Source: Rikenella sp. | GTDB taxonomy: Bacteria > Bacteroidota > Bacteroidia > Bacteroidales > Rikenellaceae | Length of the DNA: 43,919 nucleotides | Reading direction: 5' to 3' | NCBI GenBank assembly: GCA_022511025.1 | Contig: JAFLSI010000004.1 | Span: forward strand, 4,329-48,247 | Shown: piece after piece, positions 1-43,919 of the stretch | How positions within the stretch are numbered: position 1 is the stretch's first letter | Layout: each line of letters starts with the position of its first letter | The notes under the pieces: generated by a model | Database searches by the model: none | What the model was told of the DNA's origin: nothing | Seen by the model: the letters and a program-made list of their open reading frames with translations, nothing else | Program-made: the position numbers and the translations under genes

Positions 1-753
1 CGGCCGCGTCGCGGCGTCGATCCGCGTGAGGGCCGGGGGTTCGCCTGCGGCCGGATCGCCGCCGGTGAGCACCCACAGCCGATCGTTGCAGTCGATCGCG
101 ATCGAAGCGGGCTGAAACCCGACAGGTATGCGGTCGCACACCCGGTCGGTCTCGGTGTCGACCACCAACAGCCGGTCGTGGCCGCTCCAGCAGTTGACGA
201 ACAGGTAACGGTCCCATTGGACCATCTGTTCGGTCGATCCGTTCTCGGGGGTCATCTCCGGACATTCGATGTAACCGGCGATCCGGAAACTCCGGGGGTC
301 GACGATGCAGATGCGGTTGTCCCAGAGCTGGGTTACGTAGGCTTTGTCGTCGCTCAGAAAGTGGATGTAACGGGGCGAAACGAACCCGGTGATGCGCCCT
401 TTCTCCCGAAAGGTGCGGGTGTCGATGGCGAAGATTACGCCGGAGTTGTTGACGACGATCCAGCCGACGGAGCCGCGAACGACCATCGACTGGGCCACAT
501 CGCCCAATTTCTGGGCGTTGGCGCGGGCGAAGATTTCGTTTTCGACCTGTTTCGCTTCGGGGTCGTAGAACGAGAGCGAGGCGTTGCCGTACATGAAGTT
601 GCCTTCGTTGACGACGAACAGCCCCCGACCGCCGGCCGTATCGAAGCGTTCTTCTTCGATGGGGCCGTATTTCATGCACCCGCCGAGCAGCCACAAAACG
701 GAGGTCGCCCAAAAGGCGGAACGGCTCAAAAAGGGAGGAAACGGGCGATTCAT
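1..753 (-). CDS. YncE/DUF5074-type beta-propeller surface lipoprotein, BtuG-like (3' end outside the window)
   Basis: The minus strand from ATG at 753 reads open to base 1: MNRPFPPFLSRSAFWATSVLWLLGGCMKYGPIEEERFDTAGGRGLFVVNEGNFMYGNASLSFYDPEAKQVENEIFARANAQKLGDVAQSM... It has a lipobox (LLGGC) and beta-propeller repeats, and lies directly downstream of a cobalamin riboswitch. The supplied ORF track lists only an antisense ORF here. Confidence 0.75.
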   Translation of the reverse strand, partial: MNRPFPPFLSRSAFWATSVLWLLGGCMKYGPIEEERFDTAGGRGLFVVNEGNFMYGNASLSFYDPEAKQVENEIFARANAQKLGDVAQSMVVRGSVGWIVVNNSGVIFAIDTRTFREKGRITGFVSPRYIHFLSDDKAYVTQLWDNRICIVDPRSFRIAGYIECPEMTPENGSTEQMVQWDRYLFVNCWSGHDRLLVVDTETDRVCDRIPVGFQPASIAIDCNDRLWVLTGGDPAAGEPPALTRIDAATRP

Positions 754-867
754 GGGTGTGGTGGGCGCGGCGCCGGAAACGGAAAAGATACGGCCTCCCT
801 GTGTGCCGCCGATCCCGCCCCGTAGTCCCGCAGGGGTCAATCGTGTTGAAACTTCGTACTCGGCCAC

Positions 868-1070
868 AAGGCAGGTCTTCTGACTCGTCTCCTCCGCGCG
901 ACGCCTTCCCGGTGCAGGCACCAGTGGCTCAGAGTGTGCGCGGAGCCGCCTTTTTCCGAAAGTTTCCGAAAGGCAGAGACTCACAGCAACGGGCATTGTC
1001 GCCGAATCGCACGGCGTTCCCTTTTGTTCCGGCCGGAGGATGTTCCGCGCCGAAAACCTTGTGCGGGTAC
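868..1070 (-). ncRNA. Cobalamin (B12) riboswitch
   Basis: On the minus strand the B12 box GAGTCAGAAGACCTGCC lies at 886..870, preceded by GCCACTG...GCACCGGGAAGGC and GGGAACGCCGTGCGATTCGGCGACAATGCCCGTTGCTGTGAGTC. These are the conserved core elements of the cobalamin riboswitch. Confidence 0.93.
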
Positions 1071-1100
1071 AAAGTTAACAATCCTCTGCCATTCGCCAAA
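1070..1100 (-). promoter_or_regulatory. Bacteroidota-type promoter for the riboswitch transcript
   Basis: The minus strand reads TTTG (1100..1097), N19, TAACTTTG (1077..1070). This matches TTTG-N19-TAnnTTTG and sits just upstream of the aptamer. Confidence 0.7.
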
Positions 1101-1135
1101 CGGTTTCGCCCCTCTATCGACCGACGGGGACAAGA

Positions 1136-2242
1136 TCAAAGAGAATTTTCCTTTTTCGGGGGTCGCTCCGGCAGCCGATACCGGTAGATCACATCATCGT
1201 TGTCGGTCGTCCCTAACGCATACAGCAGCCGGCGGGATTCATCGACTGCAATCCGGCTGACCATCCGGCCCAAATCCCAGCGGCTCACCGCTTGTCCACT
1301 GAAGTCGTAAACCTCCACCGCAGAGTGTACGGACCGGACGTCGTCCGTCTTACACCCCTGATACAGGGCATAGATCAATGAGTCGGAACACCTCAGATCC
1401 GTATAGCCGATCGTCAGTTCGTCCACCTCCCCGGCGGCTACCCGTTCGTCCGGCCGCTCGACCCGCTCGCCGATCGCCCATACCGGCACCAACCGCCCCG
1501 CTTCGAACTGCCATCTTTCGATCCGGTCCATAAACAGGTATCCCAAAACCACCTGCTCCCGAACCGACGCCATCGAGAAGTCGTAGAACATCCGTGCGCC
1601 GCCCGGCGGCTTCGGCCGCAGCAGCAGGTCGGGAGAGCCGAGGGTCGAATCCCGAACGAAATCGACCCAAGCCAAGGTCAACGCTTCGCCCGAATCGTAC
1701 TTCACGAGAACGGTCGAATCGTTCAATACCTCTGCGTCGTACACCACGCTGTAACGTGTTCCCGGCCCTCCGATCCGATACTGGTGTTCCAGACTCCATG
1801 CGTCGTCCGCTATCCGCCACCGATCCAGCCGGCCGAGCTGCCGGTCGCCGACCCAAACTGTCCGGCCGGCCGAACTGCTGCCGGCAAGAAAAGGTTTCCG
1901 ATATTCGATCGGTCCGCCGCCGATCGACCCGCCTGTCGCGAACAGTTGCAAGGGGTCGCCTGCAAAAGCGAACAATATCGAGTCTTTGTTCTTCGGACTC
2001 AATGCAACCAGCGTATCTGCTCCATTCCATCTCCAATCCGTCGGAGCTACATAGGCTCCGCGGAGCAGAATCGAATCGCAGACCAAAGAGACGGCCGGCC
2101 GATCGACTCGCGGAAAAACAGGAACGGGCGGAGTCTCCTCCGTCCGCGAACCGCAACCGACCGACAGTCCGACACTCAACATCCACACGGCCCGACCTAA
2201 AACCCGCCGGCCCGCCGAAGCAACAAAAACGGTTCTATCCAT
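1136..2242 (-). CDS. BF3164-like / 6-bladed beta-propeller lipoprotein
   Basis: 368-aa ORF with an N-terminal lipobox-like signal (LSVGLSVGCGS) and the repetitive Asp/Tyr/Trp-rich pattern of TolB-like 6-bladed propellers (e.g. AVEVYDFSGQAVSRWDLGRMVSRIAVDESRRLLYALGTTDND). Confidence 0.72.
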   Translation of the reverse strand: MDRTVFVASAGRRVLGRAVWMLSVGLSVGCGSRTEETPPVPVFPRVDRPAVSLVCDSILLRGAYVAPTDWRWNGADTLVALSPKNKDSILFAFAGDPLQLFATGGSIGGGPIEYRKPFLAGSSSAGRTVWVGDRQLGRLDRWRIADDAWSLEHQYRIGGPGTRYSVVYDAEVLNDSTVLVKYDSGEALTLAWVDFVRDSTLGSPDLLLRPKPPGGARMFYDFSMASVREQVVLGYLFMDRIERWQFEAGRLVPVWAIGERVERPDERVAAGEVDELTIGYTDLRCSDSLIYALYQGCKTDDVRSVHSAVEVYDFSGQAVSRWDLGRMVSRIAVDESRRLLYALGTTDNDDVIYRYRLPERPPKKENSL

Positions 2243-2278
2243 TCTGATGTCTCCTGTTTTATTTCCATTTTCCAGAAC

Positions 2279-2380
2279 CTATACCTTCGCGCCGCTCACA
2301 AAAGCAGTCGGATCCTCCGCCGCCCCGACGCTCAGCAGCACGACACCCGATACCAGCAAGTTTTTCGCCCGCTTTTTCAT
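2279..2380 (-). CDS. Very short NVEALA-like secreted peptide or truncated remnant (33 aa)
   Basis: ATG at 2380: MKKRAKNLLVSGVVLLSVGAAEDPTAFVSGAKV*. Its N-terminus is nearly identical to the NVEALA-like protein at 4726..5004 (MKKRTKILLVSGVALLLSAGAV...). Confidence 0.5.
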   Translation of the reverse strand: MKKRAKNLLVSGVVLLSVGAAEDPTAFVSGAKV

Positions 2381-2437
2381 GATAAAAGACTTTCAGGGAA
2401 GAAAAAACTGCCGAGTACGATTATACTATTTGGGGAA

Positions 2438-3499
2438 TCATTCCCAATCATTCGGATCGAAACGCAATTTCAACAAATGGTACTCTCCGGTCTCGGCATC
2501 CTCGTACGTGCCATAGATTATCCCGCCCGGTTCGTCCACACAAATCTGTTGCACCACCCGGTCGAGGTTCATCCTGAATACCGGATTGCCCTCCCAGTCG
2601 AACACCCGGATCGACCGTGCCCCATACGGAGCTTGACTGTCGCAAAGAAGCGCATAAATATACCGGTCGGAAGCCTGCAAATCGAGAAAACCGTCTATGG
2701 TTTCATCGACCGCCGCGACCCATTTCGGCCGAGTGCCTTCGACGACCCGATAGATCGGCGGCGCGATGGCCAGCAGTTTCTCGGAACGGATCGAATCGCG
2801 ATCGATCGAAAAAATCTCCAAGGCCGCACCGAGATAACAACTCACGGCAAAATGCCTCCCGTCAGCGGTGGCACAGACGTGCGGTTCGTAATTCCAAACC
2901 GAACGGTTCGCCTCTTCGTCCTCCGTCAGCAGCGGGTAGTCGGAATAGAGCACCCGCACGCTGTCGCCCGCCAACCTGCCGAAACGGAGCGGATCGACAT
3001 GGCCGAACACGTAACAATCCTCTCCCGCAAAGAAAATATCGCCGAAATGAGCGCCCCGCAGATTTTGCAACTGACCGGCATACCGAACCGAATCGCCTGC
3101 ACTGAGAGGCATCCGATAGCGTAGCAACTTTTTCTGTCTTCCGTCCCAAACGACCATGCCGTTTCTCCGGTCGAGGGAGATCGAACCCGGCGAGATCACC
3201 TCGCCCGGCCCGCGTCCCTTGCGGCCGAACGAGTAGAGGAAATGTCCGTCGTGCGTCGAAAAGAGGTGAAAAGCCTCGGTGCGGTCGAAATAGTCCGACA
3301 CGACCAGCAGACTGTCGTATCGAATCAACTGCTGAGGATAGGAAAACAGGTAGTCGTCGTTGAATATTTCGGTCGAATAACTTTTTTGTTTCTCCGGTTC
3401 CTCCAATCCGGCAAATTGCACCACCTCTGTCTTATTCCGACAGCCCCACAACAAAAGAACGGCAACCGCCGGACAAAAAAGAAGATTGTAGAACCTCAT
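2438..3499 (-). CDS. BF3164-like / 6-bladed beta-propeller lipoprotein
   Basis: ORF with start chosen at MRFYNLLFCPAVAVLLLWGCRNK (lipobox LLWGC). Contains SYPQQLIRYDSLLVVSDYFDRTEAFHLFSTHDGHFLYSFGRKGRGPGEVISPGS, a hallmark of these propellers (G+.G.GPGE). Confidence 0.8.
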   Translation of the reverse strand: MRFYNLLFCPAVAVLLLWGCRNKTEVVQFAGLEEPEKQKSYSTEIFNDDYLFSYPQQLIRYDSLLVVSDYFDRTEAFHLFSTHDGHFLYSFGRKGRGPGEVISPGSISLDRRNGMVVWDGRQKKLLRYRMPLSAGDSVRYAGQLQNLRGAHFGDIFFAGEDCYVFGHVDPLRFGRLAGDSVRVLYSDYPLLTEDEEANRSVWNYEPHVCATADGRHFAVSCYLGAALEIFSIDRDSIRSEKLLAIAPPIYRVVEGTRPKWVAAVDETIDGFLDLQASDRYIYALLCDSQAPYGARSIRVFDWEGNPVFRMNLDRVVQQICVDEPGGIIYGTYEDAETGEYHLLKLRFDPNDWE

Positions 3500-3567
3500 A
3501 ATCAACCGATTAACATATTCCGACACACCATTTCATTTTTCCGCCTTCCAAACAAACAGCTCTTGTC

Positions 3568-4665
3568 TCAAAGCGCTGCGCGTCGAATCTGCTCCTCGCC
3601 CTGCTCCAAATCGACCGTATGGAAATAGAGATACCGATCGTCCGGCGTTACGCTGAAGCCCCCGTTCACCTGACGGTCCATGTGTAACATCCGGACCGGA
3701 TCGCCGTCCCATGTGAAAACATGAATCCGACGATACTGCTCTTCTTCCCGACCTGTACGGGGATCGCCGAACGTACGCCCCGATTCGAGCAGGTAAATAT
3801 AGCGATCGCTCACCGCCGCACTGTATCCGTATCGGGATTCATCCTTGTATCGGATATTGAATCCGTCGGCCGCAACGCTGAATTGCGGCCGATCGTTGTA
3901 AAGCACCCGTATGTCGGTCGCACGGCCCTGCTCCAAACGGAATGTCTGGACATAGCCGCCGTATCGGGCCATATAGACGAACCGTGGCTCGGTCGGATGT
4001 TTCGCCCACCGCCCGGAGTAAGCTATCGACAACGCCATCGGATCGAATGCGTTGCTGTTAGGCTCCGGACAAGCGAGTCCCACGGCGCGACGCGTCGTGT
4101 CTCCCCGAGTGTATAAAGCGGCCAGGTCCGACGATTCGTAATCCGGCCGAGTCAGCAGCGCCACCGAATCGACGACCAGCCAAGTGAACATCTTCGGTTT
4201 GTCCGGATAATCCCACTTCCCCCATTGCCGGGGGTCGAGAATCCGTCCCGCTCCAGACGACAGGTCGATCCGATAGAGTTTCGTCGCGAAAGACATGTTG
4301 TCGGCCAACACATAGAGCGCTTTTTCGGCCGGATCGACTTGCAGGTAGGACTGAATCACCTCGTCCGGACCCGACCCGCGACGTACGAAGTTTCCCTGAC
4401 CGAGCAGCGAGTCTCCACAAATACGAAATAGTTCGTACTCATAATCGGCCTGTCTGGAATATGCCGTGATCAGCCACTCGCCGCAGACATAGGCCCCGGA
4501 GGTGCCCAGCAGCGAACGATCCGGAAGCAACAGCTCCGACGCGATCTCCGCCTCTTTCCCCGTCCAGTCGTAAACTCCCGGTTCGCTTTCGGTCTGTCCG
4601 GAGCAACTCCACAATACGATAGCCGGTACGACCGCTACCATACAGCGCAAGAATGATTTTTTCAT
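3568..4665 (-). CDS. TolB-like 6-bladed beta-propeller lipoprotein
   Basis: Start chosen at MKKSFLRCMVAVVPAIVLWSCSGQ (lipobox LWSC). Has the family-typical GNFVRRGSGPDEV segment and a C-terminal IHVFTWDGDPVRMLHMDRQVNGGFSVTPDDRYLYFHT. Confidence 0.8.
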   Translation of the reverse strand: MKKSFLRCMVAVVPAIVLWSCSGQTESEPGVYDWTGKEAEIASELLLPDRSLLGTSGAYVCGEWLITAYSRQADYEYELFRICGDSLLGQGNFVRRGSGPDEVIQSYLQVDPAEKALYVLADNMSFATKLYRIDLSSGAGRILDPRQWGKWDYPDKPKMFTWLVVDSVALLTRPDYESSDLAALYTRGDTTRRAVGLACPEPNSNAFDPMALSIAYSGRWAKHPTEPRFVYMARYGGYVQTFRLEQGRATDIRVLYNDRPQFSVAADGFNIRYKDESRYGYSAAVSDRYIYLLESGRTFGDPRTGREEEQYRRIHVFTWDGDPVRMLHMDRQVNGGFSVTPDDRYLYFHTVDLEQGEEQIRRAAL

Positions 4666-4680
4666 AATCCAAATTACAAA

Positions 4681-4719
4681 AAAGCGGACAATCATATTAA
4701 TTATATGACTGTCCGCTTT
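4681..4719 (-). terminator. Rho-independent terminator or attenuator between the NVEALA peptide gene and the downstream propeller gene
   Basis: The inverted repeat AAAGCGGACAaTCATAT...ATATGAcTGTCCGCTTT has 10 bp plus 6 bp arms with one mismatch. On the minus strand it runs into TTTTTTGTAA. It lies between the stop at 4726 and the next start at 4665. Confidence 0.75.
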
Positions 4720-4725
4720 CAAACA

Positions 4726-5004
4726 TTAACAATTTTTCATACCATAAATCTTTATTGCTCCCTGCGAACCATCACCATAAACAGTATCGAATGTGCAAAC
4801 ATCCATTTCTTCTCCAGGACAACACGGGATATTAACAGGTTTTTCCCCATTTCCTGCATCCACCGCCAACGCTTCGATATTGGCCAGCGTCAGGTCGGAA
4901 ACAGCCGTCTCTGTCTGAGCCGCTTTCAGGAAATTGATCACAGCTCCGGCGCTCAGCAGCAGGGCTACGCCCGATACCAACAAAATTTTAGTCCGCTTTT
5001 TCAT
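4726..5004 (-). CDS. NVEALA-family secreted peptide
   Basis: MKKRTKILLVSGVALLLSAGAVINFLKAAQTETAVSDLTLANIEALAVDAGNGEKPVNIPCCPGEEMDVCTFDTVYGDGSQGAIKIYGMKNC. It has a signal-like N-terminus, a LTLANIEALA motif (the NVEALA-type box) and a Cys-containing C-terminus. Confidence 0.8.
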   Translation of the reverse strand: MKKRTKILLVSGVALLLSAGAVINFLKAAQTETAVSDLTLANIEALAVDAGNGEKPVNIPCCPGEEMDVCTFDTVYGDGSQGAIKIYGMKNC

Positions 5005-5007
5005 AGT

Positions 5008-5020
5008 AAAAAAGTTTAAG
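5008..5020 (-). promoter_or_regulatory. 13-nt 5'-UTR box shared with the lanthipeptide precursor gene
   Basis: Plus-strand AAAAAAGTTTAAG, 3 nt upstream of the NVEALA gene ATG. Identical to 41045..41057. Confidence 0.5.
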
Positions 5021-5113
5021 ATGTAAAACAAAAATTGTCAAAGACAATTATACAACTTTTCTACTCAAAAACAAAATATTCAGACAGATCTATCTTTCTT
5101 TTATCTCCCCGCA

Positions 5114-6259
5114 TTAGAGTTTCAGGGTGTAGAACACAAGTACGCAGTCGCCGTCGTCGATCCGTTGCCGCACGTCGTCCGGCAAGGCTGCGGCAGCCTC
5201 CGGATGCCTCTCCTGCAACACAGCCTCGGAGTCCGGCGTGATCCAAGTTACGAACGTCGAATCGCTCAGCGCATACCCCCCCATCACGCGAGCCCGAATC
5301 AGATTATGGTCGTTGTCGTCGATATAAACCTTGCCTGTCCGCCGGTCCGCTGCAACGTTGATCCAGTCGTCCTGGGGTTGCGACACGAGTCCGAGCAGAT
5401 ACGGCCCAACTACAAGCGGCATATCGAACTCGTAATAGCCGAAGTCTTCGCGATGCGATTTGGATTTCACCTCCAACCGCTGGTCGTACGGAATGCGGTA
5501 TTTTTCGGGAAAGTTGAACCGGATGCCGCCGACCACCTCGCCCCGACGGTCGTAGAGGTAGATCGAATCGCAGCACTCTTTTCTCCAGACGAACAGCGAG
5601 TCGGAATTTTCCGAAAGAAAAACCCGTGTATCCTGTTCGCCGTACAGTTGCTTTTTCCACTGCAAGTTCCCCCGGTCGTCGGTCCGGTACAGTCCATACC
5701 GATCCTGCGGAATTTCTTTGTAATAAATATCGCCCGACCACAACAACCCATCCTCGCAAGCCACACACGAACTTACCGCCCGCTCCGGCAGAGGCTGCTG
5801 TTCGACGAAATCCCCCGCCAGCGTATAAACCACCAATTTGTCCGCCCTCAGGTCTGCCACAAAAAGCAGGCTGTCGCGAATCGTAAAGCCTTTCATGCTG
5901 AGCAACTCTCCCGGTCCTTTCCCCTCGCGACCGATGTGTCGCCGATAGCGTCCGTCCGTCCCGAAAACCCGAATCCCGTATCGCGGCGCTGATTGACTGG
6001 CGTCCATCACATAGATTTCGTCTCCCCGTATCAAAATTTTTTTTATGCTTACCATAAGACTTTCTTTCGTACTTTCGAGCGGTACGTAGCGAACCTCCGA
6101 AACCAACTGTCCGAATGTCTGCCCCGGTTCTACTTTCCACTCGATCGTCTCGAAAGCCCCCTCCCCCTCTTGCAGAGTGTTATTTTGTTGTTGTGCGCCC
6201 CCGCAGGCGCACAACAACAAGCAACAAACGGGTAACCAAAGTAAATGACGCATCTTCAT
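5114..6259 (-). CDS. 6-bladed beta-propeller lipoprotein
   Basis: Start chosen at MKMRHLLWLPVCCLLLCACGG (lipobox LLCAC). Has the conserved VRYVPLESTKESLM...IRVFGTDGRYRRHIGREGKGPGELLSMKGFTI pattern. Confidence 0.85.
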   Translation of the reverse strand: MKMRHLLWLPVCCLLLCACGGAQQQNNTLQEGEGAFETIEWKVEPGQTFGQLVSEVRYVPLESTKESLMVSIKKILIRGDEIYVMDASQSAPRYGIRVFGTDGRYRRHIGREGKGPGELLSMKGFTIRDSLLFVADLRADKLVVYTLAGDFVEQQPLPERAVSSCVACEDGLLWSGDIYYKEIPQDRYGLYRTDDRGNLQWKKQLYGEQDTRVFLSENSDSLFVWRKECCDSIYLYDRRGEVVGGIRFNFPEKYRIPYDQRLEVKSKSHREDFGYYEFDMPLVVGPYLLGLVSQPQDDWINVAADRRTGKVYIDDNDHNLIRARVMGGYALSDSTFVTWITPDSEAVLQERHPEAAAALPDDVRQRIDDGDCVLVFYTLKL

Positions 6260-6321
6260 CAAAATTTTAATCCAAGTACAATGATACAATGTTTTATGGC
6301 AAAAAACAAATATTCAGCACC

Positions 6322-7242
6322 TCACCGACTCTTCGGCTCCCGGTACGAAACATCGTGCCACAGCCGCCCCCAACGCACTTTCCCGCGACTCCGGTCGTAA
6401 GAATAGGCCACCCGCGTTACCACCCCCAACACGAAAACCTCCGGCACGAATCCCCAGTAGCGCGAGTCCATCGACGCTACGGTGTTGTCGCCCGCCGCAA
6501 AGTAAAAGTTGTCCTGAAACGTGTAGTGCGTAATCACGCTGTCTCCCAACACCGTCCGGCGCAACGAGTCGATCCTCGGCCGGCAGCCGGTCTCGTACTC
6601 CACTGCGGCCGCATACAGCGCGATATTCGAGGTGTCCAACGGAATGCGGTCTCCCTTTCGCGGCACATAGACCGGCCCGAAGTCCCGAATCGTCCACCGG
6701 CCCCAGGCCGAATCCGGCGCGAGGGTGTAACGCGACTCCGGCGGATAGAGCGACAGGTCGTAAAAAGCCAGCTGCCGCTGGTTCTCCGGCACACCGACAC
6801 TCCCGTCCACCCCCCGCACCCGGATAACCCCCCGCTCGGCATAGACCGAATCCCCCGGCAACCCTACGCAGCGCTTCACGAACAACGTGTTGAAATCGAA
6901 CGCGATCCGTCCCCAACCCCGGGCATAGGGGTAGTTGAAGACGATGATGTCTCCGCGCTGCAACGGCCGGTATCCGCGGTATCTCCACCGCCGGATGTCG
7001 GGTTTTTCGGCCGCCATGCTCTCGAAACTGCGGTGGAGCCGGGCGCCGAAGATCGCTTTGTTGACGATCACGCGGTCGCCGGCCCGAAGCGTGGGGTGCA
7101 TCGAATCGGTCGGCACCGAAAACATCTCCCAGCAGAAAAAACGCGACATCACCATGAAAGCCCCCGGCGCCAAGACGATCAGGAAAATCCCGATGCCCCT
7201 CAACAGCTGCTGCCACCAGGGCCGTTTGTGTCGTACGGTCAT
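6322..7242 (-). CDS. lepB: Signal peptidase I (S26 family)
   Basis: Single TM N-terminus, then FSVPTDSMHPTLRAGDRVIVNK (catalytic Ser box), RRYRGYRPLQRGDIIVFNYP, VKRCVGLPGDSV (Lys region) and GDNTVASMDSRYWGFVPE. Start chosen at MTVRHKRPWW because a TATCTTTG -7 box overlaps the longer ORF start. Confidence 0.92.
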   Translation of the reverse strand: MTVRHKRPWWQQLLRGIGIFLIVLAPGAFMVMSRFFCWEMFSVPTDSMHPTLRAGDRVIVNKAIFGARLHRSFESMAAEKPDIRRWRYRGYRPLQRGDIIVFNYPYARGWGRIAFDFNTLFVKRCVGLPGDSVYAERGVIRVRGVDGSVGVPENQRQLAFYDLSLYPPESRYTLAPDSAWGRWTIRDFGPVYVPRKGDRIPLDTSNIALYAAAVEYETGCRPRIDSLRRTVLGDSVITHYTFQDNFYFAAGDNTVASMDSRYWGFVPEVFVLGVVTRVAYSYDRSRGKVRWGRLWHDVSYREPKSR

Positions 7243-7269
7243 ATTTTCAGGGTGTTTACTACTATGCGA

Positions 7270-7277
7270 CAAAGATA
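7270..7277 (-). promoter_or_regulatory. Putative -7 element for lepB
   Basis: TATCTTTG on the minus strand, about 27 nt upstream of the chosen lepB start. No clear -33 element. Confidence 0.4.
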
Positions 7278-7344
7278 CACGCTTTTGCGGGGAGAGTATC
7301 GGAAATTTCCGTTGCCGAGTCTGTTATTTTTCCGGTTTTCCTGT

Positions 7345-7352
7345 TACATTTG
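7345..7352 (+). promoter_or_regulatory. Putative -7 element for the propeller gene at 7376
   Basis: TACATTTG, matching TAnnTTTG, 24 nt upstream of the ATG. No convincing -33 element. Confidence 0.4.
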
Positions 7353-7375
7353 CAAAAATCCGAAAACCTCTCTTC

Positions 7376-8539
7376 ATGAAATTTTTGATCTTGTTTGCTT
7401 TGACGATCGGCCTGATTTCGTGTGCCGAGAGGGTGTCGGACGGGTCTGCAGGAGAGGGCTGGATTACGCTTCGGATCGATCCGGGGGCGATCTCCGAACC
7501 CGAACTGAAGATCGACAGTTTTGTCGATTCCGTCCGGTTCGTCAAATTAGAAACGACCGAACGGTGCATAATCGGACAAATCTCCCGGCTGTTTTTCATA
7601 GACAGCCTTCTTGTTGCTGTAGACAGCAAAGCCGGCACGCTGCTGTTTTTCGACAACCGGGGAAAATACCTCCGTACATTCGACAAACGAGGCAGAGCAC
7701 CCGGCGAATACACCCGAATTACGTGTGCCCTTTACGATTCGATCCGGCAGCAGATCGCGATCTACGACGGTCCGATGCGGAAATTGCTGTTCTACCGTCT
7801 GGATGGCATATTGATCCGGGAAATTCTGGATTTTTGCGAACAGGCGGTCATTCGCGATCTGATCAATCTGCCGGACGGCTCTTTTCTGTGTTATTTGCCC
7901 GATGCGGTCGTGGGACAGAGAGGGTATGACGATCGGTATATCGGACTTTGGAAAGTAGACAGTGCCGGCCGCTTTGTCAAGAACTTTTTGACATACCGCA
8001 CCCTCTACCCCATATCGATACCTCGATACGGGGCCTACCTAACCCATTTAGACGGAGACCGAATCGGATTCACTGACGGCGTAACGGGCGATATCTACCG
8101 TTTTGAACAGGATTCACTGTACAAATACATCGCCTACGACATCGTCGGACCCAAGATTACCGATTTCCCCGACCGACAAGCCGTACCGGGGAGTGAGTTC
8201 GCTTATGTCGGGCCGATGTGGGCCGAACAAAAGGGGGATTACGTCTATTCCTTCTGGAGCGACGACCGGGATCTGTTTCCGGTGCTTTACTCCGGTCGGG
8301 ACGACCGGCTGACGGTGGCAGAACTGCCCGACCGGCGGTATGTCGTCGGACAGCATGTGCCGAATAATCGGAACCGCGTCATGACGCTGGTCGTTACCGG
8401 GGAGGATATTTTGTTGCAGCAGTCGTTCTCTTATCCGGAAGAAATCGAACGGGTCGTTCTGCGGCAGGTGGAGGGCATGACCGAGGAACAGATCGCCGAG
8501 ATGAACCCTTTAGTGGAGATATGGCACATAAAACCCTGA
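7376..8539 (+). CDS. 6-bladed beta-propeller lipoprotein
   Basis: ATG at 7376: MKFLILFALTIGLISCAERVSDG (lipobox LISC). Contains DSFVDSVRFVKLETTERCIIGQISRLFFIDSLLVAVDSKAGTLLFFDNRGKYLRTFDKRGRAPGEY. Confidence 0.87.
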   Translation: MKFLILFALTIGLISCAERVSDGSAGEGWITLRIDPGAISEPELKIDSFVDSVRFVKLETTERCIIGQISRLFFIDSLLVAVDSKAGTLLFFDNRGKYLRTFDKRGRAPGEYTRITCALYDSIRQQIAIYDGPMRKLLFYRLDGILIREILDFCEQAVIRDLINLPDGSFLCYLPDAVVGQRGYDDRYIGLWKVDSAGRFVKNFLTYRTLYPISIPRYGAYLTHLDGDRIGFTDGVTGDIYRFEQDSLYKYIAYDIVGPKITDFPDRQAVPGSEFAYVGPMWAEQKGDYVYSFWSDDRDLFPVLYSGRDDRLTVAELPDRRYVVGQHVPNNRNRVMTLVVTGEDILLQQSFSYPEEIERVVLRQVEGMTEEQIAEMNPLVEIWHIKP

Positions 8540-8698
8540 ACCGAAGGAGGGGGCTATGGGGTGGGACTATAAAACGATCGGTTTAGCCTCCCGTCAATTT
8601 TTACTTGGCACAAAGCAGGATGTTCTTGTTGCCAAATGTCGAATCCTCATTCGGCCTGTGCCATGGGTGAAACAGGCACGTGTTAATTTTTGCTGATC

Positions 8699-8729
8699 CG
8701 GGTGGCTATTTCATCGAAACAGCCACCCG
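8699..8729. terminator. Strong hairpin, possible terminator or 5'-UTR structure
   Basis: CGGGTGGCTaTTTCatcGAAAcAGCCACCCG: 9-bp outer stem plus 4-bp inner stem with one mismatch, immediately upstream of the decayed propeller gene. Confidence 0.5.
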
Positions 8730-8750
8730 CTTGTAAACTACGATCCCATC

Positions 8751-9447
8751 ATGAGAAAACTATTTTCCTTGTTGCTGCCGTGCCTGTTGCTGGCTTGTGG
8801 AGAAAAAAGGGCGAAGGTGTCGGTCGATGAGACACAAACCATAACGATTCCTGTCGATTTCAAAGAGTTGCAGGATGCTAAAATCCAATTGTCGGATTTC
8901 ATCGATTCGGTGGTTTGGATTCCGCTGGAACTGACCCCGGAATGTGTTATCGGTAAGATTTCGCACGTCTATTTTTCAGACAGCTCGATTCTGATTACAG
9001 ACTCAAAGGCTGGGACATTGCTGTTCTTTGACAGGAACGGCAAATATCGCTACAAGATCGACCATCGGGGCCGGGGTACGGGAGAGTACGCCGCAATCCG
9101 TCATGCACTATACGACTCGGCACGACATCGCATTTGGGTTTACGACGACATTTTGAGCAAAGTAATCTGTTACACCTTGGATGGAACCCTGATCCGGGAA
9201 ATTCCAAACTTCAACGAAGGATATGTCATTCGCGATCTGGTCGATCTGCCGGACGGTCGGTTCCTATGTTATACCGACGATGGATTCGTCGGCCAGGGAC
9301 AAGGGATCGACTCTTCTTTGGCTGCTCGATTCCGATACCTCTACGCCTAAAACAAAAGAGAGGATCAGAAATCTGATCGAGGGGATGAGTCTCGACGAAG
9401 TAGAAAATATGAATCCGGTTCTGCAACTTTGGTTTGTCAGATCGTAA
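8751..9447 (+). pseudogene. Decayed tandem paralogue of the 7376..8539 propeller lipoprotein (internal deletion plus frame change)
   Basis: The N-terminal part (MRKLFSLLLPCLLLACGEK...DSKAGTLLFFDRNGKYRYKIDHRGRGTGEY...RDLVDLPDGRFLCYTDDGFVGQ) parallels the intact copy. The C-terminal part continues in another frame (RIRNLIEGMSLDEVENMNPVLQLWFVRS, versus VVLRQVEGMTEEQIAEMNPLVEIWHIKP). Roughly 500 bp of the middle is missing. Confidence 0.82.
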
Positions 9448-9467
9448 TAAAAAACAGTCGAACGTTG

Positions 9468-9835
9468 ATGAAACCGATATGGCTATTTTCGGCGGTGTTT
9501 CTGCCGTTTTTTGCGAGTTCCTGCCGAACCCGCAACATACAGAAAACAATCGAAGCATTTGTCGGTCAGACAATCGTTTTGCCGGACAACATGCAGCCCG
9601 TGTTAATCGGAACAGCATCGACCGAAGTACGATGCTTTTTCGCTACCCTATGTACATCGACCGGGAATGCCGTTTCCCAGCCCTCAACCCAACCCTGCCG
9701 AAAGATCCCCGATTGCACGTTTTCTTACTCGATCACGAGAACCGCGTCGTGCTGGTTGGGAGTCCTATCGGGAACAAGAATCTGTGGGAGCTATACAAAC
9801 AACAAATAGAACACCTGACAGCCGAGACCGAATGA
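9468..9835 (+). pseudogene. Decayed thioredoxin-like (TlpA/AhpC-TSA-type) lipoprotein
   Basis: The start (MKPIWLFSAVFLPFFASSCRTRNIQKTIEAFVGQTIVLPDNMQPVLIG) is in one frame and the end (YPMYIDRECRFPALNPTLPKDPRLHVFLLDHENRVVLVGSPIGNKNLWELYKQQIEHL) in another. The central region where the family would carry its Cys motif is missing. Confidence 0.6.
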
Positions 9836-9836
9836 G

Positions 9837-11678
9837 ATGAACGACCGCTTCCCTACCCACCTGTCGCGCACAATCGCCGGGGCCGTGATTTTGGCCCTTG
9901 TCGGAGCCGTCGCCGTCGTTTCGTACCGGTACATCGACCCGACCATCACCTTGCGAGATTACTATGTCCGGTTCGTGATCGGGATCGGCGCGGCCGTCGC
10001 TTTCCTCTGTCTGTGCCAAACCCGGAGGATCGACTGCTGCGTCGCCGACCTACTGATCCTGCTGTTCGGAGCCTATTGCACCGCCAACGGCTGGTTGTCC
10101 GGCAGCGAGCCGGACAACCAGCCTCCCGTCTTCATCCTGAGTCTTTCCCTGTACTTCACCGTACGCATCTTCCTCGCCTTCTGCCCGAAAATCGCACAAG
10201 GAATCCTGCTGGCCATCCTGCTCTCCGGACTCTACGAAGGATTCGTCGGCCTGCGGCAGCTGTTCGGCGTCCAAGTTTCGGCACATCCGCTCTACAAATT
10301 CACCGGCACCCTGCACAACCCCGGCCCCTACGCCGGATACATCGCAGCCGTCGCCTGCATCGCCCTCTGCTTCATCCTGCGGAACTACCGGAACATACGG
10401 CTCGTGAAAACACCCCATCCGACCCGATTCATCCGACAAAACCTGACCGTCAGGAACGGACTGTTCGGCGGCAGCTGTTTGATGCTTGCGGTCTGTTGTC
10501 TGCTGCTTCCGGCATCGATGAGCCGGTCGGCTTGGCTGAGTTTGGCTCTGACAGGCAGCCTCATCCTCCTGCGGGAGACCGGAGCGGGACAACGGCTCCG
10601 ACAGTTCTGGCGCGAACACCGGAGAGCAGGACTCACCCTGATGCTGTTGAGCTTCGCTCTGCTGACAGCGGTCGGCATCGGGACCTACAGCCTGAAACAG
10701 GGTTCGGCCGACGGCCGGCTTTTGATCTGGCAGGTCTCCGCCCGCTTGGCCAGACAGCACCCGCTGACCGGAATCGGCACGGGCAGATTCGCCCCCCGAT
10801 ATGCCGAAGCGCAGGCCGAATATTTGGCCACCCTGCCCGAAGCGGCCCCCGAAATTCAGGTGGCCGGCACCCCCGACTACGCTTTCAATGAATACCTCCA
10901 CCTGCTGGTGGAACAGGGAGGGATAGGCTGCCTTCTGGCTCTGTCAGTGCTGTTCTTCACCTTCCGGCATCTCCCGCGCGACAACCGGGAGTTTCTCTAT
11001 GCAGCCGTCGCCCTGCTCATCTTTGCCCTGACCTCTTATCCCTTTCACCTATGGCCCACCTCGATCCTGTTCCTCCTCAGCCTCGCCGTCCTGAACAGCG
11101 GCCGGAGAGGGGTCGACGGCAAACCGGCGCTGCTGTTCTTGCTGCCGGCGGCAATCGCGTTTTATGCCTGGTGTTGGCCGAAATGGAGCGAGGAGCTGAA
11201 AGCCCAGTCCGAGTGGAACCGGCTGCGCCCGCTGTACCATGCGAAACTCTATCGGACCGTCGTGCCAGACTACGAAAAACTCTACGGGCAGCTGAACGGC
11301 GAGGCCCGCTTCCTCTATGAATACGCCTATGTGCTCAACCAGCTCGAACGCTACGCCGAGAGCAACCGGATCATCGACCGGGGGATCGGGTTGGACAGCG
11401 ATCCCATGTTCTACAACATTCGGGGGAACAACTGCCGGGCATTGAAAGAGTACGACCGGGCCGAATCCGATTACCGCCACGCCTATGCCCTGCTGCCCAA
11501 CCGGTTGTATCCGCTCTACCTGCTGACCCGGCTCTACTTCGAACAGGGAGACACCCTCCGAGGGGAGAGGGCGGCCCGTGCCGTTCTGGAGTTCCGGCCC
11601 AAGGTGTCCTCCCCGGCTACGGCCAGCATGAAAAGCGAAGCGGAAAAACTGTTGAACGAGGTGGCGAAACGGGAATAA
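9837..11678 (+). CDS. O-antigen ligase/Wzy-like multi-TM protein with C-terminal TPR region
   Basis: 613 aa, many TM segments, the motif SRSAWLSLALTGSLILL...GRLLIWQVSARLARQHPLTGIGTGRFAPRYAEAQAEYL (Wzy_C-like), and TPR-like repeats at the C-terminus. Confidence 0.85.
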   Translation: MNDRFPTHLSRTIAGAVILALVGAVAVVSYRYIDPTITLRDYYVRFVIGIGAAVAFLCLCQTRRIDCCVADLLILLFGAYCTANGWLSGSEPDNQPPVFILSLSLYFTVRIFLAFCPKIAQGILLAILLSGLYEGFVGLRQLFGVQVSAHPLYKFTGTLHNPGPYAGYIAAVACIALCFILRNYRNIRLVKTPHPTRFIRQNLTVRNGLFGGSCLMLAVCCLLLPASMSRSAWLSLALTGSLILLRETGAGQRLRQFWREHRRAGLTLMLLSFALLTAVGIGTYSLKQGSADGRLLIWQVSARLARQHPLTGIGTGRFAPRYAEAQAEYLATLPEAAPEIQVAGTPDYAFNEYLHLLVEQGGIGCLLALSVLFFTFRHLPRDNREFLYAAVALLIFALTSYPFHLWPTSILFLLSLAVLNSGRRGVDGKPALLFLLPAAIAFYAWCWPKWSEELKAQSEWNRLRPLYHAKLYRTVVPDYEKLYGQLNGEARFLYEYAYVLNQLERYAESNRIIDRGIGLDSDPMFYNIRGNNCRALKEYDRAESDYRHAYALLPNRLYPLYLLTRLYFEQGDTLRGERAARAVLEFRPKVSSPATASMKSEAEKLLNEVAKRE

Positions 11679-11688
11679 ATCGCGCCCT

Positions 11689-14600
11689 TTATTTCTTCAT
11701 CGGCAGCAGAATCGGCAGGAAAAACAGAATCGCCACCAAAGAGAAGAGCATCCCTCCCATCGCCCCCGCCGCGAACGAGAACCAGAACGGTTCGCGGCTG
11801 ATGACCACGAACGGGATCAACCCCAGCACAGTCGACAGCACGGTGAGCATAATCGGAACGATTTTGCGGTTATAGGCCCGGAGATAGGTCCGCAGCCCCG
11901 CCCGAATCCCATTCCTCCGCAGGGTGTTGTAGTCGTTGATGAGGTAGATGCCGGCATTGACCACCAACCCGCTCAGCAGCACGAACGAAGCGAAGCCCCC
12001 TTGGTCGAACTTCAGGCCGAAGCAGTAGAAGGTCAGAAAGACGCCGATAAACGAGATGGGAATCATCGCGATAATCACCAGCGGCTGACGCAGGGACTCG
12101 AAAAGAATCGAGCAGATGAAATAAATGATCAAAATCACCAATCCCAGCAATCCGTAGGGTTTCCCGTCGTTATCCCCTCCCCACCAGCCCGTGCTGCGGT
12201 TGTCCCGGACGCTGTAGCCCACCGGCAGCTCTTTCCGGAGCCGTTCGACCTGCCGCGCGGTGAACCGCGAGGCCAATTCGTAAGAGCCTACGAAGTCGAA
12301 AGCCACGAGCAGCGAGTACTGCTGGTTGTATTTGTAGATGTTGTTTCCCGAACGGCGTTTGGCCATGCTGCCCAAGTCGGCGAGTTTCACGTTCCGGTCG
12401 CCGAGGGTCAGAATGTCGTTCTGCATATGCCAGGCGTCGAACCGGTCGGCCTCCGACGAGACTAACACCGCCTGCTCCATCGCGCCCCGGTTGTAGAACG
12501 ACGGCAGCGAACTGCGGTACACCTGCTGGCGCAGTGCCCGGTAGTACTCCACCGGGCTGATGCCGTAGAGGGCGAAACGCTCGAAATCGAAATCGAGGTA
12601 AAATTCGGTCCGGCCGTCGCTGCCCCGGAAATCGAACCGCCCCATGATCTCCGGATCCGACACCCGCGGGTTGGTCGAAAGCGAATCCGCCAAAGCCTGC
12701 GCATAGCGGTAGAGCTGCTCGTAATTATACCCCCGCAGCGTAATCCAGTTCGACTTCCAGCCCGAACTCAGGCTGTTGTTGAATCCCTGCCCCACCCCAT
12801 GGATGCTCCATGTCGCCCCTCCCAAGCTGATCGCCTTGGAGGTGCACAGGTCTTTGAGCCGGAAAGCGAACCCCGTCTGTTCGGCCTCCGGAGTGAACGT
12901 TACCGTGATCCGGCCGTTGTCGTAGCCGGTGATCGAGGTGCGGAACCGGTCGATCTCGTCGAACCCGCTCAGGAAGTTCTCCATGTCCTGCATGGTCTCG
13001 TTCAGCTGGTGCACCGTACACCCTTCGGGCAGTTTGGCGGCGATCACCAATTGCGTCCGCTCCGGATTGCCGGAGAAATTGGAGTTGTAGACCTCTTTGG
13101 CAAAGAGGCGCATGGAGCCTCCCAACGCCCCCTCGACATAGGTTTTGGCCTTTTGCTGGTACCAGCTGCTGCCGATCGTCGCATTGTAGGCCCGCACCCA
13201 AAGGGTCGAGTCGCGCTTCGGTTCCCCTTTGTGTTCGATTTTGGCCGGGAGCAGCTGCACGGGCAGGCCGAAGCCCAGCACCGCCGCCGCAATATACACC
13301 CCTTTGAACCGTCTGCCGTGCCGCAGGAAACGGCCGTAACCCGCCGTCAACCGGGCCACCCGCCGTTTCCCGCGCGTGCGGTACCTCCGGCGCAGCCGCC
13401 CCGGCCGGTCATGAACCGGACACTTGTCCAACAAAGCCGGTATAAAAAGCACCGATATCGCCATCGACACGACCAAGTTGATGACGATGACGGCACAGAA
13501 ATCGGTCAGATTTTCACGCTGGCTCTCCGGCAGAAAAAGCACCACGCTCAGCGCCCCGATGGTGGTCAGCAAGGCCCCCATGATGGCCAGAAAGACCCGC
13601 CGGTCGCGAAACCGGCCGTAGTGGTCGATCATGATGATCGAGGTGTCGATAATCATCCCCAGCGACACCGTAATCCCGGCCAAAGAGTAGAGATGGATCT
13701 CCAGTCCGAAAAGGTTGTAGAAGATGAACGCGACCAACACATTGCCGGCCAAGGTCAGCACGATCATCCACAGGTAGCGGAAACTGCGGCTCGTGAGGAA
13801 GACGAAGAGCAGCAAAATCAGCACCGACAGGCCGGTTCGCCAATAGATCTTGTTCAACTCTTTGCGGATGTAGTCGGAGGTGTCGTCGACCAGAGTCAGG
13901 GAGTAGCCCTCCGGCAGATCGGCGGCCATACGGTCCGCCTCGGCCTTGAGCCGGTCGGTCAGCACGAGGGTGTTGACATGTTTCTCGGCATAAACCGTGA
14001 GGTTGATGTTGTTCAGGCCGTTGATCCGGTAATAGGTGTTCGGCTGTTTCTGCCGGTGTCCGATCGTGGCGATCTCGCCGAGCCGCACCATGCGGCCGCC
14101 GGTGTTCTTGACCAGCAGATCGTCCCACTGCTCCGGCGGCAGCGGGGTCTGTCTCAGCCCCACGCGGATTTGCCTCAAGCCGCCCCGGTCTCCATCCGAA
14201 GCTGCGACCGACCCCAGTCCCAACTGGTCATTCCGGTTCCATGCCTCGAACGAGGCTCGTATATCCTCTGCCGTAATGCCCAACGTGGCGCAGCGGTTCG
14301 GATCGAACGTTACGATCCACTCGAACGGGGTCGCCCCCGTTACCGAGACGTTGTTCACCCCCTCCATTTTGGAGAGCGGTTCGGCCAGATACTGCTCCGT
14401 GTACCGGGCGATCTGCCACGTCGGCAGGTCGGCGTTGATGGTATAGGTCAATACCGGTGAAGCGCTCTCGCCGTCTATGCCGGTCGAGAGCTGCGGATAG
14501 GAGACCCCCTCCGGCAGCGAGGCGTAAAGCTGCCGGATCCGGGACGAAATCTCGAACCGGATGGCATCCATATTGGCCTCTTTCTTGAAAGAGAGCGACA

Positions 14601-14865
14601 CCGTGCCGCCGTCCTTGTACGAGGCGGAATACATCTCCTGTATGCCCGAAACCGAGGCGAGCGCCCCTTCGATCTTCGAGGTTACCTCCTGTTCGACCAC
14701 GCGGGCCGAGGCTCCCTGCCATCCGTACCACACGCTGATCCCTTTCTGGCTCACCCGAGGCGAATACTGGATGCTGAGCAGCGGGATCATCGCCCCCCCG
14801 ATCAGCATCAGGGTCGCCATCACCAAGATCACCGTGAACGGGGAGATATGCCGTCGGTCGGTCAT
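11689..14865 (-). CDS. RND efflux transporter permease (first of two tandem)
   Basis: 1058 aa with RND topology and SIQYSPRVSQKGISVWYGWQGASARVVEQEVTSKIEGALASVSGIQEMYSAS; TM4 GMIIDTSIIMIDHY. Confidence 0.92.
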   Translation of the reverse strand: MTDRRHISPFTVILVMATLMLIGGAMIPLLSIQYSPRVSQKGISVWYGWQGASARVVEQEVTSKIEGALASVSGIQEMYSASYKDGGTVSLSFKKEANMDAIRFEISSRIRQLYASLPEGVSYPQLSTGIDGESASPVLTYTINADLPTWQIARYTEQYLAEPLSKMEGVNNVSVTGATPFEWIVTFDPNRCATLGITAEDIRASFEAWNRNDQLGLGSVAASDGDRGGLRQIRVGLRQTPLPPEQWDDLLVKNTGGRMVRLGEIATIGHRQKQPNTYYRINGLNNINLTVYAEKHVNTLVLTDRLKAEADRMAADLPEGYSLTLVDDTSDYIRKELNKIYWRTGLSVLILLLFVFLTSRSFRYLWMIVLTLAGNVLVAFIFYNLFGLEIHLYSLAGITVSLGMIIDTSIIMIDHYGRFRDRRVFLAIMGALLTTIGALSVVLFLPESQRENLTDFCAVIVINLVVSMAISVLFIPALLDKCPVHDRPGRLRRRYRTRGKRRVARLTAGYGRFLRHGRRFKGVYIAAAVLGFGLPVQLLPAKIEHKGEPKRDSTLWVRAYNATIGSSWYQQKAKTYVEGALGGSMRLFAKEVYNSNFSGNPERTQLVIAAKLPEGCTVHQLNETMQDMENFLSGFDEIDRFRTSITGYDNGRITVTFTPEAEQTGFAFRLKDLCTSKAISLGGATWSIHGVGQGFNNSLSSGWKSNWITLRGYNYEQLYRYAQALADSLSTNPRVSDPEIMGRFDFRGSDGRTEFYLDFDFERFALYGISPVEYYRALRQQVYRSSLPSFYNRGAMEQAVLVSSEADRFDAWHMQNDILTLGDRNVKLADLGSMAKRRSGNNIYKYNQQYSLLVAFDFVGSYELASRFTARQVERLRKELPVGYSVRDNRSTGWWGGDNDGKPYGLLGLVILIIYFICSILFESLRQPLVIIAMIPISFIGVFLTFYCFGLKFDQGGFASFVLLSGLVVNAGIYLINDYNTLRRNGIRAGLRTYLRAYNRKIVPIMLTVLSTVLGLIPFVVISREPFWFSFAAGAMGGMLFSLVAILFFLPILLPMKK

Positions 14866-17800
14866 GACTTGCGTTTGCGATAGATGTGATAGTAAAAGAG
14901 AGGGATGATGTAAACGCTGGCAACGGTGCCGAAGATCATCCCGCCGATAATGGCCAGCGACAGCGGCCGCTGGAGGTCGTTCCCCATCCCGCCCGAAAAG
15001 AGAAACGGCACGATAGCCAGAATCGTGGTCAGCGAGGTCATCACGATCGGTTTGAAGCGCCGGTCGCCCCCGGTGAGCACGACCCGGAGAATGCCGTATC
15101 CTTCCCGGCGCAGGCGGTTGAAGGTATCGACTTTCAGAATGGAGTCGTTAATGACGATCCCGCTCATCACCACCAACCCGATGAGCGACATCAGGTTGAT
15201 CGTCGCGCCGCACGCCCACAGCACGAACAAAGCGCCCGAGAGGTCGACCACGATCTCGGAGAGGATGATGAACGGCTGGACGAGCGATTCGAACTGCGAA
15301 GCCAAGATGAAATAGAGCAGCAGCAGCGACACGGAAAAGACCAGAATGAGCTGTTTCAGCATGTCGCGGTTGTCGAACCAGCTTCCGGAGAACCCGGCCT
15401 CGAAATTCGCATCCCGGTCCACCGCCCCGCGGACAGCCGCTATGGTCTGCGGCACCGCCCGGTCGGGCACGTCGAGGTTCAGCGGGTAGTACTCCCCTTC
15501 GTTTCCGGAAACGATGCGGCGCAGGTCGCGGTCCGGACTCTCGGTAACCAACCGGCCGACGGGAATCTCCACCTTGTCGGCCGACAGCACGGTCAGCTCG
15601 GCCAGCAGCCTCTGCACGCTCTGCTGCTGCCTCCCTCCTAACGACACGGGCAGCGAGTATTGCCCCTGCCGGATCTCCAGAATCCGGTTCTCGTTGAACG
15701 CGCGTTTGAGGGCGGAATAGAGGGTGTTGTAATCCACTTTGTAGAGCGACATCAAGTCGCGGTCGGCATACAGCGTAATGTGTTCCTGCCACGCGACCGG
15801 TTCGACCGGCACCGCTCCGGCGAGGCTGTCGGCAATGGCGGCGAGGAGCCGGTTGAGTTTGTCCGGTTCGGCCGTCCCGCCCGCCGCCCGCAACCGGGCT
15901 GTCAGGAGGGCTGCCTTGTCGGCAAAAATCATCTCGAAGATATTTCCGGCCTCTTTCGTCCGGAAGAGGGCATCCGGGAAAGCTGCCTGCACATAAGCCT
16001 GCGCCCGCGCCACGACCGGTTCCAACGAGTCCGGATCGGAGACCCGGACATAGACGAGCGATTCGTTCCCCGAGATATCGGCGGTGTGCGACAGCACGAA
16101 CTGCTGTTGTCCCGCCAGCACCGTGGCATGCACCACCGCCCGGCCCAAAGCGCCGACCAACTCTTCCGAGCGGCTGCGGTTCTCCTCCGGGGGTATCGGC
16201 TGGTTCCAGTCCACGTGCAGAATCACCTCCTCCTTGTCCATAGCGGGCATGGCGCTCTTGTCCAACTCGACATAGAAGAGCGCGCCGGCTGCGGTAAACC
16301 CGACCGCCAAGAGCAGCACGAGCCATTGGTGGCGGAACACCCACCGCAGGCTCTGTTCGTAAGCCCGCTCCATGTTGCGCACTCCGATCCGCTGCAAGAT
16401 GCGGTTCCGCCCCCGTCGCTGCTGTCTCCGGTAGAGCAGATAGTAATAGACCGGGATCGTCGTCATCGCCACGATCAAGGAGGAGGCCAGCCCGATGGCC
16501 ACGGCCATCGCCTGGTCATAGAACATCGCGCCGGCAATCCCGCTCAGGAAAATCAGAGGGACGAAAATCGAGCAGGTGGTCAGCATCGAGCTGAGCAGGG
16601 CGGAGAAGACTTCGCCCGCCCCGGCAATCACCGCCTCTTTGAGGGTATCGCCCCGGTCCCAGCGCTGGGAGATGTTGTCGATCACGACAATGGAGTTGTC
16701 GACCATCATCCCGAGCCCCAGCATCAAGCCGGACAGCGAGATAATGTTAATCGAGATTCCGATGAGGAAGAAAAAGAGCAGCGACACGACCAACGACAGC
16801 GGTATGGTCAGCGTAATCAGGAACGGCGCGCGGAAGTCCTGCATAAAGAGGCAGATCGCCAGACAGGCCAGCACGGCTCCGACAATGAGGTTGTTTTTGA
16901 GGTTGCCGATCGAGTAGTCGAGCAGCTGGGTCTGGTCGCGCGTAACGGTGAAGTCGATGTCGGGATAGTCCCGTTCGAAGTAGTCGACCAGCTGCCCCAC
17001 TTCGGACTTGAGATCGCCCATGCGGGCGTCGGACTGTTTGATCACGGCCATCGTAACGGCCTCCCGCCCGTCCGAAAGCACCATCCCCTGCCGGGCCTGC
17101 GGCCGCTCGGTAACGGAGGCCAGTTCGTTCAGCCGGTAGATCCGCCCGTCGATACTGAGCGGTATCCGTTCGATATCCTGCCGGCCGCCGAGCGTGGAGC
17201 TGAACCGGATATCGTACTGGTACTGTCCGTCCCGCACGGTCAGGTTGCCCATGTCGATGTTGTTGGCCCGGATGGCCTGTCCGATCTGTTCGGGGTCGAT
17301 GCCCATCGCCTCGATCCGGGCCATGTCGGGGGTTACGACCAATTCCGGGTAGAGCCGGCCGCTTATATCCACGAACGCCACTTGCGGCAGCTGTTCGAGC
17401 CGTTTGGCAATGACGGTGGCCGCAAAGTTGCTCATCTCGATCAGGCGATTCTCGCGGGCCGTCGGACTGAGCGCCCGGGTTTCGGGCCGGTCGGCCAAGG
17501 TCAGGTTGAGATAAAAGGCCGGGATGTCCGTCGCGCTGGCTTTCACGACGGTCGGCCGTTCGATCTCCTTGGGTAGCGACCCCATGGCCCGGTCGATCCG
17601 TTCGTTGACGTCGATAAAGAGGTAGTCGATGTCGGCTCCGTAGTCGAACTGCAAAAAGATAATCCCCACGCCGTCTTTGGCCTCGGCGGTCATTTCGCGG
17701 AGGTGGCCGGTCTGCATCAGCTGCGACCGCAGCGGATTGATTACCGAAGCCTGCAACTCGCGGGCCGGGGTGTTCGGCGCATTGACCCGCACGGTGATCT

Positions 17801-17924
17801 GCGGAATGTCCACCTCCGGCATCAAGGAGATGGAGAGCATCCCGCTCGCCACGATCCCCAGCACGACCACGGCGATGGTGCACATCGTAACGGCGATGGG
17901 CCGTTCTATCAATTTGCGGATCAT
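14862..17924 (-). CDS. RND efflux transporter permease (second of two tandem)
   Basis: 1020 aa: MIRKLIERPIAVTMCTIAVVVLGIVASGMLSISLMPEVDIPQITVRVNAPNTPARELQ; TM4 GLGMMVDNSIVVIDNI. Overlaps the preceding RND gene by 4 nt (ATGA). Confidence 0.93.
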   Translation of the reverse strand: MIRKLIERPIAVTMCTIAVVVLGIVASGMLSISLMPEVDIPQITVRVNAPNTPARELQASVINPLRSQLMQTGHLREMTAEAKDGVGIIFLQFDYGADIDYLFIDVNERIDRAMGSLPKEIERPTVVKASATDIPAFYLNLTLADRPETRALSPTARENRLIEMSNFAATVIAKRLEQLPQVAFVDISGRLYPELVVTPDMARIEAMGIDPEQIGQAIRANNIDMGNLTVRDGQYQYDIRFSSTLGGRQDIERIPLSIDGRIYRLNELASVTERPQARQGMVLSDGREAVTMAVIKQSDARMGDLKSEVGQLVDYFERDYPDIDFTVTRDQTQLLDYSIGNLKNNLIVGAVLACLAICLFMQDFRAPFLITLTIPLSLVVSLLFFFLIGISINIISLSGLMLGLGMMVDNSIVVIDNISQRWDRGDTLKEAVIAGAGEVFSALLSSMLTTCSIFVPLIFLSGIAGAMFYDQAMAVAIGLASSLIVAMTTIPVYYYLLYRRQQRRGRNRILQRIGVRNMERAYEQSLRWVFRHQWLVLLLAVGFTAAGALFYVELDKSAMPAMDKEEVILHVDWNQPIPPEENRSRSEELVGALGRAVVHATVLAGQQQFVLSHTADISGNESLVYVRVSDPDSLEPVVARAQAYVQAAFPDALFRTKEAGNIFEMIFADKAALLTARLRAAGGTAEPDKLNRLLAAIADSLAGAVPVEPVAWQEHITLYADRDLMSLYKVDYNTLYSALKRAFNENRILEIRQGQYSLPVSLGGRQQQSVQRLLAELTVLSADKVEIPVGRLVTESPDRDLRRIVSGNEGEYYPLNLDVPDRAVPQTIAAVRGAVDRDANFEAGFSGSWFDNRDMLKQLILVFSVSLLLLYFILASQFESLVQPFIILSEIVVDLSGALFVLWACGATINLMSLIGLVVMSGIVINDSILKVDTFNRLRREGYGILRVVLTGGDRRFKPIVMTSLTTILAIVPFLFSGGMGNDLQRPLSLAIIGGMIFGTVASVYIIPLFYYHIYRKRKS

Positions 17925-17930
17925 GCCCTG

Positions 17931-19022
17931 TCAGCGTTTGATTTCGACCTCCGATCCGTCGGCCAGATTCAGGTTACCCGACACGATCACCGCATCCCCC
18001 ACGTTCAGTTCCGCCCCCCGGTCTGCATTGGCGACCACGGCATGCGAGTCGCTGTTCGACATTTCGATGAGCACATACGTCCACATCGCTTTGCCCGTCT
18101 GCGGGTCGTAGCGGAACAGCACTTCGCGGTCGTCCCGCACCAACACGGCGCTCTTCGGAACCACCAATTTGTCCGGCACGGCGCTTTCGATATAGACTTT
18201 CACGTTCATCCCGTCGATCAGGCCGCCGGGATTGGGAATGCGGGCCGTAACGACGATCTGTCCCTTGTCGTCCACGGTCGGATTGATCTGGGCCACCTCT
18301 CCGGCATAGCGTTTCGCCGGCTCGACGAATGTCGCCACCGACACCGGCTGCCCCACCCGCACATGGGCCAACTCGCTCTCCAGAATGTTGAACTCGACGT
18401 CGAACGAGCGGTCGTTGATCACCGAACAGAAGAAGTCGCCTTTCGGGTTCTCGTGCAGTTTGGTTTTCAGGTTGGCGATCTTCCCGTCGAAAGGCGCGGT
18501 GAGCACACAGCTCTCCAAGGCCAGCCGGGCGCTCTCCAATCCGGTAACCGCTCCGTCGTACCCTGCCCGCAAGCGGGCGATCCGCATCGTCTCCTGCGGG
18601 ACTTTAGTCGAATCGGCCACATGATACCCGAACCCCAACAAAGCATCTTGGAGATCCATATCCGCCTTTTGCATCGCCTGTCGGGCCTGCTCCAACCGGA
18701 GTTTCGCCTCCCGGTCGTCGAGCCGGGCGATAACCGCCCCTTGCGAAACCGCGGTGCCGTTCCCGCCGGCCAGCCAGACCACGTTCCCCGAACCGGAAAA
18801 CCGCAGGTCGCTTTTCTGTTGAGCCCGCAGTTTGCCGTTGCTGATCAGTTGCGAATGGAACAGGCCCCGGCGCAAAATCAAGGTATCCACCGGATTGGCA
18901 ATCTGGACCTGCTCTTTTTTATTGACGACGGTCTCGGCCGTGTCGCCGTCCGCTCCGCCGACACAAGAGACCAAGCCCCCGATTGCGCCGAGCATACAGG
19001 CGGTTCGGAAAAATCGAATCAT
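17931..19022 (-). CDS. RND periplasmic adaptor (membrane fusion protein)
   Basis: 363-aa lipoprotein-like protein: SGSGNVVWLAGGNGTAVSQGAVIARLDDREAKLRLEQARQAMQKADMDLQDA and LTAPFDGKIANLKTKLHENPKGDFFCSVIND. Confidence 0.9.
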   Translation of the reverse strand: MIRFFRTACMLGAIGGLVSCVGGADGDTAETVVNKKEQVQIANPVDTLILRRGLFHSQLISNGKLRAQQKSDLRFSGSGNVVWLAGGNGTAVSQGAVIARLDDREAKLRLEQARQAMQKADMDLQDALLGFGYHVADSTKVPQETMRIARLRAGYDGAVTGLESARLALESCVLTAPFDGKIANLKTKLHENPKGDFFCSVINDRSFDVEFNILESELAHVRVGQPVSVATFVEPAKRYAGEVAQINPTVDDKGQIVVTARIPNPGGLIDGMNVKVYIESAVPDKLVVPKSAVLVRDDREVLFRYDPQTGKAMWTYVLIEMSNSDSHAVVANADRGAELNVGDAVIVSGNLNLADGSEVEIKR

Positions 19023-19031
19023 ACGAAATCG

Positions 19032-20528
19032 TTATTTTTCAATGGCAACGGCATCGAAGCTGTTCACGATGTTCCGCATGTGCAGAAAGTCGAACAGGGT
19101 GTACCGCTGTATGGTATAGTAATAGTTCCAGTAGTTCTGCAATTCGGTCAGATAGCCCATGTGCGCCGTGTTGCGTTCGCTTTGCGCCGTGTTGAAGTCG
19201 AGCACGCTGATCTGTCCGGCCGCAAACTGCCGCAAAGACAAGGCATACCGCTCGGCAGCCACCGAGTCGGCCTGCGCCGAAATGGAACATTGCAGGTTCT
19301 GGTTGTTGAACTGCATGACTTTCAGGTAAATGTCCTGTTTCCGGTCGATGCGTTCCTTGTCGATCTCGGCCTCGACCACCTCTTGTCGGGAACGGGCCAT
19401 CCGCACCCGTCCCTTGGCCACCCCGCCGTCGAAAATCGGCACGGTGATCCCCATGCGGACCGTCTCCTGATCCAGCGGATTGCGGTACACGCCGCCGATC
19501 GTCTCCGCCACTTGGTTCAATCCGAAACGGGCATAGACATTGGCCTGAGGCCTCCGATTGGCCTTGGCTTGGGCCACGTTCATCTCGGCTTCGAGCTGAC
19601 TGATCCGGTGGCGGTACTCGAACGAGGTATTGGTGAGCGAAAGCCGGTAGGCTTCGTCGACCGAGATTTCGATATCGGCCATATTCTCCGGTATCCGGAG
19701 CACCACCGAGTCCTGCTCGTCATACCGCAAATACGATTTCAGCTTCGCCGCCGCCAGATCGAGCTGCAATTGGTTGGTATTGATGGACATCTCCTCGTTC
19801 AGCAGCCGCAGTTCGAGCTGCATCAGGTCGTTTTTGGAGATGGAGCCGATCCGGAACCGCTCCTGCGAAATTTTGTAGAGGGTGTCGGTATTGGCGTGGT
19901 TCTGACGGGCTATCTCCAGATTCTGCTGGGCGATGAGAAAACTGAAAAAGTACTCCACGGCGGTCGCCGTAATGGACTCCATCGACTCCAAATACTCATA
20001 CTTGGCCTTCTCGTACCGCACCGGTTCGATCCGCTTGTCCCACTTGAGTTGGTTGAATCCGCCGATCGGCTGGTTCAGGATCAGGCTCACCGGCGATGAA
20101 TTCCAGGTTACCTCCCGACTCGGCGAAAACTGGTCGAGCCGGTCCAGTCCGCTGTAGAGCTGCACGTTCCCGCCCGTAGCCGCAATATTCTGCTGGAGAT
20201 ACAGCCCCAGCGAGTTGCGCATGGCGTAGTTGTCCACGTAATTATACCCCCCCGTAACGGCATTCTGCAAAGAGGTGTAGGATTTGTCGAAATTCGGAAT
20301 GGTTCCGCTCAAGGAGAGGGACGGCAGCATCTGCGCCTTGTACGACCGGTACTGCCAGTATTGGCTCAGGTAGCTGTGCTTGGCCATCATCGCGTCGACC
20401 GAATGGCTCTGGGCGCGGGAGATGGCCTCCGGCAGACTCAGCCGAACCACAGCCGCACCGCCGGACAAACTGCACACCGTCAGGATCGCCCCGATGAATC
20501 CTTTTTTTATCTGTCGATGGAGTGTCAT
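19032..20528 (-). CDS. TolC-family outer membrane efflux protein
   Basis: LSLPEAISRAQSHSVDAMMAKHSYLSQYWQYRSYKAQMLPSLSLSGTIPNF and the C-terminal LRQFAAGQISVLDFNTAQSERNTAHMGYLTELQNYWNYYYTIQRYTLFDF are typical TolC repeats. Start chosen at MTLHRQIKKG. Confidence 0.92.
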   Translation of the reverse strand: MTLHRQIKKGFIGAILTVCSLSGGAAVVRLSLPEAISRAQSHSVDAMMAKHSYLSQYWQYRSYKAQMLPSLSLSGTIPNFDKSYTSLQNAVTGGYNYVDNYAMRNSLGLYLQQNIAATGGNVQLYSGLDRLDQFSPSREVTWNSSPVSLILNQPIGGFNQLKWDKRIEPVRYEKAKYEYLESMESITATAVEYFFSFLIAQQNLEIARQNHANTDTLYKISQERFRIGSISKNDLMQLELRLLNEEMSINTNQLQLDLAAAKLKSYLRYDEQDSVVLRIPENMADIEISVDEAYRLSLTNTSFEYRHRISQLEAEMNVAQAKANRRPQANVYARFGLNQVAETIGGVYRNPLDQETVRMGITVPIFDGGVAKGRVRMARSRQEVVEAEIDKERIDRKQDIYLKVMQFNNQNLQCSISAQADSVAAERYALSLRQFAAGQISVLDFNTAQSERNTAHMGYLTELQNYWNYYYTIQRYTLFDFLHMRNIVNSFDAVAIEK

Positions 20529-20699
20529 ACCCGTTTCCGAATCGTTACATTGGCATAAGCAATGCAATATTAGCTTTTTATGACGAATTATGCAAATTTT
20601 GACCCGTGCCGGATCCAGCGGGCACTGGGATCGAACGATTTTTCACTGTACGATCTCCAAAAATCAACGTATTATTTACGATTAACATCGTCGATTTTT

Positions 20700-20707
20700 T
20701 ATATTTG
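20700..20707 (+). promoter_or_regulatory. Putative -7 element upstream of the adenosine-deaminase-like gene
   Basis: TATATTTG, matching TAnnTTTG, in the AT-rich divergent intergenic region. Confidence 0.4.
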
Positions 20708-20819
20708 CAATTTTGGGATTCGGATCGAATCCGAACACAGGGATCGCTGAACTACCCTTTCGGACCGGCCCGCTTCGGCGGCGGAGGCTGTGTCCGGGAG
20801 GCAAAACAGAAGGGGAATC

Positions 20820-23483
20820 ATGACCAATTTGAGGGCCGTCATCGAACTGCTTTTCGCCCGGGCCAACGCCCGGCAGGAACTCGCTTCGCTCTTCGCCTCC
20901 GACCCGCAGCAGGAGCAGCAGGAAGAGGGGAAGAGGGAGCGCTTCGTGGCTGCCTACCAGCATCATTTCCCGCGGCGATACAACGACGACCAGGTCGAAT
21001 CCCTCTACCGGATCGTCCGGAACGAATGGGAATTTCTGCCCGGCGACGAGGAGAGCGGTTCGACTTTCCGAACCGACCGCCGCCATCCGCTCCACACCCT
21101 GCTGCATTTCGGACTCGCCGTTCTGCGGGAGGAGGAGGGCAACCCCGTCTGCGACTACCCTCAACTCCTGCGCTGGCGCGACTTGGCGCTGACGCTCGGC
21201 GAAGAGCTTTTCACCACCTCGTTTCTGGCCTACCGCGACAGGGAGCGTAGCTGCGAACGCGACTACTTCGGCTGGAACGTCATCATCGGCCACAACAACG
21301 ACGAACTCAATGCCCTCTTCCGCGAAGAGAGACTCTCCGAGCTGCACTTCCACCTCAGGGGATCGACCCCGCTCTTCGACCTGAGCTGGATCGGCCTGAT
21401 GAACCATACGCTCGACCGGGACCAAGCGTTCGAGGCGCTGGGCCTGTCGCAGCAGCCCGACATGCTGTTCCGTCCGGAGGAGGTCTACGCCTCGCTGCAC
21501 ACCCTGACGATCTGGGCGGCGGCGATCCGGGCGGCCCTTTTCAAACACCTGATCCGCAAGGAGAACGAGCTGCCCGCATTCCTGTGGCAGCTGACCGGCA
21601 CGGACGACCGGCGGGTGCAGGAGCCGCACCTGACCGAACTTCAGCGCGAAATCGACCGCCTGCAACGGGAGAACGGCCGCCTCTACAGCGGCGAGGTCGT
21701 CGACTATGCCGTCCCGCACTCCCTGCCCGACCGGGAGACCGCCGGCCCGCTCAGCCTGACGATCTACCACGGCGAGCGGCAGCTGCTCTACACCGCTTTC
21801 CGCCACATCTTCCGTTTCCAACCCGGCTACCGGACGATCCGCCAGCTGCTGTATGTCTATCTGATCGCCAAAATCCGGCTGCGGGCCGAGATCGTCCAAC
21901 TCAACGACCACCGCTTCGGATTCAAAAACTTCCAGCGGCACGCCCGGCGTACCTACTTCATCCCGTCCGGCTCGATATACGACCGCCTCGTGAGCAACCT
22001 CGCGATCCACATGACGCTGGCGCCCGGCCATATCGACTACATCGAAGTGCGCATCCCGCCCCAAGAGTCGGAACAGGCCCTGCACGATGTGATCCGGCAG
22101 TTCGACGAGGAGGTCGCCGATCCGTTCGAACCGGAGAAACGACCGGTCGAGGCCGGCCCCGTCTATCCGTACCACTACATTCTCCATTTCATCAAAGAGA
22201 AAAACGAGACGGATGCGGCAGAGAACGGCGCCACCCCATTGTTCTACCCTCCCCGCAGCTACGCCCTGCGGGAGAAGGTCCGGCGCCAGACTTCGGCGAT
22301 CGATGCCTTGCGGAAAAGCAGGCTCTCTTCGCGCCGCCGCATCGTCGGGATCGACGCCGCCAGCTCCGAAAGCGACCAACGGCCCGAAGTATTCGCCACG
22401 GCCTATCGTTTCCTCAAATACCACTCCGCAGCGCCGGCCGGCACCGGTCGACCCGACGACGGAACGCCCGATCTGGGCTTCACCTACCACGTGGGCGAAA
22501 ACTTTTGGGATATGGCGGACGGATTGCGTGCCGTCCACGAAGCGCTGCTCTTCCTCCACCTCGAGTGCGGCGACCGGCTCGGACAGGTCTTGGTGTTGGG
22601 GATCGAACCGGAATACTACTACCGGCGCTGCCACCAACATGTCATCATGAGCGCCCAGAACTTTTTGGACAATGCGGCCTGGATGCTCGCCATGCTGCCC
22701 CGGACGGGCGAAGCGCCCCTGCCGGCCTTGAAAACCCGGCTGGAGGAGTGGTTCCACGACTACTACGACCGGATCTACGGCTGGTCGCACCGGCCGGTTA
22801 CGCCCGAACTCTATTTTCAGGCCTGGCTGCTGCGCGGAGACGACCCGCTTCACTACCGGCCCCGTTCGTCTCCGTCCGAACCCTTCGAACCGATCTTCAC
22901 CGACAACTGGAGCCGGGCGGGGATCAATGAGCCGAAGTCCGAACCGCGCATCGAACGTACCGGCCCGATTGTCGATCTTTACACCGCCTATCACTACGAT
23001 CCCGACGTACGGACCCGGGGGAGGATTCCGGTCGAAGAGCAGGTTCCGGAGGAGTATGTCGAGGCGATCGGACAAATCCAGCGCTTCTTGCGGCGCAAAA
23101 TCGCCGCAAGACAGCTTTTGGTCGAGACCAGTCCCAGTTCCAACTACCTGATCGGAGAGGAGAAACGGTACGACCGGAATCCGGCGATCAAGCTCTACCC
23201 GGTCGGCTCGCCTCTTGCGCCGACCCTCCGGACGATCGACGTCTCCATCGGCACCGACGATCAAGGTATCTTTGCGACCGATCTGGAAAACGAATATTCG
23301 CTGCTGGCTTTATCGTTGGAGAAATCCACCGGTCCCGACCGGAAACCGCTGTACAGCCGGGCCGGCATCTACGACTGGTTGCGCCGCATTGCCCGCATGA
23401 GCCGCGAACACCGGTTTTTCCCCCGGGTGCAGAGAGAGAGGCACCCCGGATCCCCTCCGGCACCGGATGATTCGGCAGAATAA
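20820..23483 (+). CDS. Large adenosine deaminase-like protein, resembling RdrB of the RADAR defense system
   Basis: 887 aa from MTNLRAVIELLFARANARQ. ADA superfamily motifs: LSELHFHLRGS (HxH), GFTYHVGENFWDMADGLRA (HAGE-like), RLGQVLVLGIEPEYYY (position of R-[IL]-G-H), VSIGTDDQGIFATDLENEYSLLAL (TDDP..F.T.L..EY). The size and insertions fit RdrB better than housekeeping Ada. Confidence 0.72.
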   Translation: MTNLRAVIELLFARANARQELASLFASDPQQEQQEEGKRERFVAAYQHHFPRRYNDDQVESLYRIVRNEWEFLPGDEESGSTFRTDRRHPLHTLLHFGLAVLREEEGNPVCDYPQLLRWRDLALTLGEELFTTSFLAYRDRERSCERDYFGWNVIIGHNNDELNALFREERLSELHFHLRGSTPLFDLSWIGLMNHTLDRDQAFEALGLSQQPDMLFRPEEVYASLHTLTIWAAAIRAALFKHLIRKENELPAFLWQLTGTDDRRVQEPHLTELQREIDRLQRENGRLYSGEVVDYAVPHSLPDRETAGPLSLTIYHGERQLLYTAFRHIFRFQPGYRTIRQLLYVYLIAKIRLRAEIVQLNDHRFGFKNFQRHARRTYFIPSGSIYDRLVSNLAIHMTLAPGHIDYIEVRIPPQESEQALHDVIRQFDEEVADPFEPEKRPVEAGPVYPYHYILHFIKEKNETDAAENGATPLFYPPRSYALREKVRRQTSAIDALRKSRLSSRRRIVGIDAASSESDQRPEVFATAYRFLKYHSAAPAGTGRPDDGTPDLGFTYHVGENFWDMADGLRAVHEALLFLHLECGDRLGQVLVLGIEPEYYYRRCHQHVIMSAQNFLDNAAWMLAMLPRTGEAPLPALKTRLEEWFHDYYDRIYGWSHRPVTPELYFQAWLLRGDDPLHYRPRSSPSEPFEPIFTDNWSRAGINEPKSEPRIERTGPIVDLYTAYHYDPDVRTRGRIPVEEQVPEEYVEAIGQIQRFLRRKIAARQLLVETSPSSNYLIGEEKRYDRNPAIKLYPVGSPLAPTLRTIDVSIGTDDQGIFATDLENEYSLLALSLEKSTGPDRKPLYSRAGIYDWLRRIARMSREHRFFPRVQRERHPGSPPAPDDSAE

Positions 23484-23522
23484 TTTCGTGAATCCCTCGG
23501 TTTGCGCCGATCGGACCTCTAC

Positions 23523-25013
23523 TCAGAACCTGCGTGCCGTTCCCCGGTCGTTGCGGAAGATGCGCCGGTAGTAGGTTCGTCCCGTGCGTTTGTCGAAAAG
23601 GCAGTAAATCCCGCCGTCCGGAATCCCCGACACGGTATAAACCGGCGAGCCGCCCCCGGCCGATTGGCAAACCGTTGCCTCCGACCGCTGCCACCCTTCG
23701 GGAGTCCAATACGCCACGTATAAACCCCCGGCATCCAACGTGTCGACATCCCGGGGCCGGATCAAAGAGGTTATATCGATCGTTACCGGCCGGCCGGTAT
23801 CCGCCCCGTAGTAGTGCAGATTGCCCCGCGGATCGAGCCGGAACGGACGCCCCGCCTGTCGAACGGACCGATCCGACACATAGACCGGCAAATACAAAAT
23901 TCCCCGTCCGATCTCTTTGAAAAGGGCTTTCCCCTTCGTCGGCGGAGCTTCGGCCGGCACGGCCGGCCGCCAGCGTTCGTTCCCGAACACCGCCAGCGCT
24001 GCCCGTTCCCCCGCCTCAGGGGCCGAGTCGAATGCCACGGTCGGGGTCGATACGGCTACATATTCCGACGTAACATCCCGATAGTACGGGTTGCCGAACC
24101 GCTCGGCCGATTGCGGTTGCGGTTCGAACTCCTGACGGAAAATCTTCGGCGGACCGGCCGCCAACCATTCGCCCGTGTCGAGCATCACCGGATTGCCCTC
24201 CTCGTCGAAATAGACCGCCTCGACATGTCCCCCGTCCGAGGTTCCCCACACCGGGATCACATCTTTCGTGGCGGCAATCCCCATCGCCCGCAAGGCCAGC
24301 ACATAGATGTCGGCCGTCGAATTGCACTCGCCCCGACCGCAAGCGAACGCCTCCTGCGGCGTGAAGGCCGGTTTCAGCATCAAAGCCTCCGCATGGAATC
24401 CGAACCGGCTCTTTACGTCCCGAATAATCAACCGGGCGACGGTGCGTATATCTTTCGGACCCGCCAGCGTGTCGACCATCGGCTCGTAACGGTCCCGAAA
24501 GAAGGCCCGCCAGTCGGTCAGCTCTTCGACGTCGATCCGGTAGGGCAGGACATAATGCAGAAAAAGCGAATCGGAATAGTGAGCCGCCCACGGATACCGC
24601 TCTCGTGCCGCGAATGCCCGGTCGATATTCCGGATCAGGTAGTCTGCGGTCATCGTCTCCGCATCGGCTTCGGTCCGGTACCGGACCGAAAGCCCGGCCG
24701 AGTCGAGTACCTGCCGGTAGTTTTTCCCGGTAATCTCCGGCCGGTAGAGCGAAAAGCCCTCCGCCACTCTCCCCGACGCGTCGAGCAGGTCGAACGTATA
24801 GGTATAGTGTCCCCGGAGGTTCTCCAGCAGAAAAGCGGCCGCAGCGAGCCGTTCCGGTTCGCCGGCATAATGCTCCGCCACCCGGAGCATCTCTCCGTTC
24901 CCGGTCGCCTCGGCCGCCCGACGCGCCCGATGCAATGGCCCGTCGGAACAGCCGACCCAAGCGAAAACCCCGCTCAGCAACCAAACGACAGCGATATACC
25001 TGCGCATAATCAT
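23523..25013 (-). CDS. Transglutaminase-like lipoprotein
   Basis: Start MIMRRYIAVVWLLSGVFAWVGCSDG (lipobox). Transglutaminase core CGRGECNSTADIYVLALRAMGIAATKDVIPVWGTSDGGHVEAVYFDEEGNPVMLDTGEW (Cys, His, Asp). The start overlaps the stop of the upstream HlyD gene (ATGA). Confidence 0.85.
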   Translation of the reverse strand: MIMRRYIAVVWLLSGVFAWVGCSDGPLHRARRAAEATGNGEMLRVAEHYAGEPERLAAAAFLLENLRGHYTYTFDLLDASGRVAEGFSLYRPEITGKNYRQVLDSAGLSVRYRTEADAETMTADYLIRNIDRAFAARERYPWAAHYSDSLFLHYVLPYRIDVEELTDWRAFFRDRYEPMVDTLAGPKDIRTVARLIIRDVKSRFGFHAEALMLKPAFTPQEAFACGRGECNSTADIYVLALRAMGIAATKDVIPVWGTSDGGHVEAVYFDEEGNPVMLDTGEWLAAGPPKIFRQEFEPQPQSAERFGNPYYRDVTSEYVAVSTPTVAFDSAPEAGERAALAVFGNERWRPAVPAEAPPTKGKALFKEIGRGILYLPVYVSDRSVRQAGRPFRLDPRGNLHYYGADTGRPVTIDITSLIRPRDVDTLDAGGLYVAYWTPEGWQRSEATVCQSAGGGSPVYTVSGIPDGGIYCLFDKRTGRTYYRRIFRNDRGTARRF

Positions 25014-26257
25014 TCCCTGATTTTGAGTTTGGATTCGTCGCGGTAGCGGCTCATGTCGCTGACGATGACCGTTTCGCCCGGCAGCAACCCTTCGACCACC
25101 TCGACATATTCGTAACTGCTCTCGCCCAATACCACCGACCGCTTCCGCGCCACCCCGGCCGAGACCACCCACAGTTCGTACCGACCCGGCCCCCGGTAAT
25201 ACGACCGGTTCGCGATCCGCACCGCATCGTCCTTCACCGAGTTGATGATGAAAACATCCGCTTTCAATCCCGACCGCAATTTCGGGTCGTCGTTTTCGTC
25301 GAGCGCCACCGTGAACTTGATCTGTCCGTTCGCCACCGCCGGCACCACATTCCCCACCGACCCGGCGAGCTTCGTGCTCCCGAGCTCGACCACCACGCGG
25401 TTCCCCGGCGCGATCTTCTCGGCATAAGAATCCGCAATCTCTCCCTCGACCTTGAAGTGCGAGAGGTCCGAAACGATCGCCAACTGCGCCCCCTGAGCCA
25501 CCGTCGCCCCGATCTGATCGTTCACCCAAGTCAGCGTCGCCGACCGCGGCGCCCGCACCTGTGCATCGCCCATCGTCTTCCGGGCCAAGGCGAAGTTCTT
25601 TCGGGCGATGTTGTAATCCAAGTCCGTTACCCGCATGTCCGCTTCGGTATTTTTCACCAAATTGGCATACTTGAGCTTGAGCTGCTCGTACTGCATCCGC
25701 TGCACCGCCAGTTCCAGTTCGGCCTGCCGGATCTTGTCGGCCGTGCTGGCCCCGATGCTGTCCAAGTAGCGTTCGTTGCGCAACTGTACCTCGGACCGCT
25801 GCAACCGCATGCTGTCGATCCGGATCTGCATGGCCATCTCCGACAGCTGCGTTTCGGCATTCGACCGCTGTTGCTCGATCTTGCTGCGTTTCATCTCCAA
25901 CTCGTCGCGCTGACGTTCGAAGTCGGTGTTCGTCGCCGCCAAGTCGAGCCGCAGAATGGTATCCCCCGCTTCGAGCCGCTCGCCGGACTTGCGGTAGACT
26001 TCGAGCACTTTCGACGCCACGGGCGAAGCGATAATCTCTTCGAACAGCGGAACCACCTTGCCTGCCGCCGTAACCGACACCTCCAACACCCCCCGGTCGA
26101 CCGTCGAGAGGGTGATCGTCGAGGCATCGACCCCCGATCGCAGCACGCTCACCAACACAATAAACACGACAACGATTCCGGTTCCCACCGAGGCCAGTTT
26201 GACGATCTTTTTCCGCCGCCGCCGGCGAAGAATCTCCTGAGGTATTTGCGTATCCAT
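25010..26257 (-). CDS. HlyD/MacA-type periplasmic adaptor
   Basis: 415 aa, N-terminal TM, VSVTAAGKVVPLFEEIIASPVASKVLEVYRKSGERLEAGDTILRLD and long coiled-coil hairpin. Confidence 0.9.
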   Translation of the reverse strand: MDTQIPQEILRRRRRKKIVKLASVGTGIVVVFIVLVSVLRSGVDASTITLSTVDRGVLEVSVTAAGKVVPLFEEIIASPVASKVLEVYRKSGERLEAGDTILRLDLAATNTDFERQRDELEMKRSKIEQQRSNAETQLSEMAMQIRIDSMRLQRSEVQLRNERYLDSIGASTADKIRQAELELAVQRMQYEQLKLKYANLVKNTEADMRVTDLDYNIARKNFALARKTMGDAQVRAPRSATLTWVNDQIGATVAQGAQLAIVSDLSHFKVEGEIADSYAEKIAPGNRVVVELGSTKLAGSVGNVVPAVANGQIKFTVALDENDDPKLRSGLKADVFIINSVKDDAVRIANRSYYRGPGRYELWVVSAGVARKRSVVLGESSYEYVEVVEGLLPGETVIVSDMSRYRDESKLKIRE

Positions 26258-26275
26258 AGTGAATCCTATTTCCGG

Positions 26276-27781
26276 TTACAGGTCCATAAAGTCATAGACG
26301 ATCCGGCTCCGCGTCCCAAAGTCGAACAGCGTGATCTGCCGCAGGTTATACAGATAAAGCCACGAATAGTAGAGCTGGTCGATGTAGTTCCGCCGCGCAG
26401 TGTTTTCCTCGTTCTGCGCTGCATTGATGTCCAGGACGTTGATCTGCCCCATGACGAACGTCTCGAACGCGGTCCGGTACCTCTGCCGGGCCACGGTATC
26501 GGCCGTGCGGTACAAAGCGGTCAGTTCGCTCTGGTCCTGATAACGCTGCACGGCCATTACTACCGTCTGGTCGAAGTCGAGGTTGTCTTTCCGCACCCGG
26601 TGTTTCTCGACCTCGGCCTGCGACTTGGCCAGCTGCACCCGTCCGCGGCCCTTGCCCCAGTCGAGGATCGGAATCCGCACCCCTAAACTGGCCACCTGAC
26701 GATTCTGCAAATCCCGATAGCTCCCCCCGATCTTCGCATCGCTGCCCGTGAAACCCACCGAGGCATAGACATTCACCTGAAAGCCCCGTTCGACCCTCGC
26801 CTCGGCAATGATCTGCTGTGCCTCCAAAAACCGACGCCGGGTATTCGCCGTGATCGGATTGTTCTCCCGCGCCAGATCCATCACCTCGGCCAAATCCACC
26901 GGATAGTAAGGCGCCGCTTCCGGCACCTCCGCCTCGATCCACAGGTTGCCGTTCAACCCCAAGTAGTTCCGCAACGACTGGACGCGTTGTTCATAATCCT
27001 GCCGGGCCGTAACCACGGATGCCGTGGCATTCAGTTTGCCGAGCCGCAACTGCAACAGGTCGTTGTCCGAGATCAACCCCAAACGTTTCTTCCCTTCGGC
27101 AATATCGTACAGTTGTGTGGCATTCCGCAAGGTCTGCTCGGCTATCTCGAGATTGGAGGCTGTCAGCAGCAGGTTGAAATAGTGCTGGATGGTCTGAATC
27201 GCGACGGTCTCCATGTTCACGGCGAACTGCTGTTGCGCCTCGCGGTACCGCTCCGGTTCGATCTTCATCGACCACCGCAGCGGTCGAGAGGTTATCAACG
27301 GTTGTTCGAGCGTAACGACCGCCGGCACACTGAGCCAGCTGGTCCGCCGGTCGCCGTCTAACTGGTCGATACGTTGCAGCTGCGACTGGACGGAGATCGT
27401 CCCGCCCGTGTACGGAATGTTCTGACTCAGCGACAATCCGGCGTTTTCGGTCAGCAGACTGCTGGGTACGAACTCATAGCTCCCGTCCTCTTTCTGGTAG
27501 CTCGACAGCGATTTGTTCAGACTCGGCAGCGTCCCGTTGAAAGTGAGCGAGGGCAACAGCTCGGCTTTGTAGTTCCGATACCGCCAATACGCAGCCCGCA
27601 TGGTATTCTTGGCCACCATCGCATCCACCGACTGCACCGAGGCCAGCGCCAGTGCCTCGTCTAATGTGAGTCGCAACGTATCGACCGGAGCGGGTCCGGA
27701 TTCCCGGGTACTCGCGACAGACGGCGATTGGAAGACCGCCGCCAACAATCCGATAATGAGCCCAAGCGTACCCCGTTTCAT
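26276..27781 (-). CDS. TolC-family outer membrane efflux protein
   Basis: 501 aa: LTLDEALALASVQSVDAMVAKNTMRAAYWRYRNYKAELLPSLTFNGTLPSLNKS and C-terminal FVMGQINVLDINAAQNEENTARRNYIDQLYYSWLYLYNLRQITLFDF. Confidence 0.92.
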   Translation of the reverse strand: MKRGTLGLIIGLLAAVFQSPSVASTRESGPAPVDTLRLTLDEALALASVQSVDAMVAKNTMRAAYWRYRNYKAELLPSLTFNGTLPSLNKSLSSYQKEDGSYEFVPSSLLTENAGLSLSQNIPYTGGTISVQSQLQRIDQLDGDRRTSWLSVPAVVTLEQPLITSRPLRWSMKIEPERYREAQQQFAVNMETVAIQTIQHYFNLLLTASNLEIAEQTLRNATQLYDIAEGKKRLGLISDNDLLQLRLGKLNATASVVTARQDYEQRVQSLRNYLGLNGNLWIEAEVPEAAPYYPVDLAEVMDLARENNPITANTRRRFLEAQQIIAEARVERGFQVNVYASVGFTGSDAKIGGSYRDLQNRQVASLGVRIPILDWGKGRGRVQLAKSQAEVEKHRVRKDNLDFDQTVVMAVQRYQDQSELTALYRTADTVARQRYRTAFETFVMGQINVLDINAAQNEENTARRNYIDQLYYSWLYLYNLRQITLFDFGTRSRIVYDFMDL

Positions 27782-27797
27782 GACATTCCGTAACAGA

Positions 27798-30224
27798 TTA
27801 TTCGTTGTGCAACGCCTCGGCCGGACTCACCCGAGAGACCTTGTATGCCGGGTACCACGCGCTGAAGACCGAGAAAAAAAGCATCACGGCCAGCGTCGCC
27901 ACCACTCCGAGCACCACGACTCCGTTCCACGAGTAAACAAAAACAGCCAACAGGAATCCCGGCACCGCTGCCAACAAAGTCAGCACGACGCTCTCAGTCA
28001 TCACCATCCCCACGAGCCGGTTTTTGGTCGACCCGACAGCCCGACGCAAGGCGAACTCCTCGACCCGCTTCCTCGAGTACAACCAAAACAACCCGAAGGT
28101 CCCAACAAACCCGAAAATCAAAAAAAATACCGTCGGAATCCCCTGGGCAATCAATGGTGCGGTTCCTTTCAGAATCTGTTCCGTTTTGTAGCGTTCCATG
28201 TCGGCCACATACGGTTCCACCCGGTTGTCCTCGCCGATCTCCTTCTTGAACCGCCGGTAAAACTCGTCCGAAAACTCCTCCTTGTACTGCGCATCGGTCA
28301 GCCGCGCACAGCTATAATTGTCCCCGGTAGTTCCCATGCTCTGTAAAAAGTAAGAGGTACTGACCAACGCCATCGGTTTCGACTCCGGATCGAAAGCATT
28401 TGTCCGGAAACCGGCCAAAACACCGACTACACGGAATTCCCGACCATCATAAAAGTTCAATTTCTTACCGACCGCTTCATGCCAGCCGAGCGAGTCGGCA
28501 AACGAGCGCGAAATAATGATCGGTGTGTAATCGGTCTGCCCGGTCGGCAACCATTCGCCCTCGTCCAACACCGGCCTCAAGACTTCGCTCGCCGTCGGAT
28601 CGGCCGTCGTCATGAGTACCGGATAGTTTTTTCCCTCCGACTCGAAAGTGAAAATCATCCCGGTTGAAGGCGCACCGTAAGGCAACAGATTATTGGTCCG
28701 TGTTACCCCCTCGACATACGACAACTCTTCGCTCATCTCCTTCCCGATGCGATTCAACACCTGAATTCCCTCTGCGACACTATTCCAAAAATTATAGCCT
28801 GGCGGTGTGGTGAATCCGAAAACCATCGTATTGTCGGTGTCGAGCAACCCCGGCGCCCGAAACACCCGAATCTTATTGAAAACGGAGACCATACAGAACA
28901 TCAATACTCCGAATACCAATGCTTGTTCGATGTAAATACCTATGAATTTTTTTCGTCGTCCGAGCACCGACGTATCCATCGAGTTCTGCTCACCGCCTTT
29001 GAGGGTCCCGGCGATATTGCGCCGCACGGCCACCCATGCCGGTATCCCCCCCGACATCAGCGCGAACAAGACCGACAGCGGCAGTACCCCCAGCAGAACC
29101 ACCCACCAGTTCATCGCCCCCAACAAGCTCGCCCCCTCGCCCGTAGTAACGTCCAAAATATAGGTTTCGATCAGGTCAAACGTCGGATAGACCAGCAACA
29201 ACCCCAGCACGGTCCCGATTAGGACCAACACCAGATTTTCGCTGATCATCTGCAAAAAAGCCTGCCCATTGGAAGCTCCCAACGCCCGCCGCAGGGCGAT
29301 CTCTCCGGCCCTGGTCTCGATGTTGGCCGTACTCAACGTAACGATATTCACGGCCGGAATCACCAACAACACCAGAATCACGACCCAAATCCCGTAGGTC
29401 AGCATCCGGTCGCCAATCAAGGCCGTAATCTCTTCGCGCACGGTATGCAATTCGGTCGGTTCGACGATCTCTTTGTCCTGTTGTCCCCAATGGTGCCTTG
29501 CCGCCCGCATCACATTCTCTTTCATCTCCGCCACCGGCATCGTGGCGGGAAACAGGTATTCGATCGTATAGTCGCTCCACCCCGACGGAACCCCTTTGTT
29601 ATAAACGTAGGGCAACCAAAGCGTACTCCATTCGTTGGCCGACAGCGACGAGAAGTCGGCCACCACGCCGATAATCCGGAACGTGTTCCGTTGCAGGTCG
29701 ATGGTTTGGTCCAACGCCTCCTCCGGACTGCCGAAATACTTGCGGGCGTTGCTCTCCTTGATCACCGCCACCGGGGTAGCCGTCTGGTAGTCTTCGATCA
29801 TAAAAGCACGACCGGCCACGAAGTCGAAGTCGTGAATATCCCAATAATCTCCATTGACATAATTGGCCACGACGTTCTTGAGCTTTCCGCCGATCACCGG
29901 ATTGACCGATTCGACGTGCGACACCCCCATTTTCTCATACCCCTTCACCAAATCCCGCATCGAAACCACATCCTGCACTTCCCATTGACAGTAAGCTCGC
30001 CAATCGTGTTCCGGTCCGTAGTCGGTGTACATCCGCCCCAACCGGATCGTCCGGTCGGCATTGCCCAGCGGAGCTTCATTGCTGCTCACCGTATGGACCA
30101 GCTGCAGAAGAATAATGACGAAAACGAACGTCAGCGCCGTCCCCAAGATACAGAACAACGCATAGGCCTTATTGTGCCGGATATGGTAGAGTGCCGAACG
30201 AAGATAGTCCGATAACCGTTTCAT
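27798..30224 (-). CDS. ABC transporter permease, FtsX/MacB type
   Basis: Start chosen at MKRLSDYLRSALYHIRHNKAYALFCILGTALTFVFVIILLQL; FtsX signatures TANIETRAGEIALRRALGASNGQAFLQMI and YSRKRVEEFALRRAVGSTKNRLVGMVMTESVVLTLL. Confidence 0.92.
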   Translation of the reverse strand: MKRLSDYLRSALYHIRHNKAYALFCILGTALTFVFVIILLQLVHTVSSNEAPLGNADRTIRLGRMYTDYGPEHDWRAYCQWEVQDVVSMRDLVKGYEKMGVSHVESVNPVIGGKLKNVVANYVNGDYWDIHDFDFVAGRAFMIEDYQTATPVAVIKESNARKYFGSPEEALDQTIDLQRNTFRIIGVVADFSSLSANEWSTLWLPYVYNKGVPSGWSDYTIEYLFPATMPVAEMKENVMRAARHHWGQQDKEIVEPTELHTVREEITALIGDRMLTYGIWVVILVLLVIPAVNIVTLSTANIETRAGEIALRRALGASNGQAFLQMISENLVLVLIGTVLGLLLVYPTFDLIETYILDVTTGEGASLLGAMNWWVVLLGVLPLSVLFALMSGGIPAWVAVRRNIAGTLKGGEQNSMDTSVLGRRKKFIGIYIEQALVFGVLMFCMVSVFNKIRVFRAPGLLDTDNTMVFGFTTPPGYNFWNSVAEGIQVLNRIGKEMSEELSYVEGVTRTNNLLPYGAPSTGMIFTFESEGKNYPVLMTTADPTASEVLRPVLDEGEWLPTGQTDYTPIIISRSFADSLGWHEAVGKKLNFYDGREFRVVGVLAGFRTNAFDPESKPMALVSTSYFLQSMGTTGDNYSCARLTDAQYKEEFSDEFYRRFKKEIGEDNRVEPYVADMERYKTEQILKGTAPLIAQGIPTVFFLIFGFVGTFGLFWLYSRKRVEEFALRRAVGSTKNRLVGMVMTESVVLTLLAAVPGFLLAVFVYSWNGVVVLGVVATLAVMLFFSVFSAWYPAYKVSRVSPAEALHNE

Positions 30225-30265
30225 AAACCTTGGTTTTAGATGAATCTTTTGGGGGTTGAACCCTC

Positions 30266-30934
30266 CTACGCCTGAATCCGGCCGTCTTCCATCCGCACGA
30301 TGCGAGAGGTCTGCTCCGCAATTTTGCCATCGTGCGTAACCATCACGATCGTCGTCCCTTCCGCATTGAGCTGCTTGAGGATCGACATGATCTCGGCCCC
30401 CATCTTCGAGTCCAAGTTCCCGGTCGGCTCGTCGGCCAGGATCACCTCCGGCGCACCCATCAAAGCCCGCGCAATCGCCACCCGCTGACACTGGCCCCCG
30501 GAAAGTTGCGTGGGAAAGTGCTTCATCCGGTGCGCCAAGTCCACCTTTGCCAACACCTCCTCTGCCCGTTTGCGCAACTCAGCCCCGCTCATCTCTTTCG
30601 GCCGGTAGTGCATCGGCAGCAGTACATTGTCCACCACGTTCAACGCAGGAATCAGATGAAAACTCTGGAAAATGAAGCCGAGTTTCCGGTTTCTGAGTTG
30701 TGCGAGCTGCTTGTCGCTCATCCCGGCGCTGTTCACCCCATCAATGGAGAGTGTCCCGGAGGTCGGCTCGTCCAACAGACCCATAATGTTGAGCATCGTG
30801 GACTTCCCGCACCCGGACGGTCCCATAACGGAGACAAACTCTCCCTTATCGATCGTGAGGCTCACGCCGTCCAACGCGCGGGTCTGAACCTCGCTCGTGT
30901 AAAATACCTTGCTGATGTTGTCCAATGTAATCAT
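30266..30934 (-). CDS. ABC transporter ATP-binding protein (MacB/LolD type)
   Basis: Walker A MGPSGCGKSTML, signature LSGGQCQRVAIARAL, Walker B VILADEPTGNLD. Confidence 0.95.
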   Translation of the reverse strand: MITLDNISKVFYTSEVQTRALDGVSLTIDKGEFVSVMGPSGCGKSTMLNIMGLLDEPTSGTLSIDGVNSAGMSDKQLAQLRNRKLGFIFQSFHLIPALNVVDNVLLPMHYRPKEMSGAELRKRAEEVLAKVDLAHRMKHFPTQLSGGQCQRVAIARALMGAPEVILADEPTGNLDSKMGAEIMSILKQLNAEGTTIVMVTHDGKIAEQTSRIVRMEDGRIQA

Positions 30935-31032
30935 AGCTCGTTATTGTATTGACCAACTCTTTCCGGATTCTCAAAATTAAAAAGTATTTCTCATATACTG
31001 CATCTGATACGAGAATTTTAAAAGATTCGCAT

Positions 31033-33381
31033 CTAATTAATTAACGGCAATAGACTACGAGATAAAGGGGATGGATAATGTCCATCATGCCAAGATAAAA
31101 CATTATAAATACGATAAAGCCGCATTGCTTGATCTGAAAAAACGTATTGTTGATTATTGAGAACTTGTTCATATGATGCAGCCTTAGCTGTGTCATTCTT
31201 GAGAATCCAGAAATGCCTTAATTTCTCAGAGATAAGGGGATCCCATTGATCTAAAATATAAGCTTTGTGATAACACTGATAGGCTCGATCAAGGTTGTTG
31301 GCTTCGTAAATACTTCCTAACGTCATCCATGCACGACTTAGGTTAGGATAATGTTGAACAACAGATTCTAAAATTTGAGTTGCAAGAATAGTATCTTTCA
31401 ACTGTAATTCTATGCTTGCCCATTTTGCCAAAGTTTGATAATTATGAGTTTGGTGTGCCTCTTGTTTAAGTTGATCCCGGGCTAAAAGTAATAGCTGTTT
31501 AGTTTCTTGTGGATGATATTTTGTAAAATCAGAAAAGAATTTGGTATACACAAGGCTCGGAGCAACAATCAAGGCCTTTGCATATAATTTGATGGCTTCG
31601 GCCACAGAACAATTTTGTTCATGGTATTTTCCTAAACTAATCAAGTATAAAGGAGTATGAGGGGCCAAATACAACGCTTGCTCCAAGTGTTGTTTTCCGG
31701 CCAAAGTATCTTTTAATGCTAAATGAATCCAGCCTGCATTATGCCAAAACATAGGCTCCTTAATTTGACATTGCGAAGCAGTACTGCATACTTTGAGAGC
31801 CTCGGTTAAACTTGGAAAGGATATTGGGGACTGAAATAATGCACAGCTGTCAAAATTATCATGTTTTGATTCAACAAGGAACAATGCTTTATTATTCCAT
31901 AATATAGGATTACTAGGATCAATTGTAATTGCGGCCTCTATTTGCTGTAATGCAATTGTTCGATCTCCTTTTTCGATAGCCTCGATCGCACGATTGTTGT
32001 ACGATTGTACATCGGATTGCTTTTGCTGTAAATGCAAAACTTCCGGCACAAAAAATACAGCTAAAAACAATATAATTTGTTGGCTTGGCATGAAAAAATT
32101 GACAGAATGTTTTGACTTTGCCAAGGAGGGTAACATTAAAATCAACAAAACCGTAAAATATAGGCAGATCGATTGTTGAAATAATGTTGTAAAAGTCAGT
32201 TCTCGTATCAAAAAAGAGCATAACCCAGCCAATAATACGATGGTGATAAAAGCTTGGTCTACATGACCGGTTTTAATTTGAATGCGGATATATCTAATTG
32301 GTCGAGCAATGATAACAATCAGCAATATGAGATAAATAACAAAGCCTACAATGCCTTTTTCCAAGATGAGTTGTAATAAAATATTATTTACTCTACCGGT
32401 ATATGAAGCACCTGTTTGGTTTGATATCATCAATGATTCAAGTTTATAATTACCATTCCCAATACCTTGCCAAGGATGTTCTCTAATTATTGTTCCTATT
32501 TGCTCCCATCGATCAAGACGTCCCATAGCACTTTGCATTTGTACACTGTTGACATCCGTTGTGGTCAAACTAAACAGTGGTTTTGAGATTGGTAAAAGAC
32601 AAAGTAAAAATGTGAAAAAACAACCTGTTGTCATCCAACGAAATACTTGACGGCATCCCAAATGGACATGACATTGAATTGCGGCAATGACTACAATAAG
32701 TATAAATAGAATCCAAGCCAGAATAGCTCCTCTTGACAGGGTGTAAATAATAGCCAAACTGATTATCCAAGGACACAGAAAGGTGATATATTTCCAATAA
32801 GACGAAGTATGAAAAATGGTATAAATGGAAAACGGAAGAAATACCAGTAAAATAGCAGCCCAATCATTAATCATTAAACCATTTGCATCTAACAAGAATC
32901 GTAAGGACACCAAGTCATGGGGACGAAAACCTTCCTGCAACATGGTGTCATAAAAATCATAACAGGTGTATAACAGACTGACAGCTACGATAATCCCAAT
33001 AAAAGTGGCTCCATAGGCCAACCATTTCAATCCTAAGTCATTGAGATATGCTCGGCCTCCGAGATAAACTAAAATAGCTGCAAGTAGGTTGGTTGTTTCA
33101 AATGAAGTATATGATAATTGCTTTGTACAATAGTGAAGAAATAACTCAAAACAAAAGATGAATATAAAAATAATATCAGTTATCGTAATAACAGACTGGG
33201 ACACTTTGATGGACTGCTTGCGCTGAATGGCAATAAGATCATTAAGTTGTAGAACAACTAACGCAGGTAAAACAGGCAATAAAAACACATCGGTAAGGTT
33301 ACCTTGAGGTAAAAACAGTAAATATCCCGTGATTAGGAATAATCCAACCATAAGATACTGTTTGAATCGTATTGTTAACAT
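31033..33381 (-). CDS. O-antigen ligase/Wzy-like multi-TM protein with C-terminal TPR region
   Basis: 782 aa, about 10 TM segments, MGRLDRWEQIGTIIREHPWQGIGNGNYKLES (Wzy_C-like), then TPR repeats (AIEAIEKGDRTIALQQIEAAITIDPSNPILWNNKALFL). Confidence 0.85.
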   Translation of the reverse strand: MLTIRFKQYLMVGLFLITGYLLFLPQGNLTDVFLLPVLPALVVLQLNDLIAIQRKQSIKVSQSVITITDIIFIFIFCFELFLHYCTKQLSYTSFETTNLLAAILVYLGGRAYLNDLGLKWLAYGATFIGIIVAVSLLYTCYDFYDTMLQEGFRPHDLVSLRFLLDANGLMINDWAAILLVFLPFSIYTIFHTSSYWKYITFLCPWIISLAIIYTLSRGAILAWILFILIVVIAAIQCHVHLGCRQVFRWMTTGCFFTFLLCLLPISKPLFSLTTTDVNSVQMQSAMGRLDRWEQIGTIIREHPWQGIGNGNYKLESLMISNQTGASYTGRVNNILLQLILEKGIVGFVIYLILLIVIIARPIRYIRIQIKTGHVDQAFITIVLLAGLCSFLIRELTFTTLFQQSICLYFTVLLILMLPSLAKSKHSVNFFMPSQQIILFLAVFFVPEVLHLQQKQSDVQSYNNRAIEAIEKGDRTIALQQIEAAITIDPSNPILWNNKALFLVESKHDNFDSCALFQSPISFPSLTEALKVCSTASQCQIKEPMFWHNAGWIHLALKDTLAGKQHLEQALYLAPHTPLYLISLGKYHEQNCSVAEAIKLYAKALIVAPSLVYTKFFSDFTKYHPQETKQLLLLARDQLKQEAHQTHNYQTLAKWASIELQLKDTILATQILESVVQHYPNLSRAWMTLGSIYEANNLDRAYQCYHKAYILDQWDPLISEKLRHFWILKNDTAKAASYEQVLNNQQYVFSDQAMRLYRIYNVLSWHDGHYPSPLSRSLLPLIN

Positions 33382-33441
33382 GTTTTTGTTCGTTATTTTT
33401 TAACGTTGTAAGACTGTCCTTTATAGCAACCTTTATCTTTA

Positions 33442-34428
33442 TTAAGATTGAAAATGGATTAATTTTTGGATTAATTTAGGAGTACTGATAGTGATCTTAG
33501 CAGGGGCTGAAATGTTTTTTGAATACCGAAACCAAGGCAGGCTCAATGTTCCATTGGAAAAAACGACTCTAATGCGACAACCTTCTTGCTCTGTTAAAGG
33601 GGCCAAGTCAGAAACCATCCCAGATAGAATATTTTTTTGTAAATCAGGGAATGCCTTTAAATCTATGCGTACCGATTGACCTATTTGGAGTTTGCGACAA
33701 GAGGGGCCAATTACAACCATTTCACCATACAATGCAATGGGCGATTGAGTTATTGGCAGGATAGAAGCTACAATATCGCCTGTTTTAATACGAGAAGAAG
33801 AAGAAGAAATGTATATGATCTCACCTGAAGTAGGTGCTATTAATAAACAAGTTTTGACTCGGTCAAGAATGCAAGAACTAAGGGCGATATTTGCTTCTCG
33901 AACAGAGTTCCTAAGATTATATAGATGTTGTTCATATTGATAGAAATTATTATGTGCCGTGTTTTTATATAAATGCAAAGTTTCATAAGCATTGATTAAA
34001 ATATCGAGTCGGGTTTGTAGTTCGATATCAAGATTTTGCAATGCCTTGCTCTTCCTTAATAATGCAGTGTCCATTAGATTGGAATCGGAGAATTCCTTGA
34101 GATAATCTTGTAAGAGAGTAATTGATGTATAACTTGTTTCATTGCGAAGCCAAGCAATAGGTGTCCCTGTCTTGACAATAGCATGATTGTTGCAAAGCAA
34201 GGTATCCAGAATCCCGTCAGTAGATACGGCAACATTTTCCGGAGCAGGATCCGTTTTTATTATCAATATTCCGGAAATAGTTTCGGGAACAGTTATAAAA
34301 CATGATCCGACTAAGATTCCGATAAATATAAGAAATATCACCGATATGCCCCAGCGGACAAGCCGAGAGGGGATATGCCCCATGAGGTCATCTATCTCCG
34401 GACTATGAGATAATTCGTTGTATGGCAT
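33442..34428 (-). CDS. HlyD-family secretion adaptor of the lanthipeptide exporter
   Basis: Start chosen at MPYNELSHSPEIDDLMGHIPSRLVRWGISVIFLIFIGILVGSCFITVPETISG; LLIAPTSGEIIYISSSSSRIKTGDIVASILPI is HlyD-like. Confidence 0.85.
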   Translation of the reverse strand: MPYNELSHSPEIDDLMGHIPSRLVRWGISVIFLIFIGILVGSCFITVPETISGILIIKTDPAPENVAVSTDGILDTLLCNNHAIVKTGTPIAWLRNETSYTSITLLQDYLKEFSDSNLMDTALLRKSKALQNLDIELQTRLDILINAYETLHLYKNTAHNNFYQYEQHLYNLRNSVREANIALSSCILDRVKTCLLIAPTSGEIIYISSSSSRIKTGDIVASILPITQSPIALYGEMVVIGPSCRKLQIGQSVRIDLKAFPDLQKNILSGMVSDLAPLTEQEGCRIRVVFSNGTLSLPWFRYSKNISAPAKITISTPKLIQKLIHFQS

Positions 34429-34429
34429 T

Positions 34430-36637
34430 TTAATTACCCAATTCAAGTTGATTTCTTACCAAATTATAATAATGACCTTGAAGTCGAGTCAGTTCTGTAT
34501 GAGTCCCTTGTTCTACAATACGACCTTGATCCAAGACAACAATCTTATCCGCATTCTTAACAGTGCTCAATCGATGTGCAACGACAATAACCGTCTTATC
34601 CTTAAACAGTTGAGTCAGATTTTCCATAATCGTCCGCTCATTATTGGCATCCAAGGCATTTGTGGCTTCATCAAAGAGTAAATAGTCAGCATCTTTATAC
34701 GCAGCTCGGGCGATTAACATACGTTGTCTTTGTCCACTGCTCAGACCGTGTCCATCCGCTCCTATCTGAGTATCATATCCTAAAGGAAGCGCATTAATAA
34801 ATGAATCAATATTACCTACTTGTGCTGCAGCTCGGACACGATCCATATTAGGAACCTCATCTGAAATCGCAATATTGTTAGCAATTGTATCTGAAAAGAT
34901 ATAACCATCTTGCATGACAACGCCACAGTGTTTTCTCCATAAACTGTCGTTATATTGCGTCAAGGGAATATTCCCCACCATTATACTCCCTTCTACAGGT
35001 TGGTAAAATCCGAGAATTAATTTTAACAAAGTTGTTTTGCCACTACCACTCGTCCCTACAATCGCAGTTGTTTGATGCGCTGGAATAGTTAGATTTATTT
35101 GGTTTAAAACTTTTTCGGATTGTGGACCTTCGTATTGAAATACGACATTTTTAAAGCAAATATCTTGAGCGGATGGCAGGTAGTTGATTTTGTTTGTTTG
35201 TTTACTCTCTTCATCCGAATTGTTTTGGACTTCATCGAGTCGTTCCATACTTAGTTTGGCATCTTGGGCCGTTTGGATGAACCCGATAAATTGGACAATA
35301 GGGGCATTCAATTGCCCAATAATATATTGTAATGCCATCATCATTCCGAGGGTCATTTGTCCTTCAATGACGACTTTGGCTGCTAAAAACGAGATTAAGA
35401 TATTCTTAGCTTGATTAATAAATAACCCTCCTACTTGTTGAACTTGTTCTAAAGCCAATCCTTTTATTTCAATTCTGTATATTTGAGCTTGAATGCGCTC
35501 CCATTTCCACCGTTTTTGTTTCTCACAAGTATTGAGTTTAATATCTTGCATCCCGGAGATCATCTGAACCAAACTGGATTGATTTGTAGCTGCCTGTTGA
35601 AAGCGTTTATAGTCTAATTCCCGCCGTCGCTTAAGAAAGATTAGAACCCATCCAACATATAAGGAGCTACCCAGCAGAAATATCCCAAGGATTAGCAAGT
35701 TATACCAAGCCATAACAATGCTATATGTTACGAAAGTGATCAGGGCCATTGTAATGCTGATGCATGTGCCAGTCAGAAAGTTCTGAATTCGTTTTGAGTC
35801 ATCAATCCGTTGAAGCAGATCCCCAATTCGTTTAGAGTCAAAAAAAGCGATCGGAAGCTTCATCAATTTGCTTAAAAAGCCCGAAACTAATGTAATCCCG
35901 ATGCGCGTAGTAATATGCAGCATTAACCAGCTGCGGATGAGTTCATTTACAGTCTGGCCTATAGTCAACATTACTTGGGCCGTTAAGATCAGAATGATAA
36001 AATGCAGATCATCATTACCGATCCCTATATCTACCATTGATTGTGTCAAAAAAGGTAGAATCAAGCTAATAATACTGCCTGTTAGTAATCCCAGTAGAAT
36101 TTGAAAAATGTATTTCCGATAAGGTTTAAGATGCCGGAGAATATTAATCAATGAAAGTCCATTAGTGGTAATACTGGTTTCGTCATCTTGAAAAAAACTC
36201 GGAGTTGGCACTAAAAGTAAAGCTAAACCTACAGGGATATTCTCTACAGTAGAGGTTGACCAGCATTTTAGAAATTCATCTTTGTTATATTGCAACAATC
36301 CACTATCAGGATCAGCAACATAAATTATAATACTTCCATTTTTGCGTCGACGAATCTGATACACCACCACAAAATGATGCTGATTCCAATGAACGATACA
36401 AGGTAGAGTAACAGAAGAATATAATTGCTCCCAAGTAATACGCACCCCTTGACTGCGGAATCCAATAGTTTCTGCAGCCTCACTTATCCCAAGCATCGAA
36501 ACTCCTTCTTTCGTGATGTAGCATTTGTTACGTAATGTTTCCAAAGAATAGTGTCGACCATAAAATCGCGCAATCATACGTAGACAGGCCGGACCGCAGT
36601 CCATAACATCTAACTGGGGATAGAATGGAAACTTCAT
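34430..36637 (-). CDS. Peptidase C39-containing bacteriocin ABC transporter (leader-cleaving exporter)
   Basis: N-terminal C39: FPFYPQLDVMDCGPACLRMIARFYG...HWNQHHFVVVYQI...VADPDSG. ABC: GTSGSGKTTLLKLILGF, LSSGQRQRMLIARA, YLLFDEATNALD. Confidence 0.95.
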   Translation of the reverse strand: MKFPFYPQLDVMDCGPACLRMIARFYGRHYSLETLRNKCYITKEGVSMLGISEAAETIGFRSQGVRITWEQLYSSVTLPCIVHWNQHHFVVVYQIRRRKNGSIIIYVADPDSGLLQYNKDEFLKCWSTSTVENIPVGLALLLVPTPSFFQDDETSITTNGLSLINILRHLKPYRKYIFQILLGLLTGSIISLILPFLTQSMVDIGIGNDDLHFIILILTAQVMLTIGQTVNELIRSWLMLHITTRIGITLVSGFLSKLMKLPIAFFDSKRIGDLLQRIDDSKRIQNFLTGTCISITMALITFVTYSIVMAWYNLLILGIFLLGSSLYVGWVLIFLKRRRELDYKRFQQAATNQSSLVQMISGMQDIKLNTCEKQKRWKWERIQAQIYRIEIKGLALEQVQQVGGLFINQAKNILISFLAAKVVIEGQMTLGMMMALQYIIGQLNAPIVQFIGFIQTAQDAKLSMERLDEVQNNSDEESKQTNKINYLPSAQDICFKNVVFQYEGPQSEKVLNQINLTIPAHQTTAIVGTSGSGKTTLLKLILGFYQPVEGSIMVGNIPLTQYNDSLWRKHCGVVMQDGYIFSDTIANNIAISDEVPNMDRVRAAAQVGNIDSFINALPLGYDTQIGADGHGLSSGQRQRMLIARAAYKDADYLLFDEATNALDANNERTIMENLTQLFKDKTVIVVAHRLSTVKNADKIVVLDQGRIVEQGTHTELTRLQGHYYNLVRNQLELGN

Positions 36638-36667
36638 GCGTTACTGATAAGTGCTTGTGATCAAATA

Positions 36668-37546
36668 TTACTCTATTATCGAAAGATTTCGCGCCTTCAC
36701 AGACTTATAATACTTATCTAAGCAATGATACACGACTAATTCACAAAGGCGGTTTTTAGATCTAAACCATCGGTTCATAGTCATATGCAGGTAACTACTC
36801 ATTAATTGATCTTTTGGAATTTCCCATTCTCGTTTGGTATTATTCCAAGATGCTAAAAGAGTATATAATTCTTGCTTCCGAGCAGCATAAAGGGAGTCCC
36901 TGGCCAGAGAGGCACTTTGATGAGTTATGATATTCTCTATCTGATGACGCCATTGTCGGTATTTATCATTTAACTGGCCTGAATACGGTTGTTTCTCACA
37001 CTGAAATTCAGAACGAAAAGTTGTACTCGATCGTTCTAACAATCGGCATTTGTCATCCAATGTATATCTGCCGGCCTCTAATAAATCATCAATCAAACGA
37101 AAAGAGGATAACCAACGAACTTGCTCAGCATCAGACGTCTGGTGTATGGCATCGAGCAAGGTGAGTAAATACTTGCTATCAATACAAAAAACAGATTCCG
37201 ATAATGCCATATCTTGCTGACCATAACGTTCGATTTCTCGATGATATGTGTCGCACATAATATTCCATAATAATCCATTCTCCAGACATATGGACAAAGT
37301 CTGGTGGATTTGTTCAAATATAGTACTGTAATTATGAGGTTCTATAATGTGAAGCCGAAGACGAATGTGAAAGTGAGGATCGCTATAACGAATGAAAAAA
37401 TACTCCTGTATTTGACTGCTCTCAACAAGTTGAAATAGCAACGGCTGTAAATACTTGAGCAGAATTGTATCCGCACTCTTATATCCAGTATACAATTTAA
37501 AGTAAAGCCATTCGCTGCCTGGGATGTAGTGGCGTATTATTTGCAT
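36668..37546 (-). CDS. Thiopeptide-type bacteriocin biosynthesis protein / lantibiotic dehydratase C-terminal (elimination) domain
   Basis: 292 aa: GSEWLYFKLYTGYKSADTILLKYLQPLLFQL...QEYFFIRYSDPHFHIRLRLHI matches the SpaB_C / TIGR03891-type pattern. Confidence 0.88.
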   Translation of the reverse strand: MQIIRHYIPGSEWLYFKLYTGYKSADTILLKYLQPLLFQLVESSQIQEYFFIRYSDPHFHIRLRLHIIEPHNYSTIFEQIHQTLSICLENGLLWNIMCDTYHREIERYGQQDMALSESVFCIDSKYLLTLLDAIHQTSDAEQVRWLSSFRLIDDLLEAGRYTLDDKCRLLERSSTTFRSEFQCEKQPYSGQLNDKYRQWRHQIENIITHQSASLARDSLYAARKQELYTLLASWNNTKREWEIPKDQLMSSYLHMTMNRWFRSKNRLCELVVYHCLDKYYKSVKARNLSIIE

Positions 37547-37555
37547 GTTAAAACG

Positions 37556-39697
37556 TTAATTCCGATGTAAAGCAAAAATAAATTCATTGGTGAAAGGAGT
37601 AGTCGGTGATTTAATTGGATCAAACAGAAACTCCATGACAGAAAAATAAGGTCGTAACCCTATTTCTCTAAACATAGCCCGAATACTGATAGGATTGTGC
37701 AGATCAACCAATAATTCATGATCCGAGTTAGCAATGATAAATTGTTGGGGTAATTTTTGTCTTTGTGATAGTTCTAACATAGCACACATTAAGGATTGAT
37801 CATCTAATTCCGCATTAGGCAAATCACTGGTTTTTAGTCGCCATTGTTGTCGACTAAGAACATGTCCTCTATAGGTCACACGGGGTAGATAGTCGACTAT
37901 ATTTGCCCAATTACCCCATTGAAAATCTAAATTTGTCCGTAACCCTTGTGATTGTAAATCACAAAGGAATCTGTATATAGGTAAACTACGCCATACATAG
38001 TTGTGGGCAGAAGTTAATCTTGGAATGATTTCTTTGTTCAATTTGCATGAGCGTAAATGAACTCGATCCTGTCGTATGCTAATCATTAAATCCGATATAG
38101 GAATTTGTTGATCCGCTGCTAAATGGGAATGCCCCAGATATGGAATTTCATATTCACGCAGTATAGGCCGAAACAAGATATTGCCTATCCGAGCTGCAGG
38201 TAAGTGGATAACTTCTGCAACAATTGCATCGGGATATAATTCAGACTCTTTCTGTGTGATAGCCTTTACTAATTGATAGACAGAAGGGTCCAAATGTGAG
38301 AATCTGCTAATAAGATTGGCGGCAGAAGTTCCACCCACAGAATGAATATAAAATTGACAGGGAGAATCGGATAACATTCGACACATGACTTGCAATGTTT
38401 CCGGAAATGTACCTTGTGTATCGGCATTCGCAGGCAAATCTCGCTCATCTAATATGATCTCTGTTTCTCCCTTTTGTCTTGCCGCTATATATTTGTTATA
38501 CAAAGCATCATTTAAGATTACCGGTGTGAATTGTGGATCTTGAGTCGGCAAACGAAGATCATCGATAAAACGGTTAATATCTGCTTGATTTTCATTTATT
38601 GGATACCCTAAGCCTAAATCATTATCTAAAACTTGAGCCAAAGGCATTTCTTGTTGTTCATAACGTTCAAGAAAAGCAGATTTAAATAACTCCAATGGGG
38701 TATTGGAAAATCGATAAGATGTATATTTCGTTAAAAACGAAATTATATCTAACAATTCTTTTTGAATTTCATAGTTAAGGGTTATTTGGGCTGGTTTATA
38801 TAAGTCGGTTTGGATTAGATATTTGGGATTATATTCGCAATCCAATTTTTCGACTTCTTGTGTCAGGGCATTGTAGAGTGTAGGTATCTCAGCCGGAATT
38901 GAATTATCAATCGAATGAAGTAAATCTTGAATGCGGCTTAAGGAATACTGATACGACTCCGTATTCTGTAAAGAACGAAGTCTGTGTAACAAATATTCTA
39001 AGGGATCCTCTCCCGTAACTGCGATTTCCAATTCATTTTTCAACAACTGAGATTCGATAATTTCAGCAATAAAACTTTTGGCATCTTCCAGTGTTATTTG
39101 CTCTGTGATAATATGTTGAGCCAATTCTTCAATAGTGGCTCCAGAACGCGCCGCATGTAAAACGGTTGTTAAATACTCTGAGTGCTCAACACTACAAGTC
39201 CGATGAATTCTTTGGGTTTGATGATAAATGTATTCAACATAGCGTAAAGTACCCCCGAAATTATAAATACTGTCATTAGGAAAATATCGTAGTTGATTCG
39301 CTATGACAGGCTGTTTTGTCAAACGATCAATCAGATCGGATAACAGGCTCATATCTAATCGGGAACAAGGCCTGTAATTTGCTATTTCAGGTAGTATGAT
39401 TTTTGTGTCTGCAGCAAAGTACCCAACTGAACACCCTGCAAACAAACCAAATGGTGTACATCTGGTTTGTGAGCGAGAGATGTATTTATAAAGTGTAATA
39501 TCTATCCTTAATTGTTCCTTATTGAACTCGTGAGCTTTGATTTTTTCTCTATAAAAATCAGGAGAAGACAGGAACAAGGCTCCGTCAAAAAAATCTCGTT
39601 GGCATTCGTCGGTTATTACTCCTACCCGATCGGTCCAAGGGAGGCTAGGCGTCCTGACGATAAACGAAGGAAATAAGGAAAAAGGGCAAGAATTCAT
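37556..39697 (-). CDS. Lantibiotic dehydratase (LanB N-terminal, glutamylation domain)
   Basis: 713 aa: FSLFPSFIVRTPSLPW...YKYISRSQTRCTPFGLFAGCSVG...YRPCSRLDMSLLSDLIDRL...LRYFPNDSIYNFGGTLRYVEY is typical LanB-N. The start overlaps the upstream gene by 4 nt. Confidence 0.93.
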   Translation of the reverse strand: MNSCPFSLFPSFIVRTPSLPWTDRVGVITDECQRDFFDGALFLSSPDFYREKIKAHEFNKEQLRIDITLYKYISRSQTRCTPFGLFAGCSVGYFAADTKIILPEIANYRPCSRLDMSLLSDLIDRLTKQPVIANQLRYFPNDSIYNFGGTLRYVEYIYHQTQRIHRTCSVEHSEYLTTVLHAARSGATIEELAQHIITEQITLEDAKSFIAEIIESQLLKNELEIAVTGEDPLEYLLHRLRSLQNTESYQYSLSRIQDLLHSIDNSIPAEIPTLYNALTQEVEKLDCEYNPKYLIQTDLYKPAQITLNYEIQKELLDIISFLTKYTSYRFSNTPLELFKSAFLERYEQQEMPLAQVLDNDLGLGYPINENQADINRFIDDLRLPTQDPQFTPVILNDALYNKYIAARQKGETEIILDERDLPANADTQGTFPETLQVMCRMLSDSPCQFYIHSVGGTSAANLISRFSHLDPSVYQLVKAITQKESELYPDAIVAEVIHLPAARIGNILFRPILREYEIPYLGHSHLAADQQIPISDLMISIRQDRVHLRSCKLNKEIIPRLTSAHNYVWRSLPIYRFLCDLQSQGLRTNLDFQWGNWANIVDYLPRVTYRGHVLSRQQWRLKTSDLPNAELDDQSLMCAMLELSQRQKLPQQFIIANSDHELLVDLHNPISIRAMFREIGLRPYFSVMEFLFDPIKSPTTPFTNEFIFALHRN

Positions 39698-40737
39698 AAA
39701 AGATCATTTTTGGCTTGTTTCCATCGATGGTAGACAACCTGGATATTGGACAAAGTAAATTGGACTTTCTGTTTGCTTTGGGTGTAATTTGCCCAATAAT
39801 TTACTCGACTCGGAATTAATACCGTGTTCAGTCTGGGTTTTTGGTTCTGATATTCTACGAAATCCGCATTGATTTGAAATTCGCCTTGAAATCCTTTATT
39901 GAAGATATTGAACTCGATTCGACGGATATGGCCGGTATCCCGATTGAGTTTTACCAAAATCTGATAAGATACGCCACCGGACTGCGGAGCGATATCGGGG
40001 TAAACAATCCGAAAAACATGTTCGTCATGTTCTTCACCAAGATACCGATAGCGTGGGTTGTAAGGCCCGAGTTGTCCTTGTGCGATATAACCGATGACCG
40101 AATGAATACAATCTAATCCCAAATGAAGTTGGTGATGGATAATAGGATTCAATTGAGAGGTGTCATTGGCCGTAGTCAGTTGATATTGATTGTTGAAGAA
40201 AGCATAGGGAGAAGAGAAATATGGGTTTGGATCCGGAGAAGAGAGGCGATTGCCGGCCTCGAGTTTACCGCTAATCCGCGCATTTCGTGCCGTATTTTGT
40301 ATGTGCATGGAAAAATCAGCGGTCAATTTGGCATCATAATTTATGAAAGGTACTTTTCTGAAGTATTTCTGGAAGAGTCTTTTTTCATTTGCAGGCGCTG
40401 TAACCGTAACTGTTTCTGCAGTTAATACCGTAAAATGTTCTTTCAGGGAAAACCGGTATTCACCTTGTTTTCGCAGCTTGGCAGTGTACACAACTTGTGC
40501 AGGTTCTGTTCCGACACAGATCGCTTTTATGGTATCTCCTTCCTGAATCTTTTCCGTTGAAAGGGTAGCTCGTCCTGTCGAGTCGGTGATCGCCACAGCT
40601 GAGCCATTCACATAAATATAGGCAAATGGTAGATCCTCTTTTTCGTGATTACGAACATGCAAACGTAGATCCTGAGCCTGCGTGGAAATAGATCCGAAGC
40701 CACAAAAAACAACAAAAAAAGCAATGTAATATTTCAT
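39694..40737 (-). CDS. Secreted CarboxypepD_reg-like domain protein in the lanthipeptide operon
   Basis: MKYYIAFFVVFCGFGSISTQAQDLRLHVRNHEKEDLPFAYIYVNGSAVAITDSTGRATLSTEKIQEGDTIKAICVGTEPAQVVY: signal peptide followed by a CarboxypepD_reg-like beta-sandwich. Confidence 0.75.
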   Translation of the reverse strand: MKYYIAFFVVFCGFGSISTQAQDLRLHVRNHEKEDLPFAYIYVNGSAVAITDSTGRATLSTEKIQEGDTIKAICVGTEPAQVVYTAKLRKQGEYRFSLKEHFTVLTAETVTVTAPANEKRLFQKYFRKVPFINYDAKLTADFSMHIQNTARNARISGKLEAGNRLSSPDPNPYFSSPYAFFNNQYQLTTANDTSQLNPIIHHQLHLGLDCIHSVIGYIAQGQLGPYNPRYRYLGEEHDEHVFRIVYPDIAPQSGGVSYQILVKLNRDTGHIRRIEFNIFNKGFQGEFQINADFVEYQNQKPRLNTVLIPSRVNYWANYTQSKQKVQFTLSNIQVVYHRWKQAKNDLL

Positions 40738-40760
40738 GGTATGTGAAAAGTTTAAATGTC

Positions 40761-40797
40761 AATATCGTTTGGTAGAAATAATCTACCAAACGATATT
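40761..40797 (-). terminator. Perfect 16-bp hairpin between the precursor gene and the downstream operon
   Basis: AATATCGTTTGGTAGA-AATAA-TCTACCAAACGATATT. Only a weak T-rich stretch follows on the minus strand, so it may be an attenuator or an mRNA-stabilizing/processing hairpin. Confidence 0.6.
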
Positions 40798-40815
40798 ACA
40801 AGAATTTAGAAAATT

Positions 40816-41040
40816 TTAGAATGCACACTTTTCCCAAGAACATTCTTTTGCATCCAGCGTCTTACAGGTATCTTGACTCCACTGCGGTTCACAATTACGG
40901 GTTTTTTCACAACAAGTCAAATGTGTACACTCCCCGATAGTGGTGGTCCATCCGCCTTTAGCGTCTTTGAGCTCGTCGTTGTTCAACGTTCCGATAACCT
41001 CTTTGTGAAGAGATAATCCTGTGAGTTTTTTCTTTTCCAT
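40816..41040 (-). CDS. Class I lanthipeptide precursor with GG-type leader (Bacteroidota natural product precursor)
   Basis: MEKKKLTGLSLHKEVIGTLNNDELKDAKGG | WTTTIGECTHLTCCEKTRNCEPQWSQDTCKTLDAKECSWEKCAF. Leader with L.L.K..I..L..DEL...KGG; core has 7 Cys and 10 Ser/Thr. Embedded between LanC and LanB genes. Confidence 0.92.
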   Translation of the reverse strand: MEKKKLTGLSLHKEVIGTLNNDELKDAKGGWTTTIGECTHLTCCEKTRNCEPQWSQDTCKTLDAKECSWEKCAF

Positions 41041-41044
41041 AACG

Positions 41045-41057
41045 AAAAAAGTTTAAG
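41045..41057 (-). promoter_or_regulatory. 13-nt 5'-UTR box shared with the NVEALA gene
   Basis: Plus-strand AAAAAAGTTTAAG (minus CTTAAACTTTTTT), 4 nt upstream of the precursor ATG. Identical to 5008..5020. Confidence 0.5.
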
Positions 41058-41093
41058 TGAGAAATTAATAAAAAAGCATTTTAGCCCTTTATC

Positions 41094-42977
41094 CTATGAG
41101 AGCATCATCGCTTCATCCCAATCCGTATTTTGCTTGTCGAAAATCGAAAGCAGGGCAAGTCCGACCCCAACACTACCTTCCAACAAGGAATCCGAGGCCA
41201 CCGGGTTTGAATTTTCTGTTGAAATCCTAAAAAAGTAGCCGGTATCGGATTCCGGGGTTTGCATCTGTAATGTTACTTTAATCCAGTATATCGCGGCATT
41301 ACGAAACTCGACACACCCTGTCTGATGGAACAATTTATTATACATGTGGATAAGGCCTGCAGTTCCATGACAAAATTGGGCGTCACAAATATTAACTTGC
41401 TCCAAATTCTGTCGAGATGTTGTTGCAATTAGTTTATCCAGAAAGATCTTTTGCCAAGCGGTATTCTTAGTTAGAATGGCGTGTCTATAAATAATAAACA
41501 AAGCGGATAAGTCGCCATAACACCAAGCCAATCTCGAGGTTATGGGACGTATATTTTGCTTTTTATGATATACATCACAATAAACAGAATAAGGATAAAA
41601 TGATCCTGCTTGATCTATCGGTTGTTCATTCAAGAGATAAAATCGGACCAATCCATCTCCCAATTGACAACTTAATTCAGGTTCAATGTTTAAATGATAA
41701 CATTGATCTAGAAAATATAAAATGCCAGCAGTCCCATGAGCTAACCCAAAATCATAATTTGGAGCTTTATATCGACTATGCACAGGCCACAATAACTCGC
41801 CGTCTGCTCCTTTCTCCATCTTTTTCTGTATGTGGCGTAATGAATATTGTAGATCCGGAATAGAGTGGCGACGTATAAAATATCGTGCAATACTTAGCAT
41901 GCCATGCATTACATCAAACATATCATATCTGACAAGATTTTTCATGTGCATACGAAGCGTAGCATCTAACAGATCAAAACAACTTTGTTCTGTATCGATT
42001 AAATCTTTTTGCGTCAAATAAGATATTAACCATCCAAAACCGGCCAAACCATCGCAAAATGTAGGGCATAGCTCTTCATGAGTAGTTATATATTCTAAAG
42101 TCTTATCTAAAAAAGCATTTAATTTAAGAGAATAACGTTCATTTTTAGTATATAAATATAATTGCGCCATAAAAAGCGCTATTCCTGTCGTTCCTGTATA
42201 AAGACCAAAGTTCTCAATATCAGAATTATTAGTTAGATAATAATCCGCAATACGATTGACTGAATTTTTGACAGCAGATCCAAGATCATGTTCTGGCCAA
42301 TCAACAAAATTCATAAATTTATTCCCAGAACGGTATATTTCGCTTAAAGGACGAACAGGCGTAAAGAGATCGATATCTAAATCACTCTGTGTAGATGGAT
42401 TTATAGATCGACAAAATACGAGTCCCGATAATGGATACTCAAGACTTCCTTTTATGGGAAAAACTATTTCTGATTTGCAATGAGCCAAACGAAAAAGCCT
42501 TGCTTCATGACTGAAACCCGAATTAGAGTCGTCCACAACAAAATAATAAGAACCTTGATCGAAAGTTCGGGTAAAAGTAACGGCAAATATTACGGAGTCG
42601 GATTGTAAAGCATTTATAGAATCCATACTCCACACAGGCGAAACGGGTATCGGAATTTCATTGGAATGTAACAGTAATCCCCAAACGGCACTTATGTGAT
42701 TTTCCGATAAAGCATCCAAAAAAATGTTTTGAGTACATGTCGAAGTCGAGCGAATGTATAACATCAATTTACTGGCGACCGGCATATTCGACAATGCGAG
42801 ATTATCGTTGTTGGAAGAATCAACGATGATTATACCGTCGCAACAAGGTTGTATGCCGGTAATAAAGGCCAATAGTTGATCGGTATTCGATCGATGTTCG
42901 CAAAATACAATTAGCCTGTGTTTTTGCTGTAAAAAATCGGCAGGCGCTCTATATAAATATCGGATGCCGGCAGCCAT
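41094..42977 (-). CDS. LanC-like lanthionine cyclase with N-terminal extension of about 210 aa
   Basis: The C-terminal domain carries the LanC motifs FGLAHGTAGILYFL (G.AHG), RLAWCYGDLSAL (WCYG) and AQFCHGTAGLIHMY (CHG Zn ligands). The N-terminus has LIVFCEHRSNTDQLLAFITGIQPCCDGIIIVDSSNND, unlike standard LanC. Confidence 0.92.
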   Translation of the reverse strand: MAAGIRYLYRAPADFLQQKHRLIVFCEHRSNTDQLLAFITGIQPCCDGIIIVDSSNNDNLALSNMPVASKLMLYIRSTSTCTQNIFLDALSENHISAVWGLLLHSNEIPIPVSPVWSMDSINALQSDSVIFAVTFTRTFDQGSYYFVVDDSNSGFSHEARLFRLAHCKSEIVFPIKGSLEYPLSGLVFCRSINPSTQSDLDIDLFTPVRPLSEIYRSGNKFMNFVDWPEHDLGSAVKNSVNRIADYYLTNNSDIENFGLYTGTTGIALFMAQLYLYTKNERYSLKLNAFLDKTLEYITTHEELCPTFCDGLAGFGWLISYLTQKDLIDTEQSCFDLLDATLRMHMKNLVRYDMFDVMHGMLSIARYFIRRHSIPDLQYSLRHIQKKMEKGADGELLWPVHSRYKAPNYDFGLAHGTAGILYFLDQCYHLNIEPELSCQLGDGLVRFYLLNEQPIDQAGSFYPYSVYCDVYHKKQNIRPITSRLAWCYGDLSALFIIYRHAILTKNTAWQKIFLDKLIATTSRQNLEQVNICDAQFCHGTAGLIHMYNKLFHQTGCVEFRNAAIYWIKVTLQMQTPESDTGYFFRISTENSNPVASDSLLEGSVGVGLALLSIFDKQNTDWDEAMMLS

Positions 42978-43033
42978 AGCTATTACAAAATAAAGTCGAT
43001 TAACCTCTTGTTAGCATGTCATCTTGCTACCAA

Positions 43034-43041
43034 CAAATATA
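43034..43041 (-). promoter_or_regulatory. Putative -7 element for the lanthipeptide operon
   Basis: TATATTTG on the minus strand, about 57 nt upstream of the lanC-like start. Confidence 0.45.
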
Positions 43042-43227
43042 ATCTTTTTATTAGAAATTTTATTCGATTATAATTTTTACAAGTAAATAAATTGGCAACT
43101 ACATACAAATCTACAACAATGGAGTTACCAAATCAAATCAGTACATCAAAATATATAGACGGGTATTTGATTCTTTTACAGATGAATAGATGAACACTGT
43201 TTAGTCAACCGTCTCAGGGGACAGCAT

Positions 43228-43740
43228 TCACCCCTGTTTTACATACTCAACAAATTCTTGAGGGCAAGAACAACTGAAAACATATTTTTTATTGCCATTA
43301 GTACGGATGAAGATCAGATTATTCAACTCGGTTGCATACATGGTATAACGACCCAATCCATTATTCCTGAACCGACCACAATAGCCCCCTGCGCCACCGC
43401 TGCCGAAAGTTCGTATAGAATTACTTATATCGGATTTCGAAATTCGTCGGATCTCGATGATTTCGCTTCGGGGTATTTGGAGCGAACCCAACAACCTTTT
43501 TACTATTATTTTTTCGTTATTCGCCTCCAATCGTATCGGCATATAGCCAAACACCATTATAACCGCAGCTAAAAAAACAATCAACAAGTACCGCAACCAA
43601 AGCATCTCTACCGGCCACGCAGACGATCCCAAACGAAAATTTACCCCGACAAAAACGAGCACAAACACAATAGTCATTGTCCACACTCCGCCACTCCAAT
43701 GAAACGGAACGGAAATACGATTACTGTTAAAATCCATCAT
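43228..43740 (-). CDS. Bacterial PH-domain-containing membrane protein
   Basis: 170 aa, two TM segments, then MPIRLEANNEKIIVKRLLGSLQIPRSEIIEIRRI...TFGSGGAGGYCGRFRNNGLGRYTMYATELNNLIFIRTNGNKKYVFSC. Confidence 0.7.
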   Translation of the reverse strand: MMDFNSNRISVPFHWSGGVWTMTIVFVLVFVGVNFRLGSSAWPVEMLWLRYLLIVFLAAVIMVFGYMPIRLEANNEKIIVKRLLGSLQIPRSEIIEIRRISKSDISNSIRTFGSGGAGGYCGRFRNNGLGRYTMYATELNNLIFIRTNGNKKYVFSCSCPQEFVEYVKQG

Positions 43741-43813
43741 AGTATTCGAGATTCTTCAACCAACTCCGAATCAGCCAAATATACGACTTAAATACGAAAA
43801 CACCCTCTTTGAA

Positions 43814-43853
43814 AAAAATAAAAACGCTTTGGAAATAGCGATCCAAAGCGTTT
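43814..43853 (-). terminator. Rho-independent terminator downstream of tRNA-Met
   Basis: On the minus strand AAACGCTTTGG-ATCGCTATTT-CCAAAGCGTTT followed by TTATTTTTTTC. Confidence 0.8.
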
Positions 43854-43860
43854 AGGAAGG

Positions 43861-43919
43861 TGTAGCGAGAGAGAGACTTGAACTCTCGACCTCATGATTA
43901 TGAATCATGCGCTCTAACC
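43861..43919 (-). tRNA. tRNA-Met (anticodon CAT), 5' end cut by the window edge
   Basis: The minus strand ...GCGCATGATTCATAATCATGAGGTCGAGAGTTCAAGTCTCTCTCGCTACA shows anticodon stem CATGA/TCATG with loop TTCATAA (CAT), and T-arm GAGAG-TTCAAGT-CTCTC. The CAT anticodon could also be tRNA-Ile2. Confidence 0.85.

What the first reader, a model, noticed from the sequence alone, without database searches (positions are those of the whole stretch)
20820..23483. Apparently orphan RdrB-like adenosine deaminase without a RdrA ATPase
An ~887-aa protein has ADA-superfamily motifs (LHFHLRGS, YHVGEN, TDDQGIF..LENEY) embedded in a large protein, as in RdrB of RADAR. Its neighbours are an efflux operon and a transglutaminase operon; no RdrA-type ATPase or RdrC/RdrD candidate is in the window. 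It may be a standalone defense effector or nucleotide-metabolism enzyme of a distinct branch.
Basis: partly seen in the sequence, partly recalled or inferred. Interest (0 to 1): 0.72.

Follow-up and report, generated by a model that had tools for sequence, protein, structure and literature searches.

The report
Orphan RdrB with altered active site
A Bacteroidales genome carries, on its own, the deaminase half of a known anti-phage system (RADAR); its partner gene is missing and one of the four active-site histidines is a glutamine, so it is most likely a leftover or repurposed relative rather than a working stand-alone defence gene.

Summary
Window 20820-23483 (+) encodes an intact 887-aa protein homologous to RdrB, the RADAR deaminase, along its length. 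It is divergent: 105 bits against NCBI's RdrB cut-off of 800, and at most 37% identical to any full-length relative found. No RdrA was found in the window or in its 91%-complete genome.

The fourth histidine of RdrB's tetrad (E. coli H530, in GDRLGH) is Gln589 here; all 88 other RdrB-like sequences aligned keep His. The residue after the catalytic Glu is Asn instead of Asp, also unique. The nearest relative has RdrA and keeps His. Of 268 genomes in the family, only one other has a trace: a same-genus species with a truncated C-terminal fragment (57% identical) at another locus.

Best reading: a RADAR component left behind after RdrA was lost, impaired as a deaminase, now a relict or repurposed. 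It does not belong to a separate RdrA-free branch. Such a branch does exist: in passing I found ten RdrB-like proteins, mostly in Bacteroidales, that lack RdrA and sit beside SNF2-helicase, HIRAN-like, radical-SAM and M42-peptidase genes. They keep the histidine and are not the window's closest kin.

The parts
20820..23483 (+). RdrB-like ADA-superfamily protein, 887 aa, intact, monocistronic
   Evidence: full-length alignment to 71 and 90 sequences
21345..21353 (+). H-x-H zinc motif (His176, His178; E. coli RdrB H152/H154), kept
   Evidence: alignment
22488..22502 (+). His557-Val-Gly-Glu560 (E. coli RdrB H498/E501) kept, followed by Asn561 where relatives have Asp
22584..22586 (+). codon CAG = Gln589 in GDRLGQ, replacing the fourth tetrad histidine (E. 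coli RdrB H530)
   Evidence: residue roles from PMC9994260
23256..23261 (+). Asp813-Asp814 of TDDQG, kept
20699..20708 (+). possible Bacteroidota-type -7 promoter element TATATTTGCA about 110 bases before the ATG; no exact -33/-7 pair found, so unproven
19032..20567 (-). neighbour: outer-membrane efflux protein of an RND operon, orthologous in sister species without the deaminase gene beside it
23523..25529 (-). neighbour: transglutaminase-like protein, convergent; its 5' end in this ORF call overlaps the next gene and is not certain

Best explanation
It is an orphaned RADAR subunit. An RdrB of a Bacteroidales RADAR lineage lost its RdrA partner, and on this branch one of the four active-site histidines became glutamine. 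The ADA barrel and the lengths of the three RdrB-specific insertion regions are kept, so the protein probably still folds and may still assemble. It most likely no longer carries out RADAR-style ATP-to-ITP conversion, because the histidine tetrad is incomplete and both RdrA and RdrB activity are needed for RADAR defence. Shown: intact gene, RdrB homology, no RdrA found, His to Gln, nearest relative has RdrA and His, a truncated copy in a sister species. Inferred: the loss of RdrA, the loss of activity, and that it is now a relict (most likely) rather than a gene with a new role.
For: RdrB profile and solved-structure matches. RdrA absent from window and genome by profile, while the same profile finds RdrA in G231, G334, G254 and G255. 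56 of 80 related GTDB-contig loci have a >700-aa P-loop RdrA-like ORF directly upstream, and about ten more have a split or partial one. His at this column in all 88 other sequences; Asp at the next-to-Glu column in all 88. The window protein departs from near-invariant columns more than any other (9 of 90; family median 1) and has a long end branch, 1.52 against a median of 0.36. A sister species has only a C-terminal fragment at a different locus, and 266 other genomes of the family have nothing. Tetrad and need for both subunits: PMC9994260.
Against: The ORF is intact over 887 codons with host-like GC3 (0.81) along its whole length, and its differences from the sister fragment are concentrated in third codon positions (69 against 37 and 29 of 131; Fisher p 1e-7). 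So the protein was under selection for much of its history, perhaps still is. Zinc ligands HxH, H557, the catalytic Glu and both Asp are kept.
Confidence: 0.5

Rival explanations
1. A repurposed pseudoenzyme: the RdrB scaffold without RdrA now works by binding nucleotides, or as a structural or sensor protein, and the changed active site (Gln589, Asn561) is an adaptation.
For: Intact ORF, composition fitted to the host, third-position excess against the sister fragment; conserved core and lengths of the insertion regions; changes are concentrated next to the catalytic residues.
Against: Found intact in one of 268 genomes of the family; the sister copy is truncated; no conserved gene partner. 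The codon-position signal may predate the His to Gln change.
Confidence: 0.25
2. An active stand-alone deaminase (defence effector or nucleotide enzyme) in which Gln589 replaces His.
For: All other catalytic residues kept; purified E. coli RdrB converts ATP to ITP without RdrA in vitro (PMC9994260).
Against: His is without exception in 88 relatives, including the RdrA-free clade; in vivo, both RdrA and RdrB activity are required. The effect of this particular substitution in RdrB was not found in the papers read.
Confidence: 0.15
3. Assembly effects: RdrA lies in the missing 9% of this 207-contig assembly, or the His to Gln codon is an assembly error.
For: The genome is a 207-contig assembly, 91% complete.
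Against: The gene sits inside a 48-kb contig with 20 kb or more on either side and no RdrA; RdrA is directly adjacent in relatives; Asn561 and other near-invariant positions changed too.
Confidence: 0.1

Closest known systems
RdrB of RADAR (E. coli, PDB 8fnw/8hr7; PMC9994260)
   Same: Full-length architecture, HxH, HVGE, TDD motifs, lengths of the insertion regions
   Different: No RdrA gene; H530 equivalent is Gln; Asp after catalytic Glu is Asn; far below the NCBIfam RdrB cut-off (which Bacteroidota RADAR RdrBs also miss)
L022, RdrB-like protein of an uncultured Bacteroidia MAG
   Same: Highest identity (37% over 723 columns) and sister on the tree (support 90)
   Different: Has an RdrA-like ATPase 45 bases upstream (NCBIfam RdrA 1.8e-23) and keeps GDRLGH
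RdrA-free RdrB-like clade (L081 Phocaeicola vulgatus and nine others)
   Same: RdrB-like, no RdrA nearby
   Different: Keeps His; conserved neighbours (SNF2 helicase, HIRAN-like, rSAM, M42); a separate clade
Cad1/CAAD (CARF-fused ADA; PMC12669630)
   Same: ADA-superfamily ATP deaminase of defence; weak profile match (5e-6)
   Different: No CARF domain found here; much larger; clearly nearer RdrB
Housekeeping adenosine deaminase (PF00962)
   Same: Same superfamily, match around TDD (0.0071, below cut-off)
   Different: RdrB-type insertions; far better match to RdrB

Membership tests
RdrB (deaminase subunit) | Full-length sequence homology to RdrB | tested here: met
   significant though below the curated equivalog cut-off (105 of 800 bits), which RADAR-linked RdrBs of Bacteroidales also miss
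RdrB (deaminase subunit) | Histidine tetrad (E. coli H152, H154, H498, H530) and catalytic Glu E501 | tested here: not met
   three His and Glu present; H530 equivalent is Gln589 (roles from PMC9994260)
RdrB (deaminase subunit) | Three insertions into the ADA core that build the dodecamer | tested here: inconclusive
RADAR system | RdrA AAA+ ATPase encoded with RdrB | tested here: not met
   no match in window or genome
RADAR system | ATP/dATP to ITP/dITP conversion and phage defence | not testable with these tools
   needs enzyme assay and phage challenge
RdrA-free RdrB-like clade with SNF2/HIRAN neighbours | SNF2 helicase and HIRAN-like gene beside the deaminase | tested here: not met
   no match to either in the window
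Housekeeping adenosine deaminase | Reaches the curated score for A_deaminase or aden_deam | tested here: not met
   15.9 of 27 bits; 20.9 of 216.55 bits

The most novel reading that the evidence does not exclude
A domesticated RADAR deaminase: an RdrB scaffold freed from RdrA and with a rebuilt active site that acts as a pseudoenzyme, for example by binding ATP or sensing nucleotides, in a gut Bacteroidales lineage.
Probability: 0.2. Interest if true: 0.6.

Novelty: new variant of a known kind. Interest (0 to 1): 0.35.

Why it matters
If it is a relict, it shows how RADAR decays: RdrA goes first, then the deaminase active site. It also warns that RdrB-only hits in defence surveys need an active-site check. 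If it is repurposed, it would be the first case that I know of in which the RdrB scaffold works without its catalytic tetrad.

Tried and rejected
Patterns from the single protein found no relative in genome contigs or viral contigs; the alignment-based scan did. No phage record matches. A stand-alone branch was tested by tree: the RdrA-free clade is separate. N811G was first taken as a sign of damage and then dropped, because several other RdrB-like sequences (L014, L015, L101, L102, L143) also have Gly there. Row L103 picked the wrong ORF (a 972-aa ORF, not the deaminase) and was left out of the counts. The careful tree did not finish; FastTree was used, and the window's branch is long, so its exact place is unsure. 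Two literature searches for the effect of the homologous His mutation in ADA found nothing usable.

Full report
Observation. The ORF at 20820-23483 (+) is intact and encodes 887 aa. It matches RdrB profiles (PADLOC 1.4e-21; NCBIfam NF041744 3.3e-30, 105 bits against a cut-off of 800) and the solved E. coli RdrB (8fnw, 1.3e-20) far better than ordinary adenosine deaminase (PF00962 0.0071, below cut-off). An antisense ORF of 860 aa is a product of the high GC3 and has no support.

Surroundings. The gene lies between an RND efflux operon transcribed away from it and a convergent transglutaminase-like gene followed by HlyD, OEP and MacB-like genes. Four sister species carry the efflux operon's outer-membrane gene; in G048, G027 and G040 the deaminase is absent next to it, while in G068 the contig ends there. 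The gene is thus a species-specific insert. It has no same-strand neighbour, and the window has no RdrA, SNF2 or HIRAN-like homologue.

Is RdrA elsewhere? A profile of 37 RdrA proteins from relatives finds none in the window's genome or in G056, but finds RdrA in G231, G334, G254 and G255. G334's own RdrA is in the profile, and G231's is nearly identical to it, so G254 (9.5e-126) and G255 (3.7e-17) are the independent controls. G405 also gave no RdrA; its RdrB copy is N-terminally truncated. The window's genome is 91% complete, so absence is likely but not proven; adjacency in relatives makes an unlinked RdrA unlikely.

Active site. In E. coli RdrB the zinc site is described as a histidine tetrad H152, H154, H498, H530 with catalytic Glu E501 (PMC9994260). 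The window has His176, His178, His557, Glu560, and Gln589 in place of H530; the block GDRLG[H/Q] aligns without gaps. In 88 other RdrB-like sequences (some near-identical) the column is His without exception; Asn561 after Glu560 is also unique, Asp in all 88. Of 90 columns that are 95% conserved in the other sequences, the window departs at 9, the most of all; the median is 1. The other long-branch sequence, L017, departs at 8, but not at a catalytic residue.

Relatives and tree. A scan of genome contigs gave 455 related stretches, of which the best 80 were kept. In 56 of these a P-loop ORF of more than 700 aa lies directly upstream, and about ten more have a split or partial RdrA. On a FastTree tree the window pairs with L022 (support 90), which has RdrA and His; its end branch is 1.52 against a median of 0.36, so the position is not firm. 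Of 268 genomes of the family only the window's and G056, of the same genus, have a match; G056 has a fragment of about 150 residues, truncated upstream where it meets a phosphodiester-glycosidase-like gene (assignment from its sequence, not searched), at another locus.

Selection. Against the G056 fragment the differences by codon position are 37, 29 and 69 of 131 (Fisher p 1e-7): protein-level constraint acted for a good part of the divergence. GC3 is host-like along the whole gene. Neither dates the constraint relative to the His to Gln change.

Mechanism. Shown: homology, missing partner, incomplete tetrad, truncated sister copy. Known from the literature: RADAR needs active RdrA and RdrB in vivo, while RdrB alone deaminates ATP in vitro (PMC9994260). 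Inferred: the window protein is an RdrB left without RdrA, with little or no deaminase activity, either decaying slowly (preferred) or retained for a binding or structural role. An active stand-alone enzyme is not excluded, since no assay of the Gln variant of RdrB was found.

Verdict. A true RdrA-free RdrB-like clade exists, and is recorded under noticed in passing; it may deserve a study of its own.

Noticed in passing
L059, L061, L069, L073, L075, L081 (Phocaeicola vulgatus ATCC 8482, 1821-9703), L088, L089, L091, L099: A clade of ten RdrB-like deaminases (local support 100) without RdrA, catalytic His kept. A HIRAN-like small gene directly follows the deaminase, and an SNF2 helicase, a radical-SAM/SPASM maturase-like gene and an M42 peptidase-like gene are nearby in all loci long enough to show them. 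A possible RADAR variant in which a SNF2 helicase stands in for RdrA.
   Followed up: partly
L087 (137-3742 and 4360-9370), L082: Prevotella-type loci with the radical-SAM/SNF2 genes near an RdrB-like deaminase; L087 also has RdrA, so the cassette and RADAR can co-occur.
   Followed up: no
L019, L024, L025, L035, L041, L044: RdrA is split into two adjacent ORFs (about 320 and 480-700 aa) upstream of RdrB in Flavobacteria-type and Fusobacteriaceae loci.
   Followed up: no
L104 3113-9439 (Aureibacter tunicatorum plasmid pAT1): Unannotated RADAR: RdrA-like, RdrB-like, then a SLATT protein.
   Followed up: no
L018 3971-4438 (G056) and L100 6932-7642 (viral contig): C-terminal fragments of RdrB-like genes, one in a sister species and one joined to phage-tail-like genes at a contig end.
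   Followed up: partly
L014 8-1987 (G405): RdrB-like gene whose N-terminal part is replaced by unrelated sequence, no RdrA found in that genome: another possible relict, His kept.
   Followed up: no
window 34430-39697: Class I lanthipeptide-type genes: lantibiotic dehydratase N- and C-parts and a C39-peptidase ABC transporter.
   Followed up: no

Follow-up and report, generated by a model that had tools for sequence, protein, structure and literature searches.

The locus considered here raises a simple question: does a short, Cys-rich ORF on the minus strand of a 43,919-nucleotide stretch of Rikenella sp. DNA (hereafter the window, taken from a 1.87-Mb draft genome that is 91% complete) encode a lanthipeptide precursor, and if so, what would be made from it? 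The ORF begins with ATG, spans positions 40816-41040 and encodes 74 amino acids, all as set out in the preliminary description, and the sequence that follows its GG site, WTTTIGECTHLTCCEKTRNCEPQWSQDTCKTLDAKECSWEKCAF, is indeed a 44-residue core with 7 Cys and 10 Ser/Thr (8 Thr and 2 Ser), the TCC and TTT motifs included. The leader carries an LxLxKx5L motif (as LSLHKEVIGTL) and ends in GG, and residues 1-30 match the NCBIfam family NF038153 (lant_leader_L1a) with E=4.7e-7 and 29.9 bits, above the curated cut-off of 22 bits for that family. A leader profile built from relatives detected no second precursor in the window. Given the leader match, its position as the sole precursor-like ORF in the window and the complete lan operon to which it belongs, the ORF is not a chance reading frame, and the class first proposed for it, a lanthipeptide precursor with a GG-cut leader, is upheld by the NF038153 leader and the operon. 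On the sequence evidence we consider it very probable that the ORF encodes a class I LanA of the Bacteroidota type, matured by the LanB, LanC and C39 proteins of the same operon.

The lan genes are arranged on the minus strand in the order LanC, LanA, CarbD, LanB, LanB-C, C39 transporter, HlyD and Wzy/TPR (Table 1), all co-directional and separated by intergenic gaps of -17 to 78 bp; all of these ORFs are full length and their catalytic motifs look intact. The glutamylation and elimination domains that mark a class I LanB-type dehydratase are carried by two adjacent genes, whose products align with NisB over RSxxRxTPFG and FxRYxDPxxHIRLR...ExERYG. LanC likewise possesses the Zn ligands C, C and H that mark a class I cyclase: alignment to other LanC proteins, including a solved LanC, placed the motifs RLAWCYGD (C486 region), FCHG and LAHG, with WCYGD beginning at residue 485 and FCHG at residue 535, so that the CYG/CHG ligand motifs are kept. 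The GG site and the C39 peptidase-transporter expected for the NF038153 type are both present in the cluster. The promoter-like pattern upstream of LanC has 3 exact matches in the window versus 0.41 expected. In a sister genome (G222) the segment L131:8998-10466 joins the first ~345 aa of LanC, including its extra domain, to the TPR tail encoded by the Wzy/TPR gene. A single deletion of all that lay between them would explain this most simply, and the scar suggests that LanC to Wzy/TPR formed one ancestral unit.

Table 1. Features of the lan operon in the window and its closest precursor relative.
Feature	Coordinates	Strand	Evidence or remarks
Wzy/O-antigen-ligase-like membrane protein with TPR tail, final gene of the operon	31033..33381	-	G222 deletion scar
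HlyD-type periplasmic adaptor, 334 aa	33442..34446	-	also present in typical Bacteroidota clusters
PCAT (C39 peptidase + ABC exporter)	34430..36637	-	PF03412 E=1.8e-33
LanB glutamate-elimination half (Lant_dehydr_C; LanB-C), 292 aa	36668..37546	-	PF14028 E=6.3e-62
LanB glutamylation half (Lant_dehydr_N), 713 aa	37556..39697	-	PF04738 E=1.6e-144; aligned to NisB
CarbD, exported, signal-peptide-like N-terminus, weak CarboxypepD_reg-like domain	39694..40737	-	between LanA and LanB
LanA precursor, 74 aa	40816..41040	-	leader MEKKKLTGLSLHKEVIGTLNNDELKDAKGG + 44-aa core; NF038153 match
LanC cyclase, 627 aa	41094..42977	-	PF05147 E=7e-39; LANC_like domain residues 255-624
Degenerate glycosyltransferase-2 (GT-A) domain, LanC residues 1-235	42270..42977	-	profiles + alignment
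Bacteroides-type promoter-like site TTTG-N20-TAGATTTG	43106..43137	-	~129 bp upstream of LanC start
G208 precursor, 63 aa, ends GFTTFLGDCQSRFTCCVLPTSCALSTDCPS	L042:9900-10091		core 30 aa, 5 Cys

What was observed is the genes with their motifs, the order in which they stand and the statistics of residue spacing; that the enzymes act on the LanA peptide, how its rings are laid out, where it is cut and that it serves in competition between bacteria are inferences. The split LanB would glutamylate Ser/Thr residues of the core with Glu-tRNA and then carry out the elimination, LanC would add Cys thiols to the resulting Dha/Dhb to close rings, and the C39 domain would cut after GG while the 44-aa core is being exported, aided by HlyD and by an outer-membrane channel whose gene lies elsewhere. 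Action against neighbouring bacteria is the usual role of such clusters, and by analogy the peptide may act in this way, probably as a small antibiotic. By inspection, the LanA core lacks SxxxCTP(G/S)C, the ring A/B motif of lipid II-binding nisin-type lantibiotics (PMC7268733).

Is the core modified at all? A disulfide-rich peptide merely exported by the C39 transporter, and bypassed by LanB and LanC, would need just a GG leader and a C39 exporter, as unmodified bacteriocins do, and the many Cys and the CC pair of the core would suit it. Such a product is nevertheless highly improbable, as the leader belongs to a lanthipeptide-specific family, LanC and LanB stand on either side of LanA in a single operon that has no other candidate precursor, and Ser/Thr residues occur upstream of Cys far above chance across the family. 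The last point comes from 87 distinct core-like sequences gathered from 104 loci, in which 401 of 457 Cys have a private Ser/Thr 2-6 residues upstream, versus 256 ± 10 after per-core shuffling. A reverse-direction control, with Ser/Thr sought downstream of Cys, gave 305 versus 255 in shuffled cores, and part of the spacing signal is therefore local clustering of Ser/Thr and Cys. The excess persists in a smaller set restricted to one core per cluster (80/84 Cys versus 51 ± 4 shuffled). These statistics support the prediction of thioether rings with Ser/Thr N-terminal to Cys, while leaving the topology unfixed.

Other arguments made from the core alone fared less well. An odd number of Cys had been held to speak against disulfides, but 33 of the 87 related cores are odd and sibling peptides within one cluster carry 4, 5, 6, 7 or 8 Cys, and we have dropped parity as uninformative; the case against disulfides rests on LanB and LanC. 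Nor did the idea that CC and TTT signal an unusual ring topology find support, CC being present in 20/87 and TCC in 6/87 of the family cores. The expectation that Ser/Thr/Cys positions would be conserved was borne out in the nearest homolog (G208, below) but not beyond it: family cores vary freely, and the sole rule retained among them is a Ser/Thr a few residues ahead of Cys.

In the window core all 7 Cys have their own Ser/Thr 2-6 residues upstream (p=0.02), and the up to 7 rings with 3 spare Ser/Thr envisaged at the outset are arithmetically possible. The likeliest plan would be a row of short rings, most of them free of overlap and each with its Ser/Thr upstream of the Cys, for example T4-C8, T9-C13, T17-C20, S25-C29, T31-C37 and S38-C42, with C14 either part of an additional ring or left unbonded. 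A mixed product in which cyclisation is partial, some Cys remaining free or disulfide-bonded and C13-C14 possibly behaving differently, is a tentative but realistic prospect. The window core has room for only six short rings that do not overlap, with C13 and C14 competing for T9/T12, and refactored Bacteroidota clusters gave seven dehydrations but only three rings (PMC9993889); against this, a private Ser/Thr within 6 residues is available for every one of the 7 Cys, and sibling families match nearly all of their Cys too.

The feature that sets the cluster apart is found in its cyclase. A two-sequence profile of the LanC N-terminus matches the GT2 half of tandem GT2 proteins from other Bacteroidales (Pfam Glycos_transf_2; E 5.8e-7 to 1.9e-4), and profile-profile comparison also supports GT2 for residues 1-235 (probability 97%, E=1.5e-11). 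This assignment rests on profiles and alignment because structure predictions were of unusable quality (pLDDT 36 for the whole LanC, 33 for the N-terminal domain). The GT2 metal motif D-x-D-E is replaced by HSNE in the window LanC and by QSNE in the sister genome, which makes catalysis by the GT2-like domain doubtful. No such extension was found in 109 other LanC-domain ORFs (some of which overlap between loci). Besides the window genome, the fusion is seen at L131:9004-9798 in a same-genus genome, inside the deletion remnant, and by this comparison the GT2-LanC fusion is genus-restricted and the main unusual trait of the cluster. It is unlikely that the domain still works, either by glycosylating the core or, with the metal motif lost, by holding the substrate, in a cyclase architecture not previously seen; should it be functional, the genus would make class I lanthipeptides with that architecture. 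The GT2-like-fused LanC is flagged here for biochemical study. A separate departure from the usual cyclase was noticed at L039:11707-12870 (G186), where an otherwise similar lan cluster encodes a LanC-like protein without the zinc-ligand motifs.

The relatives of the cluster are distributed unevenly. A LanB resembling that of the window is present in 3 of 268 genomes of the family, host included, and in 26 of 394 genomes of the order, and at least 579 LanB-related stretches came up when GTDB genomes were scanned; the 80 retained are mostly from Bacteroidota and include one from Chitinophaga pinensis (L210). Typical Bacteroidota clusters comprise LanC, LanB, LanB-C, C39 exporter and HlyD genes. 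Relatives of the precursor itself were absent from viral contigs, plasmids and GTDB genomes at the search thresholds. Near relatives of the exact window core are few, and one is strong: G208, from the same family as the window genome, has a precursor whose leader and core are related to LanA, followed by a CarbD gene, but its core is shorter and its CarbD gene is broken into pieces. The likeness of the G208 core to that of the window exceeds what composition would give (core-only z=5.0, p=0.001); TTxxG[ED]C....TCC and a later Cys are shared. No LanB or LanC was found in G208, a genome that is 77% complete. A same-genus genome (G221) gave a precursor match with E=5.8e-4 and an internal stop. 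Weaker precursor matches in other family members (E 0.01-1, many with stops) were, G208 excepted, taken as chance. In G453 and G348, precursors arrayed in tandem include cores of the form TIPGTCC...C with a weaker likeness to the window core. At L077:2491-5435 and L078:3742-5594, at least 7-11 tandem lanthipeptide precursors stand ahead of LanB; their leaders are almost the same, whereas their cores are varied (4-9 Cys).

Given this distribution, one may ask if the cluster is decaying, or if its product serves something other than antimicrobial action (e.g. as a signal or surface factor). The operon is absent from most sister genomes and left a scar in G222, LanC is extended by a GT2 domain that has degenerated, and no known immunity gene accompanies the cluster. 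We regard this outcome as somewhat unlikely, seeing that the ORFs and motifs of the operon remain complete and that patchy presence is typical of bacteriocin-type loci.

An antimicrobial LanA product would call for immunity, and no known immunity family was found for the cluster. CarbD is possibly an immunity or surface partner. Members of this exported CarboxypepD_reg-like family occur, besides the window, at L042:9278-9883 (G208), L125:7414-8421 (G221) and L126:4807-5802, at times directly after a GG-leader Cys-rich peptide and at times within propeller/MacB loci. In G208 the CarbD gene adjoins the TCC precursor, whereas no such precursor was seen next to the CarbD homologs in G221 and at G208:C25, and CarbD is accordingly no more than a possible dedicated partner of LanA. 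Either CarbD or the downstream MacB-type exporter (27798-30934) might give immunity.

To what extent is such a cluster already known? It belongs to a large, already described family, and its kind is known. Class I LanA peptides of Bacteroidetes have been described with an LxLxKx5L leader, a GG site, a C39 protease and a split LanB (PMC7268733), all of which the window cluster shares, whereas its core, the GT2-like domain on LanC and CarbD between LanA and LanB differ. Refactored Chryseobacterium ChmA and Runella RuiA demonstrated that Bacteroidota LanA/B/C dehydrate and cyclise in E. coli; three thioether rings were confirmed for one such product, with the remaining dehydroamino acids open or glutathione-trapped, at least in E. 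coli (PMC9993889). These too are Bacteroidota class I LanA/B/C systems, but from different clusters and with fewer rings reported. The pinensin cluster of C. pinensis, a species with a LanB among the relatives given above, shares with that of the window a split LanB and a LanC in a Bacteroidota host. Pinensins are antifungal class I lanthipeptides, and their core is not known to be related to that of the window and is far poorer in Cys. No description of the window cluster was found in the literature searched, and its core sequence is new. The locus thus supplies the Alistipes family, in which such clusters are seldom found, with an intact cluster for a class I lanthipeptide, and the 87-core analysis puts the logic of ring formation in Bacteroidota cores to a statistical test. 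To our knowledge only a small number of lanthipeptides from Bacteroidota have been produced to date, which makes the window product worth making.

The composition of the operon differs from that of its surroundings. The GC content of its genes is 36-43%, as against ~51-62% over the window's initial 30 kb; for GC3, the four operon genes checked have 0.30-0.34 and three flanking genes 0.79-0.83, so that the lan operon looks acquired. A tRNA was sought at the contig end and was not confirmed. Directly downstream of the operon, at 25010-30934, are GC-rich genes for a MacB-like ABC exporter, HlyD and TolC, which are probably older residents and have a possible role in immunity or export. Further along, an NVEALA-like small protein (4726-5031), just below the Pfam cut-off, is encoded among 6-bladed beta-propeller genes, the gene of a signal peptidase (6322-7272) and a further gene of the Wzy/TPR type (9837-11678), an arrangement resembled in the same-genus genome G221 (L125).
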